Source of the DNA: Ruegeria halocynthiae
Lineage (GTDB): Bacteria; Pseudomonadota; Alphaproteobacteria; Rhodobacterales; Rhodobacteraceae
Assembly (NCBI RefSeq): GCF_000743705.1
Contig: NZ_JQEZ01000003.1
Span: forward strand, 295,593-359,592
DNA length: 64,000 nucleotides
Direction: 5' to 3'
Shown: positions 1 to 64,000 of the stretch, piece by piece
How positions within the stretch are numbered: position 1 is the stretch's first letter
Layout of the letters: every line of letters begins with the position of its first letter
Translations under genes and position numbers: made by a program
The notes under the pieces: generated by a model
Told to the model about the DNA's origin: nothing
What the model saw: only the letters and a program-made list of their open reading frames with translations
Databases searched by the model: none

Positions 1-605
1 AGAACCGCCATCGCGGTGGCTGACAGCGGGGTCAGCGTCGCGGGGCGGGCCACAAAGGTACAGCCCACGGCCAGCGCCGGAGCCACCTTGCGCGCGATCA
101 TCGCATTGGGGAAATTCCACGGCGTGATCGAGCCGACAACACCAATGGGCTGTTTCAGCACCACGATACGCTTGTCGCGCTGATGGCCGGGGATCACGTC
201 GCCATAGACGCGCTTGGCCTCTTCGGCGAACCATTCGATGAACGACGCGCCATAAAGCACCTCGCCGCGCGCTTCGGGCCAGGGTTTGCCCATCTCGGCG
301 GTCAGGATGGTGGCCAGATCGTCGGCGTTTTCCACCATCAGATCGTACCACTTGCGCAGGATCGCAGCGCGTTCCTTGCCGGTCTGTGCGGCCCAGTCGG
401 CCTTGGCCGCATCGGCAACGTCAATGGCGCGGCGCGTGTCCTCGACCGACATGTCGGCCACCTGGGCAATCACCTCACCGGTGGCCGGGTTGGTCACCGG
501 AAAGGTCTTGTCGCCGTCAACCCACTCGCCATTCACATAGGCGCGGCCTTCCAGCAGCGAGGGATCGTTCAGATCCAGTTTCACAACGTCCTGATCCAGC
601 ATCAT
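1..605 (-). CDS. gabD: NAD(P)-dependent succinate-semialdehyde dehydrogenase, N-terminal part (runs off the window)
   Basis: Only the first ~201 residues of an aldehyde dehydrogenase (family length ~480-490) are present; the gene continues past base 1. The start is a double ATG (605/602). Residues 22-60 show the typical N-terminal pattern with VNGEWVDGD, and PWNFP stands at residues 162-166 in the NAD(P)-binding domain. The order of these motifs and the AEMGKP motif fit the GabD subfamily, which oxidises succinate semialdehyde to succinate, the last step of GABA and polyamine breakdown. The catalytic Cys lies outside the window. Odd point: the position that is usually Lys in the K-P-A/S cofactor motif is Arg (VARPA, ~183-189). 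It lies downstream of the peptidase and amidohydrolase genes on the same strand, so it is probably part of that catabolic operon. Confidence 0.82.
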   Translation of the reverse strand, partial: MMLDQDVVKLDLNDPSLLEGRAYVNGEWVDGDKTFPVTNPATGEVIAQVADMSVEDTRRAIDVADAAKADWAAQTGKERAAILRKWYDLMVENADDLATILTAEMGKPWPEARGEVLYGASFIEWFAEEAKRVYGDVIPGHQRDKRIVVLKQPIGVVGSITPWNFPNAMIARKVAPALAVGCTFVARPATLTPLSATAMAV

Positions 606-663
606 GCGGCTCCTTTAACAGCGTCAATCGACGCCTTTGTTTTACGTTTTTCGGTGGGCGAAA

Positions 664-1776
664 CTAGCTGAAAGCCTCTCGCACCTTGCTATGCGGCAAG
701 GCCGGTACGAAATTTCCGTCCCGCCCGGTTACGTCACTATTGACTGTCATACTGTTGACGATGGCCTCTTCAACAACCTGCGCGACCGCATCGAAGAAAG
801 GGTCGATACGCTCATCTGGAATAAAGCTGGCGGAACATAGTTCATCCTGAGAGCCTGCGGCAATCTGTGTGTTCGCAGTCGAAAACGCGAGAAAAATATC
901 GCCCGAACCATGATGCGCAAGCCCGCCCACGCGCCCAATTCCAAAGGTCGACCGTCGTGCCAGACGCTTGAGTTGATGCGGCATAAAAGGTGCGTCCGTG
1001 GCAAGAATCACGATGATCGAACTTTTGCTCAGATCATCTGTATTTCGGCGCATCTCGGGATGTTCCAGTTCTGCGCCCAGAGGCCGACCCAGAAGAGTGA
1101 GATTGCGACGCTCGCCAAAATTGGCCTGCACGAACGCCCCGACGACAAAGGTTTCGTCGCCGTAGCCGACACGCCGTGATGCAGTTCCCGACCCGGCCTT
1201 GAAGTCGAAACACTTCATGCCGGTTCCGCCACCGACGCTGCCTTCTTCGATCGGGCCGGTGGTGGCGCTTTGGATTGCCTCGACGACATGTTCCGGCTTT
1301 ACGTGAAAGCCATTGATATCATTCAGAAACCCATCATAGGTTTCCGCCGCCACAGGCAGGGCGAAATCATCTTCAAGCGCATCCGGAAAGTGTTGCGCGG
1401 CCCACTGGATCGTTGCATCGCGCGCGGTTCCACAGGAATGGGTGTTGGTGATTGTGATCGGCAAACTGAATTTACCAACTTCTTCGATGATATGCGAGCC
1501 GGTCATTTCGCCGTTTCCATTCAGGCTGAACAGCCCTGCAAAGACTGGCTCGCGCGTGCGCGATACCGGCCTTGGCAAAATGGCGGTCACACCGGTGCGA
1601 ACCGGGCCGGTGCCGACCTCAAGCTGTCCTTGCCCGTCGATCAGGGTGCAGTAGCCGACCGACACTCCGTCGACATCGGTGATGCTGTTGTTTGACCCCT
1701 TGGAGCCATCAAAGCGCAGGCCCAGGCCATGGGCCCTCAGCTTACCTGCGGGTGTGCGCGTATAGGGGTCATTCAT
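664..1776 (-). CDS. P1 family (DmpA-type) aminopeptidase/amidase
   Basis: 370 residues, the usual length for peptidase family S58 (DmpA, BapA). These Ntn-type enzymes cleave themselves before a Ser/Thr that becomes the N-terminal nucleophile of the beta chain, and then remove N-terminal residues or hydrolyse amides. The hallmark EEGSVGGGTGM is at ~177-187, so self-cleavage is predicted between Gly179 and Ser180. Upstream NTHSCGTARD (~111-120) is the conserved alpha-chain segment. No signal peptide, so cytoplasmic. It lies 36 bp downstream of the nitrilase-superfamily gene and ~58 bp upstream of the dehydrogenase, all on the minus strand. Its presence beside amide- and nitrile-processing genes suggests hydrolysis of an amide or beta-amino acyl bond, but the substrate cannot be read from sequence. 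Confidence 0.88.
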   Translation of the reverse strand: MNDPYTRTPAGKLRAHGLGLRFDGSKGSNNSITDVDGVSVGYCTLIDGQGQLEVGTGPVRTGVTAILPRPVSRTREPVFAGLFSLNGNGEMTGSHIIEEVGKFSLPITITNTHSCGTARDATIQWAAQHFPDALEDDFALPVAAETYDGFLNDINGFHVKPEHVVEAIQSATTGPIEEGSVGGGTGMKCFDFKAGSGTASRRVGYGDETFVVGAFVQANFGERRNLTLLGRPLGAELEHPEMRRNTDDLSKSSIIVILATDAPFMPHQLKRLARRSTFGIGRVGGLAHHGSGDIFLAFSTANTQIAAGSQDELCSASFIPDERIDPFFDAVAQVVEEAIVNSMTVNSDVTGRDGNFVPALPHSKVREAFS

Positions 1777-1812
1777 CGTTCTTGTTCCGGAACTTTGGTC
1801 AACGGGAGCGGG

Positions 1813-2622
1813 TCAGCCCCGGTTCACGATCTTAATTTGCGGGGCCAGTTCGACATATTCCGAGTGCTGGCGCGCTTCTTTCAGCAGGTCGGGCGACAGT
1901 TCAGCCAAAAGGAATGCATCCTCGGCCCCCGCACGTGCCAGATCTATGCCATCGGGGCCGACGATGCAGCTGCCGCCCAAAAAGTTCAGATCCCGATCCG
2001 GGCCGCAGTGATTGGCATATGCGGTGAACACGCAGTTCTCAAAAGCCCGCGTGGGCACCACTCTTTCCGATACCACGTCCCATTCATCCGTCAGGGCTGT
2101 CGGGGCGACGATCAGGTTCGCCCCCTTGGTGGCACAGGCGCGGGCAATTTCGGCAAATTCGATATCATAGCAAATCACAATCGCGACGTTCCAGCCGTTC
2201 AACTCGAACAAAGTCAGATGTTCGCCGGGACCAAACCATTCACGTTCGTAACTTTCCCATGGAACCAGCTTTCGGTGGTTTGCCAGCACCTTACCCTCGC
2301 TCGAAATTGCCAGGGCAGAGTTATACATCTTGTCGCTATCATCCGAATGCTCGGGATAGCCGTACACGATACAGCATTGATGTTTTTGGGCCAGCTTTGC
2401 CACCGCTTCGGCGAATGAGTCCGCCTTTGCGGCGTGGTCCGGCAGCAGATCGCCCGCACAATAATCCGATTGGAAAAGTTCCGGGGCCACAAGGATATCC
2501 GGGCTGACCGAGGCGTCGCTCAGGTCCCGATCCAGGCGCTCAAGCTTCTGTTCCATGGTAAAGGTGGATGTGTTCGATTGATGAACGGCGACGGTAAGAG
2601 GAGAGTTGGGGGTCATTGCCAC
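1813..2622 (-). CDS. Carbon-nitrogen hydrolase (nitrilase superfamily amidase)
   Basis: 269 residues. The Glu-Lys-Cys catalytic triad of the nitrilase superfamily is visible: Glu48 in APELF, Lys118 in HRKLVPW, and Cys151 in ICYDIEF. The size and the CYDIEF context match amidase/carbamoylase branches (including N-carbamoylputrescine amidase relatives) better than true nitrilases. It would hydrolyse a linear amide or carbamoyl group to acid plus ammonia. First gene of the minus-strand operon, divergent from the XRE-cupin regulator at 2867. With nitrile hydratase in the facing operon, it is the obvious candidate for the nitrile-to-amide-to-acid second step, although no dedicated amidase-signature enzyme is present. 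That link is inference. Confidence 0.87.
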   Translation of the reverse strand: MAMTPNSPLTVAVHQSNTSTFTMEQKLERLDRDLSDASVSPDILVAPELFQSDYCAGDLLPDHAAKADSFAEAVAKLAQKHQCCIVYGYPEHSDDSDKMYNSALAISSEGKVLANHRKLVPWESYEREWFGPGEHLTLFELNGWNVAIVICYDIEFAEIARACATKGANLIVAPTALTDEWDVVSERVVPTRAFENCVFTAYANHCGPDRDLNFLGGSCIVGPDGIDLARAGAEDAFLLAELSPDLLKEARQHSEYVELAPQIKIVNRG

Positions 2623-2866
2623 AGATCTTTCGAAGGGTTTGAATTGCGCGGTGGTCGCAGCGTCAAGCGCGGTCGATATTCACCGTTTCATTTTTGACGG
2701 TACTTGACAATCAAAATTTTCAAAAAAGTGCATGACACTTGCCCAGACCTTTCAAATTATGTAAAACGCGGATGGCAAACATGTTTCGCCCGAGGATGCC
2801 AAAGCCAATTCTGGATGTATGGTGATGGTGTGTGCCGGGTACCCCGCACGAGCGTATGAGGTGTAA
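2623..2866. promoter_or_regulatory. Divergent intergenic region (amidase operon / XRE-cupin regulator)
   Basis: This 244-bp spacer separates two divergent starts. It has an AT-rich stretch at ~2690-2760 that contrasts with the GC-rich genes. A TTGACA -35-like hexamer occurs at 2704-2709 on the plus strand, but no convincing -10 follows at 17 bp. The regulator probably binds here to control both directions, as is usual for XRE-cupin regulators of amine catabolism; no perfect operator was found. Confidence 0.4.
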
Positions 2867-3487
2867 ATGGACGGAGTAGGCGAGCAGTCAGAGGCTGAGG
2901 TTCTGCTTGGACCCAAGCTCAGGAAGCTGCGCAAGAACAATGGATTGTCGTTGCAGGAACTGGCGCTGCGCTCGGATGTCTCGGTGGGCGCGCTCAGCCA
3001 GATTGAACGCGGGTTATCGCAACCTTCTGTGCGCACGCTGCAAAAGATCGGCCATGCGCTTGGCGTGCCGTTGACATGGATGTTCGACAAATCCGGTGCC
3101 GAAGATGACGCGGCTGACGGGATTATCGTACGCAAGGGCAAGGGTGCCACGCTGAAAGTGCCGTCAAACGGTATAAATAAGGTGCTTCTGACGCCTCTGA
3201 ACTTTCAGAACCTGCAATTGATGGTCGTGAAAATGGAGCCGCATTCCACCTCGGGCGATGGCGCATATACGCACGAAGGGCTGGACGCGGGGTTGGTCCT
3301 TTCGGGATGCCTGAACCTTGAAGTCGATGGTAGAATTTATGTTCTGGGCGTTGGCGACAGTTTTGCTTTCGACAGCAACCGACCTCATCGGTTTGAAAAC
3401 CGCGGCGGTGCGCAGGCTGAGATTCTTTGGGTCAACACAGAAAGTGCGCCTGAGTTCATCGTCCTGGACGAACCTGATACCCGCTGA
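2867..3487 (+). CDS. XRE family transcriptional regulator with C-terminal cupin
   Basis: 206 residues. The N-terminal helix-turn-helix (~17-71) contains LRKLRKNNGLSLQELA and the recognition helix GALSQIERGLSQPSVRTL. A cupin_2 sensor domain occupies ~120-200 and includes the HEGLDAGLVLSG segment. PuuR of E. coli, which represses putrescine catabolism, has the same architecture. The gene stands alone between divergent operons and is followed by a strong terminator, so it is probably autoregulated and local. Likely inducer: a substrate or intermediate of the adjacent amine/nitrile pathway (inference). Confidence 0.88.
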   Translation: MDGVGEQSEAEVLLGPKLRKLRKNNGLSLQELALRSDVSVGALSQIERGLSQPSVRTLQKIGHALGVPLTWMFDKSGAEDDAADGIIVRKGKGATLKVPSNGINKVLLTPLNFQNLQLMVVKMEPHSTSGDGAYTHEGLDAGLVLSGCLNLEVDGRIYVLGVGDSFAFDSNRPHRFENRGGAQAEILWVNTESAPEFIVLDEPDTR

Positions 3488-3525
3488 TCGCGCGCCGACG
3501 CCAGCCTAGATACGAATCTGTCTTT

Positions 3526-3553
3526 CGCCGCCTCCTTTGGGGGCGGTTTTTTT
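3526..3553 (+). terminator. Rho-independent terminator after the XRE-cupin gene
   Basis: Stem CCGCCTCC (3528-3535) pairs with GGGGGCGG (3539-3546, one T-G wobble) around a TTT loop and is followed by seven T (3547-3553). It is 39 bp after the regulator stop codon. Confidence 0.85.
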
Positions 3554-3603
3554 GTGTTGGATTTTCAAGACGCAACCTTCAGGTTTGCGCGTAACAAGCA
3601 AAA

Positions 3604-3634
3604 AAATGAAAAAAAACGTTGATCTTTTTCATTT
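3604..3634. promoter_or_regulatory. Perfect 10-bp inverted repeat upstream of the polyamine-type transporter operon
   Basis: AAATGAAAAA (3604-3613) and TTTTTCATTT (3625-3634) are perfect inverted copies separated by 11 bp. They sit between the regulator terminator and the transporter ATPase gene, in an AT-rich promoter-like segment. Possible operator for the XRE-cupin regulator. Low-complexity A/T arms make chance occurrence more likely than for a mixed sequence. Confidence 0.4.
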
Positions 3635-3739
3635 CCCTGTCAATCATGAGCCAACAACATGCAAATGACAGTATGGACTGTGGCAGCCTGATGACAGGGC
3701 GTCCATATGTGCCGCGTCGCAGGTCAGGGCCGTATCGAC

Positions 3740-4786
3740 ATGAAAAATCTTCAGCTTATTCCCGCCTCATCGCCTGATCCGACTGCAGATCAGACGGCCC
3801 CATCAGATTTTATTTCGATCCGCAATGTTACCAAACGGTTTGGGTCAGTTACCGCGCTGGAAGATGTTTCGTTGGATATTGCCGAGGGTGAGTTTTTTAC
3901 GCTGCTTGGCCCATCGGGCTGCGGCAAAACAACATTGTTACGGCTGTTGGCCGGGTTCGAATACCCAAGCACGGGCGAAATCAGCCTGTCTGATTTCGAC
4001 CTGACACGGATGCCGCCCAACAAACGTCCGGTAAACACCGTGTTTCAGTCTTACGCGCTGTTTCCGCATCTGGATGTGCTGACCAATGTGGCCTTTGGGC
4101 TAGAACGCCTTGGCGAAGGTCGCAAGGCCGCCAAGCAGCGCGCTTTGGAGATGCTGGACATGGTCCAGCTGACCGGGTTCGAATACCGGCTGGCCAATGA
4201 ACTGTCCGGTGGTCAGCAACAACGGGTGGCGCTGGCGCGCGCACTTGCGCCCCGCCCGCGCATTCTGTTGTTGGATGAGCCGCTTTCGGCGCTGGATCTG
4301 AAACTGCGCCGCGGGATGCAAAGCGAGCTAAAGCGCCTGCAGCGCGCCACCGGGATTACTTTTGTTCTGGTCACTCACGATCAGGAAGAAGCTCTGTCTA
4401 TGTCCGACCGGATTGCGGTGATGTCCGACGGCAAACTGTTGCAGGTGGGCGCGCCGCTGGATATTTACGACGCCCCGCGAAACCGGTTTGTGGCCGAGTT
4501 TGTGGGCGAAGCAAACGTACTGCCCGGCCGGATGCTGGGATTGGCATCGCCATATGGGGCAATCCGGCCCGAGCGTGTGATTGTACGGCAGGGCGGCGCG
4601 GGCTCCTGCCCGGGGCGGGTTCTATCGGTGGTCTTCGTCGGCTCGGTCGCCGAGGTTGAGATACAGCTCAACACCGGGCAAGAGGTTAAGGCGCGGCTGG
4701 TTGATGGCTGGCAATCCCTGAATGCAGGCGAGGTGGTGCAGGTGGAATTCCCACATCAGCACGCCCGCACATTGGAGGACCGCTAA
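3740..4786 (+). CDS. potA: ABC transporter ATP-binding protein, spermidine/putrescine (PotA) type
   Basis: 348 residues from the chosen ATG. Walker A GPSGCGKT is at 57-64, Q-loop in VFQSYALFPH (~101-110), signature LSGGQQQR at 155-162, Walker B ILLLDEPLSALD at ~175-186, and the switch His in VTHDQEEA at 213. The C-terminal ~100 residues form a TOBE-type regulatory domain (FVGEANVLPGR onward). It energises import through the two permeases encoded next. An in-frame ATG at 3707 would add 11 residues; neither start has a strong ribosome-binding site, and 3740 was preferred because the family begins close to MKNLQL. The stop overlaps the next start by one base (TAATG), so translation is probably coupled. 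Confidence 0.88.
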   Translation: MKNLQLIPASSPDPTADQTAPSDFISIRNVTKRFGSVTALEDVSLDIAEGEFFTLLGPSGCGKTTLLRLLAGFEYPSTGEISLSDFDLTRMPPNKRPVNTVFQSYALFPHLDVLTNVAFGLERLGEGRKAAKQRALEMLDMVQLTGFEYRLANELSGGQQQRVALARALAPRPRILLLDEPLSALDLKLRRGMQSELKRLQRATGITFVLVTHDQEEALSMSDRIAVMSDGKLLQVGAPLDIYDAPRNRFVAEFVGEANVLPGRMLGLASPYGAIRPERVIVRQGGAGSCPGRVLSVVFVGSVAEVEIQLNTGQEVKARLVDGWQSLNAGEVVQVEFPHQHARTLEDR

Positions 4787-5709
4787 TGGCATTGGCCGAG
4801 CCATTCACCGCCAAGGATAAGGTCGCTGCATCAGCAAAACGGCGCAATCTGATACCGTTTCTGGGTCTTCCAGCGGTGGCCGTGATCGTCTGTTTCATGG
4901 TCGGGCCCATGCTGATCGCCCTGTCCTTCTCGTTTCTGACAGCCGGGGTTTATGGCGGAGTGGACCTGCCCTTTACCATCGAGGCGTATCGCCAGTTTTT
5001 GTTTGAACGCAATCTGGACGACAGCCTGAGCTTTGATAACTCATATCTAGTGATCTACGGGCGGACGATCCTTTTGGCGGGGCTGACCGTGGTGATCAGT
5101 ATCGTCATTGGTTTGCCAACCGCCTGGTACATGGCCACCCGCACACCCAAAGTGCGCGAAAGACTGGTGTTGTTGGTCACGATCCCATTCTGGACCAGCC
5201 TGTTGGTGCGGACCTATTGCTGGGTCTTGATCCTGCGTGACCAGGGGTTGGCCAACGGGTTGCTGCGCGAAATTGGGTTGATCACAGAGCCTTTGCCGTT
5301 GCTGTATTCCTACGGCTCGATCCTGTTCGGGCTGGTTTATTCCTTTCTGCCTTTCATGATCCTGCCAATATATGCGGCGCTAGAGAAGGTGGATTTCCGC
5401 CTGATCGAGGCTGCTTATGACCTCTATGCGTCGCGTGCCGCCATCTTTTTGAAGGTCGTCCTGCCGTTGGCAAAACCCGGTGTCATTGCTGGGTCAATGT
5501 TGGTTTTCGCGCCTTCGGTCGGGTCTTTCCTTGCTCCTGACCTGCTGGGCGGTGGCAAGAAGCTGATGATCGGCAGCCTGATCCAGATGCAATTCACCAC
5601 CTCGCGAAATTGGTCGTTTGGAGCGGCCTGCGCGATGTTGCTGATGGCCGTGGTTCTGACCGTATTGGTCTTTGCTGTCAGACAGTCCAAAAAGGAGCGA
5701 CACGCATGA
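4786..5709 (+). CDS. potB: ABC transporter permease, PotB type
   Basis: 307 residues with about six membrane segments, the first at ~27-50. The EAA loop, which contacts the ATPase, is recognisable in IEAAYDLYASRAAIFLKVVL (~206-225), followed by a Gly and a proline-rich segment. This fits the binding-protein-dependent permease family for polyamines and related cations (PotB/PotH). It overlaps the neighbours at both ends (TAATG upstream, ATGA downstream), showing tight operon organisation with the second permease. Confidence 0.88.
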   Translation: MALAEPFTAKDKVAASAKRRNLIPFLGLPAVAVIVCFMVGPMLIALSFSFLTAGVYGGVDLPFTIEAYRQFLFERNLDDSLSFDNSYLVIYGRTILLAGLTVVISIVIGLPTAWYMATRTPKVRERLVLLVTIPFWTSLLVRTYCWVLILRDQGLANGLLREIGLITEPLPLLYSYGSILFGLVYSFLPFMILPIYAALEKVDFRLIEAAYDLYASRAAIFLKVVLPLAKPGVIAGSMLVFAPSVGSFLAPDLLGGGKKLMIGSLIQMQFTTSRNWSFGAACAMLLMAVVLTVLVFAVRQSKKERHA

Positions 5710-6506
5710 AACATCGCCCCTTCAGCTGGAGAACGATGCCAGCCTTCACAGCAGTCAGTTGGGTTGTCATGGTCTTTTTCTACGCGCCGTTGATTATCCT
5801 TGTGATCTATGGGTTCAACGCCAACGATCTCGCCACCCAATGGGGTGGGTTCAGCACCAAATGGTTCGTGAAGGCCGCGCAGAACGACGACCTGGTCCGG
5901 TCTGCCACCAACAGCCTGATCGTTGCGACATCCGCAACGCTGGGGGCGACCTGTCTGGCCATCCCCGCCGCCATTGCGTTCGAACGCGGCGGCCGGTTCT
6001 TTGGCAGAACCCCCGGAGAGGGTGTGCTTTCACTGCCCTTGATGGCGCCGGATATCGTGACCGCGATCTCGACCCTGATGTTCTTTTCGTTTGTTGGCAT
6101 CCGGCTGGGTCTGGGCAACGTCATTCTGGCGCATACCGTGTTCTGCATCCCCTTCGCCGTATTGCCGATCCGTGCGCGGCTGCGGGAAATGCCCGCCGAC
6201 ATCGAAGATGCCGCCCGCGATCTGTATTCCGGCCCGTGGGAAGTGTTCCGGCTGGTCACCTTGCCTGCGCTGATGCCAGGAATCGTTGCGGGCGCGCTGA
6301 TGGCGTTTGTGATTTCGCTGGATGATTTCATCATCACGCTGATGGTGGCTGAGGCAGGATCAACCACCCTGCCGGTCTATCTGTACGGGATGCTGCGGCA
6401 GGGTGTGACGCCCGAGGCCAACGCCGCCGCCGCCATCCTGCTGGTTGTGTCTGTCACCTGCGTGGTGCTGGCCCATGCTTTCGCCAAACGAAAATCAAAA
6501 ACCTAA
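5706..6506 (+). CDS. potC: ABC transporter permease, PotC type
   Basis: 266 residues starting at the ATG in ATGA, which overlaps the previous stop codon. The EAA-type loop is IEDAARDLYSGPWEVFRLVT (~170-190), and the following LPALMPGIVAGALMAFVISL is typical for PotC/PotI. Six membrane segments are predicted. Forms the heteromeric membrane channel with the preceding permease. Ends 12 bp before the binding protein gene. Confidence 0.88.
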   Translation: MKHRPFSWRTMPAFTAVSWVVMVFFYAPLIILVIYGFNANDLATQWGGFSTKWFVKAAQNDDLVRSATNSLIVATSATLGATCLAIPAAIAFERGGRFFGRTPGEGVLSLPLMAPDIVTAISTLMFFSFVGIRLGLGNVILAHTVFCIPFAVLPIRARLREMPADIEDAARDLYSGPWEVFRLVTLPALMPGIVAGALMAFVISLDDFIITLMVAEAGSTTLPVYLYGMLRQGVTPEANAAAAILLVVSVTCVVLAHAFAKRKSKT

Positions 6507-6518
6507 CGGGAGGATACG

Positions 6519-7541
6519 ATGAAAAACCTACTGATTGGCCCCATTGCCGCCTTGTCGCTGACGACGGCTGCCTATGCCGAAGGCGATCTGTTCATCTTCA
6601 ACTGGACCGATTACACCCCGCCGGACCTGATCGAAAAGTTCGAGAAAGAAACCGGCATCAATGTCACTATCGACACCTACGATTCCAACGAAACGGTTCT
6701 GGCGAAGCTGAAAAGCGGCTCGACCGGGTATGACATCGTGGTCATCGCCAATCCTTGGGTCAATGTAATGGCCGAAGAGGGGCTGATCCGTAAGATCAAC
6801 GCCAGCGAGCTGCCGGGTTACGACAATCTGGACGATCGGTGGAAAAGCCCGACCTGGGATCCGGACAATGCCTATAGCGTCCCCTACCAGTGGGGGCTGA
6901 CCAGCTTTGTGGTGAATACCGATGTGTATGACGGCGACATTGATACGCTGGACGTGCTGTTCAACCCGCCAGAAGAATTGCAGGGCAAGATCGGCATGCT
7001 GAATTCGCCAAGCGAGGCGGTCACATTGGCGCAAATCTATCTGGGTATGGATTTCTGCCAGACCGATGTTGAAAATATGCAGAAGGTGGAAACAGTCCTT
7101 CTGGATCAGGCACCTCATGTCAAAGTCTACAACTCGGCCGGAGTGATCGAGCGGATGGCGTCAAACGAGACGGCTGGCCACATGGCCTGGAACGGCAATG
7201 CCATGCGCGCACGCGGATTGAACGACAAGGTCAAGATGTCCTTTCCCAAGGAAGGCATCGTTGGCTGGATGGACAACCTGGCCGTACCGACCGGTGCCCG
7301 CCATCCTGAAAATGCTGAAAAGTTCATCTCATATCTGATGCAGCCCGAAAACATCGCTATGGTGTCGAACCATGCCCGGTTCGCCAATGCGGTACCTGGG
7401 GCCGATCAATATCTGGATGCCGAACTGCGTGACGCACCAGAACTGGCGGCACCCGATGGGGTGGACATCAAGTTTCTGGTGACCTGCGGCGAAGATGCCA
7501 ATAGGCTGATCGACCGTGTCTGGACCAAAGTGAAAAAGTAA
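6519..7541 (+). CDS. potD: Periplasmic binding protein of the polyamine-type ABC transporter
   Basis: 340 residues with a Sec signal peptide (MKNLLIGPIAALSLTTAAYA, cleavage after Ala20). The mature start, LFIFNWTDYTPPDLIEKFEK, is characteristic of the PotD/PotF family, and YDIVVIANPWVNVMAEEGLI matches its ligand-cleft region. The acidic and aromatic pocket of this family binds diamines and polyamines, but close relatives bind other organic cations, so the exact ligand is uncertain. A GGGAGG ribosome-binding site lies just upstream. The nitrile hydratase alpha gene follows after 15 bp, suggesting that the transporter imports the substrate of that pathway. Confidence 0.87.
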   Translation: MKNLLIGPIAALSLTTAAYAEGDLFIFNWTDYTPPDLIEKFEKETGINVTIDTYDSNETVLAKLKSGSTGYDIVVIANPWVNVMAEEGLIRKINASELPGYDNLDDRWKSPTWDPDNAYSVPYQWGLTSFVVNTDVYDGDIDTLDVLFNPPEELQGKIGMLNSPSEAVTLAQIYLGMDFCQTDVENMQKVETVLLDQAPHVKVYNSAGVIERMASNETAGHMAWNGNAMRARGLNDKVKMSFPKEGIVGWMDNLAVPTGARHPENAEKFISYLMQPENIAMVSNHARFANAVPGADQYLDAELRDAPELAAPDGVDIKFLVTCGEDANRLIDRVWTKVKK

Positions 7542-7556
7542 CCGAAGGGATCAACA

Positions 7557-8153
7557 ATGCCGCATGACCACCATCACCACGACGAAGAAGAAACCGGCAT
7601 GGCGCTGAAAGTGAAGGCGCTGGAACAGGTGCTTGTGGCCAAAGGTGTCGTTGATTCCGCAACAGTCGACGTGTTTGTCGAAACCTATGAAACCAAGGTC
7701 GGCCCGCGCAATGGCGCGCGGGTCGTCGCCCGCGCATGGTCCGATCCCGACTATAAGGCGCGTTTGCTTTCGGACGGTAGCGCGGCAATTGCCGAGCTGG
7801 GCTATTCCGGTTTGCAGGGCGAACATATGGTGGTTCTGGAAAACACGGATACGGTGCACAACATGGTCACCTGTACCCTGTGTTCTTGCTATCCTTGGCC
7901 GGTTCTGGGTCTGCCGCCGGTCTGGTACAAAAGCCCTGAATACCGCGCCCGTTCGATCCGCGAGCCGCGCAAGGTGCTGCAAGAGTTTGGTGTCGATCTG
8001 CCGGACGATATTGCCGTAAAGGTTTGGGATTCCAGCGCCGATATCCGTTATCTGGTGTTGCCGCGTCGACCAACCGGCACAGATCATCTAAGCGAAGAAG
8101 AACTGGCCGATCTTGTCACCCGTGACGGTATGATCGGCACAGCATTGGTTTAG
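7557..8153 (+). CDS. nthA: Nitrile hydratase, alpha subunit (cobalt type)
   Basis: 198 residues. The metal-binding claw is CTLCSC with Cys106, Cys109, Ser110 and Cys111; the Thr (instead of Ser) after the first Cys is the known marker of the Co(III) type. In the active enzyme two of these cysteines are oxidised to sulfinic and sulfenic acids. [20 protein letters not shown] following the claw is family-typical. The enzyme hydrates a nitrile to an amide in the cytoplasm. The N terminus is His-rich (HDHHHHDEE), which is common in this family. It lies in an operon with the beta subunit and accessory protein, directly behind a polyamine-type importer. The claw alone does not exclude the thiocyanate hydrolase branch, but that enzyme has a split beta subunit, unlike here. 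Confidence 0.95.
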
Positions 8154-8165
8154 GAGGTAGGCATT

Positions 8166-8849
8166 ATGGACGGCATTCACGACATGGGCGGCATGCAGGG
8201 GTTCGGCAAGGTCGTACCCGAAGCCGATGAGCCGGTGTTTCACGCCCCCTGGGAGGGGCGCATGTTTGGTCTGGCGCTATCAAGCTCATTTGCGCTGGCC
8301 TATTCCGACGACAAGTTTCGCCGCAATATCGAACGGATGGACCCGGCGCATTATCTGCAATCCAACTACTATGAAAAATGGTACGAATCTGTGACCGCGC
8401 TGATCATCGAAGCAGGCGCCGCCACCCGTGACGAGTTGGATGCAGGCGTCGCCAAAGACGCAGGGCCCGGCGGCTGGGCCAAAGCTGATCCCGCCATCAT
8501 TCCCGAGGCCATCGCTGCAGGCGCGTCGCAGGAACGACCCTCGGACGACGCCCCTCGCCCCCGTTTTGCGCCCGGTGACCGTGTACGGATGTTGACGACA
8601 CGGGGTTATGATCACAATCGCCTGCCAAGATATGCACGCGGTCGCGCAGCAACCATAACGGCCTGCCGGGGGCGGTTTATTCTGGCGGACAGCCACGCTA
8701 AATCAGGCGAGGAAAATCCAACCTGGCTTTATACCGTCGCATTTGCCGCCCGCGATCTGTGGGGGCCTGATGCCGGTGAAAATGACGCCGTGACGCTGGA
8801 TATCTGGGAAACCTACATTGATGACAGTGAGGTGCGCGATGCCCGGTGA
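8166..8849 (+). CDS. nthB: Nitrile hydratase, beta subunit
   Basis: 227 residues, starting MDGIHDMGGMQGFG, the canonical beta-subunit N terminus, followed by FHAPWEGRMFGL and the YYEKWYESVTALI segment. The C-terminal SH3-like barrel (~130-225) includes FAPGDRVRM, HNRLPRYARG and the final DLWGPDAGENDAVTLDIWE. It completes the heterodimer and contributes arginines that hydrogen-bond the oxidised cysteines of alpha. An AGGAGGT ribosome-binding site lies upstream of the ATG. The end overlaps the accessory gene by 11 bp. Confidence 0.95.
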   Translation: MDGIHDMGGMQGFGKVVPEADEPVFHAPWEGRMFGLALSSSFALAYSDDKFRRNIERMDPAHYLQSNYYEKWYESVTALIIEAGAATRDELDAGVAKDAGPGGWAKADPAIIPEAIAAGASQERPSDDAPRPRFAPGDRVRMLTTRGYDHNRLPRYARGRAATITACRGRFILADSHAKSGEENPTWLYTVAFAARDLWGPDAGENDAVTLDIWETYIDDSEVRDAR

Positions 8850-9198
8850 AATCTCAAAACGCTCAGCCTTGTCCACATTGCCCGAAGGCATCTCTCTGCC
8901 CGGGGGTACGGATGAGCCCGTGTTCCGTGAACCGTGGGAAGCACGCATCTTTGCCATCGTTGTGGCCCTGCACGATCAGGGTCGCTTTGACTGGTCCGTT
9001 TTCCAGAAACGGCTGATCGCCCGGCTGAATCAGGCCGAAGGGTGCACACCCGCTGACGCCTATTACGAAGGTTGGTATGCCGCCGCTCAGGATCTTATCG
9101 CCGAACTGGATCTGGCAACCGAGGCCGAGGTAGAGGCGCGGGCCAACGTCCTGCGCCCGGATGACCGCACTGTGACCCTGCCGCGGGCGGCTGGGTGA
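8839..9198 (+). CDS. Nitrile hydratase accessory protein (metal-loading activator)
   Basis: 119 residues. The start at 8839 is supported by GAGG nine bases upstream and by an 11-base overlap with the beta gene. The sequence resembles the N-terminal helical half of the beta subunit: DEPVFREPWEARIFAIVVAL and YYEGWYAAAQDLIAEL parallel the corresponding beta segments. This is the known relationship for activators such as the P14K/NhlE type, which deliver cobalt-charged alpha to beta by subunit exchange. No Cys-rich metal motif is visible in the tail, unlike some activators. Confidence 0.85.
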   Translation: MPGEISKRSALSTLPEGISLPGGTDEPVFREPWEARIFAIVVALHDQGRFDWSVFQKRLIARLNQAEGCTPADAYYEGWYAAAQDLIAELDLATEAEVEARANVLRPDDRTVTLPRAAG

Positions 9199-9235
9199 TA
9201 CGGCAACAAACAAACCCAGCACCAGGAATCCGAAT

Positions 9236-10627
9236 ATGAAGGTCGCTCAAAACGGCAATGTGTCGTTCTGGTACGCCGAACTTGGCGGCCCGCCAAAGCC
9301 GCGCGCGCCCCTGCCCGGAGACCGCGAGGTTGATGTCTGTATCATCGGAGCCGGATTCACCGGGTTATGGACCGCATGGTACCTGAAACAGGCTGATCCG
9401 GACGTGTCCGTGGCTGTCGTCGAACGTGAATTCGCCGGGTTCGGGGCCTCGGGGCGAAACGGAGGTTTCCTGACCGGGGCCTTCCCCTGGGCTCGTGATC
9501 GTTACCTGCAACACGGACATACCCGCGAGGGTGTGATCGCACTGGAACGCACTCTGCGCGGCACGGTTGACGAGGTGATCGCGGTTGCTGATGCGCAAGG
9601 CATCGACGCGGGCATCCATCGCACCGACGAGCTGTTCGTTGCCTGCACGCAATCGCAATTGGCCCGGATCAAGGCCGATCATGCAAACGCCATGCGTTGG
9701 CAGGTTCCACCCGAACGCCTGACCCTGATCGGGGCCCGCGAGGTTGCCGACCGCGTTCGGGTTCACAACGCATTGGGGGCCATGGCCATACACGGTGTGG
9801 CCCGTGTGCAGCCTGCCAAGCTGGTTCGCGGTCTGGCTGATGCGGTGGAACGCGCAGGTGTCGCGATTTACGAAAAGACCACTGTGCAGCGCTATGCCAA
9901 GGGCCGCGTTGACACCGACCGGGGCACGATCCGCGCCTCGCGTATCATCCGCGCGACCGAAGGATATACGGCGGGCTTTCCGGGTGAAAGCCGAACCTGG
10001 CTTGCGATGAACAGCGCCCAGATCGTGACCGAACCGGTGCCGGAGGCCATCTGGGATCAGATCGGCTGGCGCAATGGTGAACTTTTGGCGGATGCCGCGC
10101 ATACGATCTGTTATGCGCAACGCACGGCGGACAATCGGATCGCAATGGGCGGACGCGGAGTACCATATCGTTTTGGAAACGCGACCGACAAAGCCGGGGA
10201 AACGCAAGAGACAACCGTTCGAAGCCTGCACGCCATCCTGCACCGGTTGCTGCCGCAAGCAGCCCGGTTAAAGCTGGATCATGCCTGGTGCGGCGTCATG
10301 GGCGTGCCCCGGGACTGGTGCGCCAGCGTCGGGTTCGATCCGGCGACCGGGATTGGCCATGCTGGCGGTTATGTGGGCGTCGGGGTTTCGACCTCAAACC
10401 TCGCGGGTCAGACACTGGCCGATCTGGCATTGGGTCGGAAAACCGAGCTTACGGGCCTGCCATGGGTAAACCACACGGTCCGCAAATGGGAGCCCGAGCC
10501 CCTGCGCTGGCTCGGGGTTCAGGGCATGTACGGGCTCTATTCCATCGCGGATCGGATTGAAGCGCGCGGTCAAACTGCGGACACCTCTCGTCTGGCCCAA
10601 TTGGCCAATCTGCTGACAGGTCGGTGA
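9236..10627 (+). CDS. FAD-dependent amine oxidase, DAO family (PuuB-like)
   Basis: 463 residues. The Rossmann FAD motif CIIGAGFTGLWTAWYL is at ~35-50, followed by an acidic residue in VVEREFAGFGASGRNGG (~61-77), typical for the D-amino acid oxidase family and for gamma-glutamylputrescine oxidase and related enzymes. The C-terminal GHAGGYVGVGVSTSNLAGQTL is the second FAD-contact segment. It would oxidise a primary or secondary amine to an imine/aldehyde with H2O2 release. Last gene of the transporter-nitrile hydratase operon (37 bp after the accessory gene). Its aldehyde product would suit the dehydrogenase in the divergent operon. Confidence 0.85.
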   Translation: MKVAQNGNVSFWYAELGGPPKPRAPLPGDREVDVCIIGAGFTGLWTAWYLKQADPDVSVAVVEREFAGFGASGRNGGFLTGAFPWARDRYLQHGHTREGVIALERTLRGTVDEVIAVADAQGIDAGIHRTDELFVACTQSQLARIKADHANAMRWQVPPERLTLIGAREVADRVRVHNALGAMAIHGVARVQPAKLVRGLADAVERAGVAIYEKTTVQRYAKGRVDTDRGTIRASRIIRATEGYTAGFPGESRTWLAMNSAQIVTEPVPEAIWDQIGWRNGELLADAAHTICYAQRTADNRIAMGGRGVPYRFGNATDKAGETQETTVRSLHAILHRLLPQAARLKLDHAWCGVMGVPRDWCASVGFDPATGIGHAGGYVGVGVSTSNLAGQTLADLALGRKTELTGLPWVNHTVRKWEPEPLRWLGVQGMYGLYSIADRIEARGQTADTSRLAQLANLLTGR

Positions 10628-10869
10628 CATATTGCAAGGGGCTATGGCTGATGAAGTACCGATGCGGCCTCAGAATAAGAACGAGCGGTTCAGCGGGGCG
10701 GTGTCCGATTGAACGCTAGACAACTCGATCCTGAAGGAAGCTTCAACGGGAACTTCTGAGCATCGTTCGCCGCCGGGCTGGTATTGACCACGTTTTTAGC
10801 CAACTGACCGCCGGTGACTGCCGGGTTTTATTGTCGATCGCGCAAACAATGCACTCTTGCGCGCGAGAT
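10628..10869. other. Intergenic spacer without recognisable gene
   Basis: 242 bp between convergent genes. No open frame resembles a known protein. CGCGCAA (10839-10845) and TTGCGCG (10857-10863) could form a 7-bp hairpin past the amidohydrolase stop, without a T-run on either strand. The several short broken frames could be debris of an older insertion, which I could not identify. Confidence 0.3.
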
Positions 10870-11751
10870 CTACTTTCTTTGTCGGTATGCTCTCTTTGCT
10901 GTTGCAAAGTGCAAGTCATCCCTGTCTTTAGCGGTCAATCTAGAAAAGAGGTCCCGATATGCTGACCATACTGAGGCATAGGTCGACGTTGGTTTCTCGA
11001 CCGGGAAATTACTACCCAGCATGCATCGCTTCGGACCGAACGCGTCCAATAGACTACCGATCAGTGGCCTGATGCCGTCGACGTCCCAATGTGGATCCGC
11101 TTGGGATAGGCCCGAAATCTTCATGAATGTGTTAGGCAGCGCAGCAAGCGCGTTGATGCCATCCAGCCATATTTGCAACTCACCATCGTCACCCGGCACC
11201 GGTGACCCCATATGGTCGATGATAACGGGTGTATTCGGGTGGTCTGCAAGAAACGCGGCGAACTGACTGAGTTGAGAATGCCAACAGGTCAGATCGAAAG
11301 ATGCATTGACGTTGGCAAGCGCGGCGAAACCGCGACGCCATGCAGGTTTTTTCAGTAAATCCTCCTCAAGAATATCTGGGCGCGGGGAGGGTTTTGCCCA
11401 CCAGAGCTCTTGTCGGATACCAACGAAAACGTCGTGGCGCGCGTGTCGCTTAAGAATGGTTTCAACGTTTGGTTGGGAAAGATCTGCATAGGCGACAAAA
11501 CCTGCAATCCGATCCCCGTTGGGATGCGTATCGACGGTTCTTTGAATCCACGCAGTCTCTTCGACCGGGTCATTCGCGTGATCGACTTCGGCTTGCACAA
11601 CTATGAACGCGGTTTCGGCTGCTCCTTCCTCTGCAATTGCATCATCTAACTGATAAGCATTGGGCAGCGCGGTAAACGAACCGCTCTGACGCCACGAGTA
11701 GTCAAAACGTGCGGTGTCCCATAAGTGAAGATGTGCATCTATCAGCTGCAT
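10870..11751 (-). CDS. Amidohydrolase family protein (amidohydro_2), upstream region replaced by IS66
   Basis: 293 residues from the ATG at 11751, a full length for this TIM-barrel metal-hydrolase family (L-fuconolactonase and 2-pyrone-4,6-dicarboxylate lactonase relatives). The N-terminal metal motif is DAHLHLWD (residues 5-12), the central TCWHSQLSQF and IIDHMGSP segments carry the strand-4/5 histidines, and CMLGSNFPVE supplies the C-terminal metal Asp region (here SNFP rather than SDFP/SDWP, so Asn replaces the usual Asp). The IS66 terminal repeat ends one base before the ATG, so the native promoter and ribosome-binding site are gone; expression would depend on element readthrough. Substrate unknown, probably a lactone. 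Confidence 0.8.
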   Translation of the reverse strand: MQLIDAHLHLWDTARFDYSWRQSGSFTALPNAYQLDDAIAEEGAAETAFIVVQAEVDHANDPVEETAWIQRTVDTHPNGDRIAGFVAYADLSQPNVETILKRHARHDVFVGIRQELWWAKPSPRPDILEEDLLKKPAWRRGFAALANVNASFDLTCWHSQLSQFAAFLADHPNTPVIIDHMGSPVPGDDGELQIWLDGINALAALPNTFMKISGLSQADPHWDVDGIRPLIGSLLDAFGPKRCMLGSNFPVEKPTSTYASVWSAYRDLFSRLTAKDRDDLHFATAKRAYRQRK

Positions 11752-13323
11752 CGTAAGCGGCGTCTGAAGACCGTCTGCTATTGGCTTGAAGTTCCACGGG
11801 AGCAGATCGTCGATCTTGTTTTTGGGGTGACCAGTTGCGATGGCTTCGAGCGTGGCCTTGAGATATGCGAAGGGTTCGACACCGTTGATTTTGGCGGTTT
11901 CGATCAGAGAGGCTATGCGACCCCAGGCTTTGCCGCCCTCATCGTGCCCCGCAAACAATGCGTTCTTTCTGTTCAGGGCAATTGGCCTGATTAAATTTTC
12001 GACCTGGTTGCTATCGATCTCGACGCACCCGTCATTGAGGAAGGTTTGCAGGTCATCCCAGTGACGGTGGATATATGCCAGTTTTTCGCCGAGGCGAGAC
12101 TTGGCCGAGACGCGGATGCGCTGAGTTTGCAGCCAGTCGCCGAAGGCAGCGACCAGGGGCGCAGATCGGGTCTTGCGTGCCGAGAGACGCTGGCCGGGGG
12201 ATGTGCCTCGGATGTCTTTTTCGATAGCATAGATTTCGGCGATCTGGCGCAGGCCTTCGGCGGCGATCTCGGATTTGTCGCGGTCGTGGATTTCCTTGAG
12301 CTTGCGGCGGGCGTGCGCCCAGCAATGGGCCACGACGATGGGCTCGCCGCCCTTGCGCGTGGTGCGGGTCAGACGATTGTATCCGGGGTAGCCATCCAGT
12401 TGCAGGATGCCGTCGAAGCCTGTGAGGAACTTTTCCGCATTCTCGCCCCGCCGGTCGGGGGCGTAGAAGAACACGACCCCCGGCGGGTCATCGCCGCCCC
12501 AATTGCGATCATCGCGGGCCAAAGCCCAGAGATATCCGGTTTTGGTCTTCTTGCGGCCGGGGTCGAGGATCGGGGCTGTCGTTTCGTCCATGAAGAGCTT
12601 CGTGGAGGTCTTCAGGTGCTCGGCCAGCCGGTCCACGACCGGGCCCAGATGGAAGGCTGCCTTGCCGACCCAATCCGCCAGAGTGGATCGGTGAATGTCG
12701 ATGCCTGTACGACCCAGGATTTGGGATTGCCTGTAAAGCGGACAGTGATCGGCATATTTTGACACCAACACATGCGCGATGGTGCCCTCTGTTGGCAGCG
12801 CTCTTTCGATCAGGCGTGCTGGTGCCAGGGCCTGGGTCACGCCATCGGTGCAATGGCGGCAGGCGTATTTTGGACGCACGGTGACAATCACGCGCAGTTT
12901 GGCGGGCACGATATCCAGCCGCTCGGATCGGTCTTCGCCGATCTTGTGCATCTCCCCGCACCCGCAGGGGCAGGTCAGGCTATCGGGTTCGACAATCTGC
13001 TCGATGCGTTCCAGATGCTCTGGCAGGGTGCCCAGATTGCGGCGCGCCACCTGTTTGCGTTTTGGCCCATCTTCGCCGGGGGCTTGGGTGTCTTTACGCT
13101 CCTGAACCTCGGCGACAGCAACTTCGAGTTCTTCGAACAGGAGCTGGCGTTCGTCCTCATCCAGCTTCTCGGACTTCTTGCCATGCACCGCATGGTTCAG
13201 TTCCGCCACCAGATGCTCAAGCCGTTTGTTGACCTCCTTGAGTTCCGCGACCTGCGCCTCGAACAGCACCCGGAACTCGGGCGGCAGCAGGCTCAAATCA
13301 AGGTCTTTGGCAGCGTCGGACAT
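10870..13323 (-). CDS. tnpC: IS66 TnpC transposase reading in frame into an amidohydrolase (chimeric 817-residue frame)
   Basis: Residues 1-~520 are a complete IS66 transposase: coiled N-terminal segment (~20-75), zinc-finger Cys cluster CPCGCGEMH (~117-125) with YACRHC downstream, catalytic DDE pattern with FMDETTAP, LQLDGYPGYN and CVEIDSNQVEN, and the C-terminal IS66 segment ending LLPWNFKP. The usual stop is missing: the frame crosses the terminal repeat as IADGLQTPLT and enters a full amidohydrolase at its own Met (codon at 11751). The transposase is therefore C-terminally extended by ~293 residues. Either the extended protein is made or the amidohydrolase is read from its own ATG. The transposase core has no stop or frameshift and may be functional. 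Confidence 0.85.
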   Translation of the reverse strand: MSDAAKDLDLSLLPPEFRVLFEAQVAELKEVNKRLEHLVAELNHAVHGKKSEKLDEDERQLLFEELEVAVAEVQERKDTQAPGEDGPKRKQVARRNLGTLPEHLERIEQIVEPDSLTCPCGCGEMHKIGEDRSERLDIVPAKLRVIVTVRPKYACRHCTDGVTQALAPARLIERALPTEGTIAHVLVSKYADHCPLYRQSQILGRTGIDIHRSTLADWVGKAAFHLGPVVDRLAEHLKTSTKLFMDETTAPILDPGRKKTKTGYLWALARDDRNWGGDDPPGVVFFYAPDRRGENAEKFLTGFDGILQLDGYPGYNRLTRTTRKGGEPIVVAHCWAHARRKLKEIHDRDKSEIAAEGLRQIAEIYAIEKDIRGTSPGQRLSARKTRSAPLVAAFGDWLQTQRIRVSAKSRLGEKLAYIHRHWDDLQTFLNDGCVEIDSNQVENLIRPIALNRKNALFAGHDEGGKAWGRIASLIETAKINGVEPFAYLKATLEAIATGHPKNKIDDLLPWNFKPIADGLQTPLTMQLIDAHLHLWDTARFDYSWRQSGSFTALPNAYQLDDAIAEEGAAETAFIVVQAEVDHANDPVEETAWIQRTVDTHPNGDRIAGFVAYADLSQPNVETILKRHARHDVFVGIRQELWWAKPSPRPDILEEDLLKKPAWRRGFAALANVNASFDLTCWHSQLSQFAAFLADHPNTPVIIDHMGSPVPGDDGELQIWLDGINALAALPNTFMKISGLSQADPHWDVDGIRPLIGSLLDAFGPKRCMLGSNFPVEKPTSTYASVWSAYRDLFSRLTAKDRDDLHFATAKRAYRQRK
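11753..11778. repeat. IS66 terminal inverted repeat, tnpC side
   Basis: Begins GTAAGCGGCGTCTGAAGACC. Lies inside the extended TnpC frame and one base from the amidohydrolase ATG. Confidence 0.75.
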
Positions 13324-13378
13324 GGCTTCCGCATAGCACGAAAGCCCAGGTTTGACGCGGCCAAAACAAGCCCCTGAT

Positions 13379-13732
13379 TCACTCAGCCGCAGCCGGAGGG
13401 CGGCTTTCCAAAGCCTTCACCTTACGCCAGTCCAACCCCGCAAAAAGCGCCTCAAACTGGGCATGGTTCAGCGCCATCGCACCGTCCCGAATGGCGGGCC
13501 AGGTGAAACTCGTGTCTTCCAGCCGCTTGTACGCCATCACAAGGCCCGTCCCATCCCAGTAAAGCAGCTTGAGCCTGTCAGCACGTTTGGAACGGAACAC
13601 AAAGACAGTGCCTGTGAAAGGATCCTTGCGCAGAACAGATTGCACCAGCGCTGACAACCCGTCATGGCCCTTTCTAAAATCCACCGGATTGGTCGCCACC
13701 AGGATCCGCACCCGGTTCGAGGGGAAGATCAT
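13379..13732 (-). CDS. tnpB: IS66 accessory protein TnpB
   Basis: 117 residues, the standard length for IS66 Orf2 (TnpB). The core RILVATNPVDFRKGHDGL (~9-26), GTVFVFRSKRADRLKLLYWD (~41-60) and GLVMAYKRLEDTSFTWP are diagnostic. Required with TnpA and TnpC for transposition; biochemical role not established. Overlaps the tnpA stop by four bases and precedes tnpC by 55 bp. No disruption. Confidence 0.95.
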   Translation of the reverse strand: MIFPSNRVRILVATNPVDFRKGHDGLSALVQSVLRKDPFTGTVFVFRSKRADRLKLLYWDGTGLVMAYKRLEDTSFTWPAIRDGAMALNHAQFEALFAGLDWRKVKALESRPPAAAE

Positions 13733-14124
13733 GACCCAACCCCAAGCGCCCGGACAATCTCAGCAATCCGTACCGCCGGAGTGGCCCCATCCAGCTTGAT
13801 CAAGAGGTCTCCAGCCGCGATCTCGATGGGCTGGGTAGAAGGCATAACTTCCAGAGCAGGCGGCTCCTCAAAAACCACCAGCGGCGCAAACGCAGCTTCC
13901 TCCTCCAAAACCGGAAGAACAAGATCACCATCTTTGGCCATCCGCCGCCACGACGAGACGTGGTTCGGCTTCAAGCCATATTTGGCAGCAACATCATTCA
14001 CTGCCGCACCCGTCAGCAGCGTCTCAGCCACAATCCGCGCCTTCAAATCATCCGGCCACCGCCGCCTCCCATCAGATGAGAAGATAACGCCAAGCCCAAT
14101 GAGATACTCTCTTGTACTCTCCAT
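13729..14124 (-). CDS. tnpA: IS66 DNA-binding protein TnpA
   Basis: 131 residues from the ATG at 14124, which has a GAGGTGA ribosome-binding site; a TTG ten codons upstream is less likely. The helix-turn-helix is RRRWPDDLKARIVAETLL...NDVAAKYGLKPNHVSSWRR (~20-62), as in IS66 Orf1. The C-terminal GDLLIKLDGATPAVRIAEIV is the usual tail. It probably recognises the element ends. Confidence 0.92.
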   Translation of the reverse strand: MESTREYLIGLGVIFSSDGRRRWPDDLKARIVAETLLTGAAVNDVAAKYGLKPNHVSSWRRMAKDGDLVLPVLEEEAAFAPLVVFEEPPALEVMPSTQPIEIAAGDLLIKLDGATPAVRIAEIVRALGVGS

Positions 14125-14184
14125 GGAGAAACTCACCTCAAAAAAACACTCCAAGGCGGAATCTCAGATCAACCGAAGGGCTGG

Positions 14185-14210
14185 AAGGTGATCGTCACGC
14201 ACCGCTGTAC
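14185..14210. repeat. IS66 terminal inverted repeat, tnpA side (putative)
   Basis: Read inward from 14210 it is GTACAGCGGTGCGTGACGAT. It aligns with the other end only with an inserted base and several mismatches, so the boundary is tentative. Confidence 0.5.
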
Positions 14211-14278
14211 TCTATTGCCGCCATTCGCGCAGCCGCATTGAATTCACAATTTGCCCTGCTCAGCAGACAAACCGCGCC

Positions 14279-14318
14279 TCAAAAAAACAACGCCCCGCGT
14301 CTGGAGGAACGCGGGGCG
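14279..14318 (-). terminator. Rho-independent terminator of the Hsp20 gene
   Basis: On the minus strand, the perfect 10-bp stem formed by 14309-14318 and 14291-14300 (CGCCCCGCGT/ACGCGGGGCG) is followed by TTGTTTTTTT. It lies 55 bp after the Hsp20 stop codon. Confidence 0.88.
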
Positions 14319-14373
14319 CTTGGTGCGATAGTCCAGAGAGGAGGAGACTATCGCGGTGTAAGGATCGGCCGTC

Positions 14374-14841
14374 TTAGTTTACGGCCTTGGCGTCAACCAC
14401 GTCCTTTTCGATGGCCTTGGACGAGGAAATCTCGATCCGGCGCGGTTTCAGGGCCTCGGGGACCTCGCGCTTGAGGTCGATGTTCAGCATGCCGTTCTCA
14501 TGGCTCGCGCCGGTGACGCGGACATGGTCGGCCAAGGCAAAGCGGCGCTCGAATGCGCGGGTGGCGATGCCGCGGTGCAGATAGCTGCGCTCTGTGTCCT
14601 CGGCGGCTTTCTTGCCAGCGACGATCAGGGCGTTTTCCTTGACTTCGACCGTCAGGTCATCTTCCGAAAATCCGGCGACAGCGACCGAGATGCGATAGGT
14701 GTCGACATCGGTTTTTTCGATGTTATAGGGCGGATAGCTGGGCTGGGCCACGTCGTTGGTCAACACGCGATCCATCATGTCGGCGATCTGGTCAAAGCCA
14801 ATGGTGGCGCGGTGCAGCGGTGCAAAATCGAATGTACGCAT
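14374..14841 (-). CDS. Hsp20/IbpA family small heat-shock protein
   Basis: 155 residues from the ATG at 14841, with GAGG nine bases upstream; an ATG at 14856 is also in frame but lacks a site. N-terminal MRTFDFAPLHRATIGFD and YPPYNIEKTDVDTYRISVAVAGF are typical of the alphaproteobacterial IbpA/HspA class. The alpha-crystallin domain spans ~35-130, with the conserved GMLNIDLKREVPE near its end and a C-terminal RRIEI (I-x-I-type) anchor motif. ATP-independent holdase chaperone in the cytoplasm. Preceded by an RpoH-type promoter and followed by a strong terminator, so transcribed alone under heat shock. Confidence 0.93.
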   Translation of the reverse strand: MRTFDFAPLHRATIGFDQIADMMDRVLTNDVAQPSYPPYNIEKTDVDTYRISVAVAGFSEDDLTVEVKENALIVAGKKAAEDTERSYLHRGIATRAFERRFALADHVRVTGASHENGMLNIDLKREVPEALKPRRIEISSSKAIEKDVVDAKAVN

Positions 14842-14939
14842 GTGTTGTATCCTCATGTCTGAGCGATCAGTGTTTTGCCCTCCGTTCGGACGGGCGGTGG
14901 AATATGCCAGGCCCCGTTTGCGGCGACCCGGTACAATTC

Positions 14940-14968
14940 ACATGGGTAGCTGTTTGGCCGAGTTCAAG
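14940..14968 (-). promoter_or_regulatory. RpoH (sigma-32) heat-shock promoter of the Hsp20 gene
   Basis: On the minus strand CTTG (14968-14965) is followed after 18 bases by CCCATGT (14946-14940). This matches the alphaproteobacterial RpoH consensus CTTG-N17/18-CYTAT-T closely. It lies ~100 bp before the Hsp20 ATG, and its -35 element overlaps the last codons of the upstream protease gene. Confidence 0.75.
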
Positions 14969-15779
14969 ACCCGCCGGAGGAGATGAATTTCGCGCCGGAA
15001 CTGGATTTCCCGGACCCCACCTGCAACCGGCGGATGGTGGCCTTGGGTTTTGGCGCGTCACGGCGCAGATCAGCCTTGAGGTCGGCCACGATGCCGGTCA
15101 GCTCCATGCCGAATCCGACCTTCTGACGCCCATCGGTTCCAACTGCGGATACGACGGACAAAATCTGCCATCGCGGGCCGTTTCGCGCCAATAGGGCAGA
15201 GCCTGAAGACCCAAATGTGATATCGCAGTTAAAGGTGATCAGCCCCTGTCGCCGCTGCAAAATGCGGCAGGACCGTTCCCGGGTGATCGCCTCGGCCCGG
15301 CCGCGCCCGTATGAGGCAATGCTGACCTCATTCCCGGCCACACGCCCGCTGTGCAGGGCAAAGGGATCGGCCACGGAATAAGGTATCGGCTGTTCTAGCC
15401 GCATCAGGGCGACATCAATGCGGACGGCCTCGGCCGACAGTTCCGCATGGCGGGTGTAATCCGGATGGACCGCGATCTGGGCGACCTTACGCTCAGCCAA
15501 TGCCTTGCCGTTGCTCAGCCCGGCCCGGAATGTCACCGCGCTGGGGACGTAGGTCTTGCCCGTTTTTTCGTCAATCGCGCAATGGGCAGCGGTCAGAACC
15601 AGATCCTGGGCAATCAATGTGCCGGTGCAGAACCCCTGGTCGCCGATATCCAGCCGGCCGATGGCCTCCCAACCGTACAGGTCCTCGCGGTCTGTCAGCT
15701 TGCGCTTGTTGCTTTGGGCATGGGACGCAGTCGACAGGATCGACAGGCACATGAGGATATACAGAAAACCCCGGATCAT
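14964..15779 (-). CDS. Secreted trypsin-like serine protease (first of a tandem pair)
   Basis: 271 residues with a Sec signal peptide (MIRGFLYILMCLSILSTASHA). Chymotrypsin-fold triad: His66 in LTAAHC, Asp122 in IDVALMRLE, Ser192 in FGSSGSALL. CTGTLIAQDLVLTAAHC is the typical N-terminal half. The active-site Ser is preceded by Ser rather than Asp (GSSGS instead of GDSGG), as in bacterial V8/trypsin-like branches. Periplasmic or exported. Its ATG overlaps the stop of the paralogous upstream gene by four bases, so the two are co-translated. Confidence 0.88.
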   Translation of the reverse strand: MIRGFLYILMCLSILSTASHAQSNKRKLTDREDLYGWEAIGRLDIGDQGFCTGTLIAQDLVLTAAHCAIDEKTGKTYVPSAVTFRAGLSNGKALAERKVAQIAVHPDYTRHAELSAEAVRIDVALMRLEQPIPYSVADPFALHSGRVAGNEVSIASYGRGRAEAITRERSCRILQRRQGLITFNCDITFGSSGSALLARNGPRWQILSVVSAVGTDGRQKVGFGMELTGIVADLKADLRRDAPKPKATIRRLQVGSGKSSSGAKFISSGGS

Positions 15780-16567
15780 GGCTTGATGAACCGGGCACCA
15801 ATGTTGCTTTGTGCGCCGCCCTGAGTGGTTGAGGCGACAAAGCCGCGGCCCGCCGACAGTTCGGATTGCAACAGGGTCAGAGACCCTTCGACAACCGTGC
15901 CGATGGCGACACGTTGCCCGTTGTATTCAGCCTTTGCCGCAACCACGGAAACGATGCGCGGGCGGTCGCCGTCAAAGGAAAAAACCGGCGCGCCCGACGA
16001 TCCGAATTCCACGTCGCACGACATCACCAGAACGTCCAGGTTTCGGGTCATGACAGAGCAGACCTCTTGCAGCGACGGGGCCTCGGCCCGGTCTTGCGCG
16101 TAAGAGACCACGCCAACCTCTTCGCCGCGCCTGGGGCGGTTTCCGGTTTCGAACGGGATGATGGATGTGTTTCTGATCGGTTGCCACAGCTCGATCAGGG
16201 CAATGTCGCTTTGCAGTGCCGCTGTGGATGCGTCACCGCCGAATTCATAGTCGGGGTGAATGACAGCCTGACGGGCCGCCCGGTAAGCCGAAGCGCGCCC
16301 CAACCGCCAAGCGGCCAGGAATTCGACCCGCGACAGATCGATCCGCTGACCCGTCACTTTGTCATACAGGCAATGTGCAGCGGTCAGAACAAGGTTTGGG
16401 GAAATCAGCGTGCCCGTGCAAAACCCCGAACCACCTATGTTCAGACGACCGACAGCCATCCAAGCCCGCCCGGAATCGGTGGTTTCCAGGCTTTTCAGCC
16501 CGGTTTCCTGCGCCATGGCAGCCAAGGGCATGACCGCCAGCGCAAAGGCCCTGATCCAGTTTCGCAA
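15776..16567 (-). CDS. Secreted trypsin-like serine protease (second of a tandem pair)
   Basis: 263 residues from the TTG at 16567, chosen because GGAG lies eight bases upstream and the product then begins with a compact signal peptide (MRNWIRAFALAVMPLAAMAQ). The longer frame to 16657 also starts with TTG and would add a charged 30-residue extension. Triad His65 (LTAAHC), Asp121 (SDIALIEL) and Ser191 (FGSSGAPVF). Paralogue of the following protease: CTGTLI..LVLTAAHC and the GSSG nucleophile elbow are shared. Substrate unknown. Confidence 0.85.
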   Translation of the reverse strand: MRNWIRAFALAVMPLAAMAQETGLKSLETTDSGRAWMAVGRLNIGGSGFCTGTLISPNLVLTAAHCLYDKVTGQRIDLSRVEFLAAWRLGRASAYRAARQAVIHPDYEFGGDASTAALQSDIALIELWQPIRNTSIIPFETGNRPRRGEEVGVVSYAQDRAEAPSLQEVCSVMTRNLDVLVMSCDVEFGSSGAPVFSFDGDRPRIVSVVAAKAEYNGQRVAIGTVVEGSLTLLQSELSAGRGFVASTTQGGAQSNIGARFIKP

Positions 16568-16686
16568 GCGGTTCTCCGGCGTTGCTGTTGGCCTATCTTT
16601 ATATGCCGGGGGTGCGGCGAAAATAGGGCGGTCACCTTTCCGACGGTTTGTGATCAAATCTGATGCGCCCTTGCATCAAGCGGCAT

Positions 16687-18009
16687 CTATGTCAGGATCG
16701 GAACGTCCGGGGTGCGCCTCTGCTTTTGCTGCAACGCCGTTGGCTTTGGCCCGCCCGTGGCCCAATCCAGCAGCTCAACGGTATGCACAACCGGCACCTC
16801 TGTCCCCGAGCCGATCTGCATCATGCAGCCAATATTGCCAGCCGCGATCACATCGGGATTTTTCGCCTCAAGCGTTCGGACCTTGCGCTGCTTCAACTGG
16901 CCCGAGATTTCGGGCTGCATCAGGTTGTATGTTCCGGCGCTGCCACAGCACAGGTGACTGTCTGCGGGCTCTAACACAGTAAAACCGGCTTTGATCAGCA
17001 AATTCTTGGGATGCGTTTTGATCTTTTGCCCGTGTTGCAGGGAACAGGCGGCGTGGTAGGCGACGACCATTTCCCTGTGTGCGCCTTCGGGCAGGTCCAG
17101 TTGCACCAACAGCTCGCTGATATCCATTGCAAGGGCTGACACCCGGGCGGCATCCTCGGCCAGCGGGTCGTTGCGGAACATGTGGCCATAGTCTTTTACC
17201 GTGGTGCCACAGCCCGAAGTGTTGATGACAATGGCATCCAGGCCTGCGCCATCCATCTCGGCACGCCAGGCTCTGATATTGGCCTCTGCGGCTTTGTGAC
17301 TGTCGCGGGTCTTGCCCATGTGATGGGTCAGCGCACCGCAGCAACCGGCCCCTTCGGCGATCACAACCTCGCAACCCAGCCGCGTCAGCAGGCGGATCGT
17401 GGCATCGTTGATATCGGTGTTCAGCGCCTTTTGCGCGCAGCCCGTCATCAGCGCCACGCGTTTTAGGCGTGGGCCTTTGGGTTCAAAGCTTTGCGGGTCG
17501 TCATTGCGGCTGACCGGCGGGATATGTTTCGGCGCCATCTCAAGCATGGCCCGCAGGCGCGCGTCCGGCATCAAAAATTTGAGCGGGCGGCCCAACCTTG
17601 CCCCGATCAGCGCCCAGCGGAATCGCATCGGATAGGGCAAGATCTGCGCCAGAATCCAGCGCAGCGCGCGGTCCGTAAAGGGGCGCTTGTAATTTGCCTC
17701 GATGTATTCCCGCGCGTGGTCCACCAGATGCATGTAATGTACGCCGGACGGGCAGGTCGTCATACACGCTAGGCACGACAGGCAGCGGTCGATATGTTTG
17801 ACCGTTTTCTCATCCGGTACACGCTCGTTCTCCAGCATGTCCTTGATCAGATAAATGCGCCCGCGCGGGCTGTCCAATTCATCGCCCAGCACCTGATAGG
17901 TGGGGCAGGTCGCGGTACAGAATCCGCAATGCACGCAGCTGCGCAGGATGTCGTTCGACCTTTGGATCGCCGGGTCCTGCAACTGTTTTTCGGTAAACGT
18001 AGTCTGCAT
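16687..18009 (-). CDS. glcF: Glycolate oxidase iron-sulfur subunit
   Basis: 440 residues. Two ferredoxin-type clusters are visible: CVHCGFCTATCP (~31-42) and CLSCLACMTTCP (~81-92). Two CCG (heterodisulfide-reductase-like) motifs follow: GAGCCGALTHHMGK and HLCCGSAGTYNLMQPE. Passes electrons from the flavin subunits to the respiratory chain at the membrane. Last of three genes in the order glcD-glcE-glcF, four bp after glcE. Confidence 0.96.
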   Translation of the reverse strand: MQTTFTEKQLQDPAIQRSNDILRSCVHCGFCTATCPTYQVLGDELDSPRGRIYLIKDMLENERVPDEKTVKHIDRCLSCLACMTTCPSGVHYMHLVDHAREYIEANYKRPFTDRALRWILAQILPYPMRFRWALIGARLGRPLKFLMPDARLRAMLEMAPKHIPPVSRNDDPQSFEPKGPRLKRVALMTGCAQKALNTDINDATIRLLTRLGCEVVIAEGAGCCGALTHHMGKTRDSHKAAEANIRAWRAEMDGAGLDAIVINTSGCGTTVKDYGHMFRNDPLAEDAARVSALAMDISELLVQLDLPEGAHREMVVAYHAACSLQHGQKIKTHPKNLLIKAGFTVLEPADSHLCCGSAGTYNLMQPEISGQLKQRKVRTLEAKNPDVIAAGNIGCMMQIGSGTEVPVVHTVELLDWATGGPKPTALQQKQRRTPDVPILT

Positions 18010-18013
18010 CAGC

Positions 18014-19114
18014 TTACCCCATCAGCCCCGGATTAAAGAGGCCACGCGGGTCAAAACGCCGCCGTACCCCCTGTGTCAGAGCCTTGATTCCGGCATCTTC
18101 CGGCTGAAACCGACCCAGCGCTTCGGCGGTTTCAGCATCGGCCCGCACAAGCGTTGCGTGCCCGTCAAACGCACCCAGCCGGTCCCGCAGGTCAATACCA
18201 CCCGGCACCCGCGCCCAGATCAGGCCGCCACCCCAATCAAACAAAGTCTGGTCTGCCCCTAGCCGCGCCGCGATATCGGGTGCGTCGGTTGGTTTGACCG
18301 ATATCCGCCAAATGTCTCCGTCCTGACCTTCAAAGGCCCTGACATCCCGCAACGCCCGCCACAGGTCAGCCGGTTGCGCAACCTCGGCGATTTCACCAAA
18401 CCCGGACAGCGCAGCTGTCAGTTGCTGGCTGCGATACGCCACGGACTCCAGGCCCCCCTCAACCCGCAGCAGCACGCGTCCGGTTTGCGAGTCGTATGCG
18501 GCCCCGCTGACCTCAAACGGTGATTTCAGCGCTGCGGACATGACCTGAACGGCATCCGCAACCTCAGGCACCCCAACGGCCAGAGTTGCCACCGTTTCGG
18601 GCTTTGGCAGCACCTTCAACGATACTTCGGTCAAAACCCCCAACGTCCCCCAAGAGCCTGCCATCAACTTGACCAGATCATAGCCGGTCACATTCTTCAT
18701 GACCCGACCACCATTTTTGATCACCTGCCCCATGCCATCGACATAACGCACACCCAGCAGGAAATCCCGGCACGCCCCGGCCTGAATTCGGCGCGGGCCC
18801 GAGATATTGGCAGCCACCACGCCACCGATGGTCGGCTCGCCTTGCGTGCCCAGCAACCCCCGGTGATCCATCGGCTCAAAGGCAAGCTGCTGGCCTTCGG
18901 CCTCCAGCGCGGCCTCAATCTCGGCCACCGGCGTTCCCGCCCGCGCCACAAGGGTCAGCGCGCCGGGCTCATACAGCGTGATGCCGCGCAACCCCAGGGT
19001 TTCAATCACCACCTCGGGCCCGCCAATACCACGGGTGCCACCCCCGGCAATGCGCACCGGCCCATTCAGCCCGGCCACCATCTTGGCCAGTTCAGCCTCA
19101 GTCTCAGGTTTCAT
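18014..19114 (-). CDS. glcE: Glycolate oxidase FAD-binding subunit
   Basis: 366 residues. N-terminal FAD_binding_4 pattern includes VRIAGGGTRGIGGP, and the flavin-contact region GLLGTQGEPTIGGVVAANISGPRRI lies at ~89-113. GGRVMKNVTGYDLVKLMAGSWGTLGVLTEV is diagnostic of GlcE. It forms the glycolate dehydrogenase complex with GlcD and GlcF, oxidising glycolate (a photorespiratory exudate abundant in seawater) to glyoxylate. Starts 25 bp after glcD. Confidence 0.95.
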   Translation of the reverse strand: MKPETEAELAKMVAGLNGPVRIAGGGTRGIGGPEVVIETLGLRGITLYEPGALTLVARAGTPVAEIEAALEAEGQQLAFEPMDHRGLLGTQGEPTIGGVVAANISGPRRIQAGACRDFLLGVRYVDGMGQVIKNGGRVMKNVTGYDLVKLMAGSWGTLGVLTEVSLKVLPKPETVATLAVGVPEVADAVQVMSAALKSPFEVSGAAYDSQTGRVLLRVEGGLESVAYRSQQLTAALSGFGEIAEVAQPADLWRALRDVRAFEGQDGDIWRISVKPTDAPDIAARLGADQTLFDWGGGLIWARVPGGIDLRDRLGAFDGHATLVRADAETAEALGRFQPEDAGIKALTQGVRRRFDPRGLFNPGLMG

Positions 19115-19139
19115 CGCATTTCTTCTTTGTTAGAGCCGA

Positions 19140-20588
19140 TTATTCCGCAGCCGCCCGCATCTTTCGGCGCGCTTCAGAGGCGTCCAGCGGGAACACTTTG
19201 GCAGGGTTCAGCAGCCAGTTCGGATCAAACACATCCTTCACGGCCATCTGTGCCTCAAGATCCTGATCGGCGTATTGGTGCGACATCAGATCCCGTTTTT
19301 CGATCCCCACCCCATGCTCGCCGGTCAGGCAGCCCCCGACATCAACACAGAGCTTCAGGATTTCAGCCCCGAACGCCTCGCATTTCTCAAGATCACCGGG
19401 CTTGTTGGCATCAAACAGGATCAGCGGGTGCATGTTGCCGTCGCCCGCGTGGAATACGTTCCCCACAGGCAGACCGTATTCCGCACTCATCTCTCCGATC
19501 CGGCGCAGCACTTCGGGCAGCGAAGATACCGGGATCGTCCCGTCCAGGCACATGTAATCATTCATCTGCCCCATTGCGCCAAATGCCGATTTCCGTCCCA
19601 GCCAGATTTTCGCGCTTTCCTCGGCCGATTGGCTTTCGCGCAGTTCAACCGGATTATGACGTTTGGCGATCTCGATGATCTTTGACAGTTGATGGTCGAT
19701 TTCCGCGTCCGAGCCTTCAACTTCGACGATCAAAAGGGCCGTGCAATCCGGATAGCCCGCGTGGGCAAAATTCTCGCAGGCCCGGATGCACAGCGTGTCC
19801 ATGAATTCGATCGCCACCGGCAAAATGCCCGATTTTATGATGTCCGAGACGCATTGCCCCGCCACCTCATTGTCATCGAACCCCATCAGCACGGGCCGGG
19901 CGCCTTCGGGTTTGCGCAGGATGCGCAGCGTCGCCTCGGTCACGACGCCCAGCTGCCCTTCAGATCCGCAGATGACACCCAGTAAGTCCAGCCCGCCCGC
20001 ATCCAGATGCGCGCCGCCGATTTCAACCACACTGCCATCCATCAAGACCATCGTGACACCCAGCAGGTTGTTGGTGGTCACACCGTATTTCAGGCAATGC
20101 GCGCCCCCGGAATTCATCGCGATATTGCCTGCAATCGCACAGGCCAGTTGCGAGGACGGGTCCGGGGCATAGAAAAAATCCTCTTCCTCGACCGCGCCGG
20201 TCACGCTCAGATTGGTGCGGCCGGTCTGAACCCGGATGAACCGATTGTCATAGTCGGTTTCCAGAACCTCATTCATGCGGGCGACGCCGAGGATGACACA
20301 ATCCGCTGTCGGCAACGCCCCGCCTGCCAGCGAAGTCCCCGACCCGCGCGGCACAACCGGCACGCCCTCTTGATGGCAGATGCGCAACACATCCGCGACC
20401 TCTTGCGTGGTCGAAGGCAAAACCGCCAGCATCGGTGGGCACCGATAGGCCGTCAGCGCATCACATTCATAGGCGCGTGTCTCGGACGGGTCATGAATCA
20501 CCGCGTCCTTGGGCAGCACCCGCTGCAACCGCTGCAAAACCGCAGCCTTGCGGCGCAGGACATCAGGGTTAGGCGTCGGCATTTCCAT
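19140..20588 (-). CDS. glcD: Glycolate oxidase subunit GlcD
   Basis: 482 residues from the ATG at 20588, supported by GGAGGTT just upstream; the longer open frame to 20687 has no such site. FAD-binding signature VVPRGSGTSLAGGALP (~93-108) and the central IAGNIAMNSGGAHCLKYGVT (~147-166) are typical. The C-terminal LTGEHGVGIEKRDLM (~430-444) is the FAD-oxidase C domain motif. Catalytic flavoprotein of the glycolate oxidase complex. Divergent from the DUF599 gene with an 81-bp spacer; no dedicated glcC regulator is next to it. Confidence 0.95.
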   Translation of the reverse strand: MEMPTPNPDVLRRKAAVLQRLQRVLPKDAVIHDPSETRAYECDALTAYRCPPMLAVLPSTTQEVADVLRICHQEGVPVVPRGSGTSLAGGALPTADCVILGVARMNEVLETDYDNRFIRVQTGRTNLSVTGAVEEEDFFYAPDPSSQLACAIAGNIAMNSGGAHCLKYGVTTNNLLGVTMVLMDGSVVEIGGAHLDAGGLDLLGVICGSEGQLGVVTEATLRILRKPEGARPVLMGFDDNEVAGQCVSDIIKSGILPVAIEFMDTLCIRACENFAHAGYPDCTALLIVEVEGSDAEIDHQLSKIIEIAKRHNPVELRESQSAEESAKIWLGRKSAFGAMGQMNDYMCLDGTIPVSSLPEVLRRIGEMSAEYGLPVGNVFHAGDGNMHPLILFDANKPGDLEKCEAFGAEILKLCVDVGGCLTGEHGVGIEKRDLMSHQYADQDLEAQMAVKDVFDPNWLLNPAKVFPLDASEARRKMRAAAE

Positions 20589-20669
20589 GGCTGAACCTCC
20601 AGTTGGTAAAATAATATTACCAATTTTACGATCTAGCAAGTTGCAACCCCAAGACGTAGTGTCGCGCTT

Positions 20670-21368
20670 ATGTCCTGGATCGAACAAACTCTTCTTTTTT
20701 CGCCGCTCGACTATGGTGGCATTGCGCTGTTGATCGCGGCCTGGCTGTGGATCGGTTGGCGGATCGAAAACGCGTCACCGCAAAAGCCGTCGGTCGGGCA
20801 GCTTATGGATGATTACCGCCGGGATTGGATGAAGGAAATGGTGACACGTCAACCCCGCATGTTCGATGCGCAGGTCGTGGGCACCATGCGACAAGGCAGC
20901 ACGTTTTTTGCATCCACCACGATGATCGCCATTGGGGGCGGGCTTGCCTTGCTGGGCAATACCGACCGTCTGGCCGGGGTCGCCAAGGATCTTGCGCTGG
21001 GCGCCGCCCCCGCGCTGGTGTGGGAGGTCAAGATCCTGATCATCCTGCTTTTTTTGGCCAACGCCTTTCTGAAATATGTCTGGGCGCACCGTTTGTTCGG
21101 CTATTGCGCGGTTCTGATGGCGGCTGTTCCGAACGATCCCGATGAACCCGGGGCCTATCCCCGTGCCGCACAGGCCGCCGAAATCTGCGTGACAGCGGCG
21201 CGCAGCTTCAATCGCGGATTGCGGGCGACCTATTTCGCATTGGCGGCGGTGACATGGATGTTAGGCCCGGAGGCCCTGGTTCTGGGCACGCTGATCACAC
21301 TTGCCATGCTGTACCGGCGGGAATTTGCGTCTCATTCACGGGCGGTCCTGCTGAACACCGGAACGTGA
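20670..21368 (+). CDS. DUF599 family membrane protein
   Basis: 232 residues with about four membrane helices (~14-30, ~78-97, ~110-132, ~190-215). The segment WMKEMVTRQPRMFDAQVVG followed by GSTFFASTTMIAIGGGLALLG is the DUF599 signature; YPRAAQAAEICVTAARSFNRGLRATYFALA is the second conserved block. Function is not known for the family. Confidence 0.85.
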   Translation: MSWIEQTLLFSPLDYGGIALLIAAWLWIGWRIENASPQKPSVGQLMDDYRRDWMKEMVTRQPRMFDAQVVGTMRQGSTFFASTTMIAIGGGLALLGNTDRLAGVAKDLALGAAPALVWEVKILIILLFLANAFLKYVWAHRLFGYCAVLMAAVPNDPDEPGAYPRAAQAAEICVTAARSFNRGLRATYFALAAVTWMLGPEALVLGTLITLAMLYRREFASHSRAVLLNTGT

Positions 21369-21403
21369 TCGCAATTGCGCTTGTTAGAGGCTAATTTCAC
21401 ATC

Positions 21404-21751
21404 ATGAGATATCTTGTTCTGACCGCCCTTCTTGGCACCCCGGTACTGGCCGACGGACCCGTGATCGAAAATGTCACCGCCCAGCGCAACGGCGAGACTT
21501 GGCGATTCGACGTAACCGTGTCCCACCCTGACACGGGCTGGGATCACTATGCGGATGGCTGGCGCGTTCTGGATATGGACGGTAACGAGCTGGGTATGCG
21601 GGTCCTGCACCACCCGCACGAACAGGAACAGCCCTTTACCCGATCCCTTGGTGGCGTGGCGATTCCTTCGGAAGCAACACAGGTTCAGGTGCAAGCGCGT
21701 TGTAATCAGGACGGGTGGGCCGATCAGATGTTCACAGTCACGCTGCCCTAG
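21404..21751 (+). CDS. Small secreted protein of unknown function
   Basis: 115 residues with a signal peptide (MRYLVLTALLGTPVLA). The mature part is a short beta-rich domain: VTAQRNGETWRFDVTVSHPDTGWDHYADGWRV, then HPHEQEQPFTRSLGGVAIP. A single Cys near the C terminus. I do not recognise a named family. It overlaps no other gene and lies 35 bp after the DUF599 gene, probably co-transcribed. Confidence 0.75.
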   Translation: MRYLVLTALLGTPVLADGPVIENVTAQRNGETWRFDVTVSHPDTGWDHYADGWRVLDMDGNELGMRVLHHPHEQEQPFTRSLGGVAIPSEATQVQVQARCNQDGWADQMFTVTLP

Positions 21752-21753
21752 GA

Positions 21754-22239
21754 TCAGAACACGCCCATTTCCAACCCGGCGGCCATGGCCTGTCCGATCT
21801 CACGGCAGGTTTCCAGCTGATCGTCAGGGATGGCCTTTTCGGCCAGAATCGCGTCAGGCGTTTGCGCGTGGGTGCAGATGATCAGCGGCGGCTGCACCTG
21901 TTTCAACCGCCAGCCGGTGGCGATGCGGGCGATTTGACGGGCGGCATTTTCCCCGTCGGACCCGGCGCAGATCATCTGGGCATAGGGGCGTCCTTCGATA
22001 CGACCCAGAACCGGATAATAGCAGCGGTCGAAAAACTCTTTCATCAGACCCGAAATCGCGGCCAGATTCTCAGGCGCGCAGAACAGATAACCATCGGCGC
22101 GCAGCAGATCGTCAGGCTCGGCCTGATCGGCGGGTTTGAGGATGGTTTCGGTCTCATTCCGCGCGGCCTCAGCGGCGGCTTCGGCCATCTGCCGGGCTCC
22201 GCCGGTGCGCGAATGGTAAACGATCAAAAGCTGCGCCAT
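21754..22239 (-). CDS. Flavodoxin-like FMN protein / NAD(P)H-dependent oxidoreductase
   Basis: 161 residues. The FMN phosphate loop is IVYHSRTGGARQMAEAA (~6-22), and FCAPENLAAISGLMKEFFDRCYYPV (~53-77) is the second flavin-contact region of the flavodoxin_2/FMN_red fold. The redox partner is unknown. It starts one base after the rlmH stop (TGA-C-ATG), so is translationally coupled to rsfS-rlmH. Confidence 0.83.
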   Translation of the reverse strand: MAQLLIVYHSRTGGARQMAEAAAEAARNETETILKPADQAEPDDLLRADGYLFCAPENLAAISGLMKEFFDRCYYPVLGRIEGRPYAQMICAGSDGENAARQIARIATGWRLKQVQPPLIICTHAQTPDAILAEKAIPDDQLETCREIGQAMAAGLEMGVF

Positions 22240-22240
22240 G

Positions 22241-22711
22241 TCAGACCCGGTGATAGGGGCCGCCCGACAGGATGGTTGCGGCCCGATACAATTGCTCGGC
22301 CAGCATCACACGGACCAGCATATGCGGCCAGACCATCGACCCGAAAGAAATGGAAAAATCCGCCTGCGCCCGCAGATCAGGGTCTATTCCGTCCGCGCCG
22401 CCAATGATCAGTGCCAGATCCTGCCGACCGGCATCGCGCCAGCCGCCCAGTTTTTGCGCAAAATCCGGCGAGGACATCACCCGCCCGCGTTCGTCCAGCG
22501 TGCAGATTACAGCGCCCTTGGGCAATGCCTTGCGCAGCAAGGCGGCCTCGGCCCCCATGCCTGCGTTTTTCTTGTCCTCAACCTCGACCACACGGGCAGG
22601 CCCAAGGCCCAACGCGCGGCCGGTTCGGTCAAAACGGGTCAGATAATCGTCAAGCAGGGTCTTCTCCGGTCCGGCGCGCAATCGCCCGACCGCAACTATG
22701 CTGATTCGCAT
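22241..22711 (-). CDS. rlmH: 23S rRNA (pseudouridine1915-N3)-methyltransferase
   Basis: 156 residues, the standard RlmH (SPOUT) length. [12 protein letters not shown] (~98-109) is the knotted SAM-binding loop, and [20 protein letters not shown] with the C-terminal GGPYHRV are diagnostic. Methylates helix 69 of assembled 70S ribosomes. Downstream of rsfS, the conserved ribosome-maturation pairing. Confidence 0.97.
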
Positions 22712-22755
22712 ATCACTCTCGCCTCCGGCCCGTTAATGCGGCCCGGGATAGCGCC

Positions 22756-23115
22756 TCAGCTCGCCGAGGCGCTGCCGCCCTGGGGCAGCCACATCTTTTC
22801 CAGCTGATAGAATTCGCGCACTTCGGGGCGGAAGATATGGACGATCACGTCGCCCGTATCGATCAACACCCAATCGCCGGCATCCTTGCCTTCGACCTTG
22901 GACGTGAAACCGAATTCCTGCTTGATGCGATCCGTCAGTTTTTCCGCCATGGCCGAGACCTGACGTGTCGAACGCCCGGACGCAATAACCATGTGATCCG
23001 CGACGGACGACTTGCCCTGCAGGTTGATCTGCACGACGTCTTCGGCCTTGTCATCGGAAAGTGAGGAAAGGATTCGTTCAAGCAGCCTATCGCTGATTGA
23101 CTGAGAGTGGGCCAT
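22756..23115 (-). CDS. rsfS: Ribosomal silencing factor
   Basis: 119 residues from the ATG at 23115; a TTG nine codons upstream is in frame. Core AEDVVQINLQGKSSVADHMVIASGRSTRQVSAMAEKL is split by the usual strand-helix pattern, and DAGDWVLIDTGDVIVHIFRPEVREFYQLEKMW is the family C terminus. Binds L14 and blocks subunit joining in starvation. Followed by rlmH. Confidence 0.96.
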   Translation of the reverse strand: MAHSQSISDRLLERILSSLSDDKAEDVVQINLQGKSSVADHMVIASGRSTRQVSAMAEKLTDRIKQEFGFTSKVEGKDAGDWVLIDTGDVIVHIFRPEVREFYQLEKMWLPQGGSASAS

Positions 23116-23280
23116 TACACTGGCCCCTTCATCGGCGGGCAAACCCGCCTGGGTATGTAGAGACAGGACATGGTCCTCCTTTGCTGCGCGCCGTCAAACC
23201 TTCGGCGCTGGGGTACTATAAAGGTAACAAGGGGAATGCAACATTTCAATGAAAGCGCGCCCTAGGGGGTGCACGATGGC

Positions 23281-24633
23281 TCACTCTTTGGCGATCTGTT
23301 GCGCGTCTGCGCTGTCTGACAGCAGCCGGACCTCGCGTTGCGGGAAGGGCAGAGATATCCCTTCAGCCTGAAACGCGTCCCATAGCGCAAGGTAGACATT
23401 GCCCCGGATATTGGTCAGCCCCTTGGTCGGATCGCTGATCCAGAACCGCAGCACATAGTCCACACTGCTATCGCCAAACCCGGTGATATGGCAAACCGGT
23501 TCATGTGAGCCGCCGCTGAGCACGCGTTTTACTGTCTTAACCGACCGGATTGCCGTTGCGCGCACTTTGTGCGGATCATCGCCATAGCTGGTGCCGAACT
23601 CCAGATCCAGCCGCACAAAGCGGTCCGAATGCGACCAGTTTACCACCTGATTGGTGATCAGATCTTCGTTCGGGATCAGATATTCCCGCCCGTCCCGCGT
23701 GACGACCGAGACATAGCGCGCACCCAGCGCGTTGATCCAACCAAACGTATCACCCAGCGAGATCACGTCGCCCGGTTTGATCGAGCGATCCATCAGGATA
23801 ATGATCCCGGAAATCAGGTTTGAGACCACCTTTTGCAAGCCAAAACCGATGCCCACACCGATGGCACCGGACAGCAGCGCAATGCCGGTCAAATCAAACC
23901 CAAGCGTTCGGATCGCGGCCATGAAGACCGCGCCGTACAGCAGCACCTGAATGCCCTTGGCCAGCAAAACCTGCATGGACGGGGTGATGTCGTCGTTACC
24001 CTTCAGCCCGCGTTCAGCCGCGCGTGTCCCCACGCGGGCCAGGGTCAACAGGATACCAATCAGCAGAACGGCCTTTAGAATGCCCAGTGCCGAAATGTGC
24101 AGATCGCCGATGGAAATCGCCAGCCCATCCAGAAAATCAGCCACGTCATCCGTCAGATTCAACGCAACCAGCGTTGCATAGACCCACATGGCCCACTTGA
24201 ATATCCGCCGCAGCGTCCGGTTACGCACCAGCCGGGCCACCAGCGCAATGGCCAGCCACGCGGCGGCCAAAGTCGCGATCACACCGATAATATAGCTGCG
24301 GGACGGCCATGTGATGTGCTGCATCAACAGATACAGCCCCCAGGCCAGCAGCACGAAATAAACCAGCGTCAGGCGCTGCATCAAATGCACCAGCGTCCGC
24401 AAGCGCCATTTGGGCCAACCGGTGCGGGCGCGGGCCCAGGCGTCCCAACGGGATTGCGTCAGAACCTTCAGAACAAGGGCCAAAGCCCATAAAAACAAGA
24501 TGATGACCAACTGGTATTGCCGCCAACCCGGAGTGACGATCAGTTCGACAAATTTTCCGATTTGCGAAGAAAAGCCCGTGACCATGTTGGCATAGAGGTC
24601 CGACAGTGAACTGGGGATCAGGTCTTGGTTCAT
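23281..24633 (-). CDS. Mechanosensitive ion channel, MscS family
   Basis: 450 residues from the ATG at 24633, which has a GGAG site; upstream extension to 24771 lacks one. Several N-terminal membrane segments (~32-50, ~75-95, ~100-125, ~140-175) precede the MscS core. The pore helix region is LSGAIGVGIGFGLQKVVSNLISGIIILMDRSIKPGDVI, with the Gly/Ala-rich TM3 and the beta domain starting at the end; VVTRDGREYLIPNEDLITNQVVNWS is the conserved beta-sandwich. Relieves osmotic downshock in the inner membrane. Stands alone. Confidence 0.92.
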   Translation of the reverse strand: MNQDLIPSSLSDLYANMVTGFSSQIGKFVELIVTPGWRQYQLVIILFLWALALVLKVLTQSRWDAWARARTGWPKWRLRTLVHLMQRLTLVYFVLLAWGLYLLMQHITWPSRSYIIGVIATLAAAWLAIALVARLVRNRTLRRIFKWAMWVYATLVALNLTDDVADFLDGLAISIGDLHISALGILKAVLLIGILLTLARVGTRAAERGLKGNDDITPSMQVLLAKGIQVLLYGAVFMAAIRTLGFDLTGIALLSGAIGVGIGFGLQKVVSNLISGIIILMDRSIKPGDVISLGDTFGWINALGARYVSVVTRDGREYLIPNEDLITNQVVNWSHSDRFVRLDLEFGTSYGDDPHKVRATAIRSVKTVKRVLSGGSHEPVCHITGFGDSSVDYVLRFWISDPTKGLTNIRGNVYLALWDAFQAEGISLPFPQREVRLLSDSADAQQIAKE

Positions 24634-24735
24634 GCACGTCTCCTGTACCTCAACTTGAACAGCGTTGCCGCGCGATGCAAGCCTGACACCGGATTGAACC
24701 TTGATTGACGGTAGAACGCGATATATCTGGGGCAC

Positions 24736-24834
24736 ATGAGACTCAACCTGGCCCCAGCTCCGACACTGCAAGACCGTACGCGCCTGCGTGAGCGGTTCTT
24801 TGGGGCCGCCCGCACGGTTCTGGCCTGCCTATAA
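24736..24834 (+). CDS. Possible short leader ORF upstream of leuC (32 codons)
   Basis: ATG at 24736 opens 32 codons with six Leu and six Arg, ending 51 bp before leuC. It has only a weak GGGG upstream and no run of Leu codons, so a classical attenuation leader is not supported. Listed because it is the only open frame in the leuC leader. Confidence 0.18.
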   Translation: MRLNLAPAPTLQDRTRLRERFFGAARTVLACL

Positions 24835-24885
24835 GCGCGTCCAGCCACTCGCCAGCTATTTCTCATTACATACGGGAGAGGACCG

Positions 24886-26289
24886 ATGTCCCCCAAAACA
24901 CTCTATGACAAGATCTGGGATGCCCATGTCGCGCATGAAGCCGATGATGGAACCTGTTTGCTGTATATCGACCGCCATCTGGTGCACGAAGTGACCAGCC
25001 CGCAGGCCTTTGAAGGGCTGCGCATGGCGGGCCGCCCGGTGCGCGCACCGGAAAAGACCATCGCGGTACCGGATCATAACGTGCCCACCACCGCCGACCG
25101 CGTGAACGGGATCGAAAACCCGGAATCGCGCATTCAGGTCGAAGCGCTGGACAAGAACGCCAAGGATTTTGGCATTCACTATTACCCGGTGCATGACGTA
25201 CGTCAGGGCATCGTCCACATCGTCGGCCCGGAACAGGGCTGGACCCTGCCCGGCATGACCGTTGTCTGCGGCGACAGCCACACCGCCACGCATGGCGCGT
25301 TTGGTGCGCTGGCCCACGGCATCGGCACGTCCGAGGTTGAGCATGTTCTGGCCACGCAAACGCTGATCCAGAAGAAATCCAAGAACATGAAGGTGGAAAT
25401 CACCGGCAAACTGCAGCCGGGCGTGACCGCCAAGGACATCACGCTGGCCGTGATTGGTGAAACCGGCACCGCCGGCGGCACCGGCTATGTCATCGAATAT
25501 TGCGGCGAAGCGATCCGCGATCTGTCGATGGAAGGTCGCATGACCGTCTGCAACATGGCGATCGAAGGCGGTGCCCGCGCGGGTCTGATTGCGCCGGATG
25601 AGACCACCTTTGAATATGTCAAAGGCCGCCCACACGCGCCGAAGGGTGCCCAGTGGGAAGCGGCTCTGAACTGGTGGAAAACGCTCTACACCGACGAAGA
25701 CGCGCATTTCGACAAGGTCATCACCCTGCGCGGTGAAGATATCGCACCCGTCGTCACATGGGGCACCAGCCCCGAGGATGTTCTGCCGATCACGGCGACC
25801 GTGCCACATCCCGAAGATTTCGAAGGTGGTAAAGTCGACGCAGCCCGCCGTTCTATCGAATACATGGGACTGGAAGCCGGTCAAAAGCTGAGCGATGTGG
25901 AAATCGACACCGTCTTTATCGGCTCCTGCACCAATGGCCGGATCGAAGATCTGCGCGCCGCCGCCGAAATCCTGAAGGGTAAAAAGATCAAGGATGGCAT
26001 CCGTGCCATGATCGTGCCCGGTTCGGGTCTGGTCCGTGCCCAGGCCGAAGAAGAAGGTCTGGCCGAGATTTTCAAAGAGGCCGGATTCGAATGGCGTCTG
26101 GCAGGATGTTCGATGTGTCTGGCCATGAACCCCGATCAGTTGCAGCCGGGCGAGCGCTGCGCCGCCACCTCGAACCGCAACTTTGAAGGCCGTCAGGGCC
26201 GCGGTGGGCGCACCCATTTGCTAAGCCCGGCAATGGCTGCCGCAGCGGCACTTACAGGACGGCTGACAGACGTCCGAGAATTGATGTAA
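24886..26289 (+). CDS. leuC: 3-isopropylmalate dehydratase, large subunit
   Basis: 467 residues. Aconitase-fold motifs: [32 protein letters not shown] is the first block (~130), [13 protein letters not shown] (~345) supplies one cluster Cys, and [31 protein letters not shown] supplies the other two. Binds a [4Fe-4S] cluster and isomerises 2- to 3-isopropylmalate with LeuD in leucine synthesis. GGGAGAGGA ribosome-binding site. leuD follows 635 bp later behind an HdeD-like gene. Confidence 0.98.
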
Positions 26290-26326
26290 GGTGCCCTCAT
26301 ATCTAGATATTTGAGGGATTGAAGAC

Positions 26327-26881
26327 ATGAGTGACTGGATCAAATGGCTCCTGCTGGGGCTTCTATCCATAGCGTTCGGAATTATTGTCTTGGGCGCGCC
26401 TGTGGTGGCGTCGGTTGCCGTGACAGTGGTGACCGGTGTGTTGCTGCTGATCGCGGGCGCGCTGCAGGTAGTTGGCGGCTTTACCGTCGACGGCACAGGC
26501 AACAAGATCCTGTCACTCATCATGGGTGCGGTGATGCTGTTTCTGGGCTGGTCCTTTCTGGATCACCCGTTGCAGGGCACGCTGACGCTGGCGACAGTGA
26601 TGCTGATCCTGTTCATGGCAGGCGGCATCGCGCGGGTCATTCTGTCGTTCCAGATGAAAGGCACGCAGTTTTTCTGGCCCACGATGATCTCGGGCATCCT
26701 GTCGATCATCCTTGCGGGCATCATCTGGTCTTATGCGGCCAGCGAACCAGCCGCCTTGCTTAGCCTGCTTGGCATCCTGCTGGGCATCGAGATGCTGTTC
26801 AACGGGTTCGGATTGGTCTTCATGGCGTTCTTCATCAGGAACGCACCCAAAGACGAAACAACAGAAGCGAAACAAGCTTAA
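26327..26881 (+). CDS. HdeD/DUF308 family membrane protein
   Basis: 184 residues with six short hydrophobic helices in three DUF308 pairs (e.g. LLLGLLSIAFGIIVLGAPV at ~6-24, VVTGVLLLIAGALQVVGGF at ~34-52, VMLILFMAGGIARVILSFQ at ~87-105). HdeD-type proteins are linked to acid tolerance in enterics; role here unknown. It lies between leuC and leuD on the same strand. A palindrome-bearing segment (ATATCTAGATAT, 26298-26309) precedes it. Confidence 0.83.
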   Translation: MSDWIKWLLLGLLSIAFGIIVLGAPVVASVAVTVVTGVLLLIAGALQVVGGFTVDGTGNKILSLIMGAVMLFLGWSFLDHPLQGTLTLATVMLILFMAGGIARVILSFQMKGTQFFWPTMISGILSIILAGIIWSYAASEPAALLSLLGILLGIEMLFNGFGLVFMAFFIRNAPKDETTEAKQA

Positions 26882-26923
26882 ACGCGGGGCATGGGCGCGG
26901 CCCTCTCCCGCAGGAGTGTGAAC

Positions 26924-27529
26924 ATGGAAAAGTTTGACAAAGTCCACGGGGTGGCCGCCCCAATGCCATTGATCAATATCGACACCGATATGATCATTCC
27001 AAAAGTACACCTGAAAACCATCAAACGGTCCGGCCTTGGCGTCGTGCTGTTTGACGAGATGCGCTATCACGATCATGGCGGCGAGAATGAAGAGTTCATT
27101 CTGAACAAACCCGCCTATCGCAACACCGAGATTCTGGTGGCGGGCGATAACTTCGGCTGCGGCTCGTCACGCGAACACGCGCCTTGGGCGATCAAGGATT
27201 TCGGCATCAAGGTTGTGATCTCGACCAGCTTTGCCGATATCTTCTTCAACAACTGCTTCAAGAACGGCATTCTGCCCATCGTGGTCGCAGAAGAACATCA
27301 CGTGGTTCTGATGGATGACGCACATAAGGGCGAGAATGCCCGCATGACCGTGCATCTGGAAGACCAGCAAATCACCACCTCGGATGGTGTTGTGATCGAA
27401 TTCGAAGTCGACCCGCATCGCAAGCACTGCCTGCTGAACGGTCTGGACGACATCGGCCTGACGATGGAAAAGAACCACCACATCGACAAATTCGAAGATC
27501 ATGCAAGTCAGGCCCGCCCCTGGGTCTGA
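26924..27529 (+). CDS. leuD: 3-isopropylmalate dehydratase, small subunit
   Basis: 201 residues from the ATG at 26924 with an AGGAG site. [22 protein letters not shown] (~20) and the swivel-domain [20 protein letters not shown] (~78-97) are diagnostic; [17 protein letters not shown] follows. Partner of LeuC. Confidence 0.98.
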
Positions 27530-27859
27530 TTCTGTGGATAAATATGGGGACAATCAACTTAATGGGATCGCACCTGCGGTCCCATTCGCGTTCTTGGTGA
27601 TTTAACTCCGACAACCACAACATGTAGGGGTCACGCTTCACCGCACGTCGGCTTTGCGTCAAAAATGATGCAAAGCCGCACCAGTTTCGCCATCTTTTTG
27701 CCCGAAAATATGTGTTTTCTGCACCTTGGCTTGAGCGTAATACCGCTTATCGTCCATGTTGGCGCTAAAGAGGTATCCGTCAAAACACTCGGAAGACGGG
27801 CACAAGCAGGTACGAATCCGGCGCAGAACCGGTACGTCCAGTTTGAAAGGTTTGGGATA
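27530..27859. other. Intergenic region after leuD
   Basis: 330 bp up to the preferred start of the next gene. Holds one hairpin (27561-27586). The last ~195 bp are open in the frame of the following gene, but that extension has no signal peptide or conserved look and is treated as untranslated leader. Confidence 0.4.
27561..27586 (+). terminator. Hairpin after leuD (weak terminator)
   Basis: AATGGGATCGCA (27561-27572) pairs with TGCGGTCCCATT (27575-27586) with one T-G wobble. No T-run follows, so termination is uncertain. Confidence 0.4.
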
Positions 27860-28690
27860 GTGATTGCGCGCACAACAGGGGCGGCAATTCGGGGATTGTT
27901 GGTAGCGCTGATGGTGCTGACCCCCGCGTTGTACCTGCCCGTATCGTCAACAAATGGCACCGAGATTGTCGTCTTTCTCGCCATTCTCGCATTTTTCCTG
28001 ACGTTCGCGGAATACAACTCCGCTTTTCCCAGCTTTATTGAATTCCGCGATGCGCCGCCTGCGAATCGCCTGCGGTTTGTCGGGCTGGTTTCAATGGTCA
28101 CCTTCCTGACACTGATCTGCAAAGATGCCTATGCGCCAACCGAGCTGACATCCGCCTTTTATGCAATCGGGCTTGGCGTGGCCAATGTGGTTGATTTCCC
28201 CTATTCGCCCGTGCGTTTGATCGTTTTGATGCTGCCGGCCGACGCAAGCCCCCCTTTGGTCGATCTGGTTCGCAGTTCGGCCAGCGTGGCCTATGTCGCA
28301 GCATTGGTGACAATCGGCAGCTTTGCCTATGCAGTGAAAGTGCGCGGTTGGCCTACGGGCAACGGCGCTTTCAACGTCTGGACCAACCTGCCCCTGTTTG
28401 ACCCGACCAAGGGTGGTGACGTTGTCACCCGACTGCAACGCGACGGGCGCCTGAATATCTCGATCGGTGTTTTGCTGCCGTTCCTGATTCCGGCCCTGAT
28501 CAAAATGCTGCCTGATTATGCGACCCCGATCTCGCTGAGCAATCCTCAGACCCTGATCTGGACGCTCAGCGCCTGGGCGTTTCTGCCCGCAAGCATGATC
28601 ATGCGCGGCATGGCGACATTGCGCATCGCAAACCTGATCGTTGAAAAGCGTCGCGCATATTCCACGGCCGAGTCCACACAAACCGCATGA
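27860..28690 (+). CDS. Multi-pass membrane protein of unknown function
   Basis: 276 residues from the GTG at 27860; AGG lies about ten bases upstream, and the product then begins with a short cytoplasmic stretch and helix (IRGLLVALMVLTPALYLPV). An ATG at 27665 would add 65 residues of unlikely composition. About six membrane helices, e.g. ~32-50, ~75-92, ~148-165, ~205-222. I do not recognise the family. It overlaps the following nuclease-like gene by four bases (ATGA). Confidence 0.65.
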   Translation: MIARTTGAAIRGLLVALMVLTPALYLPVSSTNGTEIVVFLAILAFFLTFAEYNSAFPSFIEFRDAPPANRLRFVGLVSMVTFLTLICKDAYAPTELTSAFYAIGLGVANVVDFPYSPVRLIVLMLPADASPPLVDLVRSSASVAYVAALVTIGSFAYAVKVRGWPTGNGAFNVWTNLPLFDPTKGGDVVTRLQRDGRLNISIGVLLPFLIPALIKMLPDYATPISLSNPQTLIWTLSAWAFLPASMIMRGMATLRIANLIVEKRRAYSTAESTQTA

Positions 28691-29715
28691 TCCGCGTCCT
28701 GTTCCTGCTGCTGCTGCCCGTTGTGGCACAAGCAGAAACCTTGCGCGTCGCCACATTCAACACGGAACTCAGCCGCGATGGGCCAGGCCTGTTGCTGCGT
28801 GACATTCAGCGTGGCGATCCTCAGGTGCAGGCCGTTGTGGATGTCCTGCTGGCCACGCGCCCTGACATCGTCGCCCTGCAAGGTATCGACTGGGATCTGG
28901 ACGGCCGGGCCTTATCGGCTCTGACCCAAGCCATCGACACCGCCGGGTTGTCGTATCCACACAGCTTTTCAGCACAGCCCAATTCGGGTCTTGAGACTGC
29001 CTATGATCTGGATGGTGACGGCCAGACCGGCGGCGACGGGGACGCACAAGGCTGGGGTCGCTTTAATGGCAAGGGTGGTTTGGCCGTCCTGTCGCGCCAC
29101 CCAATTCTGACAGGCAAAGTCCAGAACTTTTCCGGCCTGCTGTGGCAGGACCTGCCCGGCGCAACCCTGCCGCGGATCGACGGCAAACCATTCCCGACGG
29201 CGCAGGCACAGGCAATTCAACGGCTGTCCTCGACTGCCCATTGGGTCGTGCCCATTGCGACCTCGGGCGGGCGCATGGATCTGTTGACGTTTCACGCCAC
29301 GCCGCCGGTGTTTGACGGCCCCGAAGATCGCAACGGCCTGCGCAACCGGGACGAGGTGCGGTTCTGGTCGTTGCTGTTGGATGGGGCCATAGGGCAAGCC
29401 CCCGAACGGCGGTTCGTTATTGCGGGTGACGCCAATCTGGACCCGGGCAAGGGAGATGGGCGAAACCAGGCGATCCGTGATCTGCTGTCCCACCCCCGGC
29501 TACAAGACCCTGCCCCCCAAACACCGTCAGGTTCGGATACGACAGTCGTTTGGAAAGCGGTTGGCGAGATGCGGGTGGACTATGTGTTGCCATCCGGGGA
29601 CTGGGCGGTTGTCGACGCAGGCATCCATTGGCCCGACGCCGACACACCCGACGGGGCGACCGCAAGGGCCGCCAGCCGTCACCGTCTGATCTGGGTCGAA
29701 TTGGCGGCAGAGTGA
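28687..29715 (+). CDS. Secreted endonuclease/exonuclease/phosphatase family protein
   Basis: 342 residues with a signal peptide (MIRVLFLLLLPVVAQA). EEP-fold motifs: LRVATFNTELSRDGPG (~18-33), DIVALQGIDWD (Glu of the usual LQE replaced by Gly), FVIAGDANLDPGKGDG (the GDxN motif), and a C-terminal VDYVLPSGDW plus SRHRLIWVEL (in place of SDH). Metal-dependent phosphoesterase fold, exported; the loss of the metal Glu in LQE makes nuclease activity uncertain. Co-translated with the preceding membrane protein. Confidence 0.82.
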   Translation: MIRVLFLLLLPVVAQAETLRVATFNTELSRDGPGLLLRDIQRGDPQVQAVVDVLLATRPDIVALQGIDWDLDGRALSALTQAIDTAGLSYPHSFSAQPNSGLETAYDLDGDGQTGGDGDAQGWGRFNGKGGLAVLSRHPILTGKVQNFSGLLWQDLPGATLPRIDGKPFPTAQAQAIQRLSSTAHWVVPIATSGGRMDLLTFHATPPVFDGPEDRNGLRNRDEVRFWSLLLDGAIGQAPERRFVIAGDANLDPGKGDGRNQAIRDLLSHPRLQDPAPQTPSGSDTTVVWKAVGEMRVDYVLPSGDWAVVDAGIHWPDADTPDGATARAASRHRLIWVELAAE

Positions 29716-29730
29716 CCCCGCCACCCGGTG

Positions 29731-30258
29731 TTACAGCGCGCCGGTATAGGTCCCGCGCGGCGGATAATTGTTGCCCAGCGTGAATTTCAGGCCGCCGATT
29801 ACATCCGACATGGCAGGGCGGGCAAATGGTGTTGTCTGCTGCCACGCGTAATACAGCGTCTGATCGGGGGCGATATAGAAATGCCCCGGCTCGGCAAACA
29901 ACGCGGGCTCGGCACTGCCTTCGCGTGCCTGTGAAATCTGCAGGCCCCAAGCATCCCGCGCCGATGACAAAGGCAGGCTGTGCCCCACACGCAGACGTGA
30001 CACCCCGGCCTTTTCCGTCGTTTCGGCGGCCCGTTCGGCGGTATCGGTCGTGATCATGATCACCTCGATCCCCAATTCGGCGAATTCGTCAAGCGCAGCT
30101 TCGACCTCGGTCATCTGCTTGATACAGATCGGACAGTGAAGGCCGCGATATTGAATCACCAGCGTCCCGTTTTCGCCCGAGGCACCCGCAAGATCGAAGG
30201 TCCCGTGGGCGACGGTCTCGATTTTCAGCGCAGGAACCGGATTTCCAGGTGTCAGCAT
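29731..30258 (-). CDS. Peroxiredoxin-like (AhpC/TSA, redoxin) protein
   Basis: 175 residues. Thioredoxin-fold pattern: VIQYRGLHCPICIKQM (~34-49) has a CXXC (CPIC) at the peroxidatic position, then EVIMITTDTAERAAET. GHFYIAPDQTLYYAWQQTTPF is the later strand pair. CXXC rather than the peroxiredoxin T-x-x-C suggests a thiol-disulfide role or an atypical peroxidase. Convergent with the nuclease-like gene. Confidence 0.8.
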   Translation of the reverse strand: MLTPGNPVPALKIETVAHGTFDLAGASGENGTLVIQYRGLHCPICIKQMTEVEAALDEFAELGIEVIMITTDTAERAAETTEKAGVSRLRVGHSLPLSSARDAWGLQISQAREGSAEPALFAEPGHFYIAPDQTLYYAWQQTTPFARPAMSDVIGGLKFTLGNNYPPRGTYTGAL

Positions 30259-30349
30259 GTGTTTTCCTCATGAATTGGCGGGTTCGTCTCATTGACCCGA
30301 TGCGACACAGACGCTAGGGCGATTGGAACGAAACGCAAGGAGATCCTTC

Positions 30350-31453
30350 ATGTCCAACCCCTCGCTCCTCATCCTGCCCGGAGACGGAATTGGCCCCGAA
30401 GTCATGGCCGAAGTGCGCAGAGTAATCGACTGGTTCGGTGCGAACCGTGGTCTGGAATTCGACGTGAGCGAGGATCTGGTCGGCGGCGCAGCCTATGACG
30501 CGCACGGCAAACCCCTGTCCGACGAAACCATGGCCAAAGCACAAGAGGCGGACGCGGTTCTGCTGGGCGCCGTGGGTGGCCCGAAATACGACGATCTGGA
30601 TTTCAGCCTCAAGCCCGAGCGCGGGTTGCTGCGCCTGCGCAAGGAAATGGACCTGTTTTCCAACCTGCGCCCGGCCCAGTGTTTTGATGCGCTGGCGGAC
30701 TTCTCGTCGCTGAAAAAGGACATCGTCGCCGGTCTGGATATCATGATCGTGCGCGAGCTGACCTCGGGCGTCTATTTCGGCGAGCCGCGCGGCATCTTCG
30801 AAGAAGGCAACGAACGTGTGGGCATCAACACCCAGCGTTATACCGAATCCGAGATCGAACGCGCCGCGCGCTCGGCCTTTGAACTGGCGATGCGCCGGAA
30901 CAAAAAGCTGTGCTCGATGGAGAAAGCCAACGTGATGGAATCGGGCATCCTGTGGCGCGAGGTCGTAACCCGCGTCAGCGCGGATTACCCCGAGGTCGAG
31001 CTGAGCCACATGTATGCCGACAACGGTGCGATGCAGCTGGTGCGCGCGCCCAAGCAGTTCGACGTGATCGTTACCGACAACCTGTTCGGCGATGTCCTGT
31101 CTGACTGTGCGGCCATGCTGACCGGCTCGTTGGGAATGCTGCCGTCGGCCAGCCTTGGCGCACCCATGGCCAATGGCCGCCCGAAAGCGATGTACGAACC
31201 CGTGCATGGTTCGGCCCCGGATATCACCGGTCAGGGCAAAGCCAACCCGATCGCCTGTATCCTCAGCTTTGCGATGGCACTGCGGTACAGCTTTGATCAG
31301 GGAGCCGAGGCGGGTCGCCTGGAGGCCGCTATCGAAAAAGTTCTGGCGGATGGCGTGCGCACCGCTGACCTGCTGGCCGAAGAAGGGGTCAAGCCGGTCT
31401 CGACCACCGAAATGGGCGATGCCATTCTGGCCGCGCTGGACGAAAGCGTCTAA
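30350..31453 (+). CDS. leuB: 3-isopropylmalate dehydrogenase
   Basis: 367 residues from the ATG at 30350 with AGGAGAT upstream. [17 protein letters not shown] at the N terminus, [11 protein letters not shown] (~138), the substrate/metal block [29 protein letters not shown] (~240-268) and the NAD loop [18 protein letters not shown] are diagnostic. Oxidative decarboxylation of 3-isopropylmalate in leucine synthesis. Separated from leuCD by three unrelated genes. Confidence 0.98.
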
Positions 31454-31462
31454 CCAAAATTC

Positions 31463-31487
31463 AGGGCGGTGCCGATGGCGCCGCCCT
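31463..31487. terminator. Terminator hairpin between leuB and the PBP gene
   Basis: AGGGCGGTGCC (31463-31473) pairs with GGCGCCGCCCT (31477-31487) with one wobble and a GAT loop. Lies between convergent genes; likely bidirectional. T-run is short (AATTCT). Confidence 0.6.
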
Positions 31488-31501
31488 AATTCTATTCGCG
31501 G

Positions 31502-33715
31502 TCAGAAATTGCCGCCAAAAAGATCCAACAGAAAACTATCGACAGCCTCGGCCAGGCCATCACCCGGATTGCGCCGGCGGCGTTGTTGTTTGGGCTGCAC
31601 TGTGCGCACCGGCGGGTCCGGGGCCAGCATGGGCAGGGGCGTCGGGGTCATCCCCTCGGTCACGCGCAACATGGTCTCTTTCCAAATCTCGGCAGGCAGG
31701 CCGCCACCGGTAACACCAGACAGCGGCGTGTTATCGTCATAGCCCATCCAGACACCGGCCACGTAATCCGCCGTGAACCCTATGAACCAGGCGTCCCGCG
31801 CGGCCTGGGTCGTTCCGGTCTTGCCCGCCACCTGCCAACCCGGCAGCTTGGCACGCCCGCCGGTGCCCTCGGACACGACGCGCTCCATCATCCAGGTCAG
31901 CTGCTTGGCGGCTTTGTCGTTGATGACCCGCTCACCGATGCCCGTGGTCGTCACCATGACGGGTGTGGCATCGCCCAGCAGCTTCAGTTCGGTCAGGCCA
32001 TAGGGTTCCACGGATGAGCCGCCGTTCAGGATACCGGCATAGGCCCCGGTCATCTCAATCAGCGTGCTTTCCGACGCGCCCAGCGCCAGCGCCGGACCCT
32101 GCGCCAGATCACTTGTGATGCCAAAGCCGCTGGCGACCGTGCGCACATTCTCAAGCCCTGAGATATCGGCCACCTTGACCGCCGGAATATTCAGCGAGTT
32201 CTTCAGCGCATCGGCCAGCGTGACCCGCCCATAGTATTTGTTGGTATAGTTCTTGGGGCACCACTGACCCGACCCGGCAATGTTCCAGCAGGTCGGCTCG
32301 TCCATCACCGTATCCAGCGGCGAATTGCCCAGCTCCAGCGCGGTGGCATACACAAACGGCTTGAACGACGACCCGGTCTGCCGCAGCGCCTGCGTCGCCC
32401 GGTTGAACGCCCCCGACACGCGGGTATTGCGCCCCCCCACCATGGCCCGCACGGCCCCGTCGGCAGACATCACGACAATCGCGGCCTGCGCCTTGGACCC
32501 TTTGCGGACTTTTTCCTGAAAAATGTACTTCAGCGCCTCTTCGGCGGATTTCTGCAACCTTTGGTCCAGCGTCGTGCGGATCACCACGTCTTCGGTTGTG
32601 TTGCGGGTAAAGAATTCCGGCCCGCTGGCCATGACCCAATCGGCAAAGTAACCGCCAGCCCGCGCGGCAGCGGCGGCAGACAGCTGCGCCGGATTGCTGC
32701 GGGCACTGCTGGCCTGCGCCGAGGTCAGATAACCCTGCGCCTCCATCAACCCAACCACCAGCTGCGCCCGATCCTGCGACCGCTTCAGGCTGTTGGTCGG
32801 CGCATAACGCGTGGGCGCGACCAGCAATCCAGCCAGCATCGCGGCCTGCGATGGGTTCACCTCGGCGGCGGAAATCCCGAAATAGCGTTGGCTGGCGGCC
32901 TCAAAACCACGGGCACCAGCCCCCAGAAACGCGCGGTTCAGATAGATCGTCAGGATTTCATCCTTGGAGTATTTGACCTCCATCGCCATCGCATAGACAG
33001 CCTCCTTGGCCTTGCGCAACAACGACCCCTGACGGCAATCGGACTCATAAGCGGCCTCGGACTCCCATTCTTCCGGCTTGTAAGGCACCCCCAGACACAG
33101 CAGTTTCGCGGTCTGCTGCGTGATGGTCGAACCACCGTGTCCGGACAGCGGACCCCGCCCCTCGCTCAGGTTGATGCGCACGGCACTGGCCACACCACGA
33201 GGGCTGACGCCGAAATGGCGATAGAACCGCTTGTCCTCGGTCGCCACCACCGCATTCTTGAGGTGCGGCGAAACGGTTCCTGCGGTAATGACCCCGCCGA
33301 ACTGATCCCCGCGCCAGGCAAAGACCTTGCCTTCGCGGTCCAGCAACGTGACCGACCCCCGCGCACGGCCATCAAGCAGGGCGTCAACGTCGGGCAGCGT
33401 GGTGTAAACCATCCCCACCGCCAGCGCCAGCAACAGCGCAACAACTGCGCCCACCCGCCAGGTCAGACCCCAGACCATCCGCCAGATCCAGCGGAACAAC
33501 CGCCGGAAGAACCCGCCGCCGCCGCCCGATGTCTTGCGCGTTTTCCTGCGGGCTGTCTTACGGGTCGCCGTCTTGCGCGCGGTCGCCTTTTTACCAGCGG
33601 TCCCCGTCTTGGCCGCCGGTTTCGCAGCACGCTTGGTCGCAGTGGGCTTGCGCCCCTTCGATGGATATCTTCTGTCCGCAACAAGCGGTGATTTGCGGCG
33701 CCTGGACTCAGTCAT
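31502..33715 (-). CDS. Class A penicillin-binding protein (PBP1A family)
   Basis: 737 residues from the ATG at 33715; a TTG two codons earlier is also open. Short cytoplasmic tail, one membrane helix (VGAVVALLLALAVGMVYTT, ~90-108), then GT51 glycosyltransferase with VATEDKRFYRHFG (catalytic Glu) and STITQQTAKLL. Transpeptidase motifs: SxxK in TGSSFKPFVYA, SxN in KNSLNIPAVK, KTGT in VAGKTGTTQAARDAWFIGF. Polymerises and crosslinks peptidoglycan. Odd feature: the cytoplasmic tail (~20-75) is an Ala/Lys/Thr/Arg-rich low-complexity stretch resembling histone H1 tails. Confidence 0.93.
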   Translation of the reverse strand: MTESRRRKSPLVADRRYPSKGRKPTATKRAAKPAAKTGTAGKKATARKTATRKTARRKTRKTSGGGGGFFRRLFRWIWRMVWGLTWRVGAVVALLLALAVGMVYTTLPDVDALLDGRARGSVTLLDREGKVFAWRGDQFGGVITAGTVSPHLKNAVVATEDKRFYRHFGVSPRGVASAVRINLSEGRGPLSGHGGSTITQQTAKLLCLGVPYKPEEWESEAAYESDCRQGSLLRKAKEAVYAMAMEVKYSKDEILTIYLNRAFLGAGARGFEAASQRYFGISAAEVNPSQAAMLAGLLVAPTRYAPTNSLKRSQDRAQLVVGLMEAQGYLTSAQASSARSNPAQLSAAAAARAGGYFADWVMASGPEFFTRNTTEDVVIRTTLDQRLQKSAEEALKYIFQEKVRKGSKAQAAIVVMSADGAVRAMVGGRNTRVSGAFNRATQALRQTGSSFKPFVYATALELGNSPLDTVMDEPTCWNIAGSGQWCPKNYTNKYYGRVTLADALKNSLNIPAVKVADISGLENVRTVASGFGITSDLAQGPALALGASESTLIEMTGAYAGILNGGSSVEPYGLTELKLLGDATPVMVTTTGIGERVINDKAAKQLTWMMERVVSEGTGGRAKLPGWQVAGKTGTTQAARDAWFIGFTADYVAGVWMGYDDNTPLSGVTGGGLPAEIWKETMLRVTEGMTPTPLPMLAPDPPVRTVQPKQQRRRRNPGDGLAEAVDSFLLDLFGGNF

Positions 33716-33972
33716 GCTCAAACTCTGCCCGGTTGTTATTTTGGAACACCATACCCTGCCGTTCGCATGAAGTAGAGGTGTGAAATTCGCCTGTGCGCCC
33801 TCCGCACAGCGCCCATCTTTTAATCAATCATTCGATTTTGTGCAAAAATTGTGCACCCAAGCGTCGTTTCCCCAACGACGCCCCCACCTGATCGTTCCTT
33901 ATCACGCTCTAGCGCGTTCTTTTTTCTGCAGGTGCAAACAACCGGGCTCGCCGGACATCAGAGGGGACAGAC

Positions 33973-34311
33973 GTGAAGCTGATCATTGCGACAATCAAAC
34001 CGTTCAAGCTGGAGGACGTGCGCGAGGCGCTGACCAGCGTGGGCATAAGCGGCATGATGGTGACCGAAATAAAGGGCTTTGGCTCGCAATCGGGTCACAC
34101 GGAAATCTATCGCGGGGCGGAATACGCCGTGAATTTCGTCCCCAAGATCAAGCTGGAAATCGTGGTGCCCGCCACCATGGCCGATCAGATCGTCGAGACC
34201 ATCACCAAAACCGCCAAGACCGGCAAGATCGGTGATGGCAAGATTTTTGTCCTCGATGTCGAGCAGGCCCTGCGCGTGCGGACCGGGGAAACCAACGAAG
34301 AGGCGCTGTAA
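33973..34311 (+). CDS. glnK: Nitrogen regulatory protein PII (GlnK)
   Basis: 112 residues, GTG start. T-loop with GHTEIYRGAEY carries the uridylylation Tyr51; VPKIKLEIVVPATMADQIVETI and GKIGDGKIFVLDVEQALRVRTGE are the B- and C-loop regions. Senses 2-oxoglutarate and ATP/ADP and gates AmtB. Followed by amtB after 33 bp, the conserved pair. The 257-bp upstream region has no convincing sigma-54 or NtrC site. Confidence 0.97.
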   Translation: MKLIIATIKPFKLEDVREALTSVGISGMMVTEIKGFGSQSGHTEIYRGAEYAVNFVPKIKLEIVVPATMADQIVETITKTAKTGKIGDGKIFVLDVEQALRVRTGETNEEAL

Positions 34312-34344
34312 GCGCCGCCACCCACATTCATTCGAGGACTAACT

Positions 34345-35670
<1,326 letters not shown>

Positions 35671-35691
35671 GCCCTTGACCGAGCAAAGAAA

Positions 35692-35719
35692 AAAACCCGG
35701 GCGCGTGCGTCCGGGTTTT
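35692..35719. terminator. Bidirectional Rho-independent terminator after amtB
   Basis: AAAACCCGG (35692-35700) pairs with CCGGGTTTT (35711-35719), and A- and T-tracts flank the stem. Serves amtB on the plus strand and probably the aminotransferase on the minus strand. Confidence 0.85.
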
Positions 35720-35741
35720 CTGCTTTTCAAATGCCTGGGAA

Positions 35742-36926
35742 CTACACCCCGACGTCGACAATCGCCTTGGCCAGAATCGGCACGGTTGTCGCGTTCAGCC
35801 CGGCAATGTTCAGGCGGCTGTCGCCGACCATATAGATGCCGTGATCAGCGCGCAGTTGCTCGACCAGCTCAGGCGCGGCCCCAAGGCGCGAGAACATGCC
35901 GCGGTGCTGGGCGACAAATCCGAACCGATCCGAGCCGCTGTGCCGCTGCAACTCATCAGCCAGTTGCTGACGCAGGCCCAGCATCGACAGGCGGACCTCT
36001 TCCAGTTCAGCGGCCCAATCGGCACGCAGGGCGTCATCTGTCAGGATTGTGGTCACAACCCGCGCGCCGTGATCGGGCGGGAAGGAATAGTTCTGGCGGT
36101 TCAAAAAGGCCAATGTAGACTGGTTCAGCGCCGTTTGCGCCGCATCATCACTGATCGCCATCAGCAGGCCGGTCCGTTCGCGGTAAACGCCGAAGTTCTT
36201 GGAACATGACGCCGCAATCAGGCAGCGCTTGACGGATGAGGCCACCAGACGGGTCGCCTGTGCATCCTCTTCCAGACCGTCGCCAAAGCCCTGATAGGCG
36301 ATGTCGATCATCGCAACCAGGCCACGGTCATTGATCAGGTTCACGACCTCTTGCCACTGCACCATGTTCATGTTGGCACCGGTCGGATTGTGGCAGCAAC
36401 CGTGCAGCAGAACCACGTCGCCCGCTTTGGCGGTTTTGAGGTCCGCAATCATGCCGTCGAAATCGACGCCACGAGTTTCGCCGTCGAAATAGCGGTACTG
36501 GACCGTCTCCATCCCCAGATAGTTCAGGATCGACAGGTGGTTCGGCCAGGTCGGGTTCGACACGAACACGCGGGCCGAGGGGTTGGCCATGCGGATCATC
36601 TCGAACGCCTGACGGCAGGCACCGGTGCCGCCGGGGGTGGCCACGGCAGCAATATTGCCACGCGGCACGGATGTGCCCAGGATCAGACCGATCATCGCGT
36701 CAGCATAGGCCGGATCACCGGCCAGACCGGTATAGGCTTTGGTCTCTTGCTCCTCCAGAATGCGCTTTTCCGCGGCTTTCACCGCGCGCATCACCGGGGT
36801 CACGCCTTCGGCATTCTTGTAGACACCCACACCCAGGTCGATCTTCTGATCGCGCGGGTCTTCGCGGTAAGCCTGCATCAGCGCTAGAATCTTGTCGGCG
36901 GGCTGCGGTTTGAGGTGTTCGAACAT
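35742..36926 (-). CDS. Aromatic/aspartate aminotransferase (class I, TyrB/AspC type)
   Basis: 394 residues. MFEHLKPQPADKILALMQAYREDPR and KIDLGVGVYKNAEG open the family fold. PLP Lys is in ASCSKNFGVYRERTG (~235-249); LLHGCCHNPTGANM is the Asn contact loop; SRLNIAGL near the C terminus carries the substrate-carboxylate Arg. Transfers amino groups between aromatic or dicarboxylic amino acids and 2-oxoglutarate. Starts on the stop codon of sseA (TGATG overlap). Confidence 0.93.
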   Translation of the reverse strand: MFEHLKPQPADKILALMQAYREDPRDQKIDLGVGVYKNAEGVTPVMRAVKAAEKRILEEQETKAYTGLAGDPAYADAMIGLILGTSVPRGNIAAVATPGGTGACRQAFEMIRMANPSARVFVSNPTWPNHLSILNYLGMETVQYRYFDGETRGVDFDGMIADLKTAKAGDVVLLHGCCHNPTGANMNMVQWQEVVNLINDRGLVAMIDIAYQGFGDGLEEDAQATRLVASSVKRCLIAASCSKNFGVYRERTGLLMAISDDAAQTALNQSTLAFLNRQNYSFPPDHGARVVTTILTDDALRADWAAELEEVRLSMLGLRQQLADELQRHSGSDRFGFVAQHRGMFSRLGAAPELVEQLRADHGIYMVGDSRLNIAGLNATTVPILAKAIVDVGV

Positions 36927-37780
36927 CAGGTCTCTCCGGTTGCGACGGGCAGGGTCGGGAAGGCACCCCATTCAGCCCAGGAGCCGTCATAAAGCGAGTG
37001 GTCTTTCTTGCCCATGCGTTCCAACGCAAGGCTGAGGATCGCGGCGGTCACGCCCGACCCGCAGGACGTGATTGCGGGTTTCGACAGATCGACATCGGCA
37101 GCCTGAAACACGGCGCGGCAATCGTCGGGGGATTTCATCGTGCCATTCTTGTTCAGCAGATCGCCAAACGGCACGTTGCGCGACCCCGGAATATGGCCCG
37201 AGCGCAACCCCGTGCGGGGTTCGGCCTCGGTTCCGGCAAAACGGGCGGCGGAACGGGCGTCGATGATTTCGTGGTCGGTCAGCTTGGTTGCTGCGGACAC
37301 CTGTGTGACATCGCGCACCAGATGGTTTTGAACCCGCACCGTCATGTGGCGGTCACGAATAACAGGGGGCAGATCCTCGATCTCACGCCCTTCGGACTGC
37401 CATTTGGGCAAACCACCATCCAGAACGGCAACGTTGTCCTGACCCATCAGGCGGAACAACCACCAGACCCGCGCCGCCGACATCAACCCGGCACCGTCAT
37501 AGACAACCACCTGATGACCATCGCCTACGCCCATGGCCCGCAGACGCGACATGAATTTCTCGACCGGCGGTGCCATATGCGGCAGGTCCGAGCGGTGGTC
37601 GGAAATGTCGTCGACATCAAAGAACCGCGCGCCCGGGATATGGGCGGCGTCATATTCGGCCTTGGCATCGCGCTCCTGCTGCGGCAGGTACCACGACCCG
37701 TCCAGAACCCGCAGGTCCGGGTCCTTTAGATGGGCGGCAAGCCATTCGGTTGAAACAAGGGTTTTTGGATCGTCCTGCAT
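36926..37780 (-). CDS. sseA: 3-mercaptopyruvate sulfurtransferase (two rhodanese domains)
   Basis: 284 residues. N-terminal inactive rhodanese (~10-125) with VSTEWLAAHLKDPDLRVLDGSWYLP, and C-terminal active one with the persulfide Cys in TSCGSGVTAAILSLALERMG. CGSGVT, not CRKGVT, is the mercaptopyruvate type. Moves sulfur from 3-mercaptopyruvate, which an aminotransferase makes from cysteine; the coupled aminotransferase gene may supply it (inference). Confidence 0.93.
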   Translation of the reverse strand: MQDDPKTLVSTEWLAAHLKDPDLRVLDGSWYLPQQERDAKAEYDAAHIPGARFFDVDDISDHRSDLPHMAPPVEKFMSRLRAMGVGDGHQVVVYDGAGLMSAARVWWLFRLMGQDNVAVLDGGLPKWQSEGREIEDLPPVIRDRHMTVRVQNHLVRDVTQVSAATKLTDHEIIDARSAARFAGTEAEPRTGLRSGHIPGSRNVPFGDLLNKNGTMKSPDDCRAVFQAADVDLSKPAITSCGSGVTAAILSLALERMGKKDHSLYDGSWAEWGAFPTLPVATGET

Positions 37781-37860
37781 TGAAGTCCCCCCTAAGCGAG
37801 CTTGGTTTTTCCCTATACGCGCGCGGATGCGGGTTCAAGACTGGATGGTGTCTGCGGCCG

Positions 37861-38130
37861 CTACTTTGCGCGCCGCAGTCGCAGAAACTGAACAATCCCC
37901 ATCAGGCTGATCAGAACCCAGAAACTTTCGATCAACATGGAGGCAAGATTGAAGTTCTCCAGCAGGGAATAAACGATCAGCACCGAACCTGCGAGGTTCA
38001 GCACCGGAAACGCCAGATCGTCAGAGTTCATCATCCGCATCTGTGTGGCGAAATAGGCCGACACAACGACCAATGCGCCGAAAGAGCCGATCGCATCGGC
38101 CAGGGTAAGCGTGTCAAGAAATTCAGCCAC
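37861..38130 (-). CDS. Small membrane protein (CBU_0592 family)
   Basis: 89 residues with three hydrophobic helices: IGSFGALVVVSAYFATQM (~14-31), FPVLNLAGSVLIVYSLL (~41-57) and SFWVLISLMGIVQFLRL (~69-85). The compact three-helix layout with conserved NLAGS matches the CBU_0592 group; function unknown. Lies between an XRE regulator and sseA on the same strand. Confidence 0.75.
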   Translation of the reverse strand: MAEFLDTLTLADAIGSFGALVVVSAYFATQMRMMNSDDLAFPVLNLAGSVLIVYSLLENFNLASMLIESFWVLISLMGIVQFLRLRRAK

Positions 38131-38158
38131 TGTCGGTCCTCGTGTCTGTTCTGGGACA

Positions 38159-38722
38159 TCAGCCCGCTGATGCCAACGCGGCGGGCTGAGCGTAATGATG
38201 CATGTTCAAAAAGCCAGCACCTTTTGGACCGGCGCGGTAACCATGCGGAAGATCGGCAGCAAAGCGCAACCCCTGCCCGGCCTGCAGGGGCACCCACGCG
38301 CCATCGCGCAAAATGTCCAGCGCGCCATTCAGCACAAAAACCTCTTCGGTCACGCCAGCGGCATGGGCGGCGGATTCGTGACTTTGGTTCGGGGCAAGAT
38401 CGACGTGAAACGTCTCGGCCCCCAGCGCCGGGTCGAAGGGAAAGACGATCTTGACCTCGATGCTGCCGGGAAAGGTCACGGTCTGAAACACGCTGGCATC
38501 CGCTGCGTCATGCGGCGCAGACGATCCGATCAGCGCACTTAACGGCAGTTGAAACCCTTTGGCGATTTTCCACAGGGTCGCGATGGTCGGGCTTGATTCG
38601 CCGCGTTCAATCTGACCCAGCATGGCTTTGCTGACGCCGGTCATCTCGGATGTTTTGGACAGGCTCAGCCCCAAGGCCGCCCGCACATCCCTAAGTTTCA
38701 GCGTTATGTCGTCCGTCGCCAT
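38159..38722 (-). CDS. XRE family transcriptional regulator with cupin domain (second copy in the window)
   Basis: 187 residues from the ATG at 38722; longer frame to 38857 overlaps the operator and is rejected. Helix-turn-helix at ~7-60 with LSLSKTSEMTGVSKAMLGQIERGESSPTIATLWKIA. Cupin at ~105-175 with ESAAHAAGVTEEVFVLNGALDI. Divergent from ilvD across a near-perfect 35-bp operator-like palindrome, so it probably controls itself and perhaps ilvD. Confidence 0.88.
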   Translation of the reverse strand: MATDDITLKLRDVRAALGLSLSKTSEMTGVSKAMLGQIERGESSPTIATLWKIAKGFQLPLSALIGSSAPHDAADASVFQTVTFPGSIEVKIVFPFDPALGAETFHVDLAPNQSHESAAHAAGVTEEVFVLNGALDILRDGAWVPLQAGQGLRFAADLPHGYRAGPKGAGFLNMHHYAQPAALASAG

Positions 38723-38748
38723 TTCATCGCCCCGCGAATCCTCTTGTG

Positions 38749-38783
38749 CGTTATAGCGCACATGTGGTACGTGCGCTATAACG
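38749..38783. promoter_or_regulatory. Perfect 13-bp inverted repeat (operator) between the XRE-cupin gene and ilvD
   Basis: CGTTATAGCGCAC (38749-38761) and GTGCGCTATAACG (38771-38783) are perfect inverted copies with a 9-bp spacer. It lies 26 bp before the regulator ATG and 45 bp before ilvD. The 22-bp centre distance (two helical turns) suits a dimeric or paired-dimer XRE repressor. Confidence 0.7.
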
Positions 38784-38828
38784 TACGCATCCCGAATATC
38801 GCAACCGGGGCAAAAGGGAAACAGCATC

Positions 38829-40661
38829 ATGCCAATGTACCGATCCAGAACCTCCACTCATGGCCGCAACATGGCCGGTGCCCGCGGCCTGTGGCGCGCC
38901 ACCGGCATGGGGGACGACGATTTCGGCAAGCCGATCATCGCCATCGTCAACTCGTTTACCCAGTTTGTACCGGGCCATGTGCATCTGAAGGATCTGGGCC
39001 AGATGGTCGCGCGCGAGGTTGAGGCCGCAGGCGGTGTCGCCAAAGAATTCAACACCATCGCCGTGGATGACGGCATCGCCATGGGCCATGATGGGATGCT
39101 GTATTCCCTGCCTTCGCGCGAGGTGATCGCCGACAGCGTGGAATATATGGTCAACGCGCATTGTGCTGATGCGATGGTCTGTATTTCGAACTGTGACAAG
39201 ATCACCCCCGGTATGCTGATGGCTGCCATGCGCCTGAATATTCCGGCCATCTTTGTCTCTGGCGGCCCGATGGAGGCCGGTAAGATCGACATCGCCGATC
39301 TGGACGCCAAGAAAATCGACCTTGTGGACGCGATGGTTGCCGCCGCCGACGACAGGTTTACCGACGAACAGGTCCAGCATATCGAGGAAAACGCCTGTCC
39401 GACCTGCGGGTCGTGTTCGGGCATGTTCACCGCAAACTCGATGAACTGTCTGGCCGAGGCGCTGGGTCTGGCACTGCCGGGCAACGGCTCGACCCTGGCC
39501 ACCCATTCGGATCGCAAAGAGCTGTTTCTTGAGGCCGGTCGCCGTATCGTCGAAATCACAAAACGCCACTATGACCTGAACGAAAAGGGTTTCCTGCCTC
39601 GCGAGATCGCCACATTTGAGGCGTTTGAAAACGCCATGAGCCTGGATATCGCCATGGGCGGGTCGACCAATACCGTCCTGCACCTGCTGGCCATCGCGCA
39701 TGAGGGCGACGTTCACTTTACCATGAGTGACATGGACCACCTGAGCCGCAAGGTGCCCTGTCTGTGCAAGGTCGCGCCCAACACCGAAAACGTGCATATG
39801 GAGGACGTCCACCGCGCCGGTGGCATCTTCTCGATCTTGGGCGAGTTGAGCCGCGCCGGATTGCTGCATGAAGATTGCAGCACCGTGCATTCGGGTACGA
39901 TGGGTGAGGCGATTGCCAACTGGGACATCAAGATCGCCAACAACCCCAAGGCGCAGGATCTGTTCAAAGCCGCCCCCGGTGGCGTGCGCACCACGCAGGC
40001 CTTCAGCCAGTCGAACCGGTATAAGGAACTGGATACCGACCGCGAAGGCGGCATTATCCGGTCCAAAGAGCACGCGTTCAGTCAGGATGGTGGTCTGGCG
40101 GTTCTGTTCGGCAACATCGCCCGGGACGGCTGTATCGTGAAAACCGCAGGCGTTGATCCCAGCAGCCTGACCTTCACCGGATCGGCCTATGTCTGCGAAA
40201 GTCAGGACCAAGCCGTGAATGACATTCTGACCGGCAAGGTCAAAGAGGGCGACGTGGTGGTGATCCGCTATGAAGGCCCGCGCGGTGGGCCGGGGATGCA
40301 GGAAATGCTGTACCCGACGTCGTACCTGAAATCCAAAGGTCTGGGCAAAGCCTGCGCCCTGCTGACCGATGGTCGGTTCTCGGGCGGCACGTCGGGTCTG
40401 TCGATCGGACACGTCTCGCCCGAAGCGGCCGAAGGCGGTGAAATCGGGTTGGTGAAACAGGGCGACAAGATCGAGATCGACATCCCCAACCGCACCATCC
40501 ATCTGGCCGTCTCGGACGACGAACTGGCAGCACGACGCGAAGAACAAGACGAAAAGGGCTGGCTGCCCGCCGAACCGCGCAAGCGCAAGGTGTCCACGGC
40601 GTTGAAAGCCTATGCCAAGCTGACCACCAGCGCGGCAAAAGGGGCCGTGCGCCAAGTGTAA
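38829..40661 (+). CDS. ilvD: Dihydroxy-acid dehydratase
   Basis: 610 residues, the longer bacterial class. Cluster cysteines are in [12 protein letters not shown] (~118-129) and [18 protein letters not shown] (~192-209); the early part carries [19 protein letters not shown]-terminal [22 protein letters not shown] is diagnostic. Dehydrates dihydroxy acids in valine and isoleucine synthesis. Faces an XRE-cupin regulator across a perfect operator-like repeat. Confidence 0.97.
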
Positions 40662-40667
40662 CGGACC

Positions 40668-40687
40668 CCCGGGGGCCATCCCCCGGG
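40668..40687 (+). terminator. Hairpin after ilvD
   Basis: CCCGGGGG (40668-40675) pairs with CCCCCGGG (40680-40687) around CCAT. It begins six bases after the ilvD stop. Followed by ACACATTGTTTT, only a partial T-run. Confidence 0.55.
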
Positions 40688-40820
40688 ACACATTGTTTTC
40701 CGCGTAGTTTCCCAAGTCCGTTTTGTGGAAACTGCGTGGGTTTCGTCTGGCTAGAACAAGCCATCCCGCGCCCAAAGCAGGCATTTGCGGCTTAAACGCG
40801 GGATGCCGAAATTATCTGAT

Positions 40821-42851
40821 TTACGGTTTCCGCCGTTTTGGCAGGGCATTCCCACCCTTGCCAGACTTCGCAATCGCAGCGCGGGCGCGGTTTTTCTTGC
40901 TGCTGGATTTACCTTTGGGCGGTGGCGGGCCTTTGGGGCCATCAGCGCGAGGTTTAGAGTCGCCATCCTTGCGCGTGCCGCTGCGATCTTTGCGACCTTT
41001 TGCCTTGGGACCGTCCGATTTGAATTTGCCTTCCGCCTCACCCTTGGGGGACGCGGTCGTAGCCGCGCGGCGGCGCGCCGGTACAGGCGCGATTTCGTCA
41101 GGCCGATCCGCCTTGGGGCGCTGATCCGGCGATTTTCGGGGCTTGCGATCCTCGGGCTTGGGTTTGCGTTGACGCGGAACCGGCGCGTCGTTCCAGTCGA
41201 TGGGCGCGGCGTCGCTCTTGTGCGCGCGCGGCTTGCCTTTGGGGCCGCGGTTGGATTTGGGCCGCTCGAATGCGGGCAGGTCCGGTGCCTTGTCCAAACG
41301 GACAAGATCCTTGGAGCCTTCGATTTTCATGTCTGCCCCGACAGCTTTCAGAAAACCCGCAACGCTGGCCTCGCGAATTTCGACATAAGAGACGTCGTCA
41401 GCGATCCGGATTGCGCCGATATCGTCCTTGGTCAGATTGCCCGCCTTGCACACCATCGGCAGCAAGTGCCGCGGAGACGCATTCTGGTTGCGCCCCTCAG
41501 ACAGCGAAAACCAGACGCTGGGCCCAAATGCGGCGCGCGGTTTTGCGCTATCCGGTTTGACGGCTGCCAGTTCCTCGGGTGCGGAATGGCGCATCTTGTA
41601 TTGGCGCAAATAGGCCGCTGCGATTTGTTCGGGGGTGAAATCAACGACCAGCTGCGCAACGGCTGCGCGTTCGCTTTCGGTGATCTCGGCCTGCCAGTCA
41701 TCCGATGCGAACATCCGTTCCTGGTCGCGTGCGTTCACATCTTCTGCTGACGGGGCCAAACCCCAGTCTGCGGTCAGCCGGGCGAATTTCAAAATGCGTT
41801 CCGCCTTTTTCCGCGATGCGGGCGCGACAACCAATGCGCTGACCCCTTTGCGCCCGGCGCGGCCGGTACGGCCCGAGCGGTGCAACAGGGTTTCATGGCT
41901 GTTGGGCAGCTCGGCATGCACCACCAGATCAAGGTTCGGCAGGTCGATCCCACGGGCGGCCACATCCGTGGCCACACAAACCCGGGCCCGCCCGTCGCGC
42001 ATGGCCTGCAGCGCATTGGATCGTTCGCTTTGGGTCAGTTCGCCGGACAAGGCCACAACCGAAAACCCCCGGTTCGACAGGCGCGCGGTCAGGCGTGACA
42101 CCATCATACGTGTATTGCAGAACACGATGGCATTGGGTGCCTCGTAATAGCGCAGCACATTGATGATCGCATTTTCCCCGTCGCGCGGGGCCACCGTCAT
42201 GGCGCGGTAATCAATATCGGCGTGCTGTGTCTGTTCACTGACCGTACTGACACGTTCCGCATCGCGCTGATACCGCGTCGCAAGGCTGGCGATGGCGCGC
42301 GGAACCGTGGCTGAAAACAGCAATGTCTGACGATCCGTCGGCGTTTGATCCAGAATGAACTCCAGATCCTCGCGGAACCCAAGGTCCAGCATTTCGTCGG
42401 CTTCGTCCAGAACCACCGCCCGGATCGCCGTCAGGTCGATCGAGCCCCGCATGACATGGTCGCGCAACCGCCCGGGGGTCGCGACAACAATATGCGCACC
42501 ACGGGCCAATGCACGGCGTTCGTCGCGCATATCCATACCACCAACGCAGGATGCCAGATACGCGCCCGCATCGGAATATAGCCAACTCAGCTCGCGTTTC
42601 ACCTGCAGTGCCAATTCCCGTGTCGGCGCGACAACCAAAGCCAAAGGTGCCCCGGCCTTATCAAACGAATCCGCATCACCCAGCAACGTGGGCGCAATCG
42701 CCAAACCAAACGCGATGGTTTTTCCCGATCCGGTCTGCGCCGATACCAGCATGTCGCGCCCGTCCAATTCGGGCTGGGTCACCGCCGATTGGACTGGTGT
42801 CAAAGTATCATAGCCCTTGCGGGCAAGCGCATTTGCGATGGTTTGTTTCAC
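40821..42851 (-). CDS. DEAD-box RNA helicase with DbpA-type RNA-binding domain and basic tail
   Basis: 676 residues from the GTG at 42851 (an ATG at 42890 would add 13; neither has a good ribosome-binding site, but homologues begin near QTIANAL). Q-motif TLTPVQSAV, Walker A AQTGSGKT, VLDEADEMLD (DEAD), SAT in LFSATVP, and HRSGRTGRAG are all present. A DbpA RBD follows (~430-505: FSLSEGRNQNASPRHLLPMV). The last ~150 residues are a Lys/Arg/Pro-rich disordered tail. Probable ribosome-assembly or cold-adaptation helicase. Confidence 0.9.
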   Translation of the reverse strand: MKQTIANALARKGYDTLTPVQSAVTQPELDGRDMLVSAQTGSGKTIAFGLAIAPTLLGDADSFDKAGAPLALVVAPTRELALQVKRELSWLYSDAGAYLASCVGGMDMRDERRALARGAHIVVATPGRLRDHVMRGSIDLTAIRAVVLDEADEMLDLGFREDLEFILDQTPTDRQTLLFSATVPRAIASLATRYQRDAERVSTVSEQTQHADIDYRAMTVAPRDGENAIINVLRYYEAPNAIVFCNTRMMVSRLTARLSNRGFSVVALSGELTQSERSNALQAMRDGRARVCVATDVAARGIDLPNLDLVVHAELPNSHETLLHRSGRTGRAGRKGVSALVVAPASRKKAERILKFARLTADWGLAPSAEDVNARDQERMFASDDWQAEITESERAAVAQLVVDFTPEQIAAAYLRQYKMRHSAPEELAAVKPDSAKPRAAFGPSVWFSLSEGRNQNASPRHLLPMVCKAGNLTKDDIGAIRIADDVSYVEIREASVAGFLKAVGADMKIEGSKDLVRLDKAPDLPAFERPKSNRGPKGKPRAHKSDAAPIDWNDAPVPRQRKPKPEDRKPRKSPDQRPKADRPDEIAPVPARRRAATTASPKGEAEGKFKSDGPKAKGRKDRSGTRKDGDSKPRADGPKGPPPPKGKSSSKKNRARAAIAKSGKGGNALPKRRKP

Positions 42852-43192
42852 GGTGGTGGTTCTTTGTATCGGTCCGGTGATGTGAGCCATGCGGTATTGC
42901 AATCAGCGCATCATCCAAGATTAAAGGCAGCTCCTTATCGGGTGTCGCCTGCATTGTATAGCCAAGGCGTCCGTATCGTCACGAAAATTGCCCATTGCCG
43001 CAACCATCAGGGTAGATCGCAGCACCATTTCAGCTTTTGCGTTCAAAACGGGCATACATGCTGGGCCAGCATTCAGATCAGTGACTCGTTCGAACTTGGG
43101 CCCGGCGCCGCGCAACGCGCGGCGCCGGGCCCAAACAAAGGAAATGTCTCGTCAGAGACAATGACGATGTGCGGGAGCATCTGCTTTTTGGA
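42852..43192. other. Intergenic region between sulfotransferase and helicase genes
   Basis: 341 bp (including the helicase start uncertainty). Contains one conspicuous 39-bp palindrome (43096-43134) and no open frame that looks coding. Confidence 0.45.
43096..43134. repeat. Perfect 18-bp GC-rich inverted repeat with 3-base loop
   Basis: Arms 43096-43113 (TTGGGCCCGGCGCCGCGC) and 43117-43134 are perfect reverse complements around AAC. It lies 59 bp past the sulfotransferase stop (minus strand). No T-run follows on either strand, so it is not a standard terminator; it may be an mRNA 3-prime stabiliser or a repeat-family member. Confidence 0.8.
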
Positions 43193-44011
43193 TCAATCGC
43201 CAAGTTTGGCGTGGACCTCATCCAGATCAATTTCGCCAATGGGCATCTTATTGGCCGGGTCTTCGAAATCATATTTGAACAGATCAAAGTCCTGTTTGTA
43301 GATTTCATAAACCAGATGCATCGACAGATCGTCAAAATAGTCCTCAACCGGGTGCAACCGCTTGGGTCCGTGACCCTCAGATTCGTTAAAGCGGGGGATT
43401 TCCGACAGACTCACCGCGTGCTGCGTGTCCAGATTGTCCAGAACACCCTGCATTCCGTCGTTGAACTTTTCCGTCCAGAATATACGGTCATACTGCCCGC
43501 CATTCACAATGAATGTGGACACATGGCCAGACATGGCCGACCAGTGAATATCCGGGTCCATCGGCCTGCGCCACCGGATGGTATCGCGCGCAAACAGCAA
43601 GAAACGGCGAAAGCTGGCGATCTGGTCGAATTCACCCTTGCCGTCGTCGCCTCCGACCTCGATCCCGTAGTTATAGGCAAGCGTCGGAACCAGATTGCCC
43701 CGGTATCGTTTGCCATTGCGCTGAATTCCGCAAATCTTATCAAAGAACGAGCTGAGGATACGGGTGTACGGGTTGCGCACACAGGTAAAGGAATAAGACG
43801 CGTGATTGCGGACGTTGCCAGAGATCATGCTCTGGCTGCTGTCAAAGGCCCATTTGTGCATCCCGTCTTTCGCATCATGGATATCGCCGTCAAAGAACCG
43901 TCCATGATCCGAATAATACATGATCTGCCCGATCGTCGAGCAGGCACATTTTGGTACAACACGGTAAACCATGCTTTCGCTCTCGGTCATCCATGTACCG
44001 GGAAATCCCAT
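43193..44011 (-). CDS. Sulfotransferase family protein (carbohydrate sulfotransferase type)
   Basis: 272 residues from the ATG at 44011, which has an AGGAGG site; the longer frame to 44077 lacks one. PAPS-binding loops: VYRVVPKCACSTIGQIMYY (5-prime phosphosulfate loop, ~15-33) and YSFTCVRNPYTRILSSFFDKI (3-prime phosphate site, ~72-92). Transfers sulfate from PAPS to a glycan or similar acceptor. Divergent from a glycosyltransferase gene 143 bp away; both probably build a sulfated surface glycan (inference). Confidence 0.85.
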   Translation of the reverse strand: MGFPGTWMTESESMVYRVVPKCACSTIGQIMYYSDHGRFFDGDIHDAKDGMHKWAFDSSQSMISGNVRNHASYSFTCVRNPYTRILSSFFDKICGIQRNGKRYRGNLVPTLAYNYGIEVGGDDGKGEFDQIASFRRFLLFARDTIRWRRPMDPDIHWSAMSGHVSTFIVNGGQYDRIFWTEKFNDGMQGVLDNLDTQHAVSLSEIPRFNESEGHGPKRLHPVEDYFDDLSMHLVYEIYKQDFDLFKYDFEDPANKMPIGEIDLDEVHAKLGD

Positions 44012-44154
44012 CTGCTGTGCCTCCTTTGCTGGTCCGGTCTCAAAATGACGCGCCAGCATTTGACACCAAAAAACCAAAAATATTCTGTTTATTCAATCGC
44101 TCATCCTCAGTATCACGGTTGGAAACGGGCAGAAATGGAAATCGTAGACCCAAA

Positions 44155-45732
44155 ATGGCAAAGATCGCCTATATTTTACTGTGCCACAAAGACCCTGATG
44201 CAATCATTGCGCAGGCGGAACAGCTGACCGCTGTAGGGGATTGCATTGCGATCCACTTTGACGCGCGGGCCAGCGCCGTGGCCTATGCGCGTATTCGCGA
44301 GGCGCTGAAAGACAATCCGAATGTTGCTTTTGCGGCCCAGCGCGTCAAATGCGGCTGGGGTGCCTGGTCATTGGTTCAGGCGACTTTGAATGCCCTGACA
44401 GCCGCCGTCGAAACCTTTCCGCGCGTGACACATTTCTACATGCTGTCCGGTGATTGCATGGCAATCAAGACGGCCGAATACACCCATCATTTCCTTGATG
44501 AAAACGACAAGGATTTCATTGAAAGCCACGATTTTTTCGAAAGCAACTGGATCAAGACCGGTATGAAAGAGGACCGGCTGATCTATCGGCATCATTTCAA
44601 TGAACGCACGCAAAGTCGACGGTTTTACACCTCGTATGAATTGCAGAAGCGGTTTGGGCTGACGCGGCAAATTCCGGCAGACATTCAGGTCATGATCGGC
44701 AGCCAGTGGTGGTGTCTGCGCCGCCGCACGGTCGAGATGATTCTGGACTTTCTGCAACAGCGCCCGGACGTGGTCCGGTTTTTTTCGACCACCTGGATTC
44801 CGGACGAGACTTTTTTTCAGACCCTGGTGCGCCATCTGATCCCCAAGCAAGAGATCGAGAACCGCACGCCCACCTTCCTGATGTTCTCGGATTACGGGAT
44901 GCCGGTGACGTTCTACAACGACCATTATGACATGTTGCTGGGGCAGGACTATCTGTTCGCCCGCAAGATCAGCCCCGAGGCCCATGAGCTGAAGGACCGG
45001 CTGGGCAAGCTCTATGCGGCTGAAGGGGTCGAGTTCCAGATTTCGGGCGAGGGCCGCAACCTTTACGGATTTCTGACCGGACGCGGCCGCGTTGGCCGAC
45101 GCCATTCGCAACGGTTCTGGGAGGCGGGCAATACGCTTGGCCCGGACCGCGAAATCTATCTTGTGGTGTGCAAAAAATGGCACGTGGCCAAGCGTCTGGT
45201 GGATCAGATCGTGTCGGAAACGGACATTCCCTGCGTCGAATACCTGTTCAACGAAGAAGAAACCGCCCTGCCCGATCTTGGCGGCATTGAAACGACTTTG
45301 ATCAAGCGATCGCGACACAGGCGCGCCGTTGTGCGGATGCTGTTCGACAGCTTCGATACGGACAAGCTGGTGATCTGTGTCGACCCGTCCAGTCTGGATA
45401 TCATCCAGGATTTCTGCGCTGATCAGGCCAAGGCCCACGTGCTTGAGATCGAATGCGAGTATACCGACGATTACCTGATCGGGCACGCCCGGCGCGTCGG
45501 CCTGGCCGGAGAGCACAGCCCGAAAGAAAGCGTGGCGCATCTGATTCCTGCCCTGAAAAACTCTCTGACCCATGAATCCGAACAAATTCGGGAGGCCGGA
45601 TTTGACGGGTACTTGCGTATCCGGGAAACCAGCCCACGGTCCGAGAATGAGGCCGCAGTGGCCGAATTTCTGGACGTCTCGCAAGACAAGGCGCAGGCCG
45701 TGATGCGACTGGACTATCTGTTTGCGGATTGA
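44155..45732 (+). CDS. Core-2/I-branching-type beta-glycosyltransferase with C-terminal DUF5928-like domain
   Basis: 525 residues from the ATG at 44155. GT14-like N-terminal half (~1-260): IAYILLCHKDPDAIIAQAEQL, CIAIHFDARAS, AYTHHF-type acceptor region and MIGSQWWCLRRRTVEMIL with WIPDETFFQTLV supplying the DE-F motif. The C-terminal ~270 residues (~255-525, LFARKISPEAHELKDRLGKLY onward) match the roseobacter-specific extension, DUF5928. Cytoplasmic, no signal peptide. Probable surface polysaccharide synthesis with the neighbouring sulfotransferase. Confidence 0.83.
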   Translation: MAKIAYILLCHKDPDAIIAQAEQLTAVGDCIAIHFDARASAVAYARIREALKDNPNVAFAAQRVKCGWGAWSLVQATLNALTAAVETFPRVTHFYMLSGDCMAIKTAEYTHHFLDENDKDFIESHDFFESNWIKTGMKEDRLIYRHHFNERTQSRRFYTSYELQKRFGLTRQIPADIQVMIGSQWWCLRRRTVEMILDFLQQRPDVVRFFSTTWIPDETFFQTLVRHLIPKQEIENRTPTFLMFSDYGMPVTFYNDHYDMLLGQDYLFARKISPEAHELKDRLGKLYAAEGVEFQISGEGRNLYGFLTGRGRVGRRHSQRFWEAGNTLGPDREIYLVVCKKWHVAKRLVDQIVSETDIPCVEYLFNEEETALPDLGGIETTLIKRSRHRRAVVRMLFDSFDTDKLVICVDPSSLDIIQDFCADQAKAHVLEIECEYTDDYLIGHARRVGLAGEHSPKESVAHLIPALKNSLTHESEQIREAGFDGYLRIRETSPRSENEAAVAEFLDVSQDKAQAVMRLDYLFAD

Positions 45733-45762
45733 TCCGGCGGTCTCTTTGGGCACCGCCGGATC
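45731..45762. terminator. Hairpin between convergent genes
   Basis: GATCCGGCGGT (45731-45741) pairs perfectly with ACCGCCGGATC (45752-45762). It overlaps the glycosyltransferase stop and lies six bases past the dehydrogenase stop. No strong T-run. Confidence 0.6.
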
Positions 45763-45768
45763 ACAAGA

Positions 45769-47280
45769 TCAGATATCGAACTTTACGCCCTGTGCCAGTG
45801 GCAGTTCAGCGGAATAGTTCACCGTGTTGGTCTGCCGCCGCATATAGGCCTTCCACGCGTCAGAGCCGCTTTCGCGCCCACCACCGGTTTCTTTTTCGCC
45901 GCCAAAAGCACCGCCAATCTCGGCCCCCGAAGGCCCGATGTTGACGTTGGCAATCCCACAGTCGGAACCGGCTGCGGTCAGGAACTGCTCGGCCTCGCGC
46001 ATGTTCAGTGTGAACACGCAGGAGGACAGCCCCTGCGGCACGTCATTCTGAAGCTCCAGCGCCTCGTCGAAATCGTCATAGCCCATGACATAGAGGATCG
46101 GTGCGAAGGTTTCAGTTTTGACCGTCGCGGTCTGGCCCGGCATCTCGACAATGGCGGGTTCCATATAGACGCCTGCGGGCACGCCTTGGGTCACACGGCT
46201 GCCGCCGAACACGGTGCCACCTTCGGCCGTTGCGGCCTCCAGCGCGGCCGTCATCGCCGCGCCCGCGGCTTCATCCACCAATGGGCCAACCAACGTGCCT
46301 TCGACCAGCGGGTCGCCGATGGGCAGACCAGCATAAGCTTTCTTCAGGCGGCTGACCAATTCTGCGCGGATCGAATTATGCACGATCAGGCGACGCAGAG
46401 TGGTGCAGCGTTGACCAGCGGTCCCAACTGCGGAAAACACGATGGCGCGCACGGCCATTTCCAGTTCGGCCGAGGGGCCGACGATCATCGCGTTGTTGCC
46501 GCCCAGCTCCAGAATGCATTTGCCAAAGCGTTGCGCCACCACCGGGGCCACGGCGCGGCCCATCCGGGTCGAACCTGTGGCCGAGATCACCGGAACATCC
46601 TCGCTGGCCACCAGCGCCTCGCCCAGCGCGGCACCGCCGATCAGGGTTTGCAACAGATTGTCCGGCGCATCGCCGAACCGGGCCAGCGCGCGTTCGAAAA
46701 TCTTCTGGCAGGCCATCGCGGTCAGGGGTGATTTCTCGGATGGTTTCCAGATCACCGGATTGCCGCAGACCAGCGCGATCGCCGCATTCCACGACCAGAC
46801 AGCGACGGGAAAATTGAAGGCCGAGATCACACCAACCGGGCCTGTGGGATGCCAAGTCTCCATCATCCGGTGACCGGGGCGTTCGGACGCGATGGTCAGA
46901 CCGTAAAGCTGGCGTGACAGACCCACGGCGAAATCGCAGATGTCGATCATCTCTTGCACTTCGCCCAGACCTTCGGATGTGATCTTACCGGCCTCCCAAC
47001 TGACCAGCGCGCCCAGATCGTCCTTGGCGGCGCGCAGTTCCTCGCCCAGCAGGCGGATCAATTCACCCCGGCGGGGGGCGGGCACGGTGCGCCACGCTTT
47101 GAACGCCGCTTTGGCGCGGGCAAAGATGGCATCCATATCCGCAACCGGTGTCTGGTGCACCTCGGCCAGCAAGCCGCCGTCAATGGGAGAGGTCACCTTG
47201 AGGGTGCCGCCTGTCAGTTCGGCCTCGGTCAGGTCCAGATTTGCAAAGGTGGTTTGCGCAGTCATCACGATGTCTTTCAT
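45769..47280 (-). CDS. amaB: Aldehyde dehydrogenase, ALDH7/AmaB type (alpha-aminoadipate semialdehyde / piperideine-6-carboxylate dehydrogenase)
   Basis: 503 residues. GVISAFNFPVAVWSWNAAIALVCGNPVIWKPSEKSP splits into the NAD motif block; LELGGNNA carries the general-base Glu and VGTAGQRCTTLRRL the catalytic Cys, with CTTLRR typical of antiquitin-like ALDH7. Begins four bases after the lysine dehydrogenase stop, so the pair would oxidise the semialdehyde made by that enzyme to 2-aminoadipate. An ATG five codons downstream is an alternative start. Confidence 0.92.
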   Translation of the reverse strand: MKDIVMTAQTTFANLDLTEAELTGGTLKVTSPIDGGLLAEVHQTPVADMDAIFARAKAAFKAWRTVPAPRRGELIRLLGEELRAAKDDLGALVSWEAGKITSEGLGEVQEMIDICDFAVGLSRQLYGLTIASERPGHRMMETWHPTGPVGVISAFNFPVAVWSWNAAIALVCGNPVIWKPSEKSPLTAMACQKIFERALARFGDAPDNLLQTLIGGAALGEALVASEDVPVISATGSTRMGRAVAPVVAQRFGKCILELGGNNAMIVGPSAELEMAVRAIVFSAVGTAGQRCTTLRRLIVHNSIRAELVSRLKKAYAGLPIGDPLVEGTLVGPLVDEAAGAAMTAALEAATAEGGTVFGGSRVTQGVPAGVYMEPAIVEMPGQTATVKTETFAPILYVMGYDDFDEALELQNDVPQGLSSCVFTLNMREAEQFLTAAGSDCGIANVNIGPSGAEIGGAFGGEKETGGGRESGSDAWKAYMRRQTNTVNYSAELPLAQGVKFDI

Positions 47281-47283
47281 ATC

Positions 47284-48390
47284 TCAGGCCGCCTTGTTCT
47301 GTTTGGTTGCGTCACCGGCGCGATACAGCCGGCCAAATTCGGTGTTCAGGAAATCGGACAGGGTCACCTGTTCTTGCCGGACAAACCCTTTTGCGGGCAA
47401 AGCCCCCGTGCGCATCAGATCGACCACGCCCAGAACGCCTGCGGCGGTGGTGACCTGAATGGCGCTCCAGACCTGACCGTTGAGAGTGCGGGCAAAGCTT
47501 TTGTTGATCAGGGATTTCTCGCGCAGGGCACCGTCGATCATGCCCTTGGCGGTGCAATAGACCAACACAACATCCTGATCAGTGCGCGGCAGGGCGGTTT
47601 CGAAGATGTCCTTCAACAGATCACGGCGACGTTCCAGCCCAAGGTCCCTGAGCAGCAGTTTCAGGATATCGCAGTGACCCGGATAGCGGATCGAGCGGTA
47701 AGAGACTGCCTGCGCCTTGCCATCCAGCGTTTCGGGCAAGGTGCCCAGCCCGCCCGAGGTGTTGAAACACTCGTACTCTACCCCGTCATGGCCCAGCACT
47801 TCGTAATCTTCCAGCGGGGCGGTCTTAACACGCGCGCCGTTCACGATGGCATCGCAGGGGTTGCAGTATTCGTTGATCAGCCCGTCCGTGGACCATGTCA
47901 GATTGTATTTCAACGCGTTGGTCGGATAAAGCGGCAGCGCCCCCACCCGCATGTGCAGGCTGTCCAGCGTGTCGAATTCCGCCGCCAGCGACGCCCCGGC
48001 GATACCGACAAACCCCGGCGCCAACCCGCATTGCGGCATGAACGCTGTCTGGCTGCCCTGTGCCAGATCACGCACCGCATTGGTGGCCGCGACATCCTCG
48101 GTCAGATCAAAGTAATGCGCCCCGGCGCATTGCGCGGCTTTGGCGATCTTTGGTGTCAAAAAGAACGGGGCCGCCGATATGACCGCGTCAAATCCGACCA
48201 GCCCCTGGGCCAGTTGCGTATCGTCGCCAACATCAATCTGCCGGGTCGCAATGCCCTGCCGGTTCAGCACTGCCAAAGCCGCCAGATCGCGGTCGGCCAC
48301 GGTGACCGAATAATTGGTTGATGCTTGCAGCAGGCTTGCGATCATCTGACCGATCTTGCCTGCGCCTATGACACAAATGTTCCAGCTCAA
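47284..48390 (-). CDS. L-lysine 6-dehydrogenase (saccharopine dehydrogenase family)
   Basis: 368 residues. Rossmann NAD loop [17 protein letters not shown] (~5-21), then TVADRD and the [29 protein letters not shown] segment of the saccharopine-dehydrogenase family. Lys6-dehydrogenases share this fold and length; the coupled ALDH7-type gene supports lysine catabolism (lysine to 2-aminoadipate semialdehyde, cyclising to piperideine-6-carboxylate). Saccharopine reductase is the alternative. Confidence 0.88.
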
Positions 48391-48514
48391 AACGCGCCTC
48401 CTCTTTCGTTTTAAGAAAGTATGAGGCGCGCGCTGTTCGATCCGCAGGGGTATTCTTGACGAAAACGCGGAAAGTTACGTCAAATTGACGGCGGTTTCGG
48501 CAAATTGATTGCAG

Positions 48515-49690
48515 TCACGCAGTTTGTGCCATGCGCGCAGCCACAGCCTTGGCCGGTGGGGCGGCGCTGCTGACACCCAGCTTGTCCAATGCCATTTGCG
48601 CGGCTGCCACCACGGCCTGCATGACGCTGGCATCCATCCGCCCGATGCATCCGATCCGAAAGCTTTCGGCCTCGGTCAGTTTGCCGGGGTAGATGATAAA
48701 ACCCTGATCCTTCATCAGGTTGTAAAACCGGCCAAAATCAAACTTCGGATCGGCCGGGCAAAAGAAGGTGACGATGATCGGCGACAGCCATTCATCCGAC
48801 AAAAGGGTTTCAAACCCCAGCGCCCGCATCCCCGAAACCATGACGTCGCGGTTGCGCGCATAGCGGGCACCGCGTCCGGCCACGCCGCCTTCGGCCTCGT
48901 GTTCCTGTAACGCCTGCAGAAACGCGGCGACCACATGGGTCGGCGGGGTAAAGCGCCACTGGCCTGTCTTTTCCATCGCGTCCCATTGCGCGTGCAGATC
49001 AAGGCTGAGCGAGGGACAATTGCCCTTAGATTCGATCAGCGCCGTCTTGCGGGCCAGAACAAAGCCAAATCCGGGCACCCCTTCGATACATTTGTTGGCC
49101 GAAGATACCAATGCCTCGAACGTGTAATCGCCGGGCTGCAGGGGGATCGCGCCAAAGGCCGACATGCTGTCGATCAGCAGTTTCCGCCCGGCTGCCGCCG
49201 TGGCCTTTGAAATCTCGGCCAGCGGGTTCAGGATGCCCGAGCTGGTTTCGCAATGGATCGCAACCACATGGGTGATCGCGGGATCATCGGCCAGAATCTG
49301 CGCCACCTCGGCCCCGCGTGGCGGCAGATAGTCGCCCTTGTCCAGCACGACATGCGCGCGCCCGGCATAAGCCAGCGTCTGCACGGCGCGCTTTCCATAA
49401 GCGCCATTGGCCAGAACCAGCGCCTTGCCCGACGGCGGGATCATCGAGGTCAGCATCGCCTCGACCGCGAAGGTGCCCGATCCTTGCATGGGCACACAAT
49501 CATAGGCCGCTTTCCCGTCGCCCAGCAGATCCAACAAGCGCGCGCGCAATTCGGCGGTCATGGCGCGGAAATCACCATCCCAACTGCCCCAATCGCGCAG
49601 CATCGCCTGTTTGACAGTATACGAGGTCGTCAGCGGCCCCGGGGTCAGCAGATAGGGCTCTCCAAGTTCGGGGCGGGGAAAGGATGACAT
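48515..49690 (-). CDS. phnW: 2-aminoethylphosphonate--pyruvate transaminase
   Basis: 391 residues, class V aminotransferase. [19 protein letters not shown] at the N terminus and [14 protein letters not shown], then [11 protein letters not shown] and the PLP Lys in [19 protein letters not shown], are diagnostic of PhnW. Converts 2-aminoethylphosphonate to phosphonoacetaldehyde. No phnX, phnA or phnY partner lies in the window. The C-terminal tail (~370-391) is Ala-rich. Confidence 0.93.
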
Positions 49691-50065
49691 TATGCGTGAC
49701 CTTTTTCACATTGTGGCTGTCGCGGAGGCTATTTGCCTTTTTCCGTTTGCGCCATAGGCCACGGCCTTTTTCCATGAAATGTCTGCCGTCGGGAACCTGA
49801 CCCAAAACGCCGCCCGGGCCAATGCGCGGCAACTCGTACAATCAAATCAACAGCATCGGTGATTTTTGTGTCCAAATAGGATACGGTGCGACCAAATGGG
49901 CCAATTTGTTCGCACTTATTTCCGCGACTATTTGGCCCGGCCAGCACATTGCGACCCGTCGGGCCGGTCCTGAATTTCTATCCGACCGCGAACCCGATGC
50001 ATGTGCAAAATATGGCGCTGGTTCTTTGACGTTTTTTATATGGCCAAGTTCAGGGGGGAACAGAC
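49691..50065. other. 375-bp divergent intergenic region (phnW / thiol multidomain gene)
   Basis: No open frame looks coding. It contains a nested set of CCAAAT-type inverted repeats (49872-49935) and, just before the downstream GTG, an AGGGGGG ribosome-binding site (50051-50057). Confidence 0.5.
49872..49935. promoter_or_regulatory. Nested inverted repeats with CCAAAT half-sites
   Basis: Inner pair GTGCGACCAAAT (49886-49897) and ATTTGTTCGCAC (49904-49915) match at 11 of 12 positions around a 6-bp centre. Outer pair CCAAATAG (49872-49879) and CTATTTGG (49928-49935) is perfect. The CCAAAT core occurs in both. Position ~130-195 bp before the multidomain gene suggests an operator array. Confidence 0.5.
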
Positions 50066-53000
50066 GTGCCTAAGGATCCGATTGAGAACTGCATTTCCTA
50101 TACTCCAACCGACAGTGAATGGGCGCTGATACTCGAGATACTGCCCTCGGACGATCCGGAGGCCATCAGAACGCATTTCGAATGTTTCGAGGTGACCGAG
50201 AACACGGCCCTGCCCTCGGGTGGCATGTATGTGGTGCTGGACGGCATTGCGCAACTGCGTCAGGACGGGACGGTCCTGGCCACAGCCGACAGGGGCGATT
50301 ACTTCTACGAAGAACATCTTGAGATTTTCGACATTCCCGTCAGCCTTGAGGCACTGGCCACGCCCGGCACCAAACTGGCCTATCTGTCCAGCAACCAGTG
50401 GTTCGATATCCCGACCAATATCCGCGAGGCTTGTTATGCCACCCTGTTTGGCGATCTGGTCAGCGTGCATTTGCAGAACTTTCAGCAGCCGATCAATTGT
50501 TGCAGCGTGACAGCGGCCGCGCTGAGCATGTCGGCGCTTGGGTTCAGCTGCGAGGTCAACGACATCTTCCGCGAATGCGCCCTGCCGACCTCATTCGTGG
50601 TGAATGACGGCATTTCACTGGGCGAGCTCTACGACGTCGCCTGCACCTTCATCCACACGCAGGGTTTGCGCGACCGGGTACAGGTTCAGGCGTATTTCAT
50701 GGATGCGGCCACGACCTCTGTTCCGCTGCTGCTTGAGGCGATCGACGAATCCAACCGGCTGGGCGGGGATAACGACATTCTGGTGGCGAATTTTCAGGTC
50801 GGCGTGGCCCATGGCAAACCCACCATGCCCGGCGGCCATTTCGCCATCATCGCCAAATGCAACCCCAGCACCGGGTTGGTGCATATGATGGATGTACACC
50901 CGGAAAAATACGGCAAGCTGTGGGTCACCACCATCGACAGGCTGTGGGCCGGGATGTCGGATCGCGACGGAACCTCGATGCGGTCGCGGGGTATCCTGCG
51001 GTTTTCGGCGCGCGAGGCGGTGAAGACCAATCTGCAGACGTTGCAGCAGGACTGCAATTATGTCGACAGCACGCGCTATCTGGCCAAGGACCCCAAAAAG
51101 CGCCGCAACCTGTTCCGGCGGGCCAGCCCGAACATGAACTCGCTGGGGGTGCTGGCCGAAAGCCTTGCGATTCTTGGCGATGAACAAGTCGACGAAGACA
51201 AGCTGCTGATTGCGACGCAGACCAATTTCACCGATGCGCTCAGCCGGGTATCCACCGCGCGGGAAATGCACGCGATGGCGCAGCGGTACCTCAGCCAGAC
51301 GCCGACTGTCCATCTGGGCAGCGCCTTCCGCAGCTATGGCAAACGCCCAGACACGGATGGTAAAACGCCTCAGGCGTGGTTCCACGATCAATTGCGCGGG
51401 CTGAACACGCATAAAGACCGGCACCTGATGATCAACATCGACTTTAACCGCGTGCTGGGGTTCGAGGTCATCCGATCTCCGGAAAACGTGTTTCGCGAAA
51501 CCGCCTTGCTGGAAGAGTTCTGGTGCCTGTGTATCGCCTATGACGCGGAAACCGATCTGGTGACCGTGGTGGATATGAGCCCTGCAACCTCGCAGGTCTG
51601 GCAGGCCCCGCGCGGGCATATTTTCCGGGGTCTGCGCGACCTGAAGGCCCCGGCCATGCTGGTGATCGAAGAACGCGAACCACCCGAAGATCCAACCGAT
51701 GTCGCCCGCATTATCGAGACCAACCCATTGGTTCTGTTTTATGCGGATGAGGACCCGTGGTCTTACATGCTGCGCAGTATTCTGGCCAATATCGGCATCA
51801 CTCGCATCAAACTGGTCGATGTCGAAGGCCCCGGGGCCAACGTGATGAAGATGCGCCGGCAACTGAACGTGCTGACCGGAAAGGAAACCGCGCCCTACCT
51901 GTTCTTTCAGGGCGAATGCCTGGGCCGACGCAGCGATATCGTCGACATGATTCTGGAAGGCAGCCTGCAAGAACGTGTCCGCGAGGCTGGTTTGCCGGTT
52001 CTGCTGCGCCATCAGTCGCCCAGTCTGGACAAGAACATCTTTGGCTATCCAAAGGGCGGGTTGACCGACGCCCCCACCGAAAAGCGCAATGTGCTGCTGT
52101 GTGCCTGCGGGTCATCGGCGGCGGACAAGGTGCCCGAACTGGTCGAGCGGATCACCGAGGCCGGGCACAACGTCAAACTGATCCCATCCGTTTCGGCCGA
52201 GCGGTTCTTTCGCGATTTCGGGGCCGAGCGGATCGAAAAATGTATCTCGCACCATGATTATTACCGCGACGATGACGAATGGAATTTCCGGTATATCGAA
52301 TTCGGAATGCCCCTGCGCGCCTCGCATCTTGCGCTGTGCGATTGGGCCGATTGCGTGATTGTGGCACCGGTGACCTGCAACACGATGGGCAAGATCGCCA
52401 ACGGGATTGCCGACAACCTGCTGACCTCGGTTTTTGTCGCCTGGCAGTACCGGAACAAGCCGGTGATCCTTTGCCCGGCCTGCAACACCAACATGTGGAA
52501 CAACGTCACCACCCAGAACAATGTCGAAAAACTGCGCGATCTGGGTATTGATCTGGTAGGCCCGCGCAAGGGGCGGCTGTCCAACGGCATGATGGGGATC
52601 GGCATGATGGCCACCCCGGATCAGATCATGGAAGTTCTGGACGAAGCCTTCGAAGAACTGGCCGATCAGGAGCACAACATCTGCAAATGGGCGCAAGAGG
52701 CCGCCGCCGCAGACAGTTTCGCGCAGTGGAGCCGGGTGCTTCAGGCCATCGACACCGGCATGGCCGGGATCGACATCGTGGACGACAGCAATGGCGACAC
52801 GCTGCTGCATTATGCAGCAGGCGGCGAGGGCGAGCTGCACGAGAACGGGCAGGATTTTGGAAAGCCCGATCTTGAGGCCGCGCAGGCGCTGATCGACCGT
52901 GGCATCAACGTCAACGCCACCAATGACCATGGCTTTACCAGCCTGCATGTGGCGGTGATGAACAACTCGGTCGAGATGGTGAAAACCCTGCTGGCCGCCG

Positions 53001-53644
53001 ACGGGATTGACGCCAGCGCCTGCATTCACTTCCTGCAAAACGCCAAAGACGTCACAGTCTCGGCTGAGATACAGGCGATGCTTGAGGGCTGGGCCAACAC
53101 CCACACCCTGACCGAGGCAGACGACAACGAAGACTGCCTGATCGAGGATCGGGAACGGACCTATCTCTACTTCACATACGGATCGCTGAAAAGGGGGTTT
53201 CCCAATCACGACGCCCTTGCCGAAGTGCTGGATGATTTCGTAGGCGAGGCCGTGACCCGGCAGCCCATGCCTTTGATCGTCCCGCACGAGCCGTATTGCG
53301 ACAATCCCAATTGCGGCTTCCTGCACCGGATGGCCACGCTGGTCGACCAGAAAGGGCGCGGCAAACCGGTGTGGGGCGAGGTCTATCGCGTCTCGTCCAG
53401 CGGGTTGAAGGAACTGGATAGATTAGAGGGCTATCACGGCCCCGGATCGCCCGAGAATGTCTATGTGCGCAAGCGGATCAATGTGGTCATGGACGGTATC
53501 AAAAAGCCCGCCTATGTCTATGTGATCGCGCAGCCGACCAAATATCTGGATCAGTGGGAACAGGGTGTTTCGGGGATAGTCGCGAATTACACGCAGGACA
53601 TGTCCATAGGCACACCAAAACCGGGCTACCAGCCGCCCACTTAA
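50066..53644 (+). CDS. Phytochelatin-synthase-like / glutaredoxin-like / HFCD flavoprotein / ankyrin / gamma-glutamylcyclotransferase fusion protein
   Basis: 1192 residues, GTG start with AGGGGGG upstream, no signal peptide. Visible domains: ~40-138 CRP-like beta roll (MYVVLDGIAQLRQDGTVLA), lacking the cAMP Arg; ~139-315 phytochelatin-synthase fold with Cys146, His258 and Asp276, the His-Asp spacing of 18 equal to plant PCS1; ~385-536 a second copy with Phe485 at the His position; ~553-643 glutaredoxin fold with cis-Pro (TAPYLFF) but no active-site Cys; ~674-862 HFCD/Hal3 flavoprotein (His754, APVTCNTMGKIANG, ACNTNMWNN); ~905-1008 ankyrin repeats; ~1031-1180 gamma-glutamylcyclotransferase (YGSLKRG, Glu1121 in LDRLEGY). 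All catalytic domains act on gamma-glutamyl or cysteinyl compounds. Proposed role, inferred: stepwise processing of glutathione-like peptides. Ends overlapping the convergent channel gene by four bases. Confidence 0.88.
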   Translation: MPKDPIENCISYTPTDSEWALILEILPSDDPEAIRTHFECFEVTENTALPSGGMYVVLDGIAQLRQDGTVLATADRGDYFYEEHLEIFDIPVSLEALATPGTKLAYLSSNQWFDIPTNIREACYATLFGDLVSVHLQNFQQPINCCSVTAAALSMSALGFSCEVNDIFRECALPTSFVVNDGISLGELYDVACTFIHTQGLRDRVQVQAYFMDAATTSVPLLLEAIDESNRLGGDNDILVANFQVGVAHGKPTMPGGHFAIIAKCNPSTGLVHMMDVHPEKYGKLWVTTIDRLWAGMSDRDGTSMRSRGILRFSAREAVKTNLQTLQQDCNYVDSTRYLAKDPKKRRNLFRRASPNMNSLGVLAESLAILGDEQVDEDKLLIATQTNFTDALSRVSTAREMHAMAQRYLSQTPTVHLGSAFRSYGKRPDTDGKTPQAWFHDQLRGLNTHKDRHLMINIDFNRVLGFEVIRSPENVFRETALLEEFWCLCIAYDAETDLVTVVDMSPATSQVWQAPRGHIFRGLRDLKAPAMLVIEEREPPEDPTDVARIIETNPLVLFYADEDPWSYMLRSILANIGITRIKLVDVEGPGANVMKMRRQLNVLTGKETAPYLFFQGECLGRRSDIVDMILEGSLQERVREAGLPVLLRHQSPSLDKNIFGYPKGGLTDAPTEKRNVLLCACGSSAADKVPELVERITEAGHNVKLIPSVSAERFFRDFGAERIEKCISHHDYYRDDDEWNFRYIEFGMPLRASHLALCDWADCVIVAPVTCNTMGKIANGIADNLLTSVFVAWQYRNKPVILCPACNTNMWNNVTTQNNVEKLRDLGIDLVGPRKGRLSNGMMGIGMMATPDQIMEVLDEAFEELADQEHNICKWAQEAAAADSFAQWSRVLQAIDTGMAGIDIVDDSNGDTLLHYAAGGEGELHENGQDFGKPDLEAAQALIDRGINVNATNDHGFTSLHVAVMNNSVEMVKTLLAADGIDASACIHFLQNAKDVTVSAEIQAMLEGWANTHTLTEADDNEDCLIEDRERTYLYFTYGSLKRGFPNHDALAEVLDDFVGEAVTRQPMPLIVPHEPYCDNPNCGFLHRMATLVDQKGRGKPVWGEVYRVSSSGLKELDRLEGYHGPGSPENVYVRKRINVVMDGIKKPAYVYVIAQPTKYLDQWEQGVSGIVANYTQDMSIGTPKPGYQPPT

Positions 53645-54804
53645 TTCTGTCTTTCGATCACGGTCTCATCCTCTGGCCCGGCCTTGAGGCTGAGGTTATA
53701 GGCCGTGATCCCCACCATGCACAGCAGGACAAAAGGCCAGAACGCGGCCTTTGGGATCAGGTTGTCCCGGTAATGGATGACCCACAGCGACGACGACGCC
53801 TCGGACGCAAACAGATAGGTGTTCACCGATACGGCCAGCAGCAGGAAGTACATCAGGAAAAAGAACGATTCCATATAGATCACCGGCGACCCGGCAAAGC
53901 CTTCGCGCAGTTGTACGTGCGCCAGCAGGATCACGAAGAACAGGACGGAACAGGTGCCGATCACACTGGAGGTGTTGAAATCGTGCCGTTCGACCAGATT
54001 GGGTTTGCGGGTGACGGTCATCACCGCCCCAAACAACAGCATCGTCACAACGATCAGGGGGATCATGTGGACGATGAAAGCGTTCCCGAAGTTGCGCTTG
54101 ATGACAAAGTTGTAATGCAGCTCGGGCAGGTTAGTCTGAAACTCGTTCTCGCTGATGCCCAGCGTGGTATCCAGATCGGACAGGCGATAATCGAAATAGG
54201 TATTCTCACGCTCCCAGGTGCCCATGACGATGCGGTTGTCGATACCAAAAATATCGGCGGGACCGGTGGCGGGATAAGACGCGAAATCGGGGATCAGCGC
54301 CACATCAACGTCGAACTCACCGGGCCAGAACCGGACCCAGACGGTTTTATGGTCGAAGGGATAGCTGGTGTAGTCAAAGCTTTGCCGCAGGGTCTGTTCG
54401 AAATACCAGCCGATCAGCTCGGATCCATCCTGATCCATCCGATACGCCTCGTGTATCAGGCCGCTCGCGGCGTCGACAGCTTCGGGCAGGATGAACCCCA
54501 CCTCACCGCTGGCGGGTTTGATGGCGTCATGCACGCCGTCCTCATAGTGCTGCCAGACATACCCCGTGATCCGCACGTCACTGGCACCTGTAAAGCTGAA
54601 GGATTTGATGAAGATGCCGGTTTTCACCCGATGCTCCGGCACATTGCCCAGCTTTTGCAAATAGTCGTCGACCGAAGCCTGATCAGGCAGCTGCGTCGGG
54701 TCTTCTTCGAAATGGTTCAGCGCCACCCAGAGATTGAACAGCAGAACCGCCAGGATCAGCGTAACCGCGCCAGAGATCAGCCAAACTTGCTTTTCGATGG
54801 TCAT
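53641..54804 (-). CDS. Pentameric ligand-gated ion channel-like membrane protein
   Basis: 387 residues from the ATG at 54804. A signal anchor (~7-28) precedes a ~210-residue beta-rich extracytoplasmic domain containing SYPFDHKTVWVRF (~147-159), which matches the F/YPFD pro-loop motif of bacterial Cys-loop receptors such as GLIC. Four helices follow in the pLGIC spacing: ~242-264, ~278-298, ~308-332 and ~354-374, with NFVIKRNFGNAFIVHMIPL resembling the pre-TM1/TM1 junction. No disulfide loop, as in prokaryotic members. Starts 16 bp after the adenylate-cyclase-type gene, so the two form an operon. Family assignment is by motif and topology only. Confidence 0.68.
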   Translation of the reverse strand: MTIEKQVWLISGAVTLILAVLLFNLWVALNHFEEDPTQLPDQASVDDYLQKLGNVPEHRVKTGIFIKSFSFTGASDVRITGYVWQHYEDGVHDAIKPASGEVGFILPEAVDAASGLIHEAYRMDQDGSELIGWYFEQTLRQSFDYTSYPFDHKTVWVRFWPGEFDVDVALIPDFASYPATGPADIFGIDNRIVMGTWERENTYFDYRLSDLDTTLGISENEFQTNLPELHYNFVIKRNFGNAFIVHMIPLIVVTMLLFGAVMTVTRKPNLVERHDFNTSSVIGTCSVLFFVILLAHVQLREGFAGSPVIYMESFFFLMYFLLLAVSVNTYLFASEASSSLWVIHYRDNLIPKAAFWPFVLLCMVGITAYNLSLKAGPEDETVIERQN

Positions 54805-54820
54805 GCAGCGCCTCTTTTGC

Positions 54821-57800
54821 CTAGCCCAGCCGCCCGACCAACGACTGTGTGATGCCCATCTGGTCAAAGCGGGCACCCAGCGGCCCGAACCCTTCGTGCG
54901 CGGCCATAGGAATACCCCAGGCACCGCATTCGGCCAGAACCCGGGTGTGCTGAATGGACAGATCGACCATCGGCAGCGGCTCCTCCGCGGTGAATGCCGC
55001 CAGCGCATCCGCATAAGCGGTGGCCCTGTCCCATTCCTGTCGCGCCAGCATGACGGCACTGGCATCGGGGTAGAAATGCAGGTGGCTGTGGCCAACGCAG
55101 CCTTCGGCGATGATCTCGGCCCCCAGTTTCAGATGGCGGTCCTGCGCGTCAGGGTCTGTTTCGGCCATCGCCAGCGCCGACAGCGCCTTGGGCCCCACGA
55201 AGTTCCGGCCATGTTCCAGCGCGATATCAACCGCGCGCTGGCCAGTTTCGCGAGCCTGCCGGGACTGCCCCGTGTAGACCTGCGTGCGGGCCAGATGTTC
55301 CAGCGCCTGCGCCTCAAGCCTTTTGGCACTGACGCGATGCGCGATTTCGGCGGACAGGGAAAATGTCTCCAGCGCCTGATCCAGCTCACCCAGAAAGGTA
55401 TGCGCCACCCCCAGACAGGTTTGCGCAACACATTCGGGCACAAAGGCAAAGTATTTCTGCGACACCTCGATCGCCTCTTGCGCGTCCAGCTTGCCCTGCG
55501 CCACGTCCCCTGCATAGCTGCGCGCCACGCTGAGGTTATGCAGATTGGCGGCCAGATCGCGGACCAGCCCCTTTTCCCGCGCCCGCTCGACCGCCTGCGT
55601 GTAAAACCCGGCGGCGGTCTGCATCGTGGCGTTCATGAAATTGGCGTCCCCAAACCCGCTGAGCGCCCCAACCTCCAGCCGCGCCGATTCCAGTTTGCGC
55701 GCCAGCGTCAGGGCGCGTTCGTTGCTTTTCAGGGCATCCTCGACCCGGCCCAGCGGGAAATACACATTGCCACGCACATAGTTGATCTGCGCGATATCAC
55801 GGTCCGATCCGCATCGCTCCGCTGCGGCCTCGGCCTGTTCAAGGCTTTCCAGCGCATCCCCATACAGGCTGGCCTGACGGGCGGCCTGCGCCAGCCCGAT
55901 ATGGGCGCGGCAGACCTGTTCATCGGCCTCGGCCAGTTCGGCGGCCTCTTTGAATTCGCGCAGGGCGTCGTCGGACAGGCCCTGCAACCGGTGCGTTTCA
56001 CCCCGGGCACAGAACAGATCGAACCGCACGCCCGACGGCGACGGCAGTTCAAGCGCCCGTTCGATCAGTGGGCTGGCCTCATCAAACTGAAAGGCCTGAA
56101 CCAGTTTTTCGGCAGCCTCCAGATAGGCCTGCGCGGCATTGGTGGCCCCGGCCCGGTCCAGATGCTGCGCCCGCAGGGTGGCATCGCGGTCTTCGAACCA
56201 TTTCGCCGCCTGCCGGTGCAGCCGCGCGCGTTCCGATTTCACCAGCGTCGCATAAGACCCATCACGGATCAGCGCATGGGCGAACATCAGGTCGGCCCCC
56301 GCCTCGCGGATCAGGGCCGAGCGGATCAGGGTCGACGTATCCAGATGCCCCTCGCCCAGCAGGAAATTCAGCACCTCCGGAGAGAACCTCTGCCCCAGTA
56401 CCGAGGCCGCCTGAATCGCCGTCCGGCTGGCCCGGTCCAACGCATCCAGCCGCGATTGCACGATGCCCTGAATGCTGCCAGGCACCGATTCACGTTTTAA
56501 CACGTCGATATTGCGCAGAAGCTGTTCCAGAAACAGCGGATTGCCCCCGGCGCGCTGCACGCAAGCGTCCAGCAGCTCGGGGTCGATGCCGGTGAATTCC
56601 TCGACCAGTTTGCGGGCCTGATCGTCACCCATCGGTGCCAGTTCCAGCTTTGAGATCAGCGCCCCATCGGTGCCTGACTGCCATTCACGGTTGATCGGGT
56701 CGCCTTCGACGCGGCTGGTCATCAACAGCACACAAGGCAGATCCCGCGTGGTGGCCGCAATATGGGCGCAGGCGGTCAGAATTTCGGGCGCGGCCCAGTG
56801 GATATCCTCAATCTGGATCAACAGCGGGGCGTCGCGGCTGCGTGCAGCGATCAGCTCATCAATCACCTGACGCCGACCGCGCAGACGGGTTGCATTGTCC
56901 ATGACCGCATAGACCTCGGCCAGGCCGGGGTCCTGCTCCAGCTCCAGCAGCGCGCTCAGATGGGCGGCGTTCGACGGCGATACCCAGCCCTTGCCCACCG
57001 CCTGTTGCGCTTTTGCGGCGCAGGTGGCGGCGTCATCTGTGGGTTCCAACCCCAGAATGCTACGGGCGACGGATTGGATCGCGGAATGCCCCTCGCGCGC
57101 GCCGAAATCCATGACCACGCCGTTATGGATCGAATAGCCCAGACCGGCGGCCATTTCGGCCACCTGCTCGGACAGGTGGGTCTTGCCGATCCCCGGCTCG
57201 CCCAGAACGATGTGAACCTCACCCTTGCCGTGCTGCCGGCAGCGGTCGAAGGTGGCTGAAAACAACGACATCTCGCGTTCGCGCCCGACAAAGCGGTGCC
57301 TGCGCGATCGGATGTTGCGCGCCATCCGGTGCAGCCGCCACAGCTCGACCGGGTTCGCCAGCCCCTTGATCGCCTTGGTGCCGACGGATTCGCCCACAAA
57401 CAATGGCCCCAGCGCGCGCTGAATGTCATGCGATACCAGCGTCTCACCCGGTGCCGCCATATCGGTGATGCGCGAGGCCAGGTTCACCCCGTCGCCGGTC
57501 ACCGTGTATTCCGTATGCGCCTGACTGCCCGTCGTGCTGGCAATCACCTGCCCCGAGGCAATGCCCACATGGCATGAAACGGGCGGGTTCAGGCCGGGCA
57601 GAACCGCATGGATTTCCAGCGCCGCCCGCGCGGCGCGTTCGGTGTCATTGGTATGAGAGATCGGCGCGCCAAACACCGCCATCACCGCGTCACCGATATG
57701 CTTGTCGATCCGGCCGCCGAATTTCTCGACCACGTGATCCACTTTCTTGAAGAACTCATTGAGCAGTGCGTGCATGTCTTCGGCATCCAGCTCGCTCGTC

Positions 57801-58084
57801 AGACGGGTGAAACCGGTCAGATCGGCGAACATGACCGTGACCTGCCGCTTGGCGGGTTCCAACGGCGTCTGCGATTCATAGGCCGGAACGGTTTCAACTG
57901 TGTCCAGCTCGGATATCGCGCGCAGCAGCCGTCGGCGGTCGCCGACTGCGCTCACTCCGATTTCGATCAGGTCTTCGCCCGTCAAATCGGGCAGAATTGC
58001 GAAATCAATTTTGTTTTCCAAAAAGGCTTGCGCGTAGTCAGATAGCCCAAGTGCGCTCAGCCAGTCCCTAAGGTCCTGAGACAT
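54821..58084 (-). CDS. SAM domain - class III adenylate cyclase - AAA/STAND ATPase - TPR protein
   Basis: 1087 residues. SAM domain ~1-62 (DWLSALGLSDYAQAFLEN); cyclase ~78-255 with metal Asp88 (FADLTGFT), Asp132 and Lys128 (DKHIGDAV), and TGDGVNLASR (~197-205) giving the transition-state Asn201 and Arg205; the Lys and Thr196 in the purine pocket favour ATP. Walker A GEPGIGKT at 295-302 and a Walker B-like LLIQIEDIHWA (~425-435) define the ATPase. From ~610 to the end, TPR-type helical repeats. This is the SAM/CHD-AAA-TPR architecture common in Rhodobacterales and rhizobia. Makes cAMP in response to an unknown signal. Operon with the channel-like gene; the leader hairpin at 58092-58114 abuts its ribosome-binding site. 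Confidence 0.93.
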   Translation of the reverse strand: MSQDLRDWLSALGLSDYAQAFLENKIDFAILPDLTGEDLIEIGVSAVGDRRRLLRAISELDTVETVPAYESQTPLEPAKRQVTVMFADLTGFTRLTSELDAEDMHALLNEFFKKVDHVVEKFGGRIDKHIGDAVMAVFGAPISHTNDTERAARAALEIHAVLPGLNPPVSCHVGIASGQVIASTTGSQAHTEYTVTGDGVNLASRITDMAAPGETLVSHDIQRALGPLFVGESVGTKAIKGLANPVELWRLHRMARNIRSRRHRFVGREREMSLFSATFDRCRQHGKGEVHIVLGEPGIGKTHLSEQVAEMAAGLGYSIHNGVVMDFGAREGHSAIQSVARSILGLEPTDDAATCAAKAQQAVGKGWVSPSNAAHLSALLELEQDPGLAEVYAVMDNATRLRGRRQVIDELIAARSRDAPLLIQIEDIHWAAPEILTACAHIAATTRDLPCVLLMTSRVEGDPINREWQSGTDGALISKLELAPMGDDQARKLVEEFTGIDPELLDACVQRAGGNPLFLEQLLRNIDVLKRESVPGSIQGIVQSRLDALDRASRTAIQAASVLGQRFSPEVLNFLLGEGHLDTSTLIRSALIREAGADLMFAHALIRDGSYATLVKSERARLHRQAAKWFEDRDATLRAQHLDRAGATNAAQAYLEAAEKLVQAFQFDEASPLIERALELPSPSGVRFDLFCARGETHRLQGLSDDALREFKEAAELAEADEQVCRAHIGLAQAARQASLYGDALESLEQAEAAAERCGSDRDIAQINYVRGNVYFPLGRVEDALKSNERALTLARKLESARLEVGALSGFGDANFMNATMQTAAGFYTQAVERAREKGLVRDLAANLHNLSVARSYAGDVAQGKLDAQEAIEVSQKYFAFVPECVAQTCLGVAHTFLGELDQALETFSLSAEIAHRVSAKRLEAQALEHLARTQVYTGQSRQARETGQRAVDIALEHGRNFVGPKALSALAMAETDPDAQDRHLKLGAEIIAEGCVGHSHLHFYPDASAVMLARQEWDRATAYADALAAFTAEEPLPMVDLSIQHTRVLAECGAWGIPMAAHEGFGPLGARFDQMGITQSLVGRLG

Positions 58085-58091
58085 GTCGCCC

Positions 58092-58114
58092 CTCTGAAGC
58101 CCCCAGCTTCAGAG
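58092..58114 (-). promoter_or_regulatory. Hairpin abutting the cyclase ribosome-binding site
   Basis: On the minus strand CTCTGAAGC and GCTTCAGAG form a perfect 9-bp stem around TGGGG; the 3-prime arm runs directly into GGGGCGAC-ATG. The Shine-Dalgarno AGAGGGG is thus half in the stem, which could limit initiation. Confidence 0.5.
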
Positions 58115-58216
58115 ATAGACCTAGCACAGCAACCCTGCCTGAGTCTGCAAAACTTGACTAACTTAATGTTAATACACACCCATTTACCCGCAATACGTGC
58201 ATCCGGACATCTTTGA

Positions 58217-59926
58217 TCAAGCTTCCGCGCCCAGCCCTTCGGTCGACAGATCGTCAAGCCTGGGCATCAACCGCAGCAATTCGCGCGCATAATCCGTTTG
58301 CGGGTTGGCGAACAAGTCATCGGTGTTTTGCAGCTCGACCACCTTGCCCTGTTTCATCACCGCCACCCGATCGCACATCTGGCGCACCACCGGCAGGTCA
58401 TGGCTGATGAACAGCAGCGTCAGACCAAGATGTTCCTGCAGATCCTTCAGGATGTTCAGGATCTGCGCCTGGATCGAGACATCCAGCGCGCTTGTCGGTT
58501 CGTCGCAGATCAGGAAACGCGGCTGCGTGGCAAGTGCACGTGCAATCGAAATCCGCTGCCGTTGCCCGCCCGAGAATTCATGCGGATACTTCATCCCGGC
58601 ACCAGACCCCAGCCCGACCTGATCCAGCAACTCATCGACGCGCCGTTTGATATCGGCCCCGCCCATCAGCTTGTGATGTCGGATCGGCTCGGCCACGATG
58701 TCATCCACACGCATACGGGGATTCAACGAGGAAAACGGGTCTTGAAAAATCATCTGGATGTTCTTGCGATAGGCATCCAGCGCGGCCCTGTTGGTCAGAT
58801 CGCTGACCACCTGACCCTCAAAGGTGATGGTTCCGCCATCCACCGGGTACAGCCCCGCAATCATGCGCGCGATGGTGGATTTGCCCGAACCGGATTCGCC
58901 CACAACACCAAATACCTCGCCCGCGCGGATATCAAAGCTGACGTCGTCAACAGCGGTGAAATAGGTGCGGTCCCAGGGCAGCAGCCCGCGTCGCTGCAGG
59001 AACTTCTTGGTCAGATTGCGGATCTCGAACACGGGTTTCGAGGTGTCGTTTTCCACTTTGGGCCAGTGGCGCGCCATATCGTCGATTGCAAAGCGGGTTT
59101 CACGCCCGCCATAGCTGATCTGGGGAAAGCGGTGCAGTTTCAGCGTCGGGCGCGGCACCGCCGCAATCAACGACTTGGTGTATTCATGGTGCGGCTGCCC
59201 CATCACCTGCGCGGTCGGGCCGGTTTCGACGACCTTGCCAGCATACATCACCGTGACCTTGTCGGTGGTGTCCGCGATGACCCCCATATCATGGGTGATC
59301 AGGATGACACCCACCTGCCGTTCCTGCGCCAACCCTTTGATCAGGTCCAGAATCTGCGCCTGCACCGAAACATCCAGCGCGGTGGTCGGCTCGTCCGCGA
59401 TGATCACATCCGGTTCAGTGCACAGCGCCAGGGCAATCACCACGCGTTGCCGCATCCCGCCCGAAAACTGGTGCGGATACTGGTCCAACCGCGTGTCGGG
59501 GTCCGGGATACCCACCCGGTCGATCAGGTCGCGGGCGCGGGCATTGACCTCGACCTCGGATCCGCCCAGATGGGCCTGAATCGTCTCGGTCAGTTGCTCG
59601 CGCACCGTGAACAGCGGGTTCAGCGAGGTCAGCGGATCCTGAAAGATCATCGAGATCTTCTTGCCGCGCAACCCCCGCATCGCGTCAGCGTCCAGGCCGC
59701 TGATCTGATCCCCGCGCAGCCGGATTATGCCGCTGGCAATGCGTCCGGGGCGATCCAGCAGGCCCATGATTGCGGCGCCGATGGTCGATTTACCCGCGCC
59801 GGATTCACCGACCAGCCCATGGATTTCGCCGGGCTCGACCGACAGGTCCACATGGTCCACAGCGGTGAACAATTGGCGGCGGGTCGGGAATTCGACCGTC
59901 AGGTCGTTGATTGTCAAAAGGCTCAT
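58217..59926 (-). CDS. Dipeptide/oligopeptide ABC transporter, double ATP-binding protein (DppD-DppF fusion)
   Basis: 569 residues with two complete ATPase halves. First: GESGAGKST (~39), FSGGMRQR, VIIADEPTTALD; second (from ~290): GESGSGKST, FSGGQRQR, LICDEPTSALD. Each half ends with the oligopeptide-type extension (TGPTAQVMGQPHHEYT, and NTDDLFANPQTDYA). Powers the permeases encoded just upstream. Last gene of the operon, four bases after dppC. Confidence 0.96.
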   Translation of the reverse strand: MSLLTINDLTVEFPTRRQLFTAVDHVDLSVEPGEIHGLVGESGAGKSTIGAAIMGLLDRPGRIASGIIRLRGDQISGLDADAMRGLRGKKISMIFQDPLTSLNPLFTVREQLTETIQAHLGGSEVEVNARARDLIDRVGIPDPDTRLDQYPHQFSGGMRQRVVIALALCTEPDVIIADEPTTALDVSVQAQILDLIKGLAQERQVGVILITHDMGVIADTTDKVTVMYAGKVVETGPTAQVMGQPHHEYTKSLIAAVPRPTLKLHRFPQISYGGRETRFAIDDMARHWPKVENDTSKPVFEIRNLTKKFLQRRGLLPWDRTYFTAVDDVSFDIRAGEVFGVVGESGSGKSTIARMIAGLYPVDGGTITFEGQVVSDLTNRAALDAYRKNIQMIFQDPFSSLNPRMRVDDIVAEPIRHHKLMGGADIKRRVDELLDQVGLGSGAGMKYPHEFSGGQRQRISIARALATQPRFLICDEPTSALDVSIQAQILNILKDLQEHLGLTLLFISHDLPVVRQMCDRVAVMKQGKVVELQNTDDLFANPQTDYARELLRLMPRLDDLSTEGLGAEA

Positions 59927-59930
59927 GAAA

Positions 59931-60881
59931 TCACCGCAGCTTGGGGTTCAGCGCATCGCGCAGCCAGTCACCCAGCAAGTTGACCGAAAGGGCCAGCGCC
60001 AACAGGGTGCAGGCCGGGAAGAACAAAATCCACCACTCTCCCGAGAACAGGAACCCCTGTCCGATGCGGATCAAGGTGCCAAGTGACGGCTGTGTCGGCG
60101 GCGCACCGACGCCCAGAAAGCTCAGCGTTGCCTCAGCGATGATCGCAAGCGCCAGCGAGATCGTGGCGATCACCAGCACCGGGCTCAGCACATTCGGCAG
60201 GATGTGGCGGAACATGATCGGAAACGACCCGCGCCCGATCAGGCGGGCGGCCTGCACGTATTCCTTGTTCTTTTCCACCAGCGCCGCGCCGCGTACCACA
60301 CGAGCGAACTGCACCCAGTCAGACAGGGCAATGGCGATAATCAGAACGTAAATCGCCATCTCGTTGCGGTATTCCGGGGGCGTCACCCCCTTGGCGATGC
60401 CAAAGATCAGCATGGCGACCAGAATGGCCGGAAAGGTCAACTGCACATCTGCGATCCGCATGATCAGGGTTTCGATCCAACCGCCGAAATAGGCGGCCAC
60501 CAACCCTAGGATCACACCGATGATCATCGCGAGCATCACCGCCGCGGCCCCGACGAACAGCGAAATCCGCATCCCGTACAAGATGGTCGAGAACACATCC
60601 CGGCCCTGATCGTCAGTGCCCAGCAAAAACGTCTCTTGCGTAAAGGCGTTCGGGGTGCCGGGCGGGGTAAAACCGTTCATCAGATTCAGGGTCGCCGGAT
60701 CAAACGGGTTATGGGGTGCGATCAGCGGGGCGAAAATGGCCGCCAGCACAAGGATCACCACAAACAGAAAGGCGATCACCGCAACCGGGGAATGGCGGAA
60801 AGACCACGCGAAATCACTGTCCCAGAACTTGCCCAGGCGCGATTTAGGGCGGGATTGCGGAGTATCGGATGTATCGGTCAT
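59931..60881 (-). CDS. Dipeptide/oligopeptide ABC transporter permease (DppC type)
   Basis: 316 residues. Cytoplasmic N-terminal tail, then six membrane helices starting ~32-55; FDPATLNLMNGFTPPGTPNAF and FLLGTDDQGRDVFSTILYGMRISL are the DppC/OppC block. EAA loop YVQAARLIGRGSFPIMFRHI is recognisable. Start overlaps the stop of the other permease by four bases. Confidence 0.95.
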   Translation of the reverse strand: MTDTSDTPQSRPKSRLGKFWDSDFAWSFRHSPVAVIAFLFVVILVLAAIFAPLIAPHNPFDPATLNLMNGFTPPGTPNAFTQETFLLGTDDQGRDVFSTILYGMRISLFVGAAAVMLAMIIGVILGLVAAYFGGWIETLIMRIADVQLTFPAILVAMLIFGIAKGVTPPEYRNEMAIYVLIIAIALSDWVQFARVVRGAALVEKNKEYVQAARLIGRGSFPIMFRHILPNVLSPVLVIATISLALAIIAEATLSFLGVGAPPTQPSLGTLIRIGQGFLFSGEWWILFFPACTLLALALSVNLLGDWLRDALNPKLR

Positions 60882-61855
60882 GTGGCCCTCGCGTCGACCC
60901 GCAGGCGCGGGTCAATGGCGTAGTATAGAAGATCGACAATCAGGTTGATTGTGACGAACATGACCGAAATCAGCATCAGATAGGCGGCCATGACGGGGAT
61001 ATCGACGAACTGGATCGCGTTGATGAACAGCAGGCCCACGCCCGGCCACTGAAACACCGTCTCGGTGATGATGGCAAACGCGATGATCGAACCCAGCTGC
61101 AACCCGGTGATGGTGATAACGGGAACTAGGGTGTTCTTCAGCGCATGGCGGAAGTTGATCACCCGGTCCGACAGCCCCCGTGCACGGGCAAAGCGGACAT
61201 AATCGGCGCGCATCACCTCAAGCATTTCCGACCGCACCAATCGCATGATCAACGTCATCTGATACAGGCCCAACGTGATCGCCGGCAGGATCAGCGCCTT
61301 GAGGCCCGAGGCGGTCAGGAACCCCGTTGACCAATTGCCGATCATAACGGTTTCGCCCCTCCCGAAGCTGGGCAACAGGTCTAATTCGACCGAGAATATG
61401 TAGATCAGCAATATCCCGATCAGGAAGGTGGGCAGCGACACCCCGATCAGGGATACGGTCATGATGATATTGGCGGCGACACCCTGTCGTCGGATGGCGG
61501 TGAACACGCCCAGCGCGATCCCCAAGGTGATTGCCAGAAAGCCCGAGACAAAGGCCAGTTCCAGCGTGGCAGGCGCACGTTCGGCAATGATCGTCGAAAC
61601 AGGGCGCCCCTGACGGTAAGAGACACCGAAATTGCCCTGAACAGCACCCTGCAGGAACTTGAAATACTGAACCGGAAAAGGCTGATCCAGGCCAAGTTCC
61701 GTCCGCAGCCGGTCGATATCGGCCTGGGTGCGTTCCTGACCCAACATATTGTCGATCGGATCACCGACAAACCGAAACATCGAAAACGCGACAAGACCCA
61801 CGACCAGCAGCACGATCACGGATTGGAACATCCTTCGAACGATAAATGCGAACAT
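60878..61855 (-). CDS. Dipeptide/oligopeptide ABC transporter permease (DppB type)
   Basis: 325 residues; VRRMFQSVIVLLVVGLVAFSMF opens the family, EAA-like loop YVRFARARGLSDRVINFRHA and the C-terminal VDLLYYAIDPRLRVDA are typical of DppB. Six membrane helices. Heterodimer with the DppC-type permease, with which it overlaps by four bases. Confidence 0.95.
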   Translation of the reverse strand: MFAFIVRRMFQSVIVLLVVGLVAFSMFRFVGDPIDNMLGQERTQADIDRLRTELGLDQPFPVQYFKFLQGAVQGNFGVSYRQGRPVSTIIAERAPATLELAFVSGFLAITLGIALGVFTAIRRQGVAANIIMTVSLIGVSLPTFLIGILLIYIFSVELDLLPSFGRGETVMIGNWSTGFLTASGLKALILPAITLGLYQMTLIMRLVRSEMLEVMRADYVRFARARGLSDRVINFRHALKNTLVPVITITGLQLGSIIAFAIITETVFQWPGVGLLFINAIQFVDIPVMAAYLMLISVMFVTINLIVDLLYYAIDPRLRVDARAT

Positions 61856-61962
61856 TCAATTTCCCCGTTGATCCGCCTCTCTTGGCGATCTTTGATCAGA
61901 TGGTCAAGATACCGCTAACACGCGCGCCCCGGAAATTTTGGGTTGCAGCCCTTACCGCCACC

Positions 61963-63528
61963 TCAGTTCACCGTCACCCAGCGCAGCAAAAAGAAGTTGT
62001 CCGGGCGTTGGGTCAGCCCGATGTTGCTGCGCGTACCCCAGACCAGGGGCTGCACGTACATCGGAACATAAACCTGCTCATCCTGAATTATCTGCGCGAC
62101 CTCGTCCAGCATGGCCTGCCGTTTGACCGCGTCCAGCTCGGACTGGATGGCGGGCAGCAGCTCATCCACGCGGGGGTTGGAAAAGCCGCCGAAGTTCCAG
62201 CTGCCCAGCTTCTTTTCCTCGTTGGGCGTCGCGACCAGAAAGCGCACAGGATGTTCTGCGTCAAAGGTGCCCGGGCTCCAACCCAGAAGGTACATGTCGT
62301 AATTGCCTTCGCGCAGTTCCGGCCAGTAATTGCGCACCGGCATCGCATCCAGTTCCGCCGTGACCCCGATCTGAGCCAGCATGCTGACCACCGCCTGACA
62401 GACGGCTTCGTCGTTCAGGTACCGATCGTTGGGGCATTTCAACCCGAATGAAAAGCCGTCGTCATAGCCCGCCTCGGCCAGCAGGGCCTTGGCCGCCTGA
62501 ACATCATACGCGGGACGCTCGGCATTGGCCTCGGAATAACCGCTCATCGCAGGGCTGACCAGTTGCGAGGCGGCTTCGGCGTTGCCACGCATGATGGTGG
62601 CCAGAATGGCATCGACATTCACCGCCTGTGCCACCGCCCTGCGCACGCGCGGGTCGCGGAACGGGTTGGGCTTGCCCGCGTCATCCGTATACTTCAGCAC
62701 TTCGGCCTGATGATCGAAACCCAGCATGATCACCCGCGCCTCGATCCCCTGAATGACATCGACATCGGCGTTTCCGGTCAGGCGGGCCACATCCTGAATC
62801 GGCACCGGGTTGATCATGTCCACATCACCCGAAAGAAGCGCCGCAACCGCGGTGGCCGGATTTTGAATCGGATTGAACTCGGCCCGGGTAATGTTGTGCT
62901 CGGCCTCATCCCACCAGCCATCAAATGGTTCCAGCTCGGTTTTCAGCCCCGGCTCGCGCGCGGTGACCTTGAACGCGCCGGTGCCATTGGCATTGATGGT
63001 CGCAAAATTGCCGGTTTCCTTGTCCGGCACGACGGCGTCATTGGCCTCGGTCCAGGCCTGATCCATGATCATCCAGTTGGCGATTGAGGACGGGAACAGC
63101 GGATTTGGCGCGATGGTCATGAAATCAATTGTATAGTCATCCACGACGTTGACCTCGCGGATCGGCGCAAACCAGCTGCGGGTGTCCGCCGCCTCGCCCG
63201 AGGCGCGCTGATAACTGAACAGAACGTCCTGCGCATCGAAATCGCCGCCGTCGTGGAATGTTACCCCCTGACGCAGGTGGAACCGCCAGCCCTCACCATC
63301 GCCGATGGGTTCCCAGCTTGTCGCCAGCGCGGGTTCAACGCGCATGTCCTTGTCGCGCCGAACCAGCCCTTCGTACACGTTGTTGAGAAACCCCAGAACC
63401 GGGGCAGAGTTGACCGCATGTGGGTCCATCGTCTGCGGATCGGTGGTCGAGGCCCATTTGAAATCGGCAGCTTGAACGCTGGTGGCAGCCAGCAGGGCCA
63501 GACCGATTGCACTGTTCCTGAGGATCAT
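61963..63528 (-). CDS. ABC transporter substrate-binding protein, family 5 (dipeptide type)
   Basis: 521 residues from the ATG at 63528, with GGGAGAAA upstream and a signal peptide (MILRNSAIGLALLAATSVQA). SBP_bac_5 fold: TMDPHAVNSAPVLGFLNNVYEGLV and FHLRQGVTFHDGGDFDAQDV early, RDPRVRRAVAQAVNVDAIL in the middle. Ligand not determinable; relatives bind peptides, glutathione, opines or nickel. Followed after 107 bp by the permeases. Confidence 0.95.
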   Translation of the reverse strand: MILRNSAIGLALLAATSVQAADFKWASTTDPQTMDPHAVNSAPVLGFLNNVYEGLVRRDKDMRVEPALATSWEPIGDGEGWRFHLRQGVTFHDGGDFDAQDVLFSYQRASGEAADTRSWFAPIREVNVVDDYTIDFMTIAPNPLFPSSIANWMIMDQAWTEANDAVVPDKETGNFATINANGTGAFKVTAREPGLKTELEPFDGWWDEAEHNITRAEFNPIQNPATAVAALLSGDVDMINPVPIQDVARLTGNADVDVIQGIEARVIMLGFDHQAEVLKYTDDAGKPNPFRDPRVRRAVAQAVNVDAILATIMRGNAEAASQLVSPAMSGYSEANAERPAYDVQAAKALLAEAGYDDGFSFGLKCPNDRYLNDEAVCQAVVSMLAQIGVTAELDAMPVRNYWPELREGNYDMYLLGWSPGTFDAEHPVRFLVATPNEEKKLGSWNFGGFSNPRVDELLPAIQSELDAVKRQAMLDEVAQIIQDEQVYVPMYVQPLVWGTRSNIGLTQRPDNFFLLRWVTVN

Positions 63529-63654
63529 GGCGATTTCTCCCTGACTATGGACCAAGTGTTCTTGGTTTTTCGTGTTGGTGCAAGGAAATCCCGATTTCAC
63601 GCCGGAATCTCAGGGCGTGGACCCTGGCCATCGGCCCAGCGATGCAGATAAACA

Positions 63655-63679
63655 GCAGGGCGCGAAAGCCGCGCCCTGC
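63655..63679 (-). terminator. Hairpin after the first binding-protein gene
   Basis: Perfect 10-bp stem (63655-63664 with 63670-63679, GCAGGGCGCG/CGCGCCCTGC) and a 5-base loop, between the two binding-protein genes. On the minus strand TGTTTATCT follows. Probably attenuates readthrough and raises binding-protein message, as is usual in such operons. Confidence 0.65.
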
Positions 63680-63700
63680 CTGATCATTGAAATGATCGCC

Positions 63701-64000
63701 TTAGTTCAAAGTGAAATATTTGATCTTGGGCGAATCTTCTGGCTCGACCACCGTGCCCACGTCTGACTTCATCCCCCAGTTCAGCACCTGATGGTGGATC
63801 GGGATATACAGCTGTTCGTCCTGCACCACCTGCCAGATGTCGGCGATCTGCTTGTCACGCTCGGGCAGGTTGGTTTCCGAGGCCAGCGCCACGATCTTGG
63901 CGTCCAGCTCGGGGTTCGAATAGCGGGTGCCGTTCCACGAACCGTACTTCTCACCCTTGGTGTGTGCCAGGAAGTTGAAAATATACTCGGAATCGTAGGT
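63701..64000 (-). CDS. ABC transporter substrate-binding protein, family 5, C-terminal part (runs off the window)
   Basis: The last ~99 residues of a second SBP_bac_5 protein: SWNGTRYSNPELDAKIVAL and DIWQVVQDEQLYIPIHHQ match the same C-terminal region of the neighbouring binding protein (GFSNPRVDELLPAI, EVAQIIQDEQVYVPMYVQ). The start is outside the window. Two paralogous binding proteins may widen the ligand range of one transporter. Confidence 0.9.
   Translation of the reverse strand, partial: TYDSEYIFNFLAHTKGEKYGSWNGTRYSNPELDAKIVALASETNLPERDKQIADIWQVVQDEQLYIPIHHQVLNWGMKSDVGTVVEPEDSPKIKYFTLN

Follow-up and report, generated by a model that had tools for sequence, protein, structure and literature searches.

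A conserved roseobacter fusion protein as a candidate glutathione-processing enzyme encoded in a module with a nucleotide cyclase

Introduction

The window (the whole 64,000-nucleotide stretch of Ruegeria halocynthiae DNA analysed here) carries at 50066..53644 (+ strand, GTG start, stop included in the coordinates) a gene for a 1192-aa protein in which peptidase-like, glutaredoxin-like, flavoprotein, ankyrin and gamma-glutamyl cyclotransferase domains are fused, which raises the question of what such a chain does. Its domain content, its kept and lost residues, its conservation and its gene partnership were observed, and they lead us to the tentative reading, a little short of even odds, that the fusion is an enzyme of several domains that processes glutathione, has a ligand-sensing domain of the cyclic-nucleotide-binding (CNB) type at its N terminus and is part of one module together with a class III nucleotide cyclase. 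With a peptidase, a decarboxylase for cysteine and a cyclotransferase for gamma-glutamyl-amines in a single chain, the protein would offer a testable route out of glutathione, and a new way of making an aminothiol if that is the product.

Conservation and spread of the fusion gene

The long multi-domain protein proposed from the sequence alone is a real open reading frame. It is conserved across roseobacters, in other Alphaproteobacteria and in two bins that carry the label Gammaproteobacteria. Among 39 fusion loci 37 aligned across nearly the whole query with 48-89% identity (best segment), the other two being truncated by the contig start, and internal stops were absent from the 32 full-length matches (own genome and 31 others). 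These two results rule out an annotation artefact or a chimeric assembly. The dN/dS ratio was below 0.5 in every domain in five pairs, and the lowest values among domains in all five belonged to the first phytochelatin-synthase (PCS)-like domain (0.02-0.08) and the HFCD domain (0.01-0.09). Residue counts given below come from an orthologue alignment of 44 rows, two of them partial, and take in the rows with a letter at the position concerned.

Split or intermediate architectures were sought with an N-terminal profile in 390 genomes of the order, 385 of the class and 398 of the phylum. The 16 near-complete matches all belonged to the order set (own genome included), in frames of 1202-1339 aa, and the other matches of this profile were weak and partial (one in the order, two in the class and two in the phylum sample). 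A phage or plasmid origin was downgraded: 29 of 50,697 phage and 62 of 72,556 plasmid records matched the fusion, but in no record did a single place span 80% of the query, the matches listed (20 each) all fell within residues 646-868, and the viral_contigs search gave eight pattern matches and no relative of the fusion.

Domain composition and active-site residues

Profile searches placed Flavoprotein (PF02441), GGACT (PF06094), ankyrin and Phytochelatin (PF05023) above the curated Pfam cut-offs and a glutaredoxin below its NCBIfam cut-off. The novelty lies in the assembly, as each domain comes from a known superfamily; no described protein of the same architecture was recognised in the open-access literature, among the best matches listed, in agreement with the sequence-only reading.

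The PCS-like peptidase spans residues 126-325 (50441..51040, +), as judged from PF05023 (residues 140-309, 4.9e-9, 36.1 bits against a cut-off of 24.9), Foldseek and the alignment columns; the model of the N-terminal half matched Alr0975 (2bu3_A) with an E of 7.2e-8 and a TMt of 0.70. The catalytic triad was found where it had been placed from the letters, at Cys146 (50501-50503), His258 (50837-50839) and Asp276 (50891-50893, all +), and was invariant (C146 in 42/42, H258 in 43/43 and D276 in 43/43 rows). Fold and Cys/His/Asp triad are common to this domain and NsPCS/Alr0975 (C83), for which conversion of GSH to gamma-Glu-Cys is described in PMC12065762. In contrast to NsPCS, the fusion domain, which has ~20% identity to it in the structural alignment, precedes a degenerate second copy and shares its chain with CNB-type, glutaredoxin-like, HFCD, ankyrin and GGACT domains.

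That second copy, at residues 335-537 (51068..51676, +), had been claimed as a degenerate repeat of the first. The AF2 model repeats the order of 13 helices and strands and the triad is missing, but the profile match to the first copy is weak (hhalign E 0.0066 over 158 collinear columns at a probability of 5.8%, and E 0.031 with query and target exchanged in the reverse run). An E of 0.0066 is not strong alone, because a control comparison of the first copy with the CNB part gave 0.011 over 8 columns. No solved PCS in the PDB was matched by the second copy's own profile.

The glutaredoxin-fold domain follows at residues 540-650 (51683..52015, +). Its fold, also claimed earlier, is supported by a 14-row profile that found solved glutaredoxins by sequence comparison at 1.9e-9; NCBIfam GRX_euk matched residues 559-637 (2e-6, 27.9 bits, below the cut-off of 87.25). 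The active-site motif of glutaredoxins is CPxC. Here its place is taken by DPWS (563-566), with D-[P/S]-W-S in 44/44 rows and D563 and S566 in all 44, which rules out an active dithiol glutaredoxin. The five thiol/gamma-glutamyl chemistries first attributed to the protein are thus an overstatement, since two of the domains concerned are without catalytic residues. Three active sites look intact from their residues, those of the PCS-like peptidase, the HFCD flavoprotein and the GGACT domain.

The HFCD/PPC-decarboxylase-like flavoprotein at residues 670-870 (52073..52675, +) matched PF02441 over residues 675-857 (9e-28, 97.3 bits against a cut-off of 22.7). There were 12 solved relatives found for it, MrsD and EpiD included; AtHAL3a was the best (1.4e-31), followed by 1qzu, which we take to be human PPCDC. 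H754, N807, M810 and W811 were invariant (44/44 rows), and the first three are the equivalents of His90, Asn142 and Met145 of AtHAL3a/CoaC. Against this likeness, the PXMNXXMW motif of PPC decarboxylase reads PACNTNMW (804-811) with Cys in place of the first Met (C806 in 44/44 rows), and the place of the clamp or reducing Cys175 is held by Asn840 (Asn in 44/44 rows). The domain also stayed below the NCBIfam cut-offs for the CoaC equivalogs (TIGR00521, 125.3 of 219.7 bits; TIGR02113, 97.1 of 261.4) and for the RiPP peptide-cysteine decarboxylase CypD (14.7 of 215 bits). For AtHAL3a, PMC9604783 assigns the first step to His90, N142 and M145 and the reduction to Cys175. The altered motif and the change of the clamp Cys to Asn mean that decarboxylation may be altered or absent in the fusion. 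If the domain is active, its residues predict oxidative decarboxylation with a loss of 46, as assumed in the mass check proposed with the sequence-only reading, and not direct formation of cysteamine. A role in CoA biosynthesis was ruled out: each of the 32 fusion genomes (the window's and 31 others) has a separate HFCD match in a CoaBC-like frame of 406-439 aa, so the fusion HFCD is not needed for CoA.

Ankyrin repeats lie at residues 900-985 (52763..53020, +; match at 900-982), and the chain ends in a GGACT/AIG2-type gamma-glutamyl cyclotransferase at residues 1035-1159 (53168..53542, +), matched over exactly this range by PF06094 at 1.2e-15. YGSL (1038-1041) and E1121, which aligns with residue 82 of 3jub, were invariant in 44/44 rows; GGACT itself is reported in PMC7022552 to act on gamma-glutamylamines by means of YGSL and Glu82. 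The fusion shares this motif and the catalytic Glu with GGACT (gamma-glutamylamine cyclotransferase, AIG2-like), but its domain is the C-terminal part of a larger chain and has an extra invariant motif, Cys1078/Cys1083/His1087. The substrate of a PF06094 protein is not readable from sequence.

The first domain, putatively of the CNB type, had been overlooked in the sequence-only reading. At residues about 1-125 (50066..50440, +) a profile of the N-terminal part found the CNB domains of PKG and PKA, and Foldseek found PKG, PKA and 3gyd. PF00027 gave no match to the window protein in the Pfam search and a match below cut-off to orthologue L115 (2.9e-5, 24.4 of 27.5 bits). The phosphate-binding cassette of CNB domains has a Glu and an Arg. 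Glu82 was kept in 42/42 rows; the Arg place, Val92 in the window protein, was V, M, I or L in 42/42. Because this Arg is missing, cAMP is possibly not bound. Some of the structural matches of the domain are trypanosome PKA subunits titled cAMP-independent.

Neighbouring genes

Two partners of the gene were also left out of the sequence-only reading. A gene at 53641..54804 (- strand) for a 387-aa membrane protein faces the fusion gene tail to tail, and 16 bases upstream of it lies a second gene (54821..58084, -) for a 1087-aa protein with SAM, class III nucleotide cyclase, AAA and TPR parts. No Pfam match and no sequence match to a solved structure (PDB) was found for the 387-aa protein. Its AF2 model is of low confidence (pLDDT 50.7), and all 50 Foldseek matches listed are pentameric ligand-gated ion channels (TMt 0.44-0.57), which makes it a probable subunit of such a nerve-receptor-like channel in roseobacters. 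The superfamily that the model resembles includes ELIC, the amine-gated bacterial pentameric channel; the neighbour differs from it in having no sequence-level match, and GLIC was present and ELIC absent among the Foldseek matches listed. The Pro-loop motif is YPFD.

The genes for fusion, channel and cyclase co-occur in the same 31 of 60 related genomes, and one genome without the three retains decayed remnants of two. The cyclase gene was present in 33/40 loci in several gene orders: in roseobacters past the channel gene and read from the other strand, in tandem upstream in L068 and L115, and in tandem downstream in L054. The fetched stretches of these last three loci hold both cyclase and fusion, and a channel of this type was absent from them. 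Of the seven loci without a cyclase neighbour, three belong to bins labelled Rhodospirillaceae, two to uncultured Alphaproteobacteria and one each to SAR116 and Halieaceae. A whole-genome search of these seven genomes, whose completeness is not established, gave cyclase-domain matches only, so the cyclase is not needed in every case. The combination of fusion, signal-making cyclase and probable channel was not found described in the open-access literature searched, among the matches listed.

A proposed glutathione route and its alternatives

From these observations we infer three reactions, their order, their substrate and a control by the cyclase. The PCS-like site (C146/H258/D276) would attack glutathione to form a gamma-Glu-Cys acyl-enzyme, with glycine leaving, and release gamma-Glu-Cys. 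The FMN-dependent HFCD site (H754/N807/M810) would then oxidise and decarboxylate the exposed C-terminal Cys. As the Cys175 equivalent is missing, the endpoint, if the HFCD is active, would be the enethiol gamma-glutamyl-aminoethenethiol (minus 46), and later reduction to gamma-glutamyl-cysteamine is possible. The GGACT site could finally cyclise the gamma-glutamyl-amine to 5-oxoproline and a small aminothiol or breakdown product. The degenerate PCS and glutaredoxin-like domains are probably non-catalytic and serve to bind substrate or glutathione, the ankyrin repeats may hold a partner, and the CNB-type domain may link activity to the product of the cyclase or another ligand. The catalytic residues that are kept fit such a sequence of peptidase, HFCD and cyclotransferase, as does the low dN/dS of the two domains that would act first. 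Glutathione synthetase (PF02955) was matched in seven of the eight genomes tested, the profile search giving no match in the genome of L062; the family is also present in 9/14 control genomes.

It is also conceivable, though unlikely, that the PCS-like site alone is catalytic and that the HFCD, glutaredoxin-like, second PCS and GGACT domains are mainly binding or regulatory, the protein being a regulated glutathione hydrolase or sensor. The loss of catalytic residues from two domains and the deviation of the HFCD at two motif positions fit such a protein, and Hal3 proteins such as yeast Hal3 moonlight as regulators (PMC9604783). However, H754, N807, M810, W811, YGSL and E1121 are all invariant, and the HFCD is as constrained as the first PCS domain, a pattern not usually seen where a domain has a purely structural role.

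Still less probable is the maturation of a peptide with a C-terminal Cys, ribosomal or not, in the manner of EpiD, MrsD or CypD, with the peptidase exposing the Cys and glutathione not being the substrate. The peptide-cysteine decarboxylases EpiD and MrsD are not known to carry the reducing Cys, which the fusion HFCD lacks as well, and both were among its solved relatives. The score of the CypD model, far below its cut-off, and the rank of AtHAL3a and then 1qzu as best solved relatives argue against it, however, and substrates with a gamma-glutamyl group are what the PCS and GGACT domains suggest.

The least probable reading is a Pycsar-like stress or anti-phage module, in which a cyclic nucleotide from the cyclase activates a CNB-bearing effector that depletes glutathione. 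Its attractions are the pairing of a class III cyclase gene with a nearby gene for a CNB-type protein, as in Pycsar, the match of the cyclase domain to PADLOC PycC models (best 1.9e-18), the presence of the module in only 31 of the 60 relatives, and the two similar, presumably transposase-like ORFs that flank the L115 copy. The likeness to PycC is nevertheless one of class III domain homology only; PycC models are expected to match class III cyclases generally and gave 7 to 13 matches per same-genus genome (12 candidates scored); the cyclase here carries SAM, AAA and TPR parts, the PADLOC match of the fusion is limited to the ankyrin part (8.2e-5), and the CNB-type domain is without the Arg. 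Known Pycsar effectors are of the TIR or membrane type, whereas the effector part here is glutathione chemistry. The flanking genes are common to many Ruegeria loci, and in one genome without the module a decayed remnant is left, so that loss is suggested and not fast turnover; the strength of purifying selection on the fusion and the lack of phage or plasmid records with a single place covering 80% of the query also speak against this module.

Returning to the glutathione-processing reading, an improbable extension of it is that the roseobacter trio is a chemical signalling circuit, in which the cyclase-tuned fusion turns glutathione into a cysteamine-like amine-thiol or glycine that gates the neighbouring channel. 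If the circuit were true, glutathione status would be translated into ion flux and a bacterial Cys-loop-type channel would gain a natural ligand as well as a role in physiology; if the product gates the channel, the open question of which natural ligands and roles such bacterial relatives of nerve receptors have becomes directly testable. For ELIC, PMC3119659 gives cysteamine as the strongest agonist at low concentration and reports no response to glycine. The compound gamma-glutamyl-cysteamine is named in papers on cystinosis and cystic fibrosis.

Domain architecture of the fusion protein

The open reading frame at 50066..53644 (plus strand) encodes a protein of 1192 aa in which Pfam domains above cut-off were identified for phytochelatin synthase (PCS, residues 140-309), Flavoprotein/HFCD (residues 675-857), ankyrin (residues 900-982) and GGACT (residues 1035-1159). 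A glutaredoxin (Grx) fold at residues 559-637 was recovered by an NCBIfam match below cut-off and by a profile of 14 aligned fusion sequences, which matched solved glutaredoxins at 1.9e-9. The multi-domain fusion described in the sequence-only reading is correct. The AF2 model of residues 1-545, built from 23 sequences (pLDDT 81.7, pTM 0.81), matched, in Foldseek, 2bu3 (the phytochelatin synthase Alr0975; TMt 0.70) and the cyclic-nucleotide-binding (CNB) domains of PKG, PKA and the bacterial protein 3gyd (TMt 0.52). The match of the N-terminal profile to Plasmodium PKG at 4.3e-4 gives a second basis for the CNB assignment; PF00027 was found below cut-off in the orthologue at locus L115 (2.9e-5), and Pfam search of the window protein itself gave no PF00027 match. 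The entry '22oc, P210 CD lyase' (2026) ranked 20 among Foldseek matches of the N-terminal model (E 9.6e-6). The second PCS-like copy (residues 335-537) has 13 secondary-structure elements ordered as in the first in the AF2 model, and the profile match between the two is weak (E 0.0066, probability 5.8%).

Retained catalytic sites and predicted chemistry

Among 44 aligned sequences (that of the window and 43 non-identical ones, two rows being partial), the PCS triad, His754/Asn807/Met810/Trp811 of HFCD, and YGSL and Glu1121 of GGACT were invariant wherever a letter was present. Every row with a letter at the respective position lacked the Grx cysteines (D-[P/S]-W-S instead), the HFCD reducing Cys (Asn840 instead), the Met of PXMNXXMW (Cys806 instead) and the phosphate-binding Arg of CNB. 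The dN/dS was below 0.5 in every domain in five pairs, with the minimum in the first PCS copy and HFCD. Of the five thiol/gamma-glutamyl chemistries proposed from the sequence, PCS, HFCD and GGACT seem to retain their sites but Grx is without cysteines and the second PCS-like copy without a triad, so the count was too high. Cys1078, Cys1083 and His1087 within the GGACT domain (residues 1078-1087) were invariant in 44/44 rows and may form a metal site.

In AtHAL3a, oxidation and decarboxylation are performed by His90, N142 and M145 and enethiol reduction by Cys175 (PMC9604783, excerpt), whereas the Cys175 equivalent is naturally lost in the fusion. Its HFCD product is therefore predicted to be gamma-glutamyl-aminoethenethiol rather than simple cysteamine, unless another group reduces it; the reductant could be Cys806 or a glutathione bound to the Grx domain, which lacks its cysteines. 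Peptidase, decarboxylase and cyclotransferase would act in this order, which is chemically consistent because decarboxylated gamma-Glu-Cys belongs to the gamma-glutamylamines, substrates of GGACT enzymes (PMC7022552, excerpt). The function of the fusion is a prediction only.

Distribution of the fusion

The genome of the window is Ruegeria-like, its closest named matches being Ruegeria. Full-length matches were present in 32 of 101 genomes (own included) and at 37 of 39 loci, the remaining two being cut by the contig start. Of 390 genomes sampled from the order, 16 (own included) gave near-complete N-terminal matches, with one weak partial match besides. The same search of the class (385 genomes) and phylum (398 genomes) samples found, apart from the own genome, just two weak partial matches in each. 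Named carriers include Ruegeria, Seohaeicola, Roseibacterium and Roseovarius, and the fusion is also found in bins labelled Rhodospirillaceae and SAR116 and in two labelled Gammaproteobacteria. A quick tree (27 rows, midpoint root, long branches flagged) separated the Rhodobacteraceae-type rows from all the others.

A channel-like neighbour

The setting of the fusion is more interesting than the sequence-only reading stated. Tail to tail with it lies a gene for a 387-aa membrane protein (53641-54804, minus strand), which is probably a pentameric ligand-gated channel, judging by its model: the model is poor (pLDDT 50.7), and the best 50 of 1215 Foldseek matches were all such channels (E 1e-10 to 2e-9). 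A YPFD stretch, which we take to be the Pro-loop signature, was invariant in 15 rows; sequence searches of Pfam and PDB gave no match. At low concentration, the strongest response of the bacterial member ELIC is to cysteamine (EC50 0.365 mM), and alanine and glycine evoke none (PMC3119659, excerpt). With a crude ORF finder, which may miss copies masked by longer overlapping ORFs, the gene was seen at 28 of 40 loci; in the order sample, 15 of 16 genomes with the fusion carry it. Three other genomes of that sample carry a diverged protein (38-41% identical) among different neighbours (L112 6871-7998, L113 7451-8593, L114 7413-8564); the 15 kb examined there matched neither the fusion nor the cyclase. 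In G052, G058, G148, G428, G238 and G140 the search marked a single stop, either within the channel-like match or within its stretch.

Cyclase partner, co-occurrence and loss

A SAM/class III nucleotide cyclase/AAA/TPR gene (54821-58084, minus strand) lies near the fusion gene at 33 of 40 loci (39 and the window). It is absent at L056, L058, L062, L064, L066, L067 and L069, where some contigs stop at or near the fusion gene; search of all seven genomes, which may be incomplete, gave cyclase-domain matches only. The cyclase lies on the opposite strand past the channel gene in roseobacters, upstream of the fusion in tandem at L068 and L115, and downstream in tandem at L054. Among the 60 genomes G001-G060, the fusion, the cyclase (at least 67% identity over its length) and the membrane protein are shared by one set of 31; as the three genes are adjacent, this is not independent evidence, and the differing arrangements are the better evidence of partnership. 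At L070 (6274-9511; bin labelled Roseovarius) the cyclase gene is split between a 776-aa frame and one of about 386 aa, by either a real break or an assembly error.

At L115 (genome G454), the tandem cyclase (5087-8407) and fusion (8444-12064) are followed by an MscS-type channel gene (PF00924, 12735-14447). Two 234-aa ORFs, transposase-like and closely similar by eye, flank these genes (4004-4705 and 14648-15349), and the stretch is possibly a mobile cassette.

Loci of absence were inspected in four of the 23 same-genus genomes without the three-gene module. G041 lacks all three genes and retains decayed scraps (cyclase aa 230-280 and 584-620, fusion aa 669-702; L104 10332-10682) between the same flanking genes as the module elsewhere, which shows that the block was lost there. 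Both flanks were present in G036 with no module match, and the left flank alone was seen in the stretch examined in G006 and G028. All 23 genomes encode relatives (71-89% identity) of the window protein at 43951-45732, a Core-2/I-branching domain fused to DUF5928.
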